This document shows positions 1-64,000 of a stretch of 64,000 nucleotides of DNA, in pieces. Position 1 is the first letter of the stretch. Each line of letters begins with the position of its first letter. The DNA is from Hydractinia symbiolongicarpus (taxonomy: Eukaryota; Cnidaria; Hydrozoa; Anthoathecata; Hydractiniidae), in NCBI RefSeq assembly GCF_029227915.1, contig NC_079875.1:25738001-25802000 (forward strand), given 5' to 3'. Below the pieces are notes generated by a model, which did not search any database, was not told the DNA's origin, and worked only from the letters and a program-made list of their open reading frames with translations. The position numbers were made by a program, and so were the translations under genes.

Positions 1-1
1 G

Positions 2-175
2 TGGATTTGTAATTATTGCAGAAAGCGTGTTAAGGCGAGATCCATAATTTGTGAACAGTGTTTAGTTTGGTGTCATTTCAAATGCACAAGATTAAACATT
101 AAGCCAAAAGGAGATTAGTTTTGCAAATGTTGCTGTGATGAAGAACCTGTATATATTGTAAATTTTAAACTATAC
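2..175 (+). pseudogene. PHD-finger fragment, cut by the window edge
   Basis: Frame 2 reads Cys-pair residues in PHD order: WICNYC, then IICEQC, then WCHFKC, then FCKCC, that is C-x2-C, C-x2-C, H-x2-C and a last C-x2-C. PHD fingers bind histone tails in chromatin proteins and also occur in transposon and LINE proteins. A TAG stop stands just before FCKCC, where PHD fingers usually have Trp (TGG), so the copy looks inactivated by a single base. The 5' part lies outside the window. The parent protein cannot be told. Confidence 0.5.
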
Positions 176-744
176 TTAAAAATATATACTTGGATCCTCA
201 AAATTCTTTATTCTTTAAATGTAGAAATTCCTTGTTTTAGACGCGGACCTTACAGGATCATTAAAACATTAATGTCGTGGTGTTTTATAATGCTTAACAT
301 CTTTTGCATATTGCTATTAAAATATTTATGTGGCATCTTTTGTATCACTTTTCTATATACCATTTTTAGAGGTTATAAAATGCATGTATAATTCTACTTA
401 TAGCTTTTAAATCATTAAACATCCCAATGACTTCTTCGGATAAAAAGGTGTCCATGTCACTCACCTCGATGCAGTCTGCGGTGATTGGAAGCTGTACGTT
501 AACCCTATCGTTAAATGACCATGTCTACGAGAATGTCAAAGTAGATATACTTCAGAACCATCTGTGCAGGGCGGAGTGTTGGGCCAATTAACACGTGTAA
601 AGTCACTGCCAGAGTCACAAGTTCTGGCGCACAGATCGTTGCTTGCTTTTTCTTATCTACTAATTCGTTGTGAAGTTTTATGCTACAAAGGTAAAAAAAA
701 TAGCACAAATAAGGGCAAGTGAGCGAACGTCTCCCCCTACTGGA
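176..744. other. no gene recognised; AT-rich, one exon-like stretch
   Basis: No recognisable protein. On the minus strand, about 510 down to 373, there is an open stretch (reading ...QLPITADCIE, then SDMDTFLSEEVIGMF) containing a good donor-like GTGAGT after DCIE. No acceptor or partner exon was found, so I do not call it a gene. A repeat occupies 553-640 (separate entry). Confidence 0.3.
553..640 (+). repeat. dispersed repeat, partner at 9740-9833
   Basis: This stretch and 9740-9833 share a common core ending in the identical 22-base run that begins CCAGAGTCACAAG and ends GGCGCACAG. The two lie in the same orientation on either side of the hAT element. Family unknown. Confidence 0.55.
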
Positions 745-805
745 CTAGGGTAACAAGTGGGATGCTCAACCCCAAAGACAAGACAAAACGTCAACACCCC
801 TTGCT
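745..805 (-). repeat. diverged single copy of the 65-bp LINE 3'-end unit
   Basis: On the minus strand it starts AGCAAGGGG, contains TTGTCTTTGG and ends TTACCCTAG, matching the tandem unit at the 3' end of the USP-encoding LINE (arrays at 20723 and 50975). The inner hairpin is preserved with different bases (GGG...CCC where the array has GGAG...CTCC). The surrounding LINE tail was not recognised. Confidence 0.5.
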
Positions 806-1089
806 ATGCTTCTTACATGGTCTTAAAAAAGAGAAAGGAGTGAGAAAACTCCACTTTCACGGTGGGTTGACCAATCAATGGTCAGTCAGGGTAAATTGCA
901 ACCGCTATGAAAATTTCCTCCCCCGATTTACTTTGTTGCAGAAAAGAACTTCTACTAAAGAACAGTATGTAAGCTGAGCGATGTTAAGTTGAGATGAATC
1001 CCCTGCATTGGCACGATCGTCACACTTAAGCCGTTAAAAGCATTAGAATTTCCTCCTATCACCAAGCAGTAACTTAATAAAAGTGTGTT

Positions 1090-2010
1090 GTTCTACATTA
1101 CCAAGGGGTACAAGTTGGAACGTTGTCATGCGATCACACAAATGGGCAATCAATATTGGTTATGGAAAGAATGGACGTTCGGTGACATAATTTCATAGTG
1201 TTTTTAGAAAATAATTTACAAAGAGGTGGCAAGCCACCGCAATGATAAACTCAACCTGTTAGGCCTTTGAAAATAAGCTAGAGGTTGTACTCCTCTAGAG
1301 AACATGCCTCAAAATGTACAATTCTTCCTATTTACAAGGAATTAATTAAAAAAAATATAAAAAGGACACAACACATTTGAAAAGATGAACAGAACTTTAA
1401 CTAAGGGCAGGTAGGTTTCGACCCATATTTCTGAACCTAAGTACCCTGGATGTCTAGCTGGGTCACCTCGAAGAGGTCCGCGGACGGTCATCAGCAGAAA
1501 CTAGACATCCCTATCTTCCTAAAATTAACTTTGACCACTTTCTGTTCAACTGTGCTATTCTTTGTTTTTAACTCAGGTAATAAGTGGAGTCGTTACTCTC
1601 CAAAGAGTCCTGAATGAAATGGGGAAGGTTAAAAACTTCCACTTGACTAAAGGAACCTCATTTGAAATCATTTTCTTCTTATTTAAAAATATAGCATGGC
1701 AAGCTGACTCAGTTAAATCCATTTGTATAGATAATTGTTGTCATTCGCGGAAGAAGCCTCAAGAGATTTTTCCAAAGTGTGCTTAACAAGACTCTCTAAA
1801 AAACATCCATTTTTCCATGTGTGTAGGCTTGATTTTTTGACAGAAAAATGCTGTGGAAACAAGTAGAAAAAAATGTACAGCAAGCATTGGACAAATCAAT
1901 AACAGTCTTCATTGTGTCGTAAAGAAATAGGAAAACATTTATTACAATGGCTGGAATACGTTTTAATCAAATTTTTAAAAGGGAAGTGAAAACTCTAAAC
2001 CGAAAATTGC
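1090..2010 (+). repeat. host repeat with transposase-like coding, split by a LINE tail; inverted partner at 57340-57890
   Basis: The flanks 1110-1207 and 1608-2010 match the reverse complement of 57340-57880 almost continuously; 1208-1607 is extra here. Read through the uninterrupted partner, the repeat encodes NEMGMVKNFCLTKG, then CIDNC, then VKLD, which looks like a DDE-type transposase core (D in CIDNC and in VKLD) of a family I cannot name. Both copies carry stops. Confidence 0.6.
1208..1607 (-). mobile_element. tail-only copy of the USP-encoding LINE
   Basis: The reverse complement starts inside the hairpin of a 65-bp unit and runs through the GATGTCTAG stem, the CTAGAGG hairpin and the GGTGGCTTGCCACC hairpin to TTTGTAAATTATTTTCT. 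It is collinear with the tails at 20940-21340 and 51300-51687. The uninterrupted repeat at 57775 shows the target without it, so these limits are set by an empty site. The copy is 5'-truncated, as expected of target-primed reverse transcription. No long target duplication is visible; about two target bases seem lost. Confidence 0.8.
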
Positions 2011-3816
2011 TATTGGATGCGTGCCTAATATTTATGTGAGTATAGGGACCAACAGGAATGAACGTTTATACAGCGAATTGAAAAGTCTGGGAAAAGAAAA
2101 AAAACTTGGAGTACAAACAGCCATTTCTCTTCTTGCCATCCGTTAAGTGCTGATACAGTTGCACCTCCAATTTGGAGCATAGAAAAAGCTTTGGTATTAT
2201 ACTTTCAATACATCTGCTGACATGTTAATTCAATGAATGTCATTCAAAGATTGATGCTGTTGATCTTGCCTAGGAAAGCTTGCTGTTGAATAAATCAAAT
2301 GGACCCACAGATCATAATTACAAAGGATACTCAAAGTAAGTAAGCCTTATGTTACCACACAGGACACAGCCTGATTTTGTATTATCTATATATTAATACG
2401 CCTTGTGTGTGTGTGCACACAGTGATGCCACATATATTAATATAAGCACACAATATATTTTACCTTATTATCCTGTAAAACTAACTTTTTATTATTTAAC
2501 ATAAACTCTTGATACATTTTCTCTTATTATTTTGTAAAACTCACATTCGAAAATCACTTGATAGAATTGATATTGCTTAATCCTGTTTAGGTAAAATCAC
2601 GTAATGAGGAAGAACGTTAGCTAGCTATTGTGAAGCATTTTAATCTGGAATATCTGGATTCAGCTGCATGTATTACTGTCTTTGTATTACTGTATTTTGA
2701 AGTATGAAAATAGACCAATTTTTCACGCTTTTATAAATGCCAGGCGATTCATCAAATATGACGTAATCTGGGTAAATCCTGCCATGCCATTGGTAAATAG
2801 CATCGCGCTTGCCACGATTGAAAATGGTGGATGCGGTTACGTGGGACGTCAGTTATAATAAAGATCAGTATTATAAATCGATTCAATGATGAGTTAACAA
2901 AACAGCTAGCTGTAATGATAATACTTGTCTAATGAAAAACCTTAACAGTTGTGTAACGATAACCATAAATTTTAATAATTCGACTCACCATTTCTTTGGA
3001 ACTATATCAATGTAATATATTTGGTCGTGTTTTGGGCTATTCTTGAATATTGCCGAACAGCTTTCATTCACAAGGATTTTTGACTTTTTGATATTGAGGG
3101 GCAAAAAATTGGGTAAATGTTGGACCTATGTTGTTACCTCGTTCATCCAATCCAATTTAAACAGTTGTTTTATTATTTTAGGTTGTTGTTAAATTTGTCA
3201 ACAAATCCTGTTCTACCGCAGCTTTGGAGGCTGATGTTATGGGGACGCAATCGGGACATGCCAACATGGTGAAGGTGATTTTCCGTATTTGATAAAATAT
3301 CTTCAACATGAGTAACAAACTTGGTTCAATAATTGCAAAGTTCGCAAACCTTTCCAATAATAACGTATCAGTATTTAATAACCCACGTTTTATCTTCGAA
3401 GGAAACAACTTTCCAATGGTGTTTAGAAAATAGTGTTATAAGTGGAATACAATATTGTCCTAATATTACAGCCTAACGAAAATATGTAAATCTAGTAAAA
3501 CTTCCGATGGACATCGTTGGCGATGCAGAAAAGACCTTCATGACTTCGTAGTCTTTGAGAACGGATTTATAGTTATCACAATCAAACTTAACAATAGACC
3601 CTTTCAGGGTTGCGCAAAGGACTCTGAGTAGTCAGTGCAAACAAAAACAACAGAGCGGATATCGATAAAAAGTTTGTGGTGGCGCTTGTTATTAATGCGA
3701 GGTTTCCTGTAAATACAAGTTAAATGTTACAGCTAGTTCATTCGAACCAGTTTGTCGTCAATACCCAGAGGGTAAAGAGTTCAGCTCACTCTTCTCTGGT
3801 AACTTAAAAGAAGCTT
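2011..3816. other. no feature recognised
   Basis: AT-rich sequence with only short chance reading frames. A short GT/AC run occurs near 2404-2420. Nothing resembling a known protein or a tRNA was seen on either strand. Confidence 0.4.
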
Positions 3817-3875
3817 AGCAAGGGGGTTTGCTTTCAGCTTGTCCTTGGGTGTAACGACCCCACTTTTTACCCCAG
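3817..3875 (+). repeat. single copy of the 65-bp LINE 3'-end unit
   Basis: It starts AGCAAGGGGGTTTG, contains TTGTCCTTGGG and ends TTTTTACCCCAG. The hairpin arms read TTGGGT...ACCCCA instead of TTGGAG...CTCCAC, a paired change that keeps the stem. The hAT element is inserted 7 bp after its end. Confidence 0.6.
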
Positions 3876-4046
3876 TTCAGTACAGGGTTCCCACAGACCC
3901 TGGAAAACCTGGAAAATATACCACTTTTTGAAAAACTCAGGGAAAACCTGGAAACGCACCTGGAAAAAATTTTGACCCAGGGAAAATATATGGCATTTGC
4001 AAGAGACTCAGGGAAAAAAAATTTTGGTAGCAAGTTGAACTGAAGT

Positions 4047-4306
4047 TTTTGGAACTAAAAACGAACACAACTCTTTAACGACGTTTCGGCCGTACGACGG
4101 CCATTTTCAAGTATAGCTATTTACAATTGACAAATTCAAGACTATATACAAAATATCGTACGATATATCATCGTACGATCAAATATTCCGTAGGGGCAAG
4201 TCAATTATCTGAAAATAGAAATAATGGCATTGATGCAATATTTCTATTAAGAATTGGCTTATCCCTACGGATTAACAAGCTTTCCTTCAATTCCAAATCA
4301 AAATTA
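4047..4306 (-). repeat. left inverted terminal repeat of the Penelope-like element
   Basis: Reverse complement of 5719-5978, nearly identical along 260 bp. It starts TTTTGGAACTAAAAACG and includes the hammerhead-like motif on the minus strand (about 4077-4111). It covers the antisense of the last coding part of the element, so the start of the long plus-strand frame (4127-4306) is an antisense translation of its own C-terminus, not real protein. Confidence 0.85.
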
Positions 4307-5824
4307 AGAAAGAAGGAAAGAAGGTTACATGAAAAACTTAAACCAACTGGGTCAAAGCTAGGAATATTATATGGTTTATGTAAAATTCACAAATCTATTG
4401 TTAACGGAAGTCCACCTTTTAGGCCCATTTTATCGGCTATCGATACACCCACCTACAATTTGGCTAAGTTTCTTGTACCACTTTTGGCACCCTTAACAGT
4501 TAATGAGTATACTGTTTTCAACTCTTTTTCCTTTGTTGAAGAAATTAGTAAACAGGACAGTAGTTTGTTTATGGCTAGCCTAGATGTTGATTCTTTATTT
4601 ACAAATATTCCTTTGCAAGAAACTATAGATATTTGTACTGATTCTTTATTTTCAGAGACTGACCCAGTCAGTAATTTTTGCAAAAGTGATTTTCGTAAAC
4701 TCCTCTCTCTGGCCACAGAAAATTCTTATTTCACGTTTGACGGTCAACTATTCAAGCAAGTCGATGGGGTAGCTATGGGTTCACCTCTTGGCCCCAGCCT
4801 TGCTAATGCTTTTCTTTCGCACCACGAAAAGACTTGGTTGGATAATTGTCCATCATCCTTTAAGCCAGTGTATTATAGAAGATATGTTGATGATGTTTTT
4901 GTGTTGTTCTCATCTCCTAGCCATTTGCCTCTATTTAATGACTATCTTAATAGGCAACACATCAACATATCTTTCACGTCTGAGTGCGAGGCCGATAAAA
5001 CTCTTCCGTTTCTTGACGTATCTGTTTCTCGCAATGAATCAAAGTTTGTTACATCTATCTATAGGAAACCTACATTTAGTGGTGTTTACACGAATTACAA
5101 CAGCTTTTTGCCGGAAGAATATAAAACGGGTTTGATAATGACATTGATTTTTCGGATATTTAAGATTGTTTCTGATTTTTCTAGGTTTCACTTAGAAATG
5201 CAAGATCTTAGAAACATTCTGTTAAGAAATGGCTACCCGTCAAGTTTGATTGATCAATGCATTAAGTCTTTTCTCGACAGAATGTTTCAAGATAAGAAAG
5301 TTTTCAGTACCGTACCTAAGTTAGAAGTTCTTATTATTTTGCCATATTTGGGTAATATATCGTTGAAACTGCGAACTCACTTAGTTAAAACATTTGATAA
5401 GCATCTTCCGTGCTGTAAGCTTAGGGTTATTTTCAAATCGGGTTGTAGAATTGGAAATTTTTTCCGGTTTAAGGACCGTGTTTCAAAGGCTCTGCGTTCA
5501 AAAGTCGTATATAAATATCAGTGTGATGGCTGCAATGCCATCTATTATGGGAAAACTATGCGACATTTGAAAGTTAGAGCCTGCGAACACATGGCCGTTT
5601 CTGCCTTGACTGGAAAATCCGTCAAATCTATTAACCCTAGTGCGGTTTTGGAGCATGTTGTTTTCTGTAAAAATAGACCATCTTTAGATAATTTTTCTAT
5701 TATCTCCTCCGCATCTAATAATTTTGATTTGGAATTGAAGGAAAGCTTGTTAATCCGTAGGGATAAGCCAATTCTTAATAGAAATATTGCATCAATGCCA
5801 TTATTTCTATTTTCAGATAATTGA
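4127..5824 (+). CDS. Penelope-like reverse transcriptase with C-terminal GIY-YIG endonuclease (5'-truncated)
   Basis: The protein copies element RNA into DNA and nicks the target. True homology starts near 4307; the first 60 residues are antisense of the inverted repeat. Visible motifs: YGLCKIHK (about residue 85), RPILSAIDTPTYN, MASLDVDSLFTNIP (motif A, about 149), DGVAMGSPLGPSLAN (motif B), YRRYVDDVF with catalytic YVDD (about 252), LPFLDVSV, and IYRKPTFSGVYTN. The C-terminus has YKYQCDGC, then IYYGKT, then R and EH (from about residue 470), the GIY-YIG nuclease pattern with its CxxC. The N-terminal Penelope domain (the SIVIKPADKGSG region) is missing, so this copy is unlikely to move by itself although its frame is open. 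Confidence 0.88.
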   Translation: MTNSRLYTKYRTIYHRTIKYSVGASQLSENRNNGIDAIFLLRIGLSLRINKLSFNSKSKLRKKERRLHEKLKPTGSKLGILYGLCKIHKSIVNGSPPFRPILSAIDTPTYNLAKFLVPLLAPLTVNEYTVFNSFSFVEEISKQDSSLFMASLDVDSLFTNIPLQETIDICTDSLFSETDPVSNFCKSDFRKLLSLATENSYFTFDGQLFKQVDGVAMGSPLGPSLANAFLSHHEKTWLDNCPSSFKPVYYRRYVDDVFVLFSSPSHLPLFNDYLNRQHINISFTSECEADKTLPFLDVSVSRNESKFVTSIYRKPTFSGVYTNYNSFLPEEYKTGLIMTLIFRIFKIVSDFSRFHLEMQDLRNILLRNGYPSSLIDQCIKSFLDRMFQDKKVFSTVPKLEVLIILPYLGNISLKLRTHLVKTFDKHLPCCKLRVIFKSGCRIGNFFRFKDRVSKALRSKVVYKYQCDGCNAIYYGKTMRHLKVRACEHMAVSALTGKSVKSINPSAVLEHVVFCKNRPSLDNFSIISSASNNFDLELKESLLIRRDKPILNRNIASMPLFLFSDN

Positions 5825-5978
5825 CTTGCCCCTACGGAATATTTGATCGTACGATGATATATCGTACGATATTTTGTATATAGTTTTGAATTTGTCAATT
5901 GTAAATAGCTATACTTGAAAATGGCCGTCGTACGGCCGAAACGTCGTTAAAGAGTTGTGTTCGTTTTTAGTTCCAAAA
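5719..5978 (+). repeat. right inverted terminal repeat of the Penelope-like element
   Basis: This is the element's natural 3' end: the last coding part of the endonuclease protein, the stop at 5822, and about 155 bp of 3' sequence ending TTTTTAGTTCCAAAA. The inverted partner is at 4047-4306. Confidence 0.85.
5909..5950 (+). ncRNA. hammerhead-ribozyme-like motif at the Penelope end
   Basis: Penelope-like elements are known to carry type I hammerhead ribozymes in their terminal repeats. Here UUGAAAAU is followed by the perfect hairpin GGCCG-UCGUA-CGGCC and then GAAACGUCGUU, the order core, stem II, GAAA, short stem III, cleavage triplet. The core differs from CUGANGA at two places, C3 to U and G8 to A, which would replace the C3-G8 pair by U-A. 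Stem I pairing is not evident. It is probably a degenerate or inactive form. The inverted copy is at about 4077-4111 on the minus strand. Confidence 0.35.
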
Positions 5979-6336
5979 GTCTGAACATACACACCAATTC
6001 AATCAAGTTATGTGAACTGAAGTTGTGTTACTATTATTTCATTGTTAGCTTTTCAGCATGATTAATGGTAGCCATAGTGTTCAACCAAACAGATTTATGC
6101 AACTTTTAATTTTGTTTATATAGATACAGCATCTCTTTTCTTCTGGCGACACTCTTTATAATATAAAGAAATTGTTAATGTAGTTTTTTATTCTGTAGCT
6201 TGCATGTGATTTTAAAAAGTGATAAAAGTTTAGCGATTGGTACTTGTGTAATGCAGTTTGTTGTAATCTATGGTGTTCTGTTCTTATTTTTTGTAAGTTT
6301 TTAGTTCTGTTGTTTTCTAGTGTATTAAAATAAAAT

Positions 6337-8978
6337 ATGAAAGATCAAACCTATTTCTCAAAGGATTGGCTGGATGATCCAGACTTTAAGGAGTGGATTG
6401 TAAAAACCAAAGATAACACAGAGGCTCGATGTAAAGTTTGTCATAAGACGATCAAGTTGTCAAATATGGGTAGTCAAGCCTTAGTTAGTCATACAAGTGG
6501 TAAAACTCATAAAATGCATGTAGACCGAAGGCAAATGTTCTTTAAAGCAAAAACTATTAGTAATAGAAGCGAACAGCCTATTAGTATTGAAGAGCCAAGT
6601 ACATCTAGTGATTCTACCTCTACATCTAGTGGTTCTACATCTAGTCAAATTCAGTCAGTTCATAAGACTAAAGCCACAGAAGAAACTTCACTTGAGTTGC
6701 TATTAAAAGACAGTCAAAAGCAGAAATCTGAAATAATTTGGGCCTTAAAAGTAGTTGTTAACGGCTTTTCTAACAATTCTTGTACTAACCTTGGTCAAAC
6801 ATTTAGATGCATGTTCCCAGACAGCAAAATTGCTCAGTCACTTGAACTGGGGCCTACCAAAGTCCATTATATCATCAACTTTGGAATTGCCTCATACTTT
6901 AGAGACATCTTGTATGATTCATTGAAAAAAGTTGAATGTTATGTTGTCTCTTTTGACGAAAGTTTGAATACTGTAACTCAGAACTGTGAAATGGATGTAC
7001 TAGTAAGATTTTTTGACCCTGTTGATGACAAAGTTAAAATCCGTTACTTAGACTCAAGCTTTCTTGGACATAGTGCTCACCAAGATTTGTTCAGCCATTT
7101 CACGAAGACGCTTGGGAAATTAGATCCAAACAAAATGTTTCAAGTATCCATGGATGGACCTAGCGTTAACTTCAAATTTTTGGAAAAAGTCCAGAAAGAC
7201 CGTCTTGGCAATGAACAACATCAACTCATTGACATAGGTAGCTGTGGTCTTCACACTATTCATGGTGCTTTCAAAAATGCTGCAGTTTCTACTGAATGGA
7301 ACATTAAGAAAATACTCCATGGTTCTTACCAAATATTGCACGACACACCAGCCAGAAGAGATGATTATGAAAGTGTGACATCATCTAATGTTTATCTGCT
7401 AAATTTTTGTGCTACACGGTATAGTAAGCTACTCTCTTGGTGGTAGAAAGACAAAGTGTGTCATTTTTAATTCATGTGCATTAATAATAAATTATAATGG
7501 TCACCTGAATTTAAATTGCAGTATGTGGTATTAGAAAAAAGCTAATTTATTGAGAAATATGTAAATTGTACTGTAATATGTCTATATGTTGAAAAGTTTA
7601 GTAGTAATGTAGGTTATATGTTTTCATTTTCAGGTGGGTGGAAGACAAAGTTGTAGCAGAGCGTCTCATTGAAATTTGGGAAAATATTGTGAAAATCGTA
7701 AAGTTTTGGGAAGGTCTTCCGAAATCAAAACGACCTGCTTCTAAGAGCTATGGTTATGTGAAAGATGCTGCTAAAGACCTGCTCACACCTGCGAAATTGA
7801 AGTTTTTCAGTTTCCTAGCTGGAATTTTGCAACCATTTTTGGTAATGTACCAAACGGACAAACCAATGGTTCCTTATATGTATCAAGACTTGACCAAGCT
7901 TTTAAAGAATTTAATGAGATTGATTGTTAAGCCTGATGTGTTAACAAAATGTGAATCAATAAGTGATTTAAAAGCTGTCAATTTGAATGATAATTCAGTG
8001 CTTATGAAACCAAAGAATTATAATTTAGGCTTTGCTACTAGATTTGAAATAAACGAATTAAAAAGAAAAGATCTAATAACTAATGCACAGGTGGCTAAGT
8101 TCTTTACTGATGCTGTTATATTTGTTAGATCTATTGTTGAGAAGTTATTCGACAAGAGTCTGTTGTCAAAAAATGTTGTTAAAAATTCCACTATATTTGA
8201 TCCCAAGGTAATGGTTACTGAAAGCTCCTCTGTTTTGCAAACCAAACTGAGAAGCATGTTAACATATCTGGTGAAGCTTAGAGTTTTAACATCTTTTCAA
8301 TGTGACAAAATCACTGAAGAATTTAATGAGTTTTCCGATCACAATTTGAAACTTTACATTGATAAATTTCAGAGTTTTGATAGCTTTCAAGAAGACTTAG
8401 ATGAATTTTATTTTGGTGATGTTGGCGTAAAAAGTTTCAAGGAACTTTCTTTTCTTATCAAATTAGTCTTAACATTAAGTCACGGTCAAGCGTCAGTTGA
8501 AAGAAGTTTTAGTATTAACAACTCTGTCCTCAGACAAAACATGAAAGAAGAATCTATCGTAGCTAAAAAGGTTGTGAGTGATCATATGATTGCTAATGGT
8601 TTAAAACCTGATAGTATTCAGGTAACTAACAAGCTGCTTCGATCTGTAGCTTCTGCAAGACAAAAGTATGAAGACAGTTTAGAACTACAGAGACAGAAAA
8701 AACGCAATGAAAGAGATGAGAATCAAAAGCGCATATTAAATGATGAAATAAGAGACACAAAAGCTAAACGTGATGATTTGCAGAAGACATGTGAAGCATT
8801 AGACAAAGAATTCGTTTCATCAGTAGAGAAAGCTGAAAAAGATAAAGATAACGTTGTGTCACTTGTAACCAAGGCAAATGCATTGAAAAGAAGAAGTGTT
8901 GAGTTGAAAACTCAAGTAAAAAGCTTAGATGAAGCACTCTTGGTTTTAGAGGAGAAGAGGAGGAAAGTTTGTAAATAA
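6337..8978 (+). CDS. hAT transposase, two exons, intact
   Basis: Exon 1 is 6337-7418 and exon 2 is 7634-8978. The 215-bp intron has donor ACACG/GTATAG and acceptor TTTTCAG/GTGGG. Joining restores CATRWVED, the usual hAT sequence, and gives 808 aa without stops. The N-terminus has a BED-like zinc finger (CKVCHK... HTSGKTH, about residues 31-54) for binding transposon ends. The RNase H-like core shows SFDES (about 204) and SMDGPSVN (about 270), carrying the first two acidic residues. The C-terminal dimerisation region has SHGQASVERSFS (about 642), followed by a long charged coiled coil. The upstream flank contains the nested Penelope element. Confidence 0.85.
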
Positions 8979-9739
8979 AAACGACTAAACAACTGGCTGT
9001 TTCTATTTTGTTTGTTTTTGTGTTGGACTGATTTTGTCTTCTGGATAGATCTTTAGTTTTTGTTTGACTGTAACCCATTTCGTTTTGTTTTATTTTGGAC
9101 TAAAGTCAAACTTCTCAAGATACGTTTTTAACCAGCACCATTTACCTTATTAGATGGGCCTGGCTACCCACTAACCTGTCTTAAGTCAATGTTCCACTTT
9201 CTGGGCTTGAAACTGTTCTGCAGTAGTTAACTTCAGACTAATATCAAGCTAAATGGAATAACAGTTTCTGGCAGTTAGCAGTGTTTAGAAGTACATAAAT
9301 CTTCTTTTGCTGAAGTTTACATACACACCTGTATTCAAATGCTGGATAATATACACCCAAATGTTTCAATTTCAGTTTCAATTTCTCCCACTGTCTAATA
9401 TTTATGTTTCTATTTAATGACCCTAGTTTTTTAGACGCTATTTAGTAATATCTAATGCCTGCTGTTTTTTACTTGGGGAACCAGGAATTGAACTTAGTAT
9501 GCTTAATGTTTATTACCTTGGAGACCCAGGGAAAACAATATGTTTTTTTATGTGACCCAGGGAAAATAATATACTTTTCAAGGGTCATGTCCAGGGAATT
9601 TTATATGCTTTTCTTGAAAGCTCAGGGAAAAGTTTTAGAAAATTTCTGTGGGAACCCTGCAGTAAGGTGCCCAAGTTTACTAACTTGGTCTTCAGGCTTG
9701 ACAACCCTGCTGTCCTTAGTCAAAATATGTACAGGCTGG

Positions 9740-9833
9740 TCCTGTCATGACAACCTCCTGTGTAAGGCTGAGTGTTGGGGCCCTGTAACACATGTGGAAA
9801 GCTACAGCCAGAGTCACAAGTTCTGGCGCACAG
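9740..9833 (+). repeat. dispersed repeat, partner at 553-640
   Basis: Shares the sequence ending AGAGTCACAAGTTCTGGCGC with 553-640 in the same orientation. It lies 80 bp beyond the right end of the hAT element. Confidence 0.55.
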
Positions 9834-10329
9834 GAGGGTTTTATATAATTCTTTTTTATATTATATATTTTTGACATATACATTTTTCCCATTTGTGTTT
9901 GTTCTGTAACCAGTCCGTTTATGTTGTTAGATCTGTCTTGTGTCGTATTGTTTGTGATTGAAGGATTGTTTTTTCTCAGTGAATAGTTATAGGTCCAAGT
10001 TGGACAGTACTCATGCTTGTAATAAGCAAGAAAGTGTATTCAGCACTTTCCTTATCAGATGTGACTAAAAGAATGTGTATAAGCTACAGAAGTTTTCAAT
10101 ATAATACAATTTTTAAAAAAAAGTTTTGTGAGTTCTGTAAGTAATAAAATCTAAATTCTGTGAAAAATGACCTACATGATTGTGGATGATTGTGTTGGAC
10201 CTACATGATTGGGTTGGAGTTTTTGAGGTATCCAACTGCTCTGGTCCGTTTCCCTGTATACTTTCTAATGCTTTATAAATAAATATTAATGCATTATAAT
10301 AATACATATAAATAAACAGTGTAAGAAAT
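9834..10329. other. no gene recognised
   Basis: AT-rich, only chance reading frames. A short local duplication (CCTACATGATTG, at about 10170 and 10200) is present. Confidence 0.4.
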
Positions 10330-10560
10330 ATAACAAGTAAGTAAATTATACGCACCATACAAACAATATGTAGGCCTGTACACAGCTTTGTAATGCTCAG
10401 AGCAAAAAACAGGGGATTTTAATCCATCATATAGGTACCATCCATCAGATAGTAAAGTCATGGCTGTATAGTGTTGTGCATTCCAAAGTGATAATCCAAT
10501 CCAAGCGGTTTGGGCTATCTCGTATGGCAGCAATGAATGACTCCAAGTGACGCGTGTCAA
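10330..10560 (-). pseudogene. fragment resembling the C-terminal His box of a thiol protease
   Basis: The minus frame reads WNAQHYTAMTLLSDGWYLYDG and continues open to about 10330. The pattern HYTA, some ten residues, WYLYDG resembles the catalytic His and Asp region of ubiquitin-specific or similar cysteine proteases (GHYTA ... W..fDD). There is no Cys box in the flanking sequence and the reading frame is short, so this is at most a fragment. It lies just beyond the 28S/R2 block on the same strand. Confidence 0.3.
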
Positions 10561-10566
10561 TACTTA

Positions 10567-10660
10567 GGCCTGTCCAATCTTCTGACACGGCTATTGTAAG
10601 CGCGAGTGTCCTTTGTCAACAGTTTGGCCTGTCCCATCTTTTGGCACGGTTATTGTAAGC
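10567..10660 (-). repeat. two 35-bp direct repeats beside the 28S fragment
   Basis: Units at 10567-10601 and 10626-10660 differ at a few bases. On the minus strand each starts GCTTACAATA and ends GGACAGGCC. The second overlaps the last bases of the 28S-like piece. Confidence 0.6.
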
Positions 10661-10761
10661 GTCAGACTAGAGTCAAGCTCAACAACGAAGGCCGTTCCCT
10701 TGGTTGTGGTTCGCTAGATAGTAGATAGGGACAGTGGAAATCTCGTTAATCCATTCATGCA

Positions 10762-10793
<32 letters not shown>
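10658..10793 (-). rRNA. 28S rRNA gene fragment downstream of the R2 site (pseudogene)
   Basis: On the minus strand it starts TAGCCAAATGCCTCGTC, the 28S sequence just 3' of the R2 cleavage site, then runs through GATTAACGAGAT and CCCTATCTACTATCTAG to GGGAACG. A piece of about 35 bp usual in 28S is missing, and it resumes with GAGCTTGACTCTAGTCTGAC. It ends there in unrelated DNA. Because it is short and internally deleted it is not a working rRNA gene. Confidence 0.85.
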
Positions 10794-11892
10794 TTACTTG
10801 TTAATGGGTGGCGGTGCCCCGTATATAGATATGTAAAATTTATGTAACCATATTACGTACAGAAAGATGTTTTATCGCAAACCTTCTCCAAGTTTTAATG
10901 TTTTCGACATATAGACATATAAAACAATGGTCGAATCTTTGCTTTATAGCAGGGCAAATGGCCATTTCGAGCCATTGGTGACCAACTAGGGGTCTACCAT
11001 ATTATACCCCTTCATTTCGTTGTTCGCATGAAGAACTTCCAGATCTTTAAGGTCTTCTCCATGCTTCTTGCCACAATTGTATCGATATCGCGTTGTCTAC
11101 CGCCAATGGAGAACAGAGTGTTGTTATTTTCAGAGCACCAGATGCCTCTCAGTGACACAATCGCACGTGACGGTTCGTGTTCCGTATTTCTCTCTCAACG
11201 CAGTTCGTAAGCCAGGTCGATCGTAGTATGCAACTTTTTGATTATAAGCATCTCTTAGAGTGCTACCCTCAGCGTGCTGAAAGCGCATTAGCTCAGTCAC
11301 AATAGACACTTCTATGACGATGACGCTATCCGGACGCACAACCACGAGCTCAGGTTTTAATCTGATTCCAGCAATGGTGAAAACTGGTTCAACGAGTACT
11401 TGGTGCCTGTTCTTGATGGCAATATCCTTTACGAAGTCGACAATGGAGTCATGTCTTTGTATTCGTGAAAAGTGCGTAAAGCCGCAATGTTGTACCACGT
11501 GGGAAAGGGTTTTCCCCACCCTTTGATAGTGCCTGCACTTCTTGTCCACGTCACGCCCACGATTACAATTCTCAAGTGTAGGGAGCCGTCCAATGCGTAG
11601 CTTGATAAATTCGATGTAGGAACGACCAGAAATAATCGACGTAATGCCTTTTTGCCATAATTGACCGTTGGGATTATTCTTCAGCTCACATAACGGCTTG
11701 CTATCAATTGTTGCATACAGCTGCTCGCTGAAGCGGGGGTTCTTCCTCAGCGCGTTTTCGGGTGTAGCCTCGTCAAGAATTTTCACGCACTTGAGTTTTA
11801 AGGTGTTGGTAGATTCGAGCGCTAGTAGAGCCTGGATCGCCACATCTAAGGAATCAGCCAATTCCAGTAGTCTCTGTATTTGTTTTATTTGG
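10794..11892 (-). mobile_element. R2 retrotransposon copy A, 5'-truncated, broken
   Basis: The minus strand encodes the R2 C-terminus: LRIGRLPTLENCNRGRD, the zinc-knuckle region CRHY...SHVVQHC (second Cys changed to Tyr), and the restriction-like endonuclease with KPELVV...VIEVSIVTE...NQKVAYY (KPD-type motif changed to KPE). Near 11140 the frame shifts; the true end (SIGGRQRDIDTIVA) continues in another frame to about 11020. The 3' UTR runs to 10794 and includes the GGGGC-type hairpin near 10810; its last base abuts 28S TAGCCAAATGCC. The first 42 codons of the open frame 11130-12023 are translated 28S, not R2 protein. Confidence 0.85.
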
Positions 11893-12030
11893 AACAGGGT
11901 CTTCTTTCCCCGCTGATTTTGCCAAGCCCGTTCCCTTGTCTGTGGTTTCGTTAGATAGTAGATAGGGACAGTGGAAATCTCGTTAATCCATTCATGCGCG
12001 TCATTAATTAGATGACGAGGCATTTGGCTA
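11893..12030 (-). rRNA. 28S rRNA gene fragment between two R2 copies
   Basis: On the minus strand it begins TAGCCAAATGCCTCGTC exactly at the 3' end of R2 copy B and continues through GGATTAACGAGAT, GGGAACGGGCTTGGC and GGGGAAAGAAGACCCTGTT, about 138 bases of 28S downstream of the R2 site. It then joins the 5'-truncated R2 copy A. It differs from usual 28S at a few bases, so it is a fragment, not a working unit. Confidence 0.88.
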
Positions 12031-14000
12031 TATTCTGATATATTTCCGTTTTATTATGGGGCGGTGCCCCGTGTACAAATTATTTATGTTATGTAACCGT
12101 TTTTATTTACAGTATATCTGTCGCGAACCTTCTCCATCGGATTTTATACATGCGTGTTGGAGACCAAGTCTAAGGCCCTCGCCTTTCACGCGGGTGCATA
12201 GACGTATAAAACGACACCGCATTCTTCGCCTCGTTTGGTGGGACAAGTGACCACTGAGGTCTACCTTATATTATGCCCCTTATTGCTCATGTTCATAGTG
12301 TTGAACGCGTGAAACATTTTCATATCTTAATTGAGCGCTTTATCAATCTCACCACCATCGTGTTTATGTCCTTCTTTGATCCGCCAATCGACAACAGGCA
12401 CGCATTGTTTCGTGAACACCAGAGTCCTCGTAACGAGATGATGGTGGCTCCAAACAATATATTTTCGATCCCGAAACGATCAGACAGCGCTCTTCTAAGG
12501 TTAGGTCTATCGTATTATTGTACCTTTTGCGCATATGCATCGTTCAGCGAAGATCCAGAAGCGTGCTGAAAGCGCATGTTCTCTGTCACTATGGACACAT
12601 CGATGACTACTATCTGGTCTGTTTTGATAACAACCAGGTCAGGCTTAAGCCGTGTAACATTTTATTCGAACACATGTTCCACGAAGACGTTATGTTTTTG
12701 CTTTAAGGCGATATAGGTGTACGATACTATCGTGTCTTTGTATTCGGGAAAAGTGAGTGAACCCACAGTGTTGGATGACGTGGGATAGCGTTTCCCCCAC
12801 TCTCTGGCAATGTCTGCATTTCTTATTGACATCGCGTCCCCTATTGCAGTTTTCGAGCGTCGGCAATCTCCCAATGCGAAGCTGAATAAATTCGCGATAC
12901 GATTTCCCTGAGATGATTGATGTGATACCTCTTTGCCACAGTTGGCCTTCATGGTTGTTTTGCATTTCACATAATGGCTTGCCATCTATAGAGGCGTACA
13001 GCCTATCTTTAAACGAAAGATTTTTCTTTAAAGCGCTTTCGATGGTACGTTCACCTAATATAGTAAGGCATTTACGCTTCAAGGCATCTGTCGATTCCAG
13101 TGTCAGGAGATCCTGGATTGCGTGGGCGTTTGAGTTTGCTAACTTCGTTACATGTCTCAGCAAGGTCGTTGGTATCTGCAGTTCGCATGAAGTTAGTCCT
13201 AGGCCACCTTCTTTCGTTTTAGCATAGAAGTATGAGGTAGGTGTATCCATAGGGAGTCCCAAAAGGTCCTTCACCCCAGTTCGATTGTGAAGACAAAGGA
13301 GGTTAGTAAACCTTTGGTAACTCGACCAAGAATCAGCTGGTGTTGGAATTTGGGTACTAGATTGCTTCGAAGAAGTTCCAACTTTTGATAAGGTTTGAGA
13401 GGTGATTTCTTGAGCCTTTAAGGCAGAGCAACAAGATGCTGGGTGTTCGGCTTTATCTTGCCATTCGGGTTAAAATGAACGCCGAGGTACTTAAACGTCG
13501 TATCATAATGAGTTGAAACGACCGCTTCGCCATTGATGAAGAAGGATAGTTCTCGAATCACGGCGGTATTTCTGTCTTTCTTCGACGTTGTCGTACTGAG
13601 TGAAAAACGTTTCCGTGTATTGATATGCATACTTCTTAGCTAAAAAAATTGGGTCGTTACGTCAAGCAGAACGTCCATGCCAATCTTGGGCTCAGATAGG
13701 AGGATGAGGTCGTCGTCGAAGGCCAGGTTGTTGATCTTAGTTTCCGTTGTTAAAAAGGCGCCAATGTAATTAGGAAATGAATCCAAGAGCTCTTCTAATA
13801 CCAGTTGAATATAATTGGAGATAATGGATCGCCCTGTTTCACTCCTCAGGAGATGGTAATATTCTCAACCGAGTTGGGACTGCACGAGATGGTGGTTGTG
13901 GCGCCAGAGTACGAGTGGATAACGTACTGGATGGTCTGGTCGTCTACGCTATGTTTTAGGAGAGCTCTTCGTATGGAGGCACGGAGACCGTGTCAAAGGC
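12031..14000 (-). mobile_element. R2 retrotransposon copy B (RT to 3' end; 5' part lost in the gap)
   Basis: R2 elements insert at one site in 28S genes. On the minus strand from the gap: AFDTVS (motif A, about 13985-14000), GVKQGDPLSP (motif B, about 13810-13845), LAFDDDLIL (catalytic motif C, about 13700-13730, Asp where most have FADD), TFKYLGVHFNPNGK (about 13500), zinc knuckle CRHCQRVGETLSHVIQHC (about 12770-12830), then the endonuclease KPDLVV...VIDVSIVTE...AQKVQYYD (about 12520-12660). Frameshifts and stops separate these blocks. The 3' UTR carries GGGGCGGTGCCCC (about 12057) and ends at 12031 against 28S. Confidence 0.87.
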
Positions 14001-14500
14001 NNNNNNNNNNNNNNNNNNNNNNNNNNNNNNNNNNNNNNNNNNNNNNNNNNNNNNNNNNNNNNNNNNNNNNNNNNNNNNNNNNNNNNNNNNNNNNNNNNNN
14101 NNNNNNNNNNNNNNNNNNNNNNNNNNNNNNNNNNNNNNNNNNNNNNNNNNNNNNNNNNNNNNNNNNNNNNNNNNNNNNNNNNNNNNNNNNNNNNNNNNNN
14201 NNNNNNNNNNNNNNNNNNNNNNNNNNNNNNNNNNNNNNNNNNNNNNNNNNNNNNNNNNNNNNNNNNNNNNNNNNNNNNNNNNNNNNNNNNNNNNNNNNNN
14301 NNNNNNNNNNNNNNNNNNNNNNNNNNNNNNNNNNNNNNNNNNNNNNNNNNNNNNNNNNNNNNNNNNNNNNNNNNNNNNNNNNNNNNNNNNNNNNNNNNNN
14401 NNNNNNNNNNNNNNNNNNNNNNNNNNNNNNNNNNNNNNNNNNNNNNNNNNNNNNNNNNNNNNNNNNNNNNNNNNNNNNNNNNNNNNNNNNNNNNNNNNNN
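14001..14500. other. assembly gap (500 N)
   Basis: Exactly 500 undetermined bases, a conventional placeholder. The real distance is unknown, and the missing 5' part of R2 copy B and upstream 28S sequence may lie here. Frames crossing it are artefacts. Confidence 0.98.
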
Positions 14501-14701
14501 TTTCCCTGGAGGCACCAAGTGATAATTCAATTGCATACCAAATACGGCTCAAAGGCATATTTTTTGTTGGATTCGCTGTAATCCCTCATCTAAATTTAAC
14601 TCAATACGTTTTCTGCTTTCTTCTAACCATTCTTTGCAGAATATATCCAATTTTTTCGGTTGATATATGTGGGAACTTGATTTTAATCCAGCACACTGTC
14701 T

Positions 14702-14860
14702 TTAAGTCCTGGTCTGGAACGAAATGTATTTGTTAGCATACTCTGATAGTTTAATAGGCAGTTCGTATTCATTCATCCTCTCATCAGATAAAGCTTCGTG
14801 GTCTAAATCACCACTATTCTCCGAAGAAATTTCAAATAAAACGTTTCTATTATCTTCCAT
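14702..14860 (-). CDS. short acidic hypothetical frame, possible first exon
   Basis: A 53-codon frame starting MEDNRNVLFEISSENSGD, acidic, with no recognised domain. It could be the first exon of a gene continuing left, but I found no convincing donor site. The rest of 14501-15453 holds nothing I recognise. Confidence 0.2.
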   Translation of the reverse strand: MEDNRNVLFEISSENSGDLDHEALSDERMNEYELPIKLSEYANKYISFQTRT

Positions 14861-15453
14861 TGTGGTAGTCAGAATGATTGCTGAGATAACTTTAAATAAA
14901 ATTTTAAAAACAACTTTCGCCTGCTTCACTTCCGAGAATAAGTCGAAAGAGGCAGAGCGGCACTCTGGGTGACATTTTGAGGCAGAATAGGCTCGATTAT
15001 CCGATATTAAATCGTATGGAAATTTTATATGAAATAAAATTTGAAACTTAGCGCCACCTCTACCATCATTTATGACACCTCAGTGCAGTCATAAAAATGA
15101 AACTCGTATACACGTATCGCATTAAAAACACTTAACCAGTCTTTCAAAGACATACAGCAAAGACCATTCCGATTTCCCGCATGTTGTTATGTGTCTCAAC
15201 CGGGTGATTTACGCTAGGCGGTGTACACCGTCGCTCTGGGTGCAGAGTAGTGTACGCCCTAGCGGTAAGCGGTATGTACTCTGACGGTGGGTGGCCACCA
15301 CATATGTACTTTAGGGTAGTACATACTGCTTTTCCGTCAAATTTCATCAACATTTTAACACTTTCACAGTTCGTACTTATTTTCACTCGCTTGTTAACCT
15401 CTTACCAGTTTTTGTACAGTCCCACAAGTAAACCCAGCAATAAAAATTCACAT

Positions 15454-15497
15454 TACGGAGTTTCATACCGCGCAGGTCTGGGCCCGAGCGAAGTGGC
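15454..15497 (+). repeat. flank shared by both ISL2EU-like copies
   Basis: The sequence starting ATTACGGAGTTTCATACCG and ending CGAAGTGGC is found directly outside the left end of both copies (here and at 53834-53879), with two differences. The right flanks are unrelated. Either the element's true end lies further out on this side, or it entered the same host repeat twice. Confidence 0.6.
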
Positions 15498-15606
15498 TTG
15501 TAGGGACAAATTTTCAGAACTCCCGCAAAGTGTAAACATTTAGCTAGCGTTTGTACACACTTCCAAGTTATTATATTATAGTTATTTGCTGTTTGTTTTT
15601 GCAATA

Positions 15607-16407
15607 ATGGAAAAGAAAGATTGTGTACAATGGCTTATGGAACGTGGCCTGTCCACAGGAGGAACAATACAAGAGCTTAATATGCGTGTTAATCGATTCA
15701 AATTATACCCATCACTTGCGGAAAAATTCAGAGTCAAACGAGAAAGAAATTTTAGTTTTGGTACAACATTAGATCCCAATCTTATCCCTCCCATTTCAGC
15801 TCCCTGGTGTCCTAAAGAGGAATTGTATCCAATAGTTACAGCATCGATATTTAAAGAATATAGTTCTAGAAAAAGAGAAGGTAGTTTAGGTCAGCAACAG
15901 AAAGCTTATGCTATGTTGACTAGCAGGAAAATAGTTTTAGTAAAAACACATGTTGCAGGTGATAATAATGTATTTGTTAGAGCTCTTGTTAAAAAATCAT
16001 ATGGTGAATTAACAAGACCTACAGTTATTCTATTTAGTAGTAATATTCCAGTTAGTGTAAGTGGCTTATGTTGCCATACATTGGCCTTGCTTCTCTATTT
16101 AAAAAACTTTCACGAAACAAAGGAAAAAAATTTTGCTCTATCTTGCACTGAGCAACTGCAGAAATGGCATCGCAGAACAAGAAAAGGCTCTATACCTATG
16201 ATGCCGTTACGAAAAATAAAGTTAACCTCAGCCAGAGTTGGAACCTCAAACAATGTAACTGATGCTAAAATCACTCCAGCTGATCCAGAAAACTCCAGGT
16301 TTAAAGGAGATGTGCTACAAATGAAATCGGATATGGTTTTGGAAATAAAAAAGGTTAAAAAACCGTTCGAACGACATTGCTATGAGGTTTTGTATATAGG
16401 TTTGTAA
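15607..16407 (+). CDS. SWIM-type zinc-finger protein of the ISL2EU-like element, copy 1
   Basis: The first good ATG is 15607 (MEKKDCVQWLMERG); the frame gives 266 aa. Copy 2 has the SWIM pattern CECPVGVSGLCCH, a C-x-C...C-x-H zinc site for nucleic acid or protein contacts. Here an in-frame 27-bp deletion between the short repeats GTTA/GTTG removes the CxC half, leaving IPVSVSGLCCH, so the finger is broken although the frame is open. The C-terminal 75 residues (from GSIPMMPL) are present here and lost in copy 2. The convergent transposase stops 31 bp away. Confidence 0.65.
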   Translation: MEKKDCVQWLMERGLSTGGTIQELNMRVNRFKLYPSLAEKFRVKRERNFSFGTTLDPNLIPPISAPWCPKEELYPIVTASIFKEYSSRKREGSLGQQQKAYAMLTSRKIVLVKTHVAGDNNVFVRALVKKSYGELTRPTVILFSSNIPVSVSGLCCHTLALLLYLKNFHETKEKNFALSCTEQLQKWHRRTRKGSIPMMPLRKIKLTSARVGTSNNVTDAKITPADPENSRFKGDVLQMKSDMVLEIKKVKKPFERHCYEVLYIGL

Positions 16408-16437
16408 ACACTGAACCATAAGTTAAATTAATTAGGT

Positions 16438-17840
16438 TTAAACATTTGATTTCTTTGGACCAATAGGTAGCATTGTCAAATTCACAATGTGACATAGAAC
16501 TTGCCAAGTTGATGAACGTAAGTCCATTCTTTGTAAAGGCCAAACAGCATTTAAAATTGACCAATCTCTTACTCGTCCAATGAATCTCTCCACATGAATT
16601 CTAGTAGATGCAATATCAAAATTTGCAGCAACATCAGCAGGTGAAAATTGATCTGTATCTTTTTGGGCAGGTCGATTTAAAAAAACACCTTTTATGGAAC
16701 AATGATCTTGTACGGAAAAACCTCTATCTGACATAAGTTCATGTTCAGGTCGCACCCATTCAAGAACAGCAGTTTCTTTAGTTATAGCGCTGTCACTAAT
16801 TGAACCAGGATATATGTCACTGAAAAAAAGGCCACTACAATCAATAACTAAGTCGGTCAGCCCATGTCCTGTTCGAACAAAAATATCTGGCATTTTCTTT
16901 AATAAAAATCCATCATCTGGTTTTAAGTCCAACTGACTGAAAATTGTTTCTAAAAAAACAAGCCATCCAACAAATATCCTATACATTGTGCTTTTACCAA
17001 CACCTGCCATATAAGCCATAACGCCAAGATGAAGAGAATGACGACAAATTGTTAAAACACATAAAAGTTCGGTTGCTTTGTTTAATGATCTTTCCCCAGT
17101 TCCTTTACAGTCAGGGTATATTATAATGTGTAAGTATGGTGAAACAATTTGAAATAGCAAGTCAAATTTTTCAACGGGCAAACCAGATAAATATTCTATA
17201 TTGCTAGATTTCTGTTGTAAGTTGTCATAGGAAAATATATACTTTGGAAGGTATACTTTTGTTTTTTCAAGAATTATTTTATTTCGTTTATTAACAAATG
17301 ATTGCAGGTAGTGGTTTTTAATTTGTAGTAATTTATTTTCATGGGTAAGATTCTTTATTTTATTATTTGATTCGTTTATTTTTTTTTTTAAGTTCTTCAA
17401 TTATTTTGTCTTTAGATATTGATTTAGCAGATAACTGTCCCTTTGAGGGTTCTCGTTGTTTATGTACTGGCGTAGAATATATTCTTTTAGCAGGAGGTTT
17501 TCTCTTTACGCTAGATGGTGTACGAAGTGTTTGGATGAATTCAAATTTTTTTTTAGCTCCTTAACTTTCATTTTATTTGCTGCACTTTGGGTTTTTTCAA
17601 GTCTTTCTTTTGCTCTATTATATTTTTGCTCAATAATAGGAATTTGTGACTGGGGTACTGTAACATCAGGAAGATGTGTCCGTTTTTCCAATTAACTCCA
17701 GCAGTTTTAATAATTTTTTGGTACTCCATTTGTAAATCCTTGGTCCTTGGCAATCTGTAAAATATAAGCTTTTCTCCATTTGAATTTTGTGTTCGAAAGT
17801 TATTATAGCAAAGGGATGACGAGCAGAACCATTTCACCAT
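16438..17840 (-). pseudogene. THAP/DDE_Tnp_4 transposase, copy 1
   Basis: From 17840: MVKWFCSSSLCYNNF and FYRLPRTKDLQMEY form the first half of a THAP zinc finger; the part with CCEHW, present in copy 2, is deleted here. A lysine-rich coiled coil follows. The DDE part (17400-16438) has GVGKSTMYRIF, LVIDC (first catalytic Asp), YPGSISDSAI (second) and HELMSDRGF. About 110 bp after LVIDC is missing compared with copy 2, without loss of frame. The N-terminal and catalytic parts are now in different frames, so the gene is broken. The C-terminus to PIGPKKSNV is intact. Confidence 0.75.
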
Positions 17841-17985
17841 GTTTCAGATAAGTTAATGTTGTAGAAAAGTATAAATATAAGGAAAGAATATATACTAAAA
17901 TTAGCAATTTATGCCTCAACTGCGCCCATACGGTATAAACTTTATGAGCAAATGACCGGGAAACCAATAGGGGTAATCCCTACAA

Positions 17986-18267
17986 GCGTTTCTCTAGTGC
18001 CGAGCCGCCTATACAACGGTGCGCGTACATGCTGCTTTCATTTTGGACATTCTCAGGGATATCCAATTATGATGGGTGGGTTTGGTAAGTGTCGGGGACG
18101 GGTGTCCTAATAGATGAAGTGTTAAAGAAATTAAGTATTCATGTAATAAGGGAATGTTTATTTATAAGAGATGTTGAGGATTTATTCTATAACTTATGTT
18201 GTGTTCTTAATATTTAAGGATCGTTTATGAAATTATTTTATAGGACAGATGTCCTAGGATATAGTAA
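17986..18267. other. no feature recognised
   Basis: Short unique stretch to the right of the ISL2EU-like copy. No frame or repeat was recognised. Confidence 0.4.
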
Positions 18268-18507
18268 TTAGATATTGAAAGTTAAGGTGTTATTGGTATC
18301 TACAGCACATATGACGTTTTTTATAGTGAAGTTGTTTATAAAATCAGTTATTTTATTATTATTTTTACTGTTGCGATATATTATTTTAATGATGTTTTTA
18401 AGATTGGCATTTATGTTAGTTATTATATCTACTGGGGATGGATTATGATGCTCGTACTTAAATTTATTTCTGGCATTCCAAATTTCCTGTACTATTGTTG
18501 TAGTCAT
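18268..18507 (-). pseudogene. C-terminal fragment of a LINE ORF2 (tentative)
   Basis: The minus frame starts with VQEIWNARNKFKYEHHNPS and is followed by an Asn/Ile-rich helix. A conserved W.ARN.F.+ segment near the C-terminus is typical of the tail of some LINE reverse transcriptase proteins. No RT motifs adjoin it, and the assignment rests on this segment alone. 18510-18815 holds nothing I recognise. Confidence 0.35.
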
Positions 18508-18815
18508 AGTGTTAAGTAATTTACGTATAGGATCCTTCAGTGGATATATTGTGGTGTTGTTTGTAAGAACTTTGTCTACTGTTGAAAATTGAAAAACAAT
18601 AAAAAACTTTTTTCTTCACTGCTGTCAACTATAGTTTAAAGGCGAAGGTAGCACTTGCAATGGTTGTAAAGAATTCCGTAGAATCATCGTATTTCAGTTT
18701 CAAGTTGCAATTTCGAAAACAGTTACGATCAAACTGTACCTATCTTCTAAATCATCACGAGATAGATACCTTATGTTACTTTTCAATGTTTGATTTTTAT
18801 CATTAATTGGTTTTT

Positions 18816-19487
18816 TCACAAATCTGTATTTCTTTTGTATGTATTAGATGACCTGACCATTGTATGGGTTTCAACCTTAGGAAATGGTAAGCCATCTGAA
18901 TAGTTGTTAAACAGCTCCCAAAACTCAAGGCGTCTATCCAGAACATCTGAAAAGTCTCCAATTCCGTAGCAACTGGTGGTATTTTGCCATAAGGACACAA
19001 AGGTTTCTAAATTGTCATTGCATAATGTTATAGGGTATCCAAACTATACTATAAAACAAACATAATAGCGAGACTTACTCAATCTTTTCAATGTCAGATT
19101 TTGATCGGATCATGATAAATTTACCCTTTTCATCTTTTTTGGCGCGCATTTGACCATTTACGACGTAGCCTGGATATGTGTACTTAAAGTCTGCATTGTT
19201 TTTTGTCAAGTAATCTTGCAATTGGATGTAGGGAGTGTAGGTTTGAACTTTTCTGGTGTCTGCAACTTCCTGATTATCATTTCCAAATCGTAATGGCTCA
19301 CTGTTGTCTCCGTTTAATTTCAGGAGATTTCTTGTTTGTCCAAAAAATCTCATGCGGTCGACTTTGTTTTTAAACCGAACAATAATAGGCGAGTACTTCA
19401 AAAACCCGACGCGGTGGGAAACATCAATTTGTGATTTGTCGAAGAGGCTAAAATTCGCGGCTTTGGCGAGTTTAACAACAACGTCTT
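18816..19487 (-). CDS. FP/LINE-ORF1-like domain protein with one intron, 5' end lost
   Basis: Exon 19487-19079 encodes DVSHRVGFLKYSPIIVRF, then VDRMRFFGQTRNLLK, the pattern of the baculovirus-FP-like nucleic-acid-binding domain found in ORF1 of many invertebrate LINEs. The end (YTYPGYVVNGQM) also fits that family. A donor A/GTAAGT at 19078 and an acceptor TTTAG at 19007 bound a 72-bp intron; splicing continues the frame into ETFVSLWQNTTSCYG and on to a stop at 18816. Without splicing the frame ends at once. The 5' end is cut at 19488 by LINE copy A. It may be a decayed LINE ORF1 or a host gene built on one. Confidence 0.5.
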
Positions 19488-20699
19488 GTGGGTGCAAGGG
19501 GTTTCTGTTCAGAATCAGTAAGGACCTGTTTTCGTCGCCTTGGCTTCCCTAACAAGCCTTTACGTTCCCTATTAAAATCCCTAACTTTAACATCCATGAG
19601 TGCTTCTTTTTACATCTGGATGTCTCGAAATTCTACCACTTGGGTTGAGCCTGAAAAGGCCCCAATCATGCCTGAAGTTTCTTCTGTTACAAATATGGAA
19701 TGTAAGAATTCAAAAACCCCTGAGAAATCTTCCACAAGTCACACAAAATCTTGTAAAATCAAAAAACCCGAAAAACTTGCTACAAGGTCTTCCAAAACAA
19801 CAGTCGCGTTGCCATCTTACCCTGATTTTAGGAATAGCGGTCTAAAAAACTTGGGAAACACATGTTATGCAAACTCAATCTTACAATGTTTTTATAACCT
19901 TCCAAAAGTTAAAGAAGCCATTTCTGTCAGCAAAACAACATCAAAGTTAGGCGAAGCATTTGTAGGTGTTCTTCAACGTTTGGCTGTTTCTAGAAGTCCA
20001 GTTGATCCCTCCCATTTTTTGCGTGCTATGAAACATCATATCTCAGCTGCAAAGGGAAGTGCATTTAAAGTCTTTGCTCAGCACGACGTCCCCGAGGTTC
20101 TTGAATATCTCCTACCTGGTCTGTCATTAGACTTTCCATTTCTTGGAAGTCTTTTTAGTATTGGCATCAAGACATCAACCACTTGCAATTCATGTCATAT
20201 TACCAGCTCCTCAGAAGTTATAGCACCATGCATCCAACTTTCTCTGCACCCTACGTTACAATCTTCCTTACATAATTTCTTTGAAAGGGAGGAGTTGTCA
20301 GACACCAATGCCTACTTCTGCCATGTTTGCAACGCTCATCAAACTGCTCCAGTTGAAAAAGAGGTAGTGCCGTGCGGTTCCCATCTCATTTTACAGCTAA
20401 AACGTTTAGCCAGTGCCAACGGCCTTGTGTCAAAAATTGCCTCTCGTATTACTGCTTACCCTGGTAACCTTTCCATACCTTTTACCGTAGATGGAGAAGT
20501 GAAATTTCGTAAAAATTTTCAATTAAGGGCTATTCTCAACCATTGCGGAAACTTAAATAATGGTCACTCCACAACCATAGCCTTCGACCAAATGGTACAC
20601 AGGTGGATACATTGCAACGATAGAGCAGTAATTTTCTGTGATGACCGCCTTATTAACAGTCACGAGTCATATGTTTTCTTTTTAGAAGAGCTGAGATAA
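19488..20699 (+). CDS. LINE protein end: endonuclease tail fused to ubiquitin-specific protease
   Basis: One open frame of 403 codons, without its own start because the element is truncated. Residues 1-53 end the restriction-like endonuclease (GARGFCSESVRTCF). Residues 54-116 form a Lys/Ser/Pro-rich linker. Residues 117-403 form a peptidase C19 (USP) domain: Cys box GLKNLGNTCYANSILQCF with catalytic Cys126, a finger-like pair CNSC...CHVC, QLKRLAS, His box GNLNNGHSTTIAF with His360 (Ser replaces the usual Tyr), Asn377/Asp378, and YVFFLEELR. USPs remove ubiquitin from proteins. The domain is shorter than many cellular USPs but holds all boxes. Copies at 47638 and 21345 show the same fusion. Confidence 0.85.
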   Translation: MGARGFCSESVRTCFRRLGFPNKPLRSLLKSLTLTSMSASFYIWMSRNSTTWVEPEKAPIMPEVSSVTNMECKNSKTPEKSSTSHTKSCKIKKPEKLATRSSKTTVALPSYPDFRNSGLKNLGNTCYANSILQCFYNLPKVKEAISVSKTTSKLGEAFVGVLQRLAVSRSPVDPSHFLRAMKHHISAAKGSAFKVFAQHDVPEVLEYLLPGLSLDFPFLGSLFSIGIKTSTTCNSCHITSSSEVIAPCIQLSLHPTLQSSLHNFFEREELSDTNAYFCHVCNAHQTAPVEKEVVPCGSHLILQLKRLASANGLVSKIASRITAYPGNLSIPFTVDGEVKFRKNFQLRAILNHCGNLNNGHSTTIAFDQMVHRWIHCNDRAVIFCDDRLINSHESYVFFLEELR

Positions 20700-20722
20700 G
20701 AATATTTTAACCGGAATGAGTC

Positions 20723-20980
20723 AGCAAGGGGGCTTGACTACACTCAGTCTTGTCTTTGGAGAGTGAATACTCCACTTATTACCCCAGTCAAAAATAAAAC
20801 AAAATCAAATAAAAATTAAGTTAGGAAGGGGGTTTGATCATACTAGGTCTTGTCTTTGGAGAGTGACGACTCCACTTATTACCCCAGCTAAAAAAAAAGC
20901 ATTAGCAGGAGGGTTTGATCACACATGATCTTGTCTTTGGAGAGTAACGACTCCACTCATTACCTGAGTTAAAAACAAAG
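20723..20980 (+). repeat. array of three 65-bp structured units, LINE copy A 3' UTR
   Basis: Units start at about 20723, 20825 and 20908, each from AGCA(A/G)G to TTATTACC, joined by A-rich linkers. Each can fold with GGGG...CCCC closing two hairpins: GACT...AGTC, or GATC...GGTC or GATC...GATC; and TTGGAG...CTCCAC. The first hairpin differs among units with its pairing kept. Confidence 0.7.
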
Positions 20981-20989
20981 AATAGCACA

Positions 20990-21340
20990 GTTGAACAGAA
21001 AATGGTCAAAGTTTACTTTAGGAAGATAACGATGTCTAGTTTCTGCTGATGACCGTCCGCGGACCTCTTCGAGGTGACCCGGCTAGACATCCAGGGTACT
21101 TAGGTTCAGAAATATGGGTCGAAACCTACCTGCCCTTTGTTAAAGTTCTGTTCATCTTTTCAAATGTGTTTTGTCCTTTTTATTTTTTTAGATTTTTTTT
21201 TAATTAATTCCTTGTAAAAAGGGAGAATTGTGCTTTTAGAGGCATTTTCTCTAGAGGAGTACAACCTCTAGCTTATTTCCAAAGACCTAACAGGTTCAGT
21301 TCATCATTGCGGTGGCTTGCCACCTCTTTGTAAATTATCT
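20990..21340 (+). ncRNA. conserved hairpin tail of the USP-encoding LINE
   Basis: Conserved between copies A, B and the tail at 1208-1607. GATGTCTAG pairs with CTAGACATC around GTCCGCGGAC and CCTCTTCGAGG hairpins. Then come TAGAGGAGTACAACCTCTA and GGTGGCTTGCCACC, and the element ends in TTTGTAAATTATCTTCTT. In the RNA this would be the 3' end recognised by the reverse transcriptase. The role is inferred from position. Confidence 0.5.
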
Positions 21341-21344
21341 TCTT

Positions 21345-22720
21345 GGTTCAGAGGTATCATCTTCTCCAACTTGATAAGGTATCCCCGATATTTTGACGTT
21401 TACACTACTTCTATGGTATTGAGCTGATTCATTTGATGTAGCTTTCACTTGCTCCAACTGGGCTTTTTTAGTTTACGAAGTTCCGATATCTCACGTTGTT
21501 TCACTAGAACAAAAGCTTTCTTTCTTCATAAGAAAGTGCCTGACACTCCATCACTCTATTTCTAACATAGTTTATATTCCGCTTCATCGCCATGCCCTCT
21601 ACCTTTAAAAAGCCTATCCTCTGTACTAAAGTCTGCTAAGATCAGTGGTCATCTTCTCCTGTGAGTCTCAGAGTCAACTCGAGTTCAAGAAAATGCATGG
21701 TTTCCACCAGCCATAAAAGTGTCCCACTAATTGGTACCCATTCTTACCGCAAACTTGTATCAGATGTTGTGAAGGACAATGAGGAAGACACCTATTATGC
21801 TCGAGCCGTTCAGCTTCATGTCCAAAGTAACAGGACTAAGTGGTGATCGTTTATTAAATACGATCTTTCTTCCTACTGTCTGCCGCAAAGTTTATTTTCG
21901 TTTTTCATCGGCGCAACCTATGACACGCTACCTTCTCCTACAAATCTTGTCAAGTGGGGAATTCAAAAGGACAAATGTTGCACTCCTTGTAAAAAAACCC
22001 TCTAGTAATGTTTCCCACATTTTAGGCGATTGTAAATTAGCCCTTTCACAATGTAGTTACTGTTCTACGTGTGTTAGTTACAGCCATCTAGATGTCATAA
22101 AATATCCTTTGTTCAAGCTGGTAAACGTCTTCCCACCTAAAAGCGTTAAAAGATTCAAGGAATCCTTCACCTGGCCTCTGGTTGGAGATTATTTTCAGAC
22201 TTAGACTTAACTTTATTAGTACCACCTAATCTTGCTGTAACTTAACTTCGTCCGGACGTACTTGTAACTTCTGCCATGACCAAAACTCTAATTATCCTTG
22301 AATTAACTTGCCCATGCGAAGAGAACATGGAGGCATGGAGTTAAAGTTGATAAATACTCATCAATATGTTCCGTCTTGAGATTAAACAATTGGTCTGTGC
22401 ATTTCATTGCTGTTGAAGTAGGAACTAGGGTTTTTTGTTCCGAAACAGTTAGAATCTGCCTCCATCGCCTCGGCTTCGTACCACTCTGAATTCTCTTGCT
22501 ATCTCGAGATTCTATGTCTTGGATTCATCCTGGTAGGCATCCACAGCATACCGCTCAATTGATAGCAACTCTTTCAAAGAAATCATCCAAGTCACAAGCA
22601 ACTTCAACCACGAGCTTTAAGGACAAGAAGCACCAGGGCGTAACAAAGAGCTCCACAACCTTGCCTGCACAAGAATCACTAGTCAGCAACAGCAGCTTGC
22701 TAAATTTGGGCATCACATGT
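21345..22720 (+). pseudogene. USP-LINE copy 2, RT end, zinc knuckle, endonuclease, start of USP
   Basis: In several frames: LVYEVP (21478 on, matching LIYEVS of copy B), THSYRKLVSDVVKDNEEDT, then HILGDCK of the zinc knuckle, then the endonuclease LRPDVLVTSAMTKT (22246 on) and ILELTCPCEENME, giving the RPD...E order of restriction-like endonucleases; copy B has RLD at the first position. A Ser/Lys-rich linker (22550-22680) leads to SLLNLGITC, the start of the USP Cys box, cut at 22720 by the BEL/Pao LTR. Confidence 0.75.
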
Positions 22721-23204
22721 TGTACAGTTAACACTGGAGTTGTGTTGATTTCGTGTTAAATGATACTATACGTTCGTTTCGTGTCCAATATGTTTGTTAT
22801 GTGCATGTTTTATTGTTCTTTTATAATGTATTGCGTAATTAACTTGTGTTTTATTTTCGTCTCTCAAGTATGCTATTTTCGCTCAAAAAGACAAAGTAAC
22901 AAGTTAAAATCAAGTTTCAAATACAAAAGTTACAAAGTTTTGTTTTATCAAATTTCAAATAAATTTCGTCAGTTAAAGAAGTTCAAGAAAGTTATACACC
23001 CACAATGTTCATCCTGTCAAGCCCTGTAAAGAATAGTTGGTATATGTTTGTTATTTATTTAGTTATTATTCATTTCAAATTTAGGCGTTGTGTTTTTCTT
23101 TGTATTTCATATTTTCTGTGTATTTGTTTTAGTTTGAACCTTGTTTAACAAAAAGTTTCAAACAATTCTATCAGGGTTTTTTGTGATCCCGCGAAAACTT
23201 AACA
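22721..23204 (+). repeat. 5' LTR of the BEL/Pao element
   Basis: 484 bp from TGTACAGTTAACACTGG to GCGAAAACTTAACA. It matches 30425-30957 apart from small changes and one 50-bp indel. Confidence 0.9.
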
Positions 23205-23235
23205 TTCAAACAACTATAACCCAAACCTACAAAAC

Positions 23236-26200
23236 TTGGAACCTTACTTCAAAAAATTCATGAGTAAAAGAGTCCAATCCAGAATTGATTATAAACTTTT
23301 GCACAATACGGGCAAAAAAACCCAAAAGGAAATCGCATCAGTGTGTGACGAATCAATAAACGAACTTTCAAATTTACTTCAAAACATCAGTGTTGATGAT
23401 TTAGATATGGCAAACGATAAAATTGTCAAAATTAATGCTTTACTTGCCGCCATAAACGATTTTGTTGAGGAGAATGAAATCGACTCATTTGCCGCTGTTA
23501 TTTCAGATATTGATGTTTGTGTTAAAAAAATCGAGATTAAAAGGTCAAATTTGCGTTCGCTTTCTAATCAAATCAAATTAAATATTGGTAAAACTAAATT
23601 CAAAGCAGAATTTGCCAAAAACGTCGAAATGTCTTTTGCTAACATCAAAACTTATATAAAGTTTGCCAAAGATGTGAGAAAATCAATTAGAGCAAAAGAG
23701 AAAGCGGATTTTACCAATAAAGAAATTTCAAACGAAAAACATCATTTTGAAATTACGAAACAAAAAATTGAAACTACTGGTTTTGTCATCAATGAAATTT
23801 TTCGCATGATAAATGAACTTTCAAAAGATTTTCAAGTCAACAAAGACACAAACGATGAAATAGTTAAATAGGAATCAAATTTACAACTTAAACTTTGTCA
23901 ATGTGAAAAATTAGCAAAGAAAATCCAGTATTTGTTGGACACTCTCCCGTCTAAATATCCAGATAAGGAAAGTGTTTTGCAAACGATAATGGAAGCTTAT
24001 GAAAAATTAAATTTTCAAAAGAAGGAATATGTCGAAAATCTTAAAACTGAAATTCAAACCAGGAAGTTATCCAAAGAGAAATTTTTTATTTCGTCAAATC
24101 TTATTATAAAATTGGAGAAATTCAGAGGTTATGAATCGAAGCTTGATATTTATTCATTTCAATCCATGTTTGAGGAGCTTTATTAAAAAACAACACCTTC
24201 AAAATTGTTACCAGACTTACTTAAAAATAATCATCTTGACGAACCTGCGCTGTCTTTAGTGAAAGGTCTTGAAAATATTGAGGACATTTGGATTGGATTA
24301 AAAGGAGCATATGGTGATTCCAAAACAATTCTTCAAAAGAAACTCGAAGATGTTAAGAAATTTGGTCCGCTATGGAAATTAAAAAGTCACAATACGTTGC
24401 AATACTGTTTATCAAAACTTATTACATTACTCCAGGATATTCTTTCTCTGTCCAAAGTTCATAATATTCAAAATAGGCTTTATTTTGGTGATGGTTTGAA
24501 TATGATTTACCATATTATGGGAGATGCGAGAGTTACTAGGTGGTTTTCTTCTATCTATGAGGAAAGTTTACAAGAACCTGAAAAGTGGGAGAGATTGATT
24601 TTATTTCTTGAGAAGGAATTAAGGATACAACAAGAGAAGGCTTTGGTTACTAGGCATCAGGCTCCTGAGTACAAAAAAGATAAAAAAAAATTATCGCAAT
24701 GATTCGAGAGATAAGTACAAAAGTTACCATATAAATGATAGGCAAAGCGATAAAGCCCCCATATGTCACATCTGTAATGAATCTTCTAGTACTCATATTG
24801 CAACCAATGGTCCAAATGGTACTAAAATTATTCAGTACTTTTCATGTCAAAGGTTTGCTGAAATGACTCCCTCAGAGATATTCCACACTATTAAGGCTAA
24901 AGGTTTATGTATTCAATGTCTTTTTCCAGAAGCATTACAGTCAACAGGTAAACATTCACAAGGAAAGTGTCAACGCAATTTCGTATGTCCTCATTCTCAC
25001 CACGACAAACACACGGTAAAGAAACACGTTTTGGTATGTCAAGACCACTGTGAAACGAATCAAGATGCTCTTCAGAAGTACAAAGACAGATGCATCCTTA
25101 AACAAAAAGTACCTTTGCCTGAATTCGCAAAGAACATCAAGCTGTCATTTCATACCCAATCAGCTTACGTATCACTGAAAGGTAATGCGAAATCCAACTC
25201 TGTAGATATCACTGAACATGCGTCTACATACTCCAAACAATCAAGATACAAAATGAGACGTACACCATATTCTTTGATAATGGATGTGGAGATTTCGTAT
25301 GCAGACATGAAGCAACTAAAAGAATAAATGACACTCAAGAAAGAGCTGGTCCAGTTACACTTGGAGGAGTTGGCAATTTAAAAACTGAATCACCACATGC
25401 CATCTACAGCGTAACGTTACCACTACATGATGGAAGACAAGCAGTCATGACAGGAGTTTGCATAGACCGTATCACAAGTGACTTTCCCTTGTATCCTCTG
25501 AGAGTGAAAGTGTCAGACGGCATTCAAAACCATTATCGCAATCATGGAGGCAGATAGAAAATCTACCACAGTTACCAGAGTCCGTAGGAGGTCAAACCGA
25601 CTTTATGATTGGAATCAAATACCTGCGATATTATCCCGAAATAGTATTTCAGATGCCTTCAGGTTTGACAGTTTATCGATCTCCTTTTTGAATGCATTCG
25701 GTGGCAGAGGAGTAGTAGGAGGACCACATTCTGTGTTTACAGAAATAGACAAATTTCATCATCATAATCGATCCATTATCAGCCAACAATCGTACCCTAG
25801 CCAGCAGTATAGTCTATATAAAATGGGCTATCAAGTCAACCCAGATATAGGAATTCTAAAAGACAGTCATCAATTTGTACACCAGCTGTCAGTAGAAAAT
25901 CATGAAAGTCCCGAAACCTACATCGTCCGGAAAAATGAAAATATTCGATCAGGTAGAAGAAGTTGGTTCAGAAATCAAATATAGACGTGTTGATTGATTG
26001 TAGATCATGTCAGAAATGCAAAAATGGGGAGAAAATTGAAATTCTAAGCTTAAAGGAAGAAGTGGAACAGGAATTAATAGATCGGTCGGTTTCAGGAGAT
26101 GAGTCAAGTAACCTCACAATAGCCAGACTACCATTCATTCATAATCCTGCAGTGAAACTTGCTCCAAACAAGAAAAAAGCATTGAAAGATTACTACACTC

Positions 26201-27086
26201 AACTCAGAAAGCTTAACAAATCTGTTAAAGATAAGGAAGATGTTATCAATTCAGAAAAGAAAATGCAATCACTTGGATTTGTGGAGTTTGTGCACAACCT
26301 TACACCGACACAACAACAGTCATTAAAACACCATCAACTCTATAACTTCATTCCCTGGCGTGCGGTATGGGGAAAATTGTTTACAACACCATGTCGACTT
26401 GTGTTTGACGCGTCACAACCCACTGACAGTGGAACAAGTTTAAATGACATACTTGCTATAGGTACTAATAACATGAATAAATTGCTGGAAATCTTAGATG
26501 TCAGTCCAGGATCTACATGGATAGAAGGATTCGAGTGGATGAAGTCAGACGTATCAAAATTTCCTGCATACAAATTTATCCGAAACAATAAAAGAAATTG
26601 CACACCATGAAGAATCACCAGATATACTTGTTTTCACAGGTTAAGAAAAATATCTGACGAGGTAATATCCAGGTACGAATTGTCAAATTACGTTATCGAT
26701 CCATTGAAACATAGATTCAGTCAAGTTATCCGATTACTTGGACTTATTTACAGATTTATCAGTAACTGTAAAAATAAATGTTTTATTACAAAATCAAATA
26801 AGTCCATCTCTGAAGTGGAAGCAATTATCTTGCCTAGTGATGACTTGAAGACTGCCAGAGAGTACTTTTGGAAAAAAGCAACTGCTGAAGTTAAGAAATT
26901 CACAAAAAAAGATGCTTATGCTAAAATATCAAAAGAAAACAACAATATACTGTATTATATAAAACGTATTCTACCAGATCAGAAGTCCACTATGACAGAT
27001 GTTATGTTACATTTGACAAGTTCCACATTTTTTGCACCAATTGTTGATAAGTATTCACCTATTGCTTATAGTATACCGTATTTCCT
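23236..27086 (+). pseudogene. BEL/Pao gag-protease-RT-integrase N-terminal part, decayed
   Basis: Gag-like helical frames at 23236-24702. Cysteine/histidine clusters CIQC...CQRNFVCPHSHH (24863 on) precede a protease region with DNGCGDFVC, GPVTLGGVG and GVCIDRITSDFP (about 25280-25490). Then FMIGIKYLRYYP and GGPHSVFTEID, the RT start CRLVFDASQ...GTSLNDIL (about 26390-26460), a jump to TWIEGFEWMK, and YVIDPLKHRFSQVIRLLG, the linker before integrase (26690 on). The RT catalytic core between GTSLND and WIEG is deleted. Many stops and frameshifts; not functional. Confidence 0.8.
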
Positions 27087-27269
27087 CTAAAGAACGCCGC
27101 GGCGTTCTTTACAAAATGCAATTTTTAGGTGCGGCGTTCTTTAGAGGGTGGCGTTCTTTGCAGGGCGGCGTTTATTACAAAACCATGAGTGAGACAAAAA
27201 GCAGAAGTTGACGTTAAGTATTTTCTTTAAGATTAAATATAGATAACAAAAGAATTAAACTATGAAAAG

Positions 27270-28688
27270 TCTATTAAACAATGTCAATGTCGCTATCGCC
27301 GTCCGAGTCTTCGTCGATAACATGAAAGGACTCATAGCTTTCATTTACATCACAATCGTAAATTTCAAATGGGTTGTCAGAAGATTGGTCTTCTTCCAAT
27401 GCCTCAGTTGCTTTTTTCATCAAGGTAGCACCAGATGAACAGGACGATCCTTCTTTAAAACAATGGATTTGTCCATCCTCTGATCCATCAAGAGCTAAAT
27501 TTAAACCACTTGAAAGATTTGATAATCATTTCCGTGCTCAAGCCATTCCATGCGTCTAAAACCCATTGCACTAGCTTTCGTCGCGATGGAGGTTTCTGGT
27601 TTCCTCTTTTTGTGAACTGTTGAACACCTTCAACCATCCATTCGTTATAAAGATCGATCATCCGACTCTTAAATGGTTTATTCCATGGGACATCTGGTGC
27701 CTGTATATATTTAGTGCAGCCTTATGAGAATTATGACATTCTCAATTCTGCCTTTTGACAATTCTTGTTTCACGGAATCCATCATGTGGCATTCAAATGA
27801 ATCCCAAGCTAACAAGCGTCGATTAAAGGAAAACTTTCCTAAAACTGTTTGCACATAGTGTAAGGTGAGTTCCTCGTTCATCCATGCATTTTTTGAGGAC
27901 ACAACTACGCATTTATTTTTGAATTCAGTATTTAGTTCTTTGCATTCGCGTTTTGCACCACCAAAAACAATAAATGGTTTAAATTTACTTCCGTCTGCCT
28001 TTGCTGTCAAGCATACAGAAATTCTGACATTTTCATGACCAGTCGATTTAAGCATAATTTCTCGTTCGCCACGCTGTGACACCGTTGTAGGTGCTGTCAT
28101 ATCCGCCCAAACAGCAGTCTCGTCCATTGCAAGAATCGAACCGGCGTTGAATTGGTATTTCTTTGACATTCGGCGGACATGTACTACATACTGCACCAAC
28201 CTGTCCACAAGATACGCTGGATCCTTTTGAACTGTTGTCGTTCTACGACGTAATGAAAGACAATTTCGTTTCATGAACTTTTCCAACCAACCTCGACTAG
28301 CCTGGAAACTATTTTTTGCAACAGTGTCCTCTCCAGCTTTTTCATCGTGCATTGCTTTTGCTTTTCTCATTATCAGTTTTCTCGAAACACGCAAAGAATT
28401 AGCTCTCCTATCATGTATCCATTCGAGCAGATCTTCTTCTAAATCAAGATTCTTGATTTTGCAACCTCCTCCTTCTAGTTTGAATCTTTTCGCTGCTCCT
28501 TGTTTCAACTTCTCCACATTAGCTCTCCATTCTCTTACTCTTTTTTCATCGACACCGTACTTTCTTCCTGCTTCGCGATTTGATGTACTAATTGCATGAT
28601 CAACAACTGTTGTCTTAAATTCAAAGGTAAAGCTTCTTCTTTTTTCCCCTTTATGGGATATTAACTGCTTCTCCTCGTTGTGCGACAT
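27270..28688 (-). pseudogene. pogo-like (DDE_1) transposase, frameshifted
   Basis: From ATG 28688: helix-turn-helix part FKTTVVDHAISTSNREAG and KRVREWRANVEK, then the CENP-B-like DNA-binding half (WIHDRRANSLRVSRKLI, GWLEKFMKRN), then the catalytic core with MDETAVWADM (first Asp) and LLAWDSFECHMMDSVK (second Asp). After NVIILI the frame is lost; GCTKYIQAPDVPWNKPFKS, holding the region of the third Asp, is found in another frame (about 27660-27705). An acidic end (DEDSDGDSDIDIV) stops near 27277. One or two indels inactivate it. Confidence 0.8.
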
Positions 28689-28932
28689 TTTTCTAATGAA
28701 CTTTCACTTACAAACATAAAAGTGTGTAAGGTTGATATATACAGATTGGGAGCAATTATCTTGTAGTATTGTTTACTGGTGTCAACTTTTTCTTTAAACA
28801 CTATTAACAATCCAAGGGAGTGTTATTTTCGACGAGATCAAAAGCGCGGAAAATGATTTTGAATAGAATTTTTTCTCTATAAGAAAAAGTTCTATTTTTA
28901 TCAATCGTTGATTGCACGCTCATACGAAATAT

Positions 28933-29439
28933 ATGATAGCTACACGTGGAAGTCAGAGATTTGAGAAGAACATGGCTCGAGTGATTCCTAAAACATTTGA
29001 AATGTATTTCATCATTAAATTCTCTACAAATATTCGCGGACATCATGTTTATAAAAATATATGGACACCCATTATAGGAGAATCTTTGGTTTGCAAAGAA
29101 GACAAGAGAGTAGAGGCTCAAGAACTGGACAAGAATGCAATTGGAACGTACAAACTCATGGACGGCAACGAAACCTTAGTGGGACATTTGCCAATAGAGT
29201 TGTCAAAGCTGATATCGTTTTTTATTGAAATTGGAGATAATCATGTAAATGCGACAGTTACTGGGAAACGAAAACGAGAGATTGGTTTGAGTGTACCTGC
29301 AAAGTTCATTTGTTTTACATCTAGCAAAAGTTATGCTAAAATTCTTCACGGTGAACTGTTAAAGCGTAAAACTAAATATTCGTGTTTGTCATTAGATGTA
29401 GAAGAATTTTGTGAAAGAAAACAGATCAAATTCATATAA
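28933..29439 (+). CDS. HIRAN-like domain protein carried by the pogo-like element
   Basis: 168 aa from ATG 28933. It contains RGHHVYKNIWTPIIGESLVC, then ELDKNAIGTYKL, then ETLVGHLPIELSKLISFFI, then NATVTGKRKREIGLSVPAKF. This order (entry strand with W, G-E-L-C, N-A-x-x-Y, VGHLP) resembles HIRAN domains, which bind DNA ends in chromatin remodellers, and small HIRAN-like proteins that are numerous in invertebrate genomes. The frame is open although the transposase is broken. It lies inside the transposon ends and diverges from the transposase across about 240 bp that could hold a shared promoter. Confidence 0.6.
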   Translation: MIATRGSQRFEKNMARVIPKTFEMYFIIKFSTNIRGHHVYKNIWTPIIGESLVCKEDKRVEAQELDKNAIGTYKLMDGNETLVGHLPIELSKLISFFIEIGDNHVNATVTGKRKREIGLSVPAKFICFTSSKSYAKILHGELLKRKTKYSCLSLDVEEFCERKQIKFI

Positions 29440-29536
29440 ATACCAACTTTTTTTACTTTCCCTATTAAAATGGTTTTTTTCTAATAAACGCCGCATCTAA
29501 GGTGCGGCGTTCTTTGGAGGGCGGCGTTCTTTGTAC

Positions 29537-30355
29537 CACAACATCAGCCATAAACATAAAAGTCATGGAAGCTTACAGCACCTCAGGTTCAATCCAAGCG
29601 TTTATTCGGTTTTCATGTAAGGTTGGATATCTAAAAATCCTTTTACCAGACGAAGGAAGCAAATTAGTGAGTGGATGGAAAAACATGAAAATCACGTTTA
29701 TGGATTTAAAGGGTGGAATTAAAAAAAAATGGGAATTAAATTCGAGACATGCCCTGTTGGGGGACACTATGCATGGTAAAGTAGAAAGAAAAATTAAACA
29801 AGTTAAAGAATCTATATTAAAATCAAATTCAAATGAGAGACTTTTTATACTACAGTGGGAGACTCTGGGTACAGAAATAGCCAATTGTATTAATGATCTC
29901 CCATTAGCTATTGTAGATGTCACAGCTGATTTTGAAAATGCTGATCTAATAACACCTAATCGTTTACACCTCGGCCGCAACAATGACAGGTCACCAGTTG
30001 GTCCTATTGCCTCAACTGTTAAGCCTTGGAAATTTATTGATCAAAACCGTAGGATATTCAATGCATGGTTCAAATATTGGTTAAAAACCTATGTACCTAA
30101 ACTAATGAAACAACCAAAATGGTTTCGAAATGATCTTAATATCAAAATTGGCGACATTGTCCTATTCCTAAAAGCAGAAAATTTGTCAGGACAATATATG
30201 TATGGTTTAGTAGTTGATGTTGAATTTGGGAACGATGGTCGTATAAAAACTGCTGTTGTTAGATATCGAAACTCAAGCGAATCGACTAATCAAGTGCAAA
30301 CTGAATTGCATGAAGCTGCGTTGAAAGCAAAAGCGATGTTAAATTATATTCATTA
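29537..30355 (+). pseudogene. BEL/Pao integrase end and DUF5641 tail
   Basis: Open frame after the pogo-like insertion: CTTTSAINIKVMEAYSTSG and LLPDEGSKLVSGW belong to the integrase core, and NRRIFNAWFKYWLK with FRNDLNIKIGDIVLF and YMYGLVVDVEFGNDG form the DUF5641 domain typical of BEL/Pao. It is separated from the rest by the 2.4-kb insertion. It stops 69 bp before the 3' LTR. Confidence 0.85.
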
Positions 30356-30424
30356 AGACAAATCTCAAAATATTGATTATCGATATCAATTATCAATCAA
30401 AAATTTTCATTTGTCTGGGGGCAA

Positions 30425-30957
30425 TGTACAGTTAACAATGGATTTGTGTTGATTTCGTGTTATATAATACTATACATTCGTTTCGTGTTCAATATGTTTG
30501 TTATGTGCATGTTTTATTGTTCTTTTATGGTGTATAGCGTAATTAACTTGTGTTTTATGTTCGTGTCTCAAGTGTGCTATTTTCATTGATAGAATTTATA
30601 TATGTAGTTTTTTCACGTTTCCTTATTTATTCCCGCGTAAAAAGACAGTAACAAGTTTAAATCAAATTTCAAATACAAAAGTTACAAAGTTTTGTTTTAT
30701 CAAATTTCAAATAAATTTGCGTCAGTTAAAGAAGTTCAAGAAAGTTATACACTCACAATGTTCATCCCGTCAAGCCCTGTAAAGAATAGTTGGTATATGT
30801 TTGTTATTTATTTAGTTATTATTCATTTAAAATTTAGGCGTTGTGTTTTTCTTTGTATTTCATATTTTCTGTGTATTTGTTTTAGTTTGAACCTTGTTTA
30901 ACAAAAAGTTCCAAACAATTCTATCAGGGTTTTTTGTGATCCCGCGAAAGCTTAACA
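30425..30957 (+). repeat. 3' LTR of the BEL/Pao element
   Basis: 533 bp from TGTACAGTTAACAATGG to GCGAAAGCTTAACA, preceded by the polypurine run GGGGGCAA and followed by target repeat CATGT. Confidence 0.9.
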
Positions 30958-31734
30958 CATGTTACATCAATTCCATCTTGCAATGTTTTTACGTGTTACC
31001 CCCAGTCGCCACAGTTATCTCTGCAAATGACTCCAATATGGCGATAGGTAAAAGTTTTGTAAGTATTCTACGCAAATTTTCCTCCTCCAAGATTCCAGTG
31101 AACCCTTCTTCATCCTAGAGATTCTTGAGTATCTCGTACCAGAGTTGTCTTTAGCCTTTCCTTTTTTATAGATTATTTAACACTTGTGTGAAAGTCTGTA
31201 CTACTTGCAGCGCTTGCAATAATATTAGCACCTCTGAGCAAGTAAGTCCATTTCTTCAACTGCCTTTGACATTAACTTTACAATCTTCAGTAGATAACTT
31301 TTTGGAGAGCGAAGAATTGTCAGGTGTTAACTCGTTCTTCTGTCACTACTGCAATAGTTACCAAAATGCAATAGTTGAAAAAGAGGTCGCAGAGTGCAGT
31401 TCAATTTTGTTTCTGCAATTAAAGTGATTTGCCTATGGGTCTTGTGTCGAAGGTTTGTTCTCATGTCACATCTTACCCGGGCACCGTTTCTATACCTATC
31501 ACTGTAGACAGTAAAGTCTCATCTTACCCAGGCAACGTTTCTATACCTATCACTGTAGACAGTAAAGTCTCTTGTCGCAAGCACTACAACTTAAGGGCTG
31601 CAATTAACCACTCTGGAAATTTAAACAATCGCCATTACACTACTGTTGCTTACAACCAAGTGCATGGTAAGTGGTTTCATTTCAACGACAGAGCAGTGGT
31701 CCCTTACATCCTTTTCCTTGAAGAGGTTAGGTAA
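30958..31734 (+). pseudogene. USP-LINE copy 2, rest of the USP domain
   Basis: Resumes directly after the target repeat with CYINSILQCFYVLP (Cys box), then fingers TCSAC...CHYC, and the His box GNLNNRHYTTVAY, ending FLEEVR at 31734. Frameshifts lie near 31110 and 31425. A 63-bp tandem duplication (two copies of SYPG(T/N)VSIPITVDSKVS) is present at 31468-31593. The Gly before the catalytic His is Arg. It is inactive, but its divergence from copies A and B shows the USP domain is an old part of the family. Confidence 0.75.
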
Positions 31735-31852
31735 ATTGCAGTTAGGACCACAACTTAGGTTTATATCAGCAAGGGGGTGTTTGACTATTCTTACTTTATT
31801 TTGTAGTCTTGTCTTTGGAGAGTGACGACTTCACTTATTACCCCAGTCAAAT

Positions 31853-32560
31853 TAAAAGCGAAGAACAAAATAAAAAGGATCTTGGCTAAACTTTTCGTAC
31901 ACGTTCTCATTGGATAATTGACTCACCGCCTCCTTAAGATAATCTTCCCTATCCCACACGACTACCCCAGATCCTTTATCAGCTGGTTTGATAACGATAG
32001 ACATGTCAGAACGCAGATTTCTAAGCGCTTCTTGTTCTGCTATTGAAATATTACTATAATTTGATTTCTCAGCTTTTATAGACATTTACTTCTCCTCAAG
32101 AACACTTAGATAGATCTCAATAGCACTATCAACGTTTTTGGGATGAAACTTAGAAGGTACCCTAAAGCATTTAGAAATTTCTTCACCCTCTTTCTCCCGA
32201 AAATACCGAATGCATTGTTTTAATTGAGCTCTATCAAGTTCCTTTGGAGTGGATGAAAATTTAAGCCCTCTTAATAAAACTGAAATTTCGGCCTCCGAAA
32301 ATACTCTTTTAGATAGGTTAAAAACATTACTAGACAGAAATTTCCTGTAATACGTCCATCACTCGAATTATGTCTTACCACACTTTCCACCTCTTTATTA
32401 CTTTCATTTTCCTCTATTCCAGAGTCATTTTTTCTTTCTACATCGTTGGTATTTCTTTTTCGACAAACGTTAACTTCAGCAGGAACCGGTTGTTCAATTT
32501 CTGTAATCACATTTATTTCGGGTAAGTTAGCGGAACAAGAGTTACTCACCATAGTAACCT
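31853..32560 (-). pseudogene. Penelope-like element, N-terminal fragment
   Basis: The minus strand reads NVFNLSKRVFSEAEISVLL, GLKFSSTPKELDR and RSDMSIVIKPADKGSGVVVW, the conserved N-terminal part of Penelope-like proteins that comes before the RT. A frameshift lies near 32330. It breaks off at 31853 within YEKFSQDP, next to LINE copy 2. It is the part the Penelope-like copy at 4047 lacks, but the two are separate insertions. Confidence 0.75.
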
Positions 32561-32984
32561 AATTTAATAGGTCTAAATTAATACACAAATGACTTCAGAA
32601 GTACCTCTCTGATGCAATGCGTAATTGTAAGCCATTGTCCAGACACTAAACAAAGATATAACGATATACACGCTTAAAGTGCGCAAACAAGCGGAGAGTA
32701 CGGCTTAGTCACACACCTACCTAAAGTACAAAATAGGAAAGGTAGAGTTACGCCTTAAGAATACTAAACATAAAAGTATACCTTCACTCCTTTTACGTTA
32801 AATGTTCGTTCTAGTAATAAATTTAACAAACCCTAACCACACAATGAGGGCAATTTCTTTCAATTACGCCCCAAGTCTCTATTACAGACCCTTAATAACC
32901 GTTTTTTGCGGTGGGTAAAGGATTAGATCGACCGGCATAAAGATTAATGTTAAAACCGCCACAACCCATAATACTCGAGAAACA

Positions 32985-33190
32985 TTCCTAGCAATATTTT
33001 GGGTAATTTAATGTTCTTCCAAACTTTTGACGTTTAACGCAGGGTTTTTGTGGAATGTGTTGCCTCTCTGGCGTTTTCACCGTTTTTTTTTTCTTCTTCA
33101 AAACTTTCATCAGTGCTTTCATTAACACTATGATCGCCAATAATGTCGAAATCTTCATCCTCGTCATCTGAACCATTAACATCATCTTTT
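32985..33190 (-). other. acidic coding-like stretch, unassigned
   Basis: One minus frame reads GSDDEDEDFDIIGDHS and STDESFEEEK before a stop, like acidic N-termini of some transposases. No catalytic part adjoins. Function unknown. Confidence 0.25.
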
Positions 33191-33780
33191 AACGAAATAC
33201 TGCGATCTATAAAGATAATATTTAGGTGTTGTATAAGTATTGGTCTGGATTACTCATATTATATGCCTCCAAATTTTAGGCTACAACTCTCTGGACACTG
33301 TGATGGTAACACGTCCACTCAAGATTCCGAAATAGTTATATGGCTTATTATCAATAAAAACAAATAACCATGACGACTGTGTACTTTGAAATCAAATTAC
33401 CTTTTCTTTGCAATGTATATTTATTCATGCACCTAAACTTTTTCGTCATTCTGAGTTTTAAATTAGAGCATCTGGTACTTTTACATGTTTAGTACAATTT
33501 TTATCAGTGCCTACTCTCAAGGTTTTAACTCGCACTTCAACATTTGGCTTCTTCGTGTCTCCAGTATTAATTTTAGAACCATGCAAGTCCGATTGTTGAT
33601 TTGCAATTTTTTGTTTGTCAATCATCGCTAAGTATCTTCCAGTACTAGCTAACTGCTTCTCTGCTGGCGGTGCCTGGTAAATAATGCGATTGATGTCACC
33701 ACTATGACCTACAATCCTGGCCAAAATTGTTGATAAAATTTCCAATGCAACATAAGCTTATAAGATAAACAAAGATGCAA

Positions 33781-33905
33781 GCCCCCCTCTCCCCCCATTT
33801 CAATATTTAAGCCAATGGCTGGCTGTGGGTTGAGTGGCCAACTGCATTTTTCAAACTGTGACAATGTGACAATGACTTCAACATTGAAATGGGGGAGTGG
33901 GGGAC
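33781..33905. repeat. fold-back element, C-rich arm and G-rich arm
   Basis: The arm CCCCCCTCTCCCCCCATTTC at 33782 is mirrored by GAAATGGGGGAGTGGGGG ending near 33904, with about 75 bp between. On one strand it is pyrimidine-rich then purine-rich, so a long imperfect hairpin would form. It may be a small non-autonomous element. No target duplication was confirmed. Confidence 0.5.
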
Positions 33906-35415
33906 TGGAAACTAGCTACTATTCTATAAGTGAAAACCTGCACTGTTTTAGTATACACATACCACAATTTTGCTGGCTAGTTTATGTCAACAAAACAGAG
34001 AATCTCTACACATGGGACGACAGAAACAAAAATAATGATAATAAAGATAATAAATCCACATGTGTTTGGCCTTTTCTCAACCAATTTTGGCCAGGATTGT
34101 AGATGTTCGAAGGCCAGCTCTTGTTCATGTTGAGGAAGACCGAGGGCTCCGATTAGGGACGAAACCCTATGCCGATTTATTGTCCTATTTATTTTGGGAA
34201 TAATGTCACTTTTTTGCACGTCGACATAAGACTGTGCCAGCCTGCGCTGATATCTGGTCCGGCGGTATGAATACTGGCACCAACTTATCTCTTTTTCCCT
34301 CTTGATACGTTAGTCGATTTCCACTGTCAATTTCCTTCTTGTATTCTTCTCGGACATGTGACCTAAGCCATTCCCTGTCCTGCGCTTCCTTCCACTGATA
34401 TATAAACTATATAGCGGGTTCACCACCCCTGCTCCCATTAAATATTGTCAAGCGACCACAAGCAGCATCCCTAACGTCACAAAAAATATTGGAAGGGAAT
34501 TTAAAAATGAGTAACCTTCTTAATGTGTTCCATTAATTCGTCGACTAGATTATATGCCGGCATATTGGCAGGTTTTCTTGTATAAATATAAATAAAAGTC
34601 ACAAGTACAACATTTAGGACCAAAAAAATGCGATAACTTTAAATACTTTTCTCTTTTCCGTGCGCCATTAGCTTCCAATTTATCTGCTGATCAAACAAAT
34701 GAACTAGATAATTTCGACTGCTTTCTTCCAAATATTAGTAAAGTCGTTGCTATGTACTCACCTAGAAAGAAAAGGTTAATTGGGTTCATCCGGGCGAGTA
34801 GCTTCCAACATAAAGGAATTATAGCTGAGGCTGATGTCACCATGCTTCTCCATGACAATACCGAAGTATGTGTCATTCTGATATACAGACACATCCTGGA
34901 ACATAGAAAAAGAGAATTTGAACCGCGTTTGAAGATGCTTATGTCAAGTAAGAAAAATCACCTTGGTATGTTCCGAAAGTGTTTTCATAACATTAGCCTG
35001 CAAGGGTGCTGTAAAAAATTATTTTTTTACTAATAAGTCTGATTGGGTGAAATAGGCGAGAACATAGTTCCGACATTTACCCAATTAGATGTGCGTTTTT
35101 GAATGTATCGTAGGAGTATAAAAAAAAATGTGTTTTGCATTGTATAAACTGCCATGATTTTAATTATATACATAAAACAATGTTAAGCAACACCACCACC
35201 ACCACCAAAATTACTAATTACAAAAGTAGTTACCCGAATTGTATTGCATTACATATTTACCTGATTTTGATATTAAATGAAAATATTGGTTTATAAGATC
35301 CGTGCAAATTCTTATTTTGGCATATGTTCTTAAGATGTTCGTATGCTGTGGAGTGTTTTTGCCTAAATCCAAACTGTTGAGAGTACAAAATATTATGTTG
35401 TAGATTGTTTGTAGA
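33906..35415. other. no gene recognised
   Basis: Only short frames. A plus frame (about 34660-34900, RKKRLIGFIRASSFQHKG) is open but matches nothing I know. 34266-34325 (CTGGCACCAACTTATC to TTGATACGTTAG) is repeated at about 56846-56897. A short (ACC)n run lies near 35190. Confidence 0.4.
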
Positions 35416-37057
35416 TCAGTTTTTGAAAAACTTTATCAAATTAGATAGCAAAGAGATCGGTGTGTAATTTGTACAGTCAAGTTTGAATCCTTTTTTAAAT
35501 ACAGAAAAAACATTGGCAATTTTTAATTGGGATGGAAATACACCAGAAGAGAAAGAAAGATTGATCAGAATTGAGAGTGACTTGGCAAATTTAAATTTGA
35601 GAAGAGCCAATAATTGACTAGGAATACCAAAAGGACCAGATTCTTTATGGCAATTTAACGAGGCAATACATGAGGCTAATTCATCAGTGTCCAGTTGGTG
35701 AGAGAAAAACGAATTGAAATTTATGTTTTGAAGAAAATGAGAGAAGGGCTTTTGAAGAAAAAGAAATTTTAGATTGTATGGTATCAGCAATAAAAGAAAA
35801 ATAATCATCGAAGGAATTGGAGATTACAGAAGGATCAGTGACATTAGTATTATGAAGATTGAGACAGGTAGGAAAAAAAGATTTAGACTTTTTAGTAGAT
35901 ATGATAGAATTGATGCCTTGCCACACCTTGTAAATATTGCCAAGGTTATCACTGAAATAGCTTGCATAAAGTATTTTCTTGCTCTGCTTGCACAAAGTTA
36001 CAATTAAGTTTTTATACTGCTTATAACGTTTATTGAAAGGATTTTTAGCCTTTATAGAGGATTTATAAAGACGATCGCGTTGTTGAATAGACTAAGTGAT
36101 CCAAGGATTTCAATCACGTTTATGTTGACGCTTAGTGCTTTTATAGGTGCATACTGATCCAGGAGGACCTCAACCCTGTTAAAGAATTTGTCGAAGGAGA
36201 GGTCTACATTGCCAGAATTTTTTTCAAGAGTTTGTTCCCAGTTTGTATCAAAAATATCAAGAATAAAATTTTGCTGATCAAAATTTTTTTCAATCTCTGA
36301 CACTAGTCTTAACATTAGAAGGAGAATATACTGTTTTATAACGAATTGAGGCAAGTGGTCGTAGTAGTACAGATAATACCAGTCATGGTGTCAGAGAATA
36401 TATTATCTATAAGAGTACTGGAGGAGTTAGTTATCCTAGAAGAAAAGGTGATGTGAGGAAGCAAGGAGAAAGAGGAAGTTATATCTAAAAAATTCTTGAC
36501 AGGCTTATCTGTGTCACAGTTTAAGAGGTTGATGGTCAAATTCTTTAATTTCATGATACAGTTGGCTCCTCCCACGTCATAGGACTGATCACAAATTTCT
36601 GGTGAAAAGGAATTTAATTGCGAGAAAAACGGTCTCAGTGATTCTTTGCAACATTCAATACAGTGCCAATCATTATAGGAATTTAGGAGGAATTTTGGAG
36701 AATTTCGCATACCTTGGACTCAATGTTGCGATCTTGTACAAAATCATTTATACCTGTAATATATAGGCACTCTCTGTGACTGTACTGTTCGTTTAACCAA
36801 CACTGTCTTTCCAAATCTACGATTTTTTCAGCACATCTGTCATTAACACTGTGTGAAATAGGTAATTCAAATTCAAGCTTAGTGGAAGTCATCAAGGTGT
36901 GTAAGTCATCGAAAATTCCAGATATTTTATTAACAAATTTTTGAAGCGATGATTTGTTTATTAGCCATAATGTTTGTGTGGATAATATGAAACAAGTTGA
37001 AAAGATACCACGTATTTCGGATTTTGAATCACCCCATGACAGGTTAACTCGGAGCAC
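35416..37057 (-). pseudogene. CR1/jockey-like LINE fragment with ORF1 and ORF2 pieces
   Basis: In order on the minus strand: VDLERQCWLNEQYSHREC of an FP-type ORF1 (about 36770-36850), WHCIECC of a PHD-like finger (about 36640), FSSRITNSSSTLIDNIF from the end of an APE endonuclease (about 36400), a helical linker, then GNIYKVWQGINSII (about 35950) and the start of the reverse transcriptase, KIANVFSVFKKGFKLDC followed by SLLSN (about 35450-35510). Several frameshifts; the catalytic RT core is missing. It is a rearranged, dead copy. Confidence 0.7.
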
Positions 37058-39151
37058 ACCTCCGACCTCAACGACGGCTGAGTAACGACTAAGCTATAAT
37101 ATACTATGTTACTACTCAATAGTAAAGGAATAGCTAACAAATGTTAATTTTTATGATAAGGGATTAAATATTGCAATATGAGAATAGTAAGAAAAAAAAT
37201 CGAATAGTAAACTGCTACCTAGCTAAAAAGGTTATCTGGATAGACTGCAGGTTCGAGTCCTGTCTCTTGCTTACACAAGAGTAGCTTCGTTGGCAAAGCG
37301 TTTCAGTATAATTCTTGGCTTAGAGCAGTTTAGAGCATTTAAATCACCAGTTAGCTATACCTTTTGGGAACTAAACTAGAATTGAAATTTTTACGCATGT
37401 ATTCAAAAATTGGTTAATTGCACATTCGCACACAAATTAATTATTACATAGTTTAGTAGCTTATCATTCCCAAAAATATTTTTTTAGTTATCTTGCTATT
37501 TCTTTAAAATTTCTTTATAAATATACGTTAATCGCTTTGAAATGGCTGGCAAACGTTGTCAAAATCTTTTGCTGAAACTGCAAAAAAGAGTCAAAGAAAC
37601 GTAAAAAGAGGCTGCATCCTTCGTTAATCAATGGCAAAAAGATTATTTTGTAAAAAAACGGAAAAGAACTCATGAAAGAGGATATACAGAATAATGAGAA
37701 CTGTTTTCACATGTGCATTATTCTGTTGTTAGCCCGTGGAAAAATCCACGGATCGCCCCTCCTTAAATTGACCTGTCGCAACAAAGTGGATAAAAATATG
37801 TTGCATTTGATATTCGTGCTTCCGTTGGCATGACTTTTTTCTTGCTCACAGACGGAATACGGGCATTATTAACATGAGGCGTGAAGTATATATGTAATCC
37901 AAACCACTTACATCCTCATAGCTCATACTTTCTCGCTGGTTTGGTATGTATTTAACATCCGAAATCTAAATAGAAAACAAGAAAAATTTAATAATAAAAG
38001 ATAATTAAAATAGGAGCCAATCAATTTAATCAATTTGGCAAACAGCTGCCTTATCAGTAAAAAAAACCGGCTAAATTTTTTAGTGGGTACAAATATTAGT
38101 CACTAGCATCCCACTTCAGGGTCCACAGAGGTCCCGAAATTGGAGAATAATGGCCATGCTGACGTCAGCAACAATTAGAGTATGTTAAAAGTTTGAACCT
38201 AACTTGATTACCTAAGTTCCTAAGTCCGCTGTAAACATTGACAAGTGGTAAACAGTGACAGGTGAACTATAAACATTGACAAATAAACTTTGGCAAGTTC
38301 AAATTGGACGAATATAGTAAGTACTTTCTAATTTCTTGTGGGGACCAGGTTTGAAATTTGCCCCTGTGTCTTAATATATTTTTAAGGGATAGTGACTCTA
38401 TTTGAAATGAAAATGGATAATAAAAATTAACAAATTGCAACTAAAAATGTAAACTGAAGATGTCCATACTTTAAAAGGCATTTTGGTTCTGAATGCACTG
38501 AAAAAGGAGAAGCAAAATTCCGGTTAATTGGTACGGTTCAGAAGTGAAAACAACACAAAGTATTGGTAGAAAATGTATTCTTAAATAGTTTGCAATTATA
38601 TTTGGGGTATGGGTTGAGGTGCTCGGGCTTCGTTAGAAATTTAGTACTGAAATAAATTACTGACATTGTTACTGTTATTTACTGACGGATTCTTTTGACA
38701 GTATATGACAATTAATGACAATTAAACGTTTGTCTCATTGTAACGGACTGACATGAACTGACACGCTCTATACTTTCGAAATACTTAATCAACTCTATCA
38801 CTGTCAACAAAATAGACATCAGCACCAAGCTGGCTGACGAAGGAAGCCCAGCACCCCCAAATTTCCCTAGATTGAAAAACCAAGAGTTGACTTCTATGTA
38901 GTCTTCTATAAGTATGACATTAGCTACATACTATGATATAACACAACATCTAATCATAAATAATTATCGGCAACTAATGAACTGCTGTCCTATTGAAAAA
39001 TATACAAAGGATAGGGCGACGTTTATAGTATTCTTACAGGCGTTTAGAGGATCGTAATAACCTACATACTATACAAGTTGAGCTGAGCTTAAAGCACAAA
39101 CTTAATGTCCCAGATTTTTTTCATTCCATTTAAGTCTGCTATGCGAGTAGA
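37058..39151. other. no gene recognised; hairpins and a weak tRNA-like motif
   Basis: Hairpins: ACAGAATAATG...CATTATTCTGT (37688-37727) and CCGTGGAAAAATCCACGG (about 37735-37752). At 37212-37264 there are A-box-like TAGCTAAAAAGG and B-box-like GGTTCGAGTCC (B box within a good T arm), but the spacing is too short for a tRNA; it may be a SINE remnant. No protein recognised. Confidence 0.35.
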
Positions 39152-39804
39152 CTATTCTGTCAAAACGTTGTCTGCCAGGTGAATGTACCTTCTGTAGCAA
39201 TCACTACTCCAGCGTCCAAAAATCTTAATAGCGGAATCGGGTATCCCGCAGGAAGCGGCAGCCGAAGCGCCACCAATGCGAAAACTATGTGTATTAATGT
39301 TAATATTGTTAGGCAAGCTTATTGACTTGATGGGCAAACATACTCTGACACTCTTAACAGGCCAAGAAATGCCACTAAGATAAGACAAGTCCACATTGCT
39401 TTAATAAACATTATCATTTTACGCAGATCAGCTGGTGTAATTGGTAGTCTCTGAGAAAGAGAATTTGGATGACATCTTCTGATGCAGTACAGGCAACCCA
39501 TGCGGGCTATCTTTGTGTTAAAGCCACATATTACACTCTCGTACTGAACACCGCGAAGATAGACTTTAATAGTAGCAAATTTGTCGCGTCTTGCCAAATA
39601 TGACAGTTGATGTGGTATTTCTGTCAAAGGAAAGGTAGGTACAGATGTAGCTTCGCAAAATTTTTTAAACGAGAGATATCCTGACCGATATGTTGCCCTG
39701 GTGTTTGTTGAAATGGAAGACTTTAAATAATGACTTAAATCTCTTTGAAGAGTTGTAGTATTGATAAAGGAATTGGTGTTGGATCTGTTTTGGCTTCTGG
39801 GCAT
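39152..39804 (-). pseudogene. DIRS-like tyrosine recombinase
   Basis: N-terminal part STNTRATYRSGYLSFKKFC to AFLGLLRVSEY (39804-39340), then in another frame NTHSFRIGGASAAASCG and IFGRWSSDCYRRYIH (39280-39170). HSFR supplies the conserved His-x-x-Arg and GRW...YI the region with the catalytic Tyr. A frameshift near 39340 separates the halves. Confidence 0.75.
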
Positions 39805-39839
39805 AGACGTTTGCAGTGTTTTACCTGCAATCGAGACAA

Positions 39840-41113
39840 AAGATCTGGGTAAGTATTGTGCTGGCCGTTAATGTGGCGTACCAGGAGGTTTATATTGTGT
39901 TTTGCTGTGTGAAAAAATAAAAAACGTACGAGATGCTTGATGTTTGGACAACCCTAACGACCCAGAGGACCACACATAAACAATAGCCAAATTATCTGTG
40001 TATTACACTAATTGCTTGTTTTTCCATGCTTTGCCCAAAGAAAAAACTGCTACAACTATGGCCGATCACTCAATGAAGGTAATACTCTATACCTATGAGT
40101 AAGGTGTAAGGCAATTGAAAACCGTGCACCAGAAAAATATCCTCCTATGCCTACTCCAGAAGCATCAATAAAGAGATTTATTGAAGAGGAGTCTAAGGTT
40201 TCAGTGTGGATAATAGCGATGCCATTTTAAGTGGGGATAAACTCACAACACCATTGAATATCGTTGTGAGATTCTGATGTAATAGAAGTATGATGGTGTA
40301 AGGAACGAACTGTAGTGGAGAGATCAATAAGACGTCGTAAGAACATTCGACCACATTTCACATCCTTGCTCGCAAAAGACAAAAACCCTATAAGAGATAA
40401 CAGTTCTCTCTTTTATGCATTTCTTCTTCCCTAACCAATTACGAAGTGAAGATAGTAATTCCGTGAACTTATCTTGTGGGAGACGAACAACAAAATTTAC
40501 TGTGTTTATTTCAAAGTGCAGGTATGTAATTACTTGGCAGGGGCCTACCATCTTATTTGGAACCAACGGAACACCAAGCAACTGAAAAACGTCCTTAATC
40601 AACTTTACTATAGCCTGACATTATTTTTAGACAGGGCAGCTGTGATGAAATCATCTAAATAATGTGAGAGATTTTTGACAAAATAAATCCACAATAATAT
40701 CCACTCTAGAATATCAGCAAAGTTGTTAAAAATGAAAGCAGAGGAACGCCCACCAAAAGGTAGAACTACGTCAAAAAAGTATCTTCCCTTCCACTTATAA
40801 CCTAATAGGTGCCAATCACTAGGATGCACAGGGCACAGTCTGAAAACATGCTTTATATGTCCAACTTAGCCATGTAACAATTTCTAACCAACCTTTTAAC
40901 CATTTCAACCGCATCATCAAATGATGAGTAGGAGACCGAATAGTCCTCTTTGGTAATGCCATCGTTAACTGAATGTTCGTGTGGTGAAGAAAGGTCTAAT
41001 ACCACTCGCGCCATCCCGTCCTTTTTTGGTGCAGCACCCAGTGGAGAACAATGCAATTTAAATGGTGATGAAGCAAATGGACCCACCGTATGTCCCCTCT
41101 GCAGCTCTTTCAC
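39840..41113 (-). pseudogene. DIRS-like reverse transcriptase and RNase H
   Basis: KLHCSPLGAAPKKDG, RVVLDLSSPHEHSVNDGI and YMAKLDI (motif A) at 41113-40853; HPSDWHLLGYKWKG, LPFGGRSSAFIFN (motif B) and HYLDDFITAA (catalytic motif C) at 40829-40608; LGVPLVPNKMVGP and TYLHFEINT at 40602-40400. RNase H parts YTDNLAIVYVWSSG and RHINGQHNTYPDLLSRL lie near 39840-40020. At least four breaks. Confidence 0.75.
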
Positions 41114-41696
41114 AATCGCCTCATCAACTTTGGTTTCATACTCTATGGAAGATTTTTGTTACTCATGCATGATTTCAACTCATTGTCCTGAAAACCAAGT
41201 TTGAATCCATATCGAAAACCTGATACGATACACACGAGACTCTCTAATGCGTCAAGCTTAACCGGGTTGTAATAAGCGATTTTACAGCACAGAATTCATT
41301 TGGTACTTGGCCTAGAGGACCTGAGTGTGCAATGGAGTGCTGGGTGTCCTGACGATCTACATGAAGAACACCTGTGAGAGTAGGTGCATGGGTGTATGTG
41401 CAACTCAGTCCTCTATTAAATTTAATGCACCATAGTTGCTCGGAATTACTTCAAAACTGCTGGGGGACATTCCAAAAATGCTGCTCATCGGCCTTCCCAA
41501 ACCGTCAACTTCGAGTGTGGCATTGGTTAGCGAAGTGCCCTACTTCATTGCTGATAAAAACATGCATAGCTCAACCTGGAAGATGTAGATGAAGATTTTC
41601 CCCCAAGCAACAGCATCCCTTTTTGGCAACACAGGAGCGCCTCTATGGTGCTGGTTGTATTACAGGTCATCAATAACATCCCACCTCTTGCTTGTA

Positions 41697-42594
41697 TCAT
41701 TTGCCAGATGTATTCTGTGCAGATTGGGCGATGAATGTCTGATATCTAACTAACTGCTGAGTTAAATGTGGTAAGTAGTGGAGCATACACCCAAGATAAT
41801 AGCTCCAAGCCAAACTCCACGAAGCATAATCTTTAATACGAGACTTGGTTACGTTTTTTCTACACACAGCTAATGTGCCATCCATGGTGCGCATCCTCAT
41901 CTCGTACTCATCTCCATCGACCATGGGCAAGGACATTGAGGCATTGAGTGATGGAGGGAATAAATCGTCAAAATTTACATACTCACTGGCCTTAATCTTT
42001 TCCGAAATTCGCTTATGAACTGGAGGGAGAGAGATTGATAAAGTTGGACCCTACCACCTCCGTAGACAAACCCGAAGTAGCAAAACTAAAAGCATTAGTA
42101 GTGGGGCCAGCAACTGAACGACCTGCAATTGACACGCCATCTTTAAGATTGGCATGTTCCACAAAACCAACGACCTGCGACTGACACGCCATCTTTAAGA
42201 TTAGCATGTTCCACAAAACCGGCTGTCGGAGATCGCTAGGGGGGGGGACACGAAAAAATGGCTGGCTTGACTGTGGACGGTAAGTCCGAGCTTCCTGTTG
42301 TGCCAGTATTTTTTGTTTATTAAATTCGTTTTGAATCTCATTCTTCAAAAAAGATAAGTTCATGTGCCAAAGCCTTTTTCTTCTTAAATTTGTCCTTTAA
42401 AGATTTTTCTTTGTTCCTGAAGAGAAGCCATGTGATATGAAACTGATTTCTACGTCAGCGCCTTCTGCTGCAGAATTCAAGGTTTTCGATATTGTATTCT
42501 GGTAGGCTTTCTGCCTCCTAAAATTTTTTTGAAACAAGAAATGCGATATCTTGCAATGTTTTGCCTTGAGTTGAAATTTGAAAGGATTTCGCAA
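41697..42594 (-). pseudogene. DIRS-like gag region
   Basis: Frames at 42594-42397, 42363-42013 and 41936-41697. The last reads SRIKDYASWSLAWSYYL, then LTQQLVRYQTFI, a helical pattern common in gag-like proteins of these elements. A local duplication in 42110-42215 repeats ACACGCCATCTTTAAGATT. Confidence 0.5.
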
Positions 42595-44489
42595 TCATAG
42601 AGTTTAAAAGCCTAACTCTGACCACTCGTCAACAGTTCTAAGACGAGGCTCAGCCATCATTTCATCGTATGTTACCTTTGCTTCTTTTCTTTTTTAGTGC
42701 CATCAAGTATTAAGTTGATTGAGCTATTTCAAACCAATGTTAACAAGCAACCACTTTCTGAATGTATTCTGCAAAACGTCTGAACTGTTCAAGAGCAAGA
42801 AGCTTACTGTGTTTTACTTCATATTTATAACCCCCTGTGTGTGGTTTGGATCTACAGGCTAAGTAACAAGCTTAGGCAGTCTATTGTTTTGGTTAAATTA
42901 ATATAGTGTTGACTATTAGTCATAGGTCACTAACACATTTGCAAAATTAATAATGCAGAATGACAGAACACTAGTGAACCAGGTTAGCCTTATGCTAGGA
43001 GTCAATGGAGACACCCTTTCCTTCTGTAACCCCATTTAACATGTGCTAAGCTTTTATTTTAGCACCATCAAAAGATAAAGTCGGTATAAGAAGCCGGTAA
43101 AAAAATTTAAAAATTATTATTTTAGTGTGGATGATGACAAAATGCTGTCCCTACTTAGGAAAATGATATCCATTTCTACAACATTATCTTGTTTTCAGAT
43201 ATTTATCCTGAACCCACATTTCTTAAACTTCTTTGTCGAAAGCTTTCGACAAAGGGTACGGTACATCAAATTATTTTCATTAAACTGTTTTTATACCTTA
43301 ACAAGTAACATTTCGATACAACGAAAATAAGTCCATTTTTCACCGTAATTGTTATCAAGATGTGCTATATCTTCACCGGAATCTTTATCGAATGATTCGT
43401 GAACATAAACTTTCCGGTTCTTTTTTTTTGGAAACTGAAATGACAAATTTAATTTATTTTGGTGGTATTTTACAAGATATTATATTTGATTTATACCATG
43501 CTTCACGACGTTCTAAATTCAATCATTAAGAAGGAGTACACCGTATCACTGGTAATAAAATCAAGCACTTTTCCCTGAAGCAGAATGTTCCGCGTCTTTG
43601 CCAGTTTGTCCACTGACTAACCCTTTGTTTTCTTCCATAGAACTGTCTGTCTGTTGTCCTAGTAATAAATACACTCAAAGTAAATAATGTTCTTAAAAAA
43701 AAAAAAATATTTCAGCAAAAAGAACAGATAGCATAATTTATATTTCTTAGAGTTACACCCACTCAAAACGTTTTCCATCATACCAGGCATGGTTTTTTCC
43801 TTAATCTTACCTTTGTTTGAAGAATCGCCTGAAAAAGGAACAGTACCACTGAATATATAATCTTCCTAAGACTATAGACAGGTAATAATTAAATTACCCG
43901 GTAAAAGTTTGCGGTCAGAGTTATTTAACCCTAATAGGTATGCACTTCTTTGGCTCTGGTAGTTTTACCGCCGTAGTCTGAGATTAATGGAATAAATTAG
44001 CATACTTATTTTCTTGTAAAGCCAGCATATTTTTGTATAATAGCATTCTGGCTAATATATTTTGGTATTTTGACTTGATTTTCTGCTAGTGACCTAACTT
44101 TTCTTACACATGGATTATTATGTCAAAATTTATACTATTTTCCATTTAAGTTTGTTAAATATGGTGGTTTTAAGCAACGCCTAATAAATCCTGAAGGTAA
44201 AGTTTTGGAAAAAAAAGTCACACAAAACATAGTGATTGACAATCACAAAGTTATTGAAAATTAAGCGAGTGTTTTGGAAGATATTGAAATTTAAGTTTTG
44301 CTTGTGGACTTTATGCCCCCTTCCCTTTATTTCAAATAGGGTTAATAATATTCGTTTATTGGAGAGAAGATTTATTTTTGGGTAAAAGAAATTTTGTCAT
44401 GGCGCTGAAACCTGCTGAATGAAAGGTCACGAATTTACCTTGCAGAAGAAACAATGATATCCTCATTGGATTTTAAGGACTTGTAAAAG
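42595..44489. other. no gene recognised
   Basis: AT-rich, with short chance frames only. GTCGAAAGCTTTCGAC (43227-43242) is a perfect 16-bp palindrome. No repeats shared with the rest of the window were seen. Confidence 0.4.
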
Positions 44490-45181
44490 TTATCCAGTTG
44501 ATAAAGTTTCTTGTCGTTCAAGAAACATTTTAGCCCTTGAGGTTTTCACTGCCTTTATCACTACATAATATATATTATGTCTTAAGCCTGCCCTTATAGT
44601 TTTATCATCCTTGGCAGTAATAACATCTACAGCATCGCATAGATAATCGAAGTTATCTATGTTAAACATATCAATGATTTTAAAACTTTTTTCATAATTA
44701 CCATCAAACGGCCAATCTTTGCATATGTGCTGTAATTCTTTAAAACATTTTACAGCCCAGGTTAAGAATGCTCTCATCTTTTCTGACAATAGAGCCGATT
44801 TCATCTTCCCTGATTTTGCATAAAATGTTATTGACAAATGTCTCAGGCATTTTATCCTTATTAGGAATAGATTCCATATATTATGGCAAACCAACTGATG
44901 GAGCATCATTTTGTTTTCCACAAGATCGTCTATGTTGTGAAAAAACCTTTTCGATATCTTTGCTGAACATGAACTGCAATGGAAAAGTTCAAAATATTTT
45001 CTTTCTTTTTCTTTCCCCTCCTGCCTTATTGTACTTCACTATGCCTTCCCTTTTTATTTTTCTGAACGCCTTTATTCTTGATGATTTGTTAAAGGTCAGA
45101 CTATCCGCTACTTTTTTCACCTTTTTGTGGACTGTGCTGACATGCCGTGTCAATTTCCGGGGTTTTTTTCCCGCAAAATAA
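44490..45181 (-). pseudogene. C2H2-finger protein fragment of a multicopy invertebrate type
   Basis: The minus strand reads FAGKKPRKLTRHVSTVHK (C2H2-like finger, about 45120-45175), then KAFRKIKREGIVKYNKAGG, FSQHRRSCGKQND, KMPETFVNNILCKIREDEIG and the helical stretch SEKMRAFLTWAVKCFKEL to 44490. The layout of a finger, a basic region and a helical region occurs in numerous uncharacterised, possibly transposon-linked proteins of invertebrates and fish. Frames shift at least twice. No catalytic domain is visible. Confidence 0.45.
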
Positions 45182-45639
45182 ACACAGTCTTTTGGGCTTC
45201 TGATATGGCTTTTGTTTCTAAAAGGAGATGAGTTAAAGAATTGCTCAAATAATTAGTAACACGCCTATTATGCGCTAATACAAAATAATATGATACATAA
45301 AATTTCAAAGTGGCTCGAATAATGTCCAAGTGGCTGGTACAGTTTTCCTAGTTACAAAGATATAAAGAAAATGAATTCCGACTTTTGACTTGACTTTTTT
45401 TTTTTCAAGGCAGCCCTATCATGTTAGTTCCGCGCCCTTTGGACGACCCCCTTTAATCGTTTTAGGTGGCATATTTACATTACCAAGTTTCTTCCTTTAT
45501 GTCTACGTCTTTCATCTCTACCTCTATCCTGTTCTTTTTTTTTTCTCAGAGTCATTTATTTCTTCATTTTCTTGTTCTTTTGATTCTTCATGCAACAGGC
45601 TGTCAATTTCATATCTTGCTTCCTCCCCTACTCTCACAC

Positions 45640-46840
45640 ACTCATCTCATCATCATCATTCTCGGCTTAACGTCCGTTTTCCATGCTAGCATGGGTTGGA
45701 TGGGGTATATTAATGACCCTCTTCCAAATTGATCAAGACTGTGTTAGATCTAAACTCAAATTCCTCTGTATCAAGCCTGCCCTTATAACCTCCTGCCAAG
45801 TCTTTCTCGTTTTGAACTCTTTCTGTCTCTCAGACTGGCGTTACACATCCACCTAACCATTCTCATATCGTTCCTTTCTAAACGGTCAAGATCTTACTGT
45901 TTCAATGCCCATGTCTCACTACCGTACAACATAACACTTCTTACACAGGCCTCATATAACCTACCTTTTCTCAATTAACAAGACTCTGCTAGTCAAGAAA
46001 GGGGGTAAGTCTCTGGACTTTTTATAAGCAGAACCTATCCTGCAAGTAACACTTCTTCCAACACCCCCTTCACCTAAGTAACAGAAATTCTCAACTATCT
46101 CTAACGAGCCACTGTTATACATCATTTAAGGTGGAAATACTTCATTCTCTATAATCTCACTTTTTCAACGCTTGCATACAAACTAAATTTCACCTCTTAA
46201 CCTTCCACCAATACTACTGCACTTCTTATGTCCTAATGCTTGCAAGCCTGACAAAAAATTGATTTACTACCAACCCCTTTCCTGCCAACTCCACAATGGC
46301 ACTTACCAACTACAAGCTCACAATTGGCTGGAATGCTACTAATCATGACCTTAGACTTTGCTGTGTTCACCCTTAGCCCTTTCTCTTGTAGTCCTTTCTT
46401 CCAATTCTTAAACTTTTCAACTAATTCTTCCTGCTATGAGAACCAAATCATCTGCATACAGTAACTCCCATGGACAACCTGTTCTGAACCCCATCGACAG
46501 CACTTCTAAGACTAAAACAAACAACAAAGGACTAAGTACAGAACCATGATGTATCCCAACTATTACACTAATTTCCTCACTAAGTGAATCGTTAATCCTG
46601 ACACGACTTCTAGCATTGCTGTACATAGACTGTACCATCGTAACTAGCCACTCATCAACACCTAATTTTCTCATAGCCCAACAAATAACTTTAAGTGGCA
46701 CTATCAAAAGCTCTCTCAAATCTACAATGGCAAAATATAGATTTTTTCTCTTTCCTAAATACTTTTTTGGAAGCTGTCTGAGTAAAAATATTAATCTCTG
46801 TCCACAAAATAACTACCAACCTGCCCAACCTCCATAACTC
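45640..46840 (-). pseudogene. RTE-like LINE fragment with 3' end
   Basis: The minus strand encodes ICWAMRKLGVDEWLV, MVQSMYSNARSRVRI, HHGSVLSPLLFVLVLE (motif B) and CPWELLYADDLVLIAG (catalytic YADD), then degraded C-terminal text including MLYGSETWAL near 45920. The 3' end at 45640-45705 has CCATGCTAGCATGG, a perfect 14-bp palindrome, next to TTAACGTCCGTTTTCC and an ATC-type short repeat, a tail seen in RTE-type elements and linked SINEs of several invertebrates. Many stops; dead copy. Confidence 0.75.
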
Positions 46841-47637
46841 TAAATTTTCTGCATAACGTTGAGCTGTTTATCAAAAAAACCCATTCCTCCCTAACTCCTA
46901 ACAGACACAACTTGTTGAGCTAACTGAAGCAACTTCTTATATTTCTGTGCCTGTGTTAACTTTTTCCGGCTTTGGCGATTGTCTTGTAACGTTACAATAT
47001 ACGCTTAGCTGGTAAAAGGTAACCTAAAAAGGGAATAAACTACAAACTGCGCACTCTTTTCAATACTTTCCGAAAGTGCGCAAAATTTATTTTACCTTTC
47101 GTAATTTTTGCTTCCCCTGTTTTACATCCACCAAGAGTCGTACATTCTGATAACAAATTCGGAGCAGCTGCTTGATGAATGTGTCCACCAACTGGTTGAA
47201 GGAAAGAAATATATGATCTTACTCAGTTGCTTTCAACTAGACAGGGTAAGGAATGTGTGGAAATTTATTGAAATAAATGCTTACCTCCGCCACGTATGTA
47301 TGTAGCAAGTGATATCTAATAATATGGGTTTATTCAATCCTTTGTTATCTTTGGAGATAAGTAAAATATATAAAGACCTTTATGAAATTATTACTATTCT
47401 ATATACTATATATATCAGAATTGAGAGACTTAGATTTCTCAGACAACGAAAACGATCTTGAGATTTCTAATTCTGGAATTTCAGAGATGCCTTCCTTGCA
47501 GTTATTCCACAATTAGAGTGAATCTGATGATGAACCTGTCGCCCATATCTCTAAAAAAAGCAAATTGAAAGTTGAGAAAAGCAACATGCAAAACCATATT
47601 GCATCGTTTCTGTTTAACATTTTTCAAGCTTGTCTAA
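46841..47637. other. no gene recognised; one acidic frame
   Basis: At 47430-47630 a plus frame reads SDNENDLEISNSG, a stop, then SESDDEPVAHISKKSK, like the acidic N-terminus of a piggyBac-type transposase, but without a catalytic part. Otherwise unrecognised. Confidence 0.3.
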
Positions 47638-50600
47638 AGTAGTCTTTTATTCCTGTGCAATGGAGAATTACATCAGAAGTTTATATACCTAAAACAACAC
47701 ACCTTGTCCATCCAACATAAAGAATTTTCGCCCCATAGCTCTTCTGAATGTTGAAGGAAAGCTCTTTTTTAGTTTGATTTCCAAGCGGTTAGGATCGCAT
47801 ATTATAAAGAAAAACAACTTCATCAATACTTCCATTCGAAAAGGTTGTATGGAAAAAGTTCCGGATTGCTGGGAACACATGTCTATTGTTTGGTCCACAC
47901 TTAAGAATGCGAAGGCACAACATTCTTCGCTTTCAGCCATATGGCTTGATATTGCTAATGCGTACCCTTCAGTTCCGCACAAGCTGATTTTTATGGCTCT
48001 CAGACGCTATGGTGTACCAGAATCATGGATAAGGCTCATACAGCTATACTACGCTTCTGCTCCTTCCAGTTGGCATCAACACTGTAGGGGAATTTTTATC
48101 GGCTGTACACTTTTCATTATACTATTTCTTGCAGCTATAAACGTTATTATTGAGTATGTGTGTGTTACCCCCAGCCTTATTGATACTGAAGGTAATAAAA
48201 ACAAAATCCTAGACCAACCCCCAATAAAAGCTTTTATGGATGATATGTTCTTAATGTCCACGTCAATTCCAAGTACTCAAAATTTATTAAACAGGTGTAC
48301 AACAGCTCTTGATTGGGTAGGCATGTCGTTTAGGCCTTCTAAATCACACAGCATTGTTATTGATAAGGGAAAAGTTGTCCAAAGTTCACCGTTTACAGTT
48401 GGCAGCGAAAAAATTCCATCCATTCATTCTAATCCAATTAGGTTTTTAGGCAGAACAATAAACTCATCCTTGTCTGATTCTGCTGCAATACAAGAATTTC
48501 TAAATGATGCCGAAGACAAACTTATGGCTATAGACATGTCCTTTCATAAAGGGGTCCATAAGGTTTGGTTTTTACACCATCTGTTAATTCCCAGAATCCG
48601 CTGGCCATTATTAATTTATGAAGTTTCTATCTACTATCACAAAACTAGAGCAAAGATTTTCTGTTTTCATTAGGAAATGGTTAAAACTACATCATTCAAT
48701 TTCCAACATTTTCTTATATTCCTCGACAATGCCTTGTCCTCTTCCCCTGAAAAGTCTTGCATCTGTTCTCAAATCTGCCAAAATCAGTGGACATCTGTTA
48801 CTAAGAGATTCTGTCGACCCTTGTGTGTCTAAGTGTGTACCAGTTTTGAAAGCTGGAAATTGGAAAGTTAGTGAGGCAGTTCTTTCGGCGGATGGTCAGC
48901 TCAATTTCAAAAGGATTTTAGGTTTGCATCAGACTGGTCGAGCTGGCTTAGGGCTCTTAGACCACAAAAATATACCACCAAAAGGCACTTATGCTTACCG
49001 AAAGCTTGTTTCCAATATCATTGAAGAAAATGAAGAAGATATTTACCATGCCAGAGCTGTACAGTTGCATTTGCAAGGCAATTGGACGAAATGGTGCTCT
49101 GATGTAAAAAATGATTTATCTTGGAGAACAATTCTTTCACTGCCACAATGTCTAACTTCATTTTGTATAGGGGCAACCTACGACACCCTTCCCTCTCCAA
49201 CCAATCTTGTGAGATGGGGAATTGAGAAAGACAAAAGTTGCATTCTGTGCAAGAAACTCAAATGTCTCTCACATATTGGGTGCCTGTAGGACCTCCCTTA
49301 CGCAGGGTAGATACACATACCGTCATGACTCGGTTTTAATAGTTTTGGTTAAGGCATTAAAAGAGTTTTTGGTATCATATGAACCTCTTAGCTTTCCAAG
49401 TGCAACAAAATTAATTTCATTCCGGCCGGTCAATCACCATCTAAGAAGAGGCATACAAAGTGTCCAGGCCTTCTTCACCTTGCTTCCGATTGGAAAATAC
49501 TGTCAGATTTAGATTCTGTTTTAGTTGTTTCACCATACATTGCAATAACACAACTGCGCCTAGACGTGTTATTCATATCCAGTTCTTCCAAAACTGTAAT
49601 TATGTTAGAACTGACTTGTCCATGTGAAGAGAACACGGAATATTGGCACAAACGAAAGCTTAACAAATATTCTTCACTTCGTTATGCTATGAAAAACAAT
49701 GGATGGATCGTGCATTTCTTTGCCATTGAGGTGGGTGCAAGGGGTTTCTGTTCAGAATCAGTAAGGACCTGTTTTCGTCGCCTTGGTTTCCCTCGCCTTG
49801 GTTTCCCTAACAAGCCTTTACGTTCCCTATTAAAATCCCTAACTTTTACCTCCATGAGTGCTTCTTTTTACATCTGGATGTCTCGAAATTCTACCACTTG
49901 GGTTTAGCCTGAAAAGGCCCCAATCATTCCTGAAGTTTCTTCTGTTACAAATATGGAATAAAAGAAATCAAAAAACCCTGAGAAATCTTCCGCAAATCAC
50001 ACAAAATCTTGTAAAATCAAAAAACCCGAAAAACTTGATATAAGGTCTTCCAAAACAACAGTCGCATTGCCATCTAACCCTGATTTTATGAATAGCGGTC
50101 TAAAAAACTTGGGAAACACATGTTATGCAAACTCCGTCTTACAATGTTTTTATAACCTTCCAAAAGTTAAAGAAGCCATTTCTGTAAGCAAAACAACCTC
50201 AAAGTTAGGCGAAGCATTTGTAGGTGTTCTTCAAAGTGTGGCTGTTTCTAGAAGTCCAGTTGATCCCTCCCATTTTTGCGTGCTATGAAACATCATATCT
50301 CAGCTGCGAAGGGAAATGCATTTAATATCTCTGCTCAGCATGACGTCCCCGAGGTTCTTGAATATCTCCTACCTGGTCTGTCATTAGATTTTCCATTTCT
50401 TGGAAGTCTTTTTAGTATTGGCATCAAGACATCAACCACTTGCAATTCATGTCATATTACCAGCTCCTTAGAAGTTATAGCACCATGCATCCAACGTTCT
50501 CTGCACCCTACGTTACAATCTTCCTTAGATAATTTCTTCGAAAGCGAGGAGTTGTCAGACACCAATGCCTACTTCTGCCATGTTTACAACGCTCATCAAA

Positions 50601-50955
50601 CTGCTCTAGTTGAAAAAGAAGTAGTGTCGTGCGGTTCCCATCTCATTTTACAGCTAAAACGTTTTGCTAGTGCCAACGGTCTTGCGTCAAAAATTGCCTC
50701 TCGTATTACTGCTTACCCTGGTACCCTTTCCATACCTTTACCGGAGATGGAGAAGTGAAATTTCGTAAATATTTTCAATTAAGGGCTATTATCAACCATT
50801 TCGGCAACTTAAATAATGGTCACTACACAACCATAGCCTTCGACCAAATGGTACACAGGTGGATACATTGCAACGATAGAGCAGTAATTTTCTGTGATGA
50901 CCGCCTTATTAACAGTCACGAGTCATATGTTTTCTTTTTGGAAGAGCTGAGATAA
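47638..50955 (+). pseudogene. LINE polyprotein: RT, zinc knuckle, restriction-like endonuclease, USP
   Basis: RT: VYIPK, then FRPIALLNVEGKLFF, WLDIANAYPSVPHKLI (motif A), RGIFIGCTLFIILF (motif B) and PPIKAFMDDMFLMS (FMDD, about 48240), then the thumb to TYAYRKLVSNIIEENEED. Knuckle CILC...SHILGAC (about 49240-49290). Endonuclease LRLDVLFIS...VIMLELTCPCEE...KRKLNKYSSL and IEVGARGFCSES (49558-49770). After a linker with two stops (49905, 49959) the USP follows in the same frame: KNLGNTCYANSVLQCF, fingers CNSC...CHVY, His box GNLNNGHYTTIAF and FFLEELR. Frameshifts at about 47700, 48650, 49280, 49510, 50278 and 50745. Dead, but it shows the complete domain order. Confidence 0.85.
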
Positions 50956-50974
50956 GAATATTTTAACCGGAGTC

Positions 50975-51345
50975 AGCAAGGGGGCTTGATTACACTGAGT
51001 TTTGTCTTTGGAGAGTGACGACTCCACTTATTACCCCAGTCAAAAATAAAACAAAATCAAATAAAAATTAAGTTAGCAAGGGGGTTTGATCATACTAGGT
51101 CTTGTCTTTGGAAAGTGACGACTCCACTTATTACCCCACTTAAAAAAAAAAAATAAAAAAAATAAAAAAAAAAATATTAGCAGGTGGGTTTGATCACACA
51201 TGATCTTGTCTTTGGAGAGTAACGACTCCACTTATTACCCCACTTAAAAAAAATAAATAAATAAAAAATAAAAAAAAAATATTAGCAGGTGGGTTTGATC
51301 ACACATGATCTTGTCTTTGGAGAGTAACGACTCCACTTATTACCT
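50975..51345 (+). repeat. array of four 65-bp structured units, LINE copy B 3' UTR
   Basis: Units start near 50975, 51076, 51178 and 51284, with A-rich linkers that expand in the last two intervals. Units 3 and 4 are nearly identical, so one has been duplicated here. Where the start changes from AGCAAGGGGG to AGCAGGTGGG, the end reads CCCCACTT, which still pairs. Confidence 0.7.
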
Positions 51346-51689
51346 GAGTTAAAAACAAAGAATAGCACAGTTGAACAGAAAGTGGTCAAAGTTAATTTTA
51401 GGAAGATAGGGATGTCTAGTTTCTGCTGATGACCGTCCGCGGACCTCTTCCAGGTGACCCAGCTAGACATCCAGGGTAATTAGGTTCAGAAATATGGGTC
51501 GAAACCTACCTGCCCTTGGTTAAGGTTCTGTTCATCTTTTCAAATGTGTTGTGTCCTTTTTATTTTATTTTTTATATTTTTTTTAATTAAATCCTTGTAA
51601 AAAGGGAGAATTGGAAACAAGCTAGAGGTTGTACTCCTCTAGAGAACATGCCTGGTGGCTTGCCACCTCTTTGTAAATTATTTTCTTAT

Positions 51690-51930
51690 ACAGGATATGT
51701 ACATTTCAGTTTTAAAAAAACTGCTGTAAATATGTGTCCTGTTTAAAATATAAAGGTAATAATTTAAAAATAAATTATGTATAAAATATGCTCTAAATTA
51801 CTATAGATATGTTAAAAAGTAGAAAACTATTTAAAAGAATAATATTTATATAATAGACAGAGAAGATTATAAACATACCCAAACAGACTATATCCAAACA
51901 AATGTAAGAGAGAAGGGTAAATTTAATAAT
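51690..51930 (+). repeat. dispersed repeat, direct partner at 57880-58110
   Basis: From ACATTTCAG to GAGAGAAGGGTAAATT the two stretches match closely in the same orientation. Here it follows the end of LINE copy B; there it follows the host repeat. Non-coding. Confidence 0.65.
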
Positions 51931-52185
51931 ATGTTCTTCAAAATAAATAGTTAGATAGATTGAAACGAATGTGAGAAAATAAAATGTTGAAAACCCTTGG
52001 TAATGTAGAACAACACACTTATAAAACATATTGCGAAAGATGTATTTTGTTGCAATCTGTTGTTAACCTTTTAAATAAAACAAAAATGTATCTTGTATAT
52101 ATATACATGTTTTTTCCATTGTTTTCATGCCTAAGTTAAGTTTTCCACGGGCCTTATCAATTTTTAAATAATAATAAACACTTAC

Positions 52186-53170
52186 ATTAATAGTATGTTC
52201 TTTGTACATTCCCTCTCACTACTACCACCTATATTGGATACTTTGTCGACCTAATAAAATCGAAAAGAGTAGGAGGTTTTATTTAAAAATCAATTTATGC
52301 TTTTTAAAATAAAAGCTTCAAACTGTCACAACAACTAATAATTGAACTTATGTTGAAGAAATAAAAAGCTTACAAGATTTTTGAATTCAGTCTTGTCTTC
52401 TTTGACTTTTCTTTCCAGAGTTTCAAATTCCTCCTCTGACAAGCATTTTTTATTGTCATGGCTGGTACCTGTTGTTCTGTTGTTTCTCAGGAGATTTAGA
52501 ATTTCGGAAATCCCAAGTAAAACCTTTCGTTGCAACTCTAATGTGATATAAGTTAGTAGTAAATTCACTAACAAATCCCAATTGACGCAGTGTTATGGAT
52601 ATAATGGACAAATAGGCTTATGCAGGAAAGGATCAATGTAAAATATAAGGACATACTCGCATGCAGCAAATACCTTACCTACTTCAGGTAAAGGATATTT
52701 ATCCTTATTACAAGCTGCTTCATTGCTCTTGCTGGGTTTCTTTGAGGTGGAAGAACTGGAACTAGAACAAGGGTTAGCAGCAAGTGGTGATCGTGGTGTA
52801 TTTGGTTCTGATGGTGACAACATTGGTGAATCTTCCACATACATAATTTGTTTACATATTACAGGTGAAACAGATTCTAAATATAAAATACAAATGATCA
52901 TCAAGTGTTAGCTTTTTATCTCTTAAAATTCCTTTAAGTCTTGATTACCTGCCAAAGATCTTTTTATACTAAAACACTCAGATGGCTTCTTTTTGTTAGA
53001 AACGGTAAACCGGATTGGTGGTGTTGGTAACTTTTTTGCTAAATCAAATTGTGATGACTTAGTTGCTGGACAAGAAAAAATATATACAATCATGTTTTTA
53101 AAAATGAATAACTGAATTCCTTACCAGCAGACGATTTTGATTTACTTAATAAAGTTCTTTTTTCTGGTGT
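52186..53170 (-). CDS. DUF4806-like gene, at least four exons, possibly inactivated
   Basis: Exons on minus: 53065-52949, 52876-52679, 52537-52374 and 52250-52186, each with an AG before and a GT after (donors GTAATC, GTAAGG, GTAAGC, GTAAGTG). Phases match throughout and the joined frame is open. An Ser/Pro-rich stretch (SPMLSPSEPNTPRSP) precedes ELQRKVLLGISEILNLL, LSEEEFETLERKV and VDKVSNIGGSSEREC, the order seen in DUF4806, a domain of unknown role in multicopy invertebrate proteins. An upstream exon ending at 53113 joins in phase but has one TAA, so the gene may be dead. The 3' exons are missing; LINE copy B lies there. Confidence 0.65.
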
Positions 53171-53833
53171 TTATGGTTCTTCCGAAGTGAATGCATAACT
53201 TGAACATAACGTGTAGTCGTCTATTATTAAAAACTAGCCGAATCCCCATGGAAGAATCCACTGAATCTCTCATCGAGTCTTTTTGAGAGGTGCCAAATAA
53301 AAACATAGAACATAGGAATTTGAATTTTTAAAAGTCACAATTTGCATTTACTCTATGTTTATAACCGCTGAAACAAAAAGTCCAAAAAATAAGCATGTGC
53401 AGTAATAAGAAAAGGAGAAAAAGAGCCCTGGGATTGAGGTTGCTCACAATCTGCGTTATATTTATACCCGCTGAAACTGAACGCTTAAAAATATAAGCAG
53501 GTCCAACAACAAATAAAAATGCAAAAGGCCTAACAAAATCGAAGGTGGCTAACAACAGTTATGTAAAAATCTAAATCTGCTAAAACTATATACTTGCTTT
53601 GCCATGCCAGAAGTACACCAGGGAAAATGGTATACCAGACATTAGAAAAAATCATTAAGTCACACCAAAAAGGTTATTGCAAAATTTCCACAACATACAG
53701 TTTCTAATGCATCATACGATCATACCAAATTAGCTATTTAGTCTAATGCATACAGCAACCCTTCCAATGCGCAAACGTGCCATGCATGATAATGCAGGAT
53801 CACCATACAAGTTATCTTTGGAGAAATCTTAGA
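53171..53833. other. no gene recognised
   Basis: AT-rich with chance frames only. CACAATTTGCATTTACT and related text suggest a local diverged duplication at 53335-53470 (TATAACCGCTGAAAC, about 53353, and TATACCCGCTGAAAC, about 53463). Confidence 0.4.
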
Positions 53834-53879
53834 ATTACGGAGTTTCATACCGCGCAGATCTGGGCCCGACCGAAGTGGC
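53834..53879 (+). repeat. flank shared with ISL2EU-like copy 1
   Basis: Matches 15454-15497 (ATTACGGAGTTTCATACCG to CGAAGTGGC) and directly precedes the left end of copy 2. Confidence 0.6.
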
Positions 53880-54004
53880 TTGTAGGGACAAATTTTCAGA
53901 ACTCCCGCAAAGTGTAAACATTTAGCTAGCGTTTGTACACACTTCCAAGTTATTATATTATAGTTATTTGCTGTTTAACACTTTTACGTATTGTTTTTGC
54001 AATA

Positions 54005-54640
54005 ATGGAAAAGAAAGATTGTGTACAATGGTTTATGGAACGTGGCCTGTCCACAGGAGGAACAATACAAGAGCTTAATATGCGTGTTAATCGATTCAAA
54101 TTATACCCATCACTTGCGGAAAAATTGAGAGTCAAACGAGAAAGAAATTTTAGTTTTGGTACAACATTAGATCCCAATCTTATCCCTCCCATTTCAGCTC
54201 CCTGGTGTCCTAAAGAGGAATTGTATCCAATAGTTACAGCATCGATATTTAAAGAATATAGTTCTAGAAAAAGAGAAGGTAGTTTAGGTCAGCAACAGAA
54301 AGCTTATGCTATGTTGACTAGCAGGAAAATAGTTTCAGTAAAAACACATGTTGCAGGTGATAATAATGTATTTGTTAGAACTCTTGTTAAAAAATCATAT
54401 GGTGAATTAACAAGACCTACAGTTATTCTATTTAGTAGTAATATTCCAGTTAAAGCCTACTGTGAATGTCCTGTTGGTGTAAGTGGCTTATGTTGCCATA
54501 CATTGGCCTTGCTTCTCTATTTAAAAAACTTTCACGAAACAAAGGAAAAATTTTTGGCTCTATCTTGCACTGAGCAACTGCAGAAATGGCATAGCAGAAC
54601 AAGAAAATTTCTTACTCGTCCAATGAATCTCTCCACATGA
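54005..54640 (+). pseudogene. SWIM-type zinc-finger protein, copy 2, C-terminus lost
   Basis: ATG 54005, MEKKDCVQWFMERG. The SWIM motif is complete: KAYCECPVGVSGLCCHTLAL, with C-x-C and C-x-H. After WHSRTRK the frame runs into antisense transposase sequence at 54607 and stops at 54640. The function of this element protein is unknown; SWIM fingers bind DNA or proteins. Confidence 0.7.
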
Positions 54641-56050
54641 ATTCTAGTAGATGCAATATCAAAATTTGCAGCAACATCAGCAGGTGAAAATTGATCTGTA
54701 TCTTTTTGGGCAGGTCGATTTAAAAAAACACCTTTTATGGAACAATGATCTTGTACGAAAAAACCTCTATCTGACATAAGTTCATGTTCAGGTCGCACCC
54801 ATTCAAGAACAGCAGTTTCTTCAGTTATAGCGCTGTCACTAATTGAACCAGGATATATGTCACTGAAAAAAAGGCCACTTCCATGTGCTGAGATTCCGAT
54901 TAAAGCTTTACCGGTGACAGTGTTTTTATAGTTAGAAAATATAAGGGAATTAAGTTCAAAGTTTGGAGCATGTTGAAACTTAAATTCTGTACAATCAATA
55001 ACTAAGTCGGTCAACCCATGTCCTGTTCGAACAAAAATATCTGGCATTTTCTTTAATAAAAATCCATCATCTGGTTTTAAGTCCGACTGACTGAAAAGTG
55101 TTTCTAAAAAAACAAGCCATCCAACAAATATCCTATACATTGTGCTTTTACCAACACCTGCCATATAAGCCATAACGCCAAGATGAAGAGAATGACGACA
55201 AATTGTTAAAACACATAAAAGTTCGGTTGCTTTGTTTAATGATCTTTCCCCAGTTCCTTTACAGTCAGGGTATTTTATAATGTGTAAGTATGGTGAAACA
55301 ATTTGAAATAGCAAGTCAAATTTTTCAACGGGCAAACCAGCTAAATATTCTATATTGCTAGATTTCTGTTGTAAGTTGTCATAGGAAAATATATACTTTT
55401 GAAGGTTTAGAATTGTTCCTGTTTTTTCAAGAATTATTTTATTTCGTTTATTAACAAATGATTGCAGGTAGTGGTTTTTAATTTTTAGTAATTTATTTTC
55501 ATGGGTAAGATTCTTTATTTTATTATTTGATTCGTTTATTTTTTTTTAAGTTCTTCAATAATTTTGTCTTTAGATATTAATTTAGCAGATAACTGTCTCT
55601 TTGAGGGTTCTCTTTGTATATGTACTGGCGTAGAATATATTCTTTTAGCAGAAGGTTTTCTCTTTACACTAGATGGTGTACGAAGTGTTTGGATGAATTC
55701 AAATTTTTTTTTTAGCTCCTTAACTTTCATTTTATTTGCTGCACTTTGGGTTTTTTCAAGTCTTTCTTTTGCTCTATTATATTTTTGCTCAATAATAGGA
55801 ATTTGTGACTGGGGTAATGTAACATCAGGAAGAGTGTCATTAATTTTATAACCAGCACTCCAATGTTCACAACATATATATGTGTCCGTTTTTCCAATTA
55901 ACTCCAGCAGTTTTAATAATTTTTTGGTACTCCATTTGTAAATCCTTGGTCCTTGGCAATCTGTAAAATACAAGCTTTTCTCCATTTGAATTTTGTGTTC
56001 GAAAGTTATTATAGCAAAGGGATGACGAGCAGAACCATTTCACCATGTTT
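54607..56050 (-). pseudogene. THAP/DDE_Tnp_4 transposase, copy 2, C-terminus lost
   Basis: THAP finger start MVKWFCSSSLCYNNF (56047 on), with TYICCEHWSAGYKIND in a shifted frame (about 55850-55880), so the finger contains an indel. Coiled coil to 55536, then the DDE core from about 55420: GVGKSTMYRIF, LVIDCTEFKFQHAPNF (first Asp), KALIGISAHGSG, YPGSISDSAI (second Asp), HELMSDRGF, IHVERFIGRVR, ending at the deletion. The segment after the first Asp shows what copy 1 lost. Confidence 0.75.
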
Positions 56051-56237
56051 TAGATAAGTTAAATGTTGTAGAAAAGTATAAATATAAGGAAAGAATATGT
56101 ACTAAAATTAGCAATTTATGCCTCAACTGCGCCCATACGGTATAAACTTTATGAGCAAATGACCGGGAAACCAATAGGCGTAATCGAGTGCAACATAAAC
56201 AAGCTAAAAATTTGTCCCTACAACGACTAAAACAAAA

Positions 56238-56399
56238 ATGGCACCATCAGTTGTAGAAGATTGCGAATGTTTAGTTCGAAGTGATTGGTGGCACGAGTCA
56301 TTGCCAGGAGAAAACTGGATACAGTGTATAAACTGTTCAGCATGGCTTCATGAACTATATTGTTCTTCAGATAAACCTATTTGTGACTTCTGTGACTAA
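56238..56399 (+). CDS. small cysteine-rich (PHD-like) frame
   Basis: 54 codons from ATG to TAA with ECLVRSDWW and WIQCINCSAWLHELYC, then ICDFCD. C-x2-C, a W-x-H-E and a last C-x2-C resemble the C-terminal half-PHD fingers that end several transposase and LINE proteins. It starts 14 bp outside ISL2EU copy 2 and is likely a remnant of another element. Start codon uncertain. Confidence 0.4.
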   Translation: MAPSVVEDCECLVRSDWWHESLPGENWIQCINCSAWLHELYCSSDKPICDFCD

Positions 56400-57339
56400 T
56401 TTTATTTGTTTGTTTTTTATTTTAATTATTTCATACATGGTTAGGATTTTTATAGCTACATTTTACTTTATTTTCATTTAACCTGCTAACTTGTTGCTAC
56501 TAAGTAGTGGTACTAAATTTTACTTTTGTCAGACATGTAAGTTTAAAAACTCGATATTTTCTCCTTTGTTCCTGAATTTCTATAGTAAACCATCTTGCCC
56601 CAAAAGTCCAAAGAAGCGAAAAGCTTGCTAACACGATGGCGATTTTTTGTGGCGGTTAATGTAGCTGCTGAGTTGATATTCAGTTTGACGCAAATATTGT
56701 GTGTCGTATGCCACCCAGATGCATAATTTGTCGAGTTTTGGGTACTGGGAAACAGAAAAGGATTTTTGAAAGCTGCACACAAAACTTTTCTTTTCTCTGG
56801 ATCGGCTAAGATCTGTAAGGCTGGTACGCAGTCTTAAATAATTAAAACTGGCACCAGCTTAACACTTCCCTTTCCACTTTGATACGTTAATTTCAACGAC
56901 TTGATCAGGGCCTTTTTAATGGGATGATCTCTGCAGACTATCCTTGTAAAAAAGGAGATCTTGTACTGAATATAGATCTCTAGAAGGTGTAACCTCTACA
57001 ATTCAAAAACAAAAGAGTCAGTAGACTACTTCCATCATTACAGCTTGCTGTTTTGTTATCTCACAATCAAATTTCATCCAATCATTCCCTGTCAAGCCAA
57101 ACCCCATCCATCGCTTCTCTAAACTCTGTTAGTAATAGGAGTAATAGCAACAATCCCGCAGTTCGACATTTGTGTGCTTGTCCCAGAAGTTAAAAGAATC
57201 GGTGATGATGGCACCAATTCTTTCTAACCCATGATTTCGCGTGTTTTGAACATATTCCTCCAAGGGGAGCTGGTTAGGTTTCCTTAGCTTAACCTAAAAA
57301 AAGAAAGATCTCTTTCCAGTTCCCACGGCTCTGCTGACT
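56400..57339. other. no gene recognised; one LINE-tail-like stretch
   Basis: 56930-57010 (TATCCTTGTAAAAAAGGAG to AAGGTGTAACCTCTAC) is similar to the tail of the USP-encoding LINE and may be an old related tail. 56846-56897 repeats 34266-34325. Confidence 0.35.
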
Positions 57340-57890
57340 GCTATTCGGTTTAAGAGTTTTCACTTCCCTTTTGAAAATTTGATTAAAAATATTCCAGCCA
57401 TTGTAATAAATGTATTCCTATTTCTTTACGAAACAATCAAGACTGTTATTGATTTGTTCAATGCTTGCCGTACATTTTATTCTACTTGTTTCCAAATCAT
57501 TTTTCTGTCAAAAAATCAAGCCTACACTTATGGAAAAATGGATGTCTTTTGAAGAGAGTCTTGTTAAGTCCCTAAATTGAATGAAGTCAGTCTAGTTTCA
57601 CAATACACGTGGGAAAAATTTCTTGAAGCTTGTTCCGCGAATGACAATTATCTATACAAATGGGTTTAACTGAGTCAGTTGGCACTGCTATATGTTCAAA
57701 TAAGTAGAAAATGATTGCGAATGAGGCTCCTTTAGTCAAGCAGAAATTTTTAACCATCCCCATTTCATTCAGGACACTAAAAACACTATGAAATTGTGTC
57801 ACCTAACGTCCATTCTTGCCATAACCAATATTGGTTGCCCTTTTGTGTGATCGCATGACAACCTTTCAACTTACATTTCAGTATTAAAAA
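57340..57890 (-). repeat. host repeat with transposase-like coding; uninterrupted partner of 1090-2010
   Basis: On the minus strand it reads VFSVLNEMGMVKNFCLTKG, CIDNCHSRNKLQEIF and CIVKLD, then decays. It is continuous across the site (57775) where the copy at 1208 has the LINE tail, so it serves as empty site. Transposase family not recognised. Confidence 0.6.
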
Positions 57891-58110
57891 AACTGCTATA
57901 AATATGTGTCCTGTTTAAAATTTATAAGAGTAAAGATTTAAAAAAATAAATTATACATAAAATATGCTCTAACATTACTATAGATATGTTAAAAAGTAGA
58001 AAACTATTCAAAAGAAAAATATTTATAAATAGACAGAGAAAATTATAAACATACCCAAACAGACTATATCCAAACAAATGTGAGAGAGAAGGGTAAATTA
58101 ACTAAGTAAA
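57880..58110 (+). repeat. dispersed repeat, partner at 51690-51930
   Basis: Close match from ACATTTCAGTATTAAAAAAA to GAGAGAAGGGTAAATTA in the same orientation as the partner. Confidence 0.65.
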
Positions 58111-58215
58111 TATTAAAAATATAAAGTTTATTTTATCAAAATTAAAGTAATTCACGTCTGTTAAAGAAGTTCGAGGAAAGTTAAATTACTCAACGATGTT
58201 CAATATTATATGTTC
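58111..58215 (+). repeat. diverged fragment of the BEL/Pao LTR
   Basis: The text TTTATTTTATCAAAATTAAA, then GTTAAAGAAGTTCGAGGAAAG, then AACGATGTTCA follows the LTR at 22938-23018 in order, with many changes. It is probably a relic of an older relative. Confidence 0.5.
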
Positions 58216-59137
58216 AATAATCAAATTTCGTGTATTTCCCCCAACAGACTGTTTTCTGTGTTTCTATTTACACCGAACTGTTATATATTTTTTTGAAAAA
58301 AGTGTATTACGCCTGTAAGAATGTGCACCACGGTTTACCTGGACCGACTGTTCAGCCCTGTGTTAAGAATGGACTGTTTCTTGTGTTTTTATTTAAACAG
58401 AGTCTGCAAGAAAGTTTTTCAAAAGGGTATTATCCCTACACACCTGTGCAACATTGTTTAACTGTACTAAGCGGTCAGCCCATTGCCACGAATAAATTTT
58501 TAACTTTCAGAAAAACTTATTCCGCAAAATAAAATAATATTGACCGAATGTTTTTGCCATGACCGGGTAACAATGGTGTGTAAACTCTATTTTTATTACA
58601 GCTATTGTTGCAGGATAGTTATTTTTTAAAAAGATTATATTACAGTAAAGCACTCCACCTCATTGTGTGAAGCAGTTTACGGCTGTTATTAAACGCTCCA
58701 CAGAGTGTTTATCGCCGGCTCACATCTTGACTTGTGGCTTACCCTGGCGTTTTGACGCCGGGTTTACCCGGCTAGTCTTTAATAATATCGAAATTTGCCC
58801 TTAAAATGCTTTGTTTCATCTTTCTGGTTTTTGGTCACATCTGAAGTGGCGAGATAGACTTGACTGGAACTCGCTACAGAATATGCATCTTTTTCTATCA
58901 TAACTTTGTTTGAAGAAGTGTGTAGAATTCATATTACGATTGTCAAATTTGTTACATTCAAATGTATGCATTAATATATGCTGTGTGTATGTGCATGGTT
59001 GTTCCGTCAATGTAATTAATACGACATGCTGCCAATCGGATTACTTCTTGTTGGTTTTTTTCTCTTCTTCGACTCTGCCTTTGGCTGTTCAACTGATGCA
59101 ACGCTGTTCTCCTCGTCCACGTCAGCAAGCATAGCCA
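58216..59137. other. no gene recognised; strong tandem hairpins at 58743-58775
   Basis: A local direct duplication (GACTGTTTTCTGTGTTTCTA near 58246, and GACTGTTTCTTGTGTTTTTA near 58371). GGCGTTTTGACGCC and GCCGGGTTTACCCGGC follow each other at about 58743-58772 and would form two stable hairpins. No protein recognised. Confidence 0.4.
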
Positions 59138-59886
59138 TTAAAGACCTCTGGCGCCTGTTACTGCAAGTGGAAGTTTTTTTAATTTCGACTTTGACGGCTT
59201 CTCCTCGTCTGATTTTCTATTAAACCGCTGCAAGGATTCCTTCACTTGCCATATACGTCCTTTAAAAATGTTGTTCAACCTCTTATCTCCAACCAACGGC
59301 GAGTTTGTTTCAAGAGTTTCTGCTAACTCAGGACGGTTGAGCCATAGAAAATTTATGACTGTTTTTGAACTTTTTTTTGTTAGCCATTTCTAAATTACGG
59401 AAAAGATAAAAATAATCCTTTAGGTAAACAAATATAAGAGTAAAGTGTAATTTGTATGAAAATACTTACCGATTTAAAATATGAAGCAGTGTGACTGATG
59501 ACGGCTAAAAGGGCAATGCAAATGGAATTGCAGTCATCAGTATTTATACTTTCTTGCATACAAAGTGAACAACAGCATACCCCAGCAATAACCAATTAAA
59601 AAGGCATGTTATGTATTGGAGAGCGTGATGTAAAGAACACAAACAATAAGAAATTCAAGAAAACACAAAAAATGTAAATTCTTAGATATTTCAAATGTTT
59701 TTTTAAATGGCAACAGTTGTTGATACAACAGCACTGTTAACATGTTTCCACGTTCATGCAGCATTGAGTGCAATTGGTCGGAACATTCATTGATAAGAGT
59801 GACCAGTTTAAGTTGATCTCCATTCTTTGAAATTGAAGCTGCAAGTGTTGATTCATCTGCTTGTGCCGTTGCCATAGCTACGTCTT
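59138..59886 (-). CDS. unrecognised spliced gene, two or three exons
   Basis: Exon ending at 59470 (ICIALLAVISHTASYFKS, then donor GTAAGTATT) is separated by an 80-bp intron with acceptor CCGTAATTTAG from the exon 59389-59138, in matching phase: KWLTKKSSKTVINFLWLNR, LETNSPLVGDKRLNNIFKG, IWQVKESLQRFNRKSDEEK and a Lys-rich end to a TAA at 59138. A possible upstream exon starts at 59886 after TTTGTTCTTAG (ADESTLAASISKNGDQLK). No known domain recognised. It could be host or transposon. The first exon's limits are uncertain. Confidence 0.45.
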
Positions 59887-59896
59887 CTAAGAACAA

Positions 59897-60906
59897 AGGT
59901 AATTACTCAAGAACGTAACAGAACTTAAACAAAAGCTAAATCAATAGCACATTGCGTTCATAGATTGGGATGGAATTATAATAAATACAAAATAATAATT
60001 ATTTATTAATTATTATTTTGCTAAAATTTGGCAAATTTCCATTTTAGTCCACTTGTTGTTTCTGATCTTGTGGTGTTCTGTTGTGATCTGTTGGATTGAT
60101 CAAATTTATAGTAGCAGAGGAATCAATGTGAAATAACGAAATACTACTTAAGAAAAAATTTAAAAAAGACTTATGATTATTTGGAAGATAATTTGCTTAT
60201 TTTCAAAAGAGCAATGATGGCAGCGTGACTGTCAATTATTTCACTATACTCAGCAATTATCAACCAAACAGTATTCCTGATTTATTGGTAATATTTTTAG
60301 AATTAAAAAATAAAATCAGGGGCGGATACAGGTTTAAAAAGTCCTTAGACAAAATTTTTCGTGAAGCCAAAAATGTTTTGTCGCAAATGCCCCAATTATC
60401 ATTTTTTAATGTATAATTACCAGACACCTATTTCATAAGAATAAATTGAAAGAAAAAACAACATATATCTAGCTACTTTTTCATAGCAGCTGGTATTCCA
60501 AAATAATGTTTTTTGAAAACTTGAAGGGTTGCATTAAGAACCCATAAAAATCTTCTTTCTTCTTTCTTGCACATCACATAATGTAGAAAACCATGGACAA
60601 ATTGAAACTAACATGAAATGGGTCAAATTGAGCAAATTGTCAAAACCGGCCAATGGAATAATGAATGAATCTATCAAATTTGACATCTAAACATCAGTAT
60701 ACCGGGCTGACATAATAACAAAGAAATATATAAAAACAAAATAAATCCAAAATTAAGAAACTTTTACAGTGAACCTAAGATGTTAGGTGTATAATTACCA
60801 ACTTAAAAGTAAGACTTAGCAAAAGATGAGTAAGTAAAGGTAAGTATGGGTAAGTAAGGATTAAAGTAAATTGTTTAAATATTATTAAGTTTTAAGTGAA
60901 TTTAAA
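59897..60906. other. no gene recognised
   Basis: AT-rich sequence. A palindromic AATAATAATTATTTATTAATTATTATT-like run lies at about 59990-60015. Short repeats of AAGTAAG-type near 60815-60865. No reading frame of note. Confidence 0.4.
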
Positions 60907-63267
60907 TTAACTGTAATCTTCTAGGATCTCGGGCAAAAATATTAAGTACATATCTACCTTTGGAATAATTTCTTGATGAATGTACATTAAGGAAAGGCCA
61001 TTAAGACGATCTTCTGTCATGGTACTACGGCAATAATTTTTTAATCGTCTCAATGATGAAAAACTTCTTTCACATTCACATGAAGTAATAGGGATAGTAG
61101 CAAGAATGCGAATAGCAACATTTATTGACTTTAAAGTTTGAACAATGGTTTCAGGTCTTGTACCCTGATAATCCAAAGCAAACTTTCCCACAGTAAAAAT
61201 CTACAAACCTTTTGAATTTGCTCTTCTAATCTTTATTGGAGTAAACCATTGAAACTACTTTGGCTGGTACAATGCACAATCCATTATACACTACAAAGTT
61301 TTCAAAATTAAACCTCGAGTTAAGTTCACTGTTTAAATGGTCCAAGATTGGTATGGTTAAGGCTTTTTTATAATAATCCTTTGGACTGATAGCAGGTTGG
61401 TTGTCCCTTAATGTTTGACTTCTGATAACCCGTTTCATTTTCTCCTCAACTCCTACACTTTCCGCAACATCTAATGCCTCCTTGTACCTTGAGTTGTGAA
61501 AAAAATCTACATTGTTCCTGCAACTCATATTTGTATTTTTCAAATTAGTGATGTATTAAACATTATCTGTAATATCAATACTTCTACGCAAAGTTGTAAC
61601 ACCATGTGTTAGTGCCAAAACATTTCTGGTCACAACCACAGATACAATGAACTCAAAGGTAGAAATTTCATTAAAAAAGAGTGTGCTTTGGTGGCAGTTT
61701 CATTATTGACAATTTTATTTAAATTAACTGTCATATCATCAAGGGTCACATAAATTGCAACATAAAGTTCCTGAAAATCTTCCATGCCATCAATACGCTC
61801 AATCCACCGTGTTCGGCAGACATCTTTAAGTTTAGACTTATGAGAGTTAGGACAATATTGAATGACATTTTTTTCAAGTTGCCTTTTTTGTGAAAAGTTA
61901 AAGAAGTAGGAAATTTCTTTAATTTTCTTCCAGCGTAATGGAACAAGATTTAGCAACACAAAGGTTTAAACGGTGGCTATGACAATGAACATAAATAGCC
62001 TTTTTGTTAACTGACAGAAGACGAGCTGATAAACCATTTAAATGTCCAGCAACATTACCAGCCCCATCATAACCCTGGCCCCTGCAATTACTAAAATCTA
62101 GATTTAAATTTTGCAGAGCAGACAACATCAGCTGGGCTAAATCTGCACCAGTTAAACCCTCTTTACAATGAAGAAATTTAAGAAAATCTTCCTTGATATT
62201 TCTACTTGAATCAACATAACGGATTACTAAAGAAAGTTGTTCCTTATTAGAACAATCTAAAAGTTTATCAGCCAGGACAGAGAAAAATTTATTCTTCCTA
62301 ATTTCAGAAACAATTTTATTAGTTATTACTTCACCACAACAATTTATTAAATCATTTTGAGTGGTTTTGGAAATATATGTTGCGTTTTTAGGGCATTTTG
62401 ATAAATGCTCTTTTAAATCAGTATCACCACCTCGAACTCGTAAATTCAGCAATTATACAAAATTGCCAGTTCTCCGTACTGAATATTCCCCTGGAGCTGA
62501 ATGATACTTAGCATCATCACGATGTCCTCTTAGTGCAATACCTTTCCGTCCACACAATATGATGGCATCTATAATGGGAATCAGTTTTTTTCGGTTTTCT
62601 AATACAACAGTTTTCCTTTGGTTGTCAATTAAGACATCAATTGGTTGGGATTTACCTTCAACAGCATTTATCAGTGAGGTAAAAGCATCACTATGTATGC
62701 CATTGGGAACATTTTCATGGCGCTTGAAAGCAGCACATGCATCAGGCCAATATGTTAATGGCTCACGTAACAGTTTCATTATTTTATATGCCTTGGTTGG
62801 AAATCTGTCAACATCTTGGCTTGGAGAATAACATAGCCAACTAAATGACTTAAGTCTTTCCCGACGAAAACTTTTAGTTTTTTTTTTAGGAAAAACAAGT
62901 CATCACATTTGTGAACATTTTTTATCAAATTACATAATTCTTCTGGCCTAGGACCTTTACATTTGTCCCTATATCCAGCAACATCCCACTCATTTATTGA
63001 AGAAGTGACAAGAGATGAGCTACCTGCTTTTGATGATGATTCTGAGAAAAATGAAGGAAATAATAAAGGCTTTTGGGAGAAAAAGGATACAGGGGAAGAA
63101 AGATTAGCAGGGGAAGTAAAAGTAGAAGAATTTTTTCCAAAAACTTGGCTGGCATTGGAGGTAGGAATGGAAACCGTTAAACAATTTTTAGAATTATATG
63201 TAGATAAACTTTTTATTGAATCAGTACTATTTATTTTAGTTATCGGCAAACTGTTTTGTGTGGACAT
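60907..63267 (-). pseudogene. hAT-type transposase with DUF4371-like core, broken
   Basis: On the minus strand: Ser-rich start (STQNSLPITKINS), then a TTF-type zinc-finger region (DVAGYRDKCKGPRPEE), SYLCYSPSQ-like text and YWPDACAAFKRHENVPNG (62730 on), DAIILCGRKGIALRGHRDD, IRKNKFFSVLADKLLDCSNK with SVLAD (first acidic site), CRGQGYDGAGNVAGHL (second), AIYVHCHSHRLNLC, and the C-terminal dimerisation part ILATIPITSCECERSFSSLR (about 61070). This is the P52rIPK/ZMYM1-like type of hAT. At least four frameshifts and a TAA at 62453 inactivate it. Terminal repeats were not found. Confidence 0.8.
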
Positions 63268-63303
63268 ACTTTTTACTTTAGGTAATACAAGCTTATCGCT
63301 GCA

Positions 63304-64000
63304 TTAATCGGTCCAAAATGATAGCTTTGCTTGTACTTTATCACTAGCAAAACCCACAGTTTTAATTGTTTTTATAAGTTTTTTTTCATTGGAAAAGGAT
63401 TTATGCTTACTACTATGATTTAACAAAAGTATACAGGGAACAAAATGGTTTGGTTTATAATTTTCACCTGGTCTCGATACATAACCATGCATAACATAAC
63501 AAAGCTCTATGTCAGAAGCTATGTTTTCATTGGGGATTCGAGGTTGAACTTTCTCCGCAAACAATAACTTATAACATGTTTCGCCGCATTCGGGGTATGT
63601 TACATTTATATTGTGATTAATGAGAGTAGAAAGGCCAAGTATGTCAAGAAGACCTGCCCATCTGCCGTTTTTGCAATTATACAGAGCTTCAAATTGCACT
63701 AATTCTGTAAGTGAAGAACCAGGGGGGTAATCTTTATCAGATATAGCCAGGGACATATCAAATACTTGTTTGAAATTCTTAAAAAGTTGGTTATTATTTA
63801 GTTGTCCTTGTTCAAAAATAGAGGGGATGCGTAGAATAAAACTCAGCACGAATAAACAACTCTAAAGAAGTAAGTAACCTTAAATCATGGCACAATGAAC
63901 TGTCACCTGACAACATTAATGATACCGAGCTGTATAAGCAGTTTCCACTTGCTTCAGAGCTAAAACAAGAAAAACAAAGCCAATCTGAGTCTTGTGCCTA
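63304..64000 (-). pseudogene. OTU-like cysteine protease domain, cut by the window edge
   Basis: The minus strand reads FSSEASGNCLYSSVSLML (about 63960-63910), like the OTU Cys box (D-G-N-C-L-F), then LRLLTSLELFIRAEF, and, after a one-base slip in a T run near 63825, LNNNQLFKNF...RWAGLLDILGLSTLI, INVTYPECGE, QPRIPNENIASDIEL and KPNHFVPCILLL with the His box. OTU proteases cleave ubiquitin chains; related vertnin-like domains may be inactive. The frame ends in FWTD with a TAA; the next frame (hAT transposase) continues in the same register 33 bp on. One frameshift and Ser for the usual Asp are the visible defects. Confidence 0.6.

Follow-up and report, generated by a model that had tools for sequence, protein, structure and literature searches.

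It is an open question why transposons repeatedly carry ubiquitin or SUMO proteases. According to the excerpted text of PMC4640811, NeSL and Utopia-1_TSP are LINEs of the restriction-like endonuclease (RLE) type with an N-terminal Ulp1-like protease. The excerpt of PMC2836005 describes Ginger1 DNA transposons, many of them from Hydra, with a C-terminal OTU or Ulp1 domain, and names one protein of Trichomonas vaginalis (XP_001314237.1) that joins transposase_11 and Peptidase C19.

Here, we describe an element of Hydractinia symbiolongicarpus that very probably belongs to an old lineage of RLE-type LINEs with a single protein ending in a predicted catalytic USP. As in NeSL and Utopia-1_TSP, going by the excerpt, a cysteine protease from the ubiquitin/SUMO field is joined to an RLE-type LINE; however, their protease is Ulp1-like and N-terminal, whereas that of the Hydractinia element is a predicted C19 USP at the C-terminus, behind the RLE. 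With Ginger1, as its source presents it, the element shares a hydrozoan host and a ubiquitin-pathway protease behind a DNA-cutting enzyme, but Ginger1 is a DNA transposon with an integrase-like transposase and OTU/Ulp1, while the Hydractinia LINE carries C19. The Trichomonas protein in the same excerpt likewise has C19 fused to a mobile-element enzyme, in that case the DNA transposase of a protist. We found no prior description of a LINE-encoded C19 domain among the literature matches listed, in a search at abstract level with subscription papers, Repbase Reports and preprints outside its scope.

The window analysed is a stretch of 64,000 nucleotides, and its features are listed in Table 1. 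The first-pass annotation had placed a LINE at 47638..51687; the element is there (copy B), and its limits were corrected to 47538..51686. These limits are those of its homology with 20 copies fetched from the genome, the start, at about 47538, being worked out through a near-identical duplicate (L009) that is separated from copy B by 3.19 Mb of the contig. Copy B is decayed, and its coding region is split over several frames. The annotated order of RT (FMDD), CCHC knuckle, RLE motif and USP, all on one strand, was borne out on the plus strand.

Table 1. Features of the LINE copies and the interrupting retroelement (window coordinates).
Feature	Position	Strand	Description or evidence
Copy B	47538..51686	+	5'-truncated, decayed family-1 element: RT-knuckle-RLE-linker-USP-3' UTR; 3' terminus as in other copies
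Copy B, RT frame	47693..48673	+	Motif C FMDD (KAFMDD near 48230); Pfam RVT_1 6.4e-18
Copy B, thumb and start of CCHC knuckle	48615..49289	+	Shifted frame; unbroken equivalent L010:4383-5924
Copy B, restriction-like endonuclease	49392..49907	+	Motif: RLD in copy B (RPD in most copies), ELTCP
Copy B, USP	50094..50952	+	Split over three frames, with the Cys box, the finger part and the His box
Copy B, 3' UTR	50956..51686	+	Repeats of ~100 bp; common terminus TTTGTAAATTATTTTCT
Copy A	19488..21343	+	5'-truncated, RLE tail to 3' terminus; terminus match
Copy A, open frame	19476..20699	+	RLE tail, linker, full USP
Copy C	1206..1606	-	3'-UTR-only truncated copy
Copy D, part 1 (family 2)	21459..22720	+	Thumb, knuckle, RLE, linker, USP start (LLNLGITC); stops and frameshifts
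Copy D, part 2	30958..31876	+	Remaining USP (CYINSILQCF ... RHYTTVAY ... FNDRAVV) and 3' UTR repeat
LTR retroelement splitting copy D	22721..30957	+	LTRs 22721-23204 and 30425-30957; DUF5641 1.7e-11

The best PDB match of the copy B RT frame, searched as a single sequence, was an R2 retrotransposon protein (1.7e-6). R2 proteins (PDB 9nl3, 9dou, 8gh6), whose RT and thumb are related to those of the Hydractinia element, were also the best PDB matches in a profile search (E = 7.6e-11, RT and thumb). In R2 the knuckle is followed by the RLE, an order that the Hydractinia element shares. R2 inserts into 28S rDNA; by contrast, the flanks of family-1 insertions were diverse among the copies seen. To our knowledge, R2 proteins have no USP.

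In family 1, the C, C, H and C of the knuckle were kept in 19/19, 19/19, 18/19 and 17/20 copies, and the P, D and E of the RLE motif in 17/21, 19/21 and 21/21. Among the relatives, P, D and E were each found in 102/102 and the K column in 78/102; in the set of 50 relatives with USP residues scored, P, D and E were kept in 50/50, 50/50 and 50/50. The zf-RVT score fell below the cut-off in two Hydractinia copies (L013 and L010). These features place the element, by prediction, among the RLE-type (R2-supergroup) LINEs, with the knuckle and PD...E identified at motif level. In a hand-chosen set of 33 long relatives, RVT_1 and UCH were both found by Pfam in all 33, and an N-terminal Ulp1 (C48) protease like that of NeSL was not found, the only matches being UCH, RVT_1, UCH_1 and zf-RVT (E ≤ 1e-3). 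The N-terminal frame of one Hydractinia copy (L019) had no Pfam match at 0.05.

The annotation of the protease as a USP was confirmed in copy A by a profile check against Pfam UCH (residues 121-401, 9.7e-28, 97.9 bits; curated cut-off 23.9 bits). A structure model built from a 43-row alignment had the USP fold and matched USP2, USP21, USP46 and USP8, human cellular proteins with 24-27% identity to the LINE USP in structural alignments. An earlier model, for which only seven rows from the window had been aligned, reached a pLDDT of 33.5 and was discarded. USPs are characterised by a Cys-His-Asp triad and finger cysteines. The catalytic Cys, His and Asp were kept in 50/50, 50/50 and 50/50 relatives and the finger cysteines in 48/50, 50/50, 50/50 and 50/50. 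The triad counts were 20/22, 22/22 and 19/22 in family 1, 3/3, 3/3 and 3/3 in family 2, and 4/4, 1/2 and 2/3 in family 3, which has few, decayed copies. Judged from its sequence, the domain behind the RLE is assigned to peptidase C19 (USP), and we infer that it is an active deubiquitinase.

Copy A shares 92.6% identity with copy B in the segment 19488-20984, and its endonuclease tail, linker and USP do lie in one open frame, as had been annotated. It probably has a near-identical duplicate 3.09 Mb away, with equal query range and score in the genome search. Because they are near-identical duplicates (for copy A only probably so), neither the copy A pair nor the copy B pair represents independent insertions. 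Two further relatives in the window, copies C and D, were absent from the first-pass annotation. The flanks of copy C match, on both sides, one continuous repeat at 57344-57872. The LTR retroelement inside copy D, which we take to be BEL/Pao-like, has LTRs of 86% identity, TG...CA ends and a 5-bp target duplication (CATGT).

The adjacency of USP and RLE extends beyond duplicates of this locus: in the genome search, 40 places on nine contigs matched across the RLE-USP junction, with 43 matches in all, and three diverged families of Hydractinia have the same order and linker position. The profile scores, together with these other copies and the relatives described below, rule out chance. The 3' terminus was common to 16 of the 20 fetched family-1 copies (the motif was missing at the expected place in the other 4), and the 5' starts were staggered. 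Such 5' truncation with a fixed 3' end indicates, at the level of sequence, that the element spreads as one RNA unit. We inspected the flanks of family-1 insertions for target duplications and found no clear rule. One copy (L013) has knuckle, RLE, linker and USP in one frame of 667 aa, and another (L010) has a 514 aa frame with RT, thumb and knuckle that overlaps it; no unbroken frame from RT to USP was found in 21 family-1 copies (the 20 fetched and copy B), 667 aa being the longest.

USP presence was checked in 31 of the 40 scored RT-bearing genome copies. Eleven of the 40 were already among the junction matches; 20 others were searched in 1-kb windows, with a USP match in 10 and none in 10. 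In 4-kb stretches of these 10 negative copies, a partial USP was found further on in 1. Thus, 9 of the 31 had no USP within ~4 kb, and their homology ended at nine different points, which fits broken copies better than a USP-less family; a USP-less family 1 is accordingly disfavoured. In one of the ten USP-positive copies (L031), the USP was inverted relative to the RT.

Between families 1 and 2, mismatches at codon positions 1/2/3 were ~0.35/0.26/0.58 in the USP and ~0.32/0.26/0.52 in the RLE (frame-blind nucleotide alignments, no shuffled control), a pattern that we take as a sign of selection. The USP codon signal was weak in the family-3 comparison (0.50-0.51/0.41-0.51/0.58-0.61). Within family 1, dN/dS was 0.59-1.57, and this internal test is uninformative because the copies decay after insertion.

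The same architecture recurs among database relatives, most of which are metagenome proteins. RT, RLE and USP occurred together in 63 of 270 proteins, in identical order in 63/63, and the USP profile was covered by at least 90% in 58 of the 63. The USP started behind the RLE end in all 134 proteins with both domains. Some relatives have in the same post-RLE slot a DarT-like domain (Pfam 'ssDNA thymidine ADP-ribosyltransferase'). No relatives were found in IMG/VR; GTDB contigs gave one distant RT-RLE match (L029, 27% identity), on a contig that ends upstream of a possible USP start. Because the relatives keep the fusion with intact catalytic residues, the USP appears to be a long-established functional part of the element rather than a peculiarity of a single genome.

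After translation, the element protein would bind its own RNA. The RT-RLE protein would then carry the tethered USP to the integration place, where the RLE would nick the DNA and reverse transcription would start from the nick. Before or during these steps, the USP may act in cis as a deubiquitinase, the most likely substrate being the protein or RNP of the element itself, which would thereby escape proteasomal turnover; possibly, chromatin or repair factors are also stripped of ubiquitin where the target is nicked. Both the substrate and the direction of action are guesses. It is conceivable, though on balance unlikely, that the predicted catalytic USP works mainly at the target site and deubiquitinates histones or factors of repair or replication, which would keep cleavage, reverse transcription or second-strand synthesis from being blocked. 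The constant place of the USP behind the RLE end agrees with this, but position alone fits self-protection equally. The DarT-like domain in that slot hints at work on nucleic acid, and the Ginger authors, in the excerpt of PMC2836005, suggested that the Ulp1/OTU domains of transposons have a role in DNA repair; the fold matches, however, are uninformative on substrates.

We compared the divergence of the two parts of the protein. USP and RT-RLE distances were correlated (Spearman's correlation, 0.772, n = 50; 0 of 1000 permutations), which indicates that the two sequences have co-diverged. The median distance was 0.71 for the USP and 0.51 for RT-RLE (n = 50). The faster change of the USP could be given by an arms race, if the domain acted in trans against host silencing or sensing factors and were fused only for co-expression. 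However, any domain under weaker constraint would be expected to change faster as well, and we regard such a defence antagonist as rather doubtful.

In the RT-RLE tree, a 70-row clade (support 100) contained all 59 USP rows, and the 24 rows outside had none; the USP was very probably gained once by the main lineage. An 8-row clade nested in the USP group has no USP domain, so some elements can do without it. With a conserved USP tethered in a single LINE protein, and with sister elements that lack it, the opening question becomes testable, by USP-plus/USP-minus relatives and catalytic mutants. In the USP tree, 51 LINE USPs and that of one further protein (P0063) were split from cellular USPs by a branch of support 96, with only 6 cellular USPs included (the other 18 of the 24 matched over too short a length and were left out). 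P0063 has RLE, DarT and USP and no RT, which keeps it outside the RT-RLE tree. Its USP is very diverged (branch 1.88), and its best matches are RLE+DarT proteins; one second gain is therefore likely there. That family 1 and other lineages gained the USP independently, several times over, is nevertheless improbable, in view of the single clade, the co-varying distances and the common branch of the LINE USPs. It is scarcely credible that the domain travels along by chance, as a host USP caught by read-through transcription and copied without function, and this reading was rejected along with a one-locus artefact: transduction would indeed place a USP last in the coding region, at its 3' end, and the Hydractinia copies are decayed, but the order and linker position are constant in the three diverged families and the 63 database proteins, the USP has codon periodicity, and its catalytic residues are intact in all 50 relatives despite a median USP divergence of 71%.

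We tentatively suggest, as a wider reading that may well fail, that a widespread LINE lineage depends on its own tethered deubiquitinase for retrotransposition. The post-RLE place might then be an accessory slot of this superfamily for different protein or DNA modifiers, which one clade fills with a USP and another with a DarT-like ADP-ribosyltransferase, while P0063 has both.

A family-2 USP (P0024) is present in the Hydractinia gene set under the name 'ubiquitin carboxyl-terminal hydrolase 20-like'; it shares 83% identity with copy D over 90 residues. Some counts of host deubiquitinase genes may therefore include LINE fragments, and the case is a warning to annotators.

The genome assembly of the colonial hydroid Hydractinia symbiolongicarpus containing the window (480.9 Mb, 76 contigs; window at 25738001-25802000 of contig G000:C1) was searched with the junction between restriction-like endonuclease (RLE) and ubiquitin-specific protease (USP) of the main element family, family 1, and the best 40 of 426 candidates were scored. 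We found at least 43 matches at no fewer than 40 places on nine contigs, so that family 1 comprises at least 40 junction-bearing copies, duplicates counted. One fetched copy (L009) is a near-identical duplicate of window copy B, 3.19 Mb apart and 99.7% identical over the core (25787392 and 28977404 on contig G000:C1, NC_079875.1). Copy A is probably likewise duplicated 3.09 Mb away (25757488 and 28847885 on the same contig), as its equal junction-search score suggests. Both pairs would represent either segmental duplication or assembly duplicates.

Reading frames were surveyed in 20 fetched family-1 copies, 21 with copy B. A single frame from reverse transcriptase (RT) through USP was found in 0/21. 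The copy L013 has an unbroken frame of 667 aa with CCHC knuckle (zf-RVT match under cut-off), RLE, linker and a near-whole UCH profile (Pfam, 2.4e-27). The frame of L010 (514 aa) runs from RT to knuckle and shares with that of L013 an overlap of 118 residues (93% identical). L021 has an open frame of 563 aa (UCH, 6.5e-28), and the 611-aa frame of L028 begins with non-element sequence and terminates within the USP.

The 5' starts of the fetched copies are scattered. The 3' terminus TTTGTAAATTATTTTCT or a close variant lies at the expected position in 16/20 of them, and the flanks beyond it differ. Copy C, which contains only 3' UTR, has the same 3' end, and its flanks on both sides match one continuous repeat elsewhere within the window. 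We read the scattered starts, the common end and the flanks of copy C as the footprint of target-primed reverse transcription; at the sequence level, the layout has been mobilised as one unit. Near the terminus, copies B (51611-51653) and A (21240-21282) carry a 43-bp segment of the 3' UTR in opposite orientations.

Because the junction search itself had selected for copies with RLE and USP, a census with RT only was run (the best 40 of 210 candidates were scored, giving 42 matches at 40 places). The junction search had also listed 11 of these places. Twenty further places were checked. At 10 of them a USP match lay as far from the RT as expected, in one case inverted. Another had a partial USP and the 3' UTR behind a deletion. 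In the remaining nine, homology broke off inside the 4-kb stretch examined, each time at a different point (2386-3845 in coordinates of the reference copy L019, whose USP starts near 3813). Thus USP sequence is present in 22 of the 31 RT copies examined, and the other 9 break off at the USP or ahead of it, with no recurrent alternative 3' end.

The same domain order recurs in diverged genome copies found by tblastn, families 2 and 3. Residue identity to family 1 is 44-56% in USP and 56-70% in RLE for family 2, and 31-37% and 30-53% for family 3. A codon test within family 1 was uninformative, as expected of copies that decay once inserted. Between families 1 and 2, nucleotide alignments built blind to frame and without a shuffled control gave mismatch rates at codon positions 1/2/3 of 0.35/0.26/0.58 (L019) and 0.36/0.23/0.58 (L023) for USP, and 0.32/0.26/0.52 for the window RLE. 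On this measure, likewise without a shuffled control, the USP shows codon periodicity like that of the RLE. Periodicity between families 1 and 3 was weak in USP (0.50-0.51/0.41-0.51/0.58-0.61, no shuffled control). The Cys, His and Asp of the USP triad are kept in 20/22, 22/22 and 19/22 family-1 copies, in 3/3 each of family 2, and in 4/4, 1/2 and 2/3 of family 3. Family-1 copies sit inside or beside elements of families 2 and 3 in L016, where a family-3 RLE is interrupted, in L017 and at 19488-22720 of the window.

Features of the window
Feature	Position	Strand	Remarks
Copy A, family 1	19488-21343	+	
Copy B, family 1	47538-51686	+	
Copy C, family 1	1206-1606	-	
Copy D, family 2	21459-22720; resumes 30958		To LLNLGITC, then CYINSILQCF; split by LTR element
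LTR element within copy D	22721-30957		TG...CA ends; 5-bp duplication CATGT; DUF5641 match, which we take to fit BEL/Pao
RT element	4047-5978	+	RVT_1 2e-10; flanking 260-bp inverted repeats at 99.6%; presumably Penelope-like
DNA transposon, two ~93% copies	15452-17978; 53834-56185		DDE_Tnp_4 6.2e-21 (one copy tested); presumably PIF/Harbinger-like
Apparent remains of different LINE, finger and endonuclease-like region	11130-13469	-	Weak zf-RVT 0.0031, under cut-off

Protein searches with L013 (96 proteins, E<=1e-5) and the database proteins P0012 (best 120 of 199 listed, E<=1e-20) and P0063 (83 proteins, E<=1e-10) gave 270 different proteins. Domains were called by profile, with coverage of >=50% for RT and RLE and >=15% for USP and the DarT-like ADP-ribosyltransferase domain (DarT). 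The sets were RT+RLE+USP (63), RLE+USP (70), RT+RLE (50), RLE only (30), USP only (26), RLE+DarT (20), RT only (6), DarT only (3), RLE+DarT+USP (1) and RT+RLE+DarT (1); many partial proteins come from contigs of 2-4 kb, where a missing part may not be a real absence. The USP starts behind the RLE in 134/134 proteins bearing both, and all 63 proteins with three domains have the order RT, RLE, USP; the architecture is evident from sequence. The bulk of the relatives are metagenome proteins. Organism-named relatives among the matches listed were Hydractinia gene models and two Pseudomonadales MAG proteins, probably eukaryotic contamination. Cellular USPs from other named organisms scored weakly among the matches listed for L013.

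Among 50 proteins that combine RT and RLE with a near-full USP, all three residues of the catalytic triad (Cys, His and Asp) were conserved in 50/50, the USP finger cysteines in 48, 50, 50 and 50, and the RLE P, D and E in 50/50. The roles of these USP residues are assumed from known USPs. For all 102 proteins with RLE and near-full USP, the triad counts were 102/102, 101/102 and 102/102. Median divergence was 71% in USP versus 51% in RT-RLE (n = 50), and the two distance matrices were correlated (Spearman, 0.772; reached in 0/1000 permutations). The simplest reading is that the USP is under constraint to stay catalytic while its remainder drifts.

An RT-RLE tree of 94 rows was built (quick IQ-TREE, LG+G4, SH-aLRT only), any USP profile match counting as USP. 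A branch with support 100 has 70 rows on one side (59 with USP, 10 lacking it, 1 with another tail) and 24 on the other (21 lacking it, 1 DarT, 2 with another tail). Explaining the USP distribution takes 4 changes, or 5 with other-tail rows scored as lacking. A smaller 73-row tree (mixture model) needs 4 over the 67 rows scored USP or none, and 9 when its 6 unclear rows are scored as lacking. The ten USP-less rows within the larger group form one eight-row clade and two single rows, the latter perhaps sequences cut short. A single gain followed by loss is thus the most economical account. P0063, which lacks an RT, lies outside both trees; it may have acquired its USP in a second gain. In a USP tree, a branch (96) divides 51 LINE USPs and P0063 from the six cellular USPs included, an outgroup too small to name the donor.

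The DarT-like domain (PF14487) lies behind the endonuclease in the related RLE LINE proteins P0201, P0202, P0203, P0206 and P0063. P0201 combines RVT_1, zf-RVT just under cut-off and DarT in a single protein, and P0063 has RLE, DarT and USP together. This DarT-bearing sister lineage (P0201) suggests an accessory slot behind the RLE. The protein P0185 has 488 residues behind its RLE, with no Pfam match there at E<=0.01; they are perhaps another appended domain.

Transposons with ubiquitin-pathway proteases are already known. The Ginger study (PMC2836005) mentions a C19-bearing transposase of Trichomonas and argues for a role of transposon-borne Ulp1 and OTU domains in DNA repair. NeSL and Utopia-1_TSP have N-terminal Ulp1-like domains, according to PMC4640811. 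Among the openly accessible papers listed in our literature searches, we found no prior account of an RLE-type LINE that carries a C19 USP at its C terminus. Deubiquitinating activity and its use by the element are what we infer from sequence. Because the fusion tethers the enzyme to the RT-RLE protein, its substrates are more likely to lie in cis or at the site of integration than free in the cytosol. As the main use, protection of the element's own protein or RNP, which the first-pass annotation had proposed, is tentatively put first. Action at the target site is a rather less probable use, and counter-defence in trans is improbable.

The protein P0024 joins a family-2 LINE USP to other sequence and is 83% identical to copy D over 90 residues. 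The Hydractinia annotation at NCBI calls it 'ubiquitin carboxyl-terminal hydrolase 20-like', a case in which a LINE USP can be mistaken for a host deubiquitinase gene.
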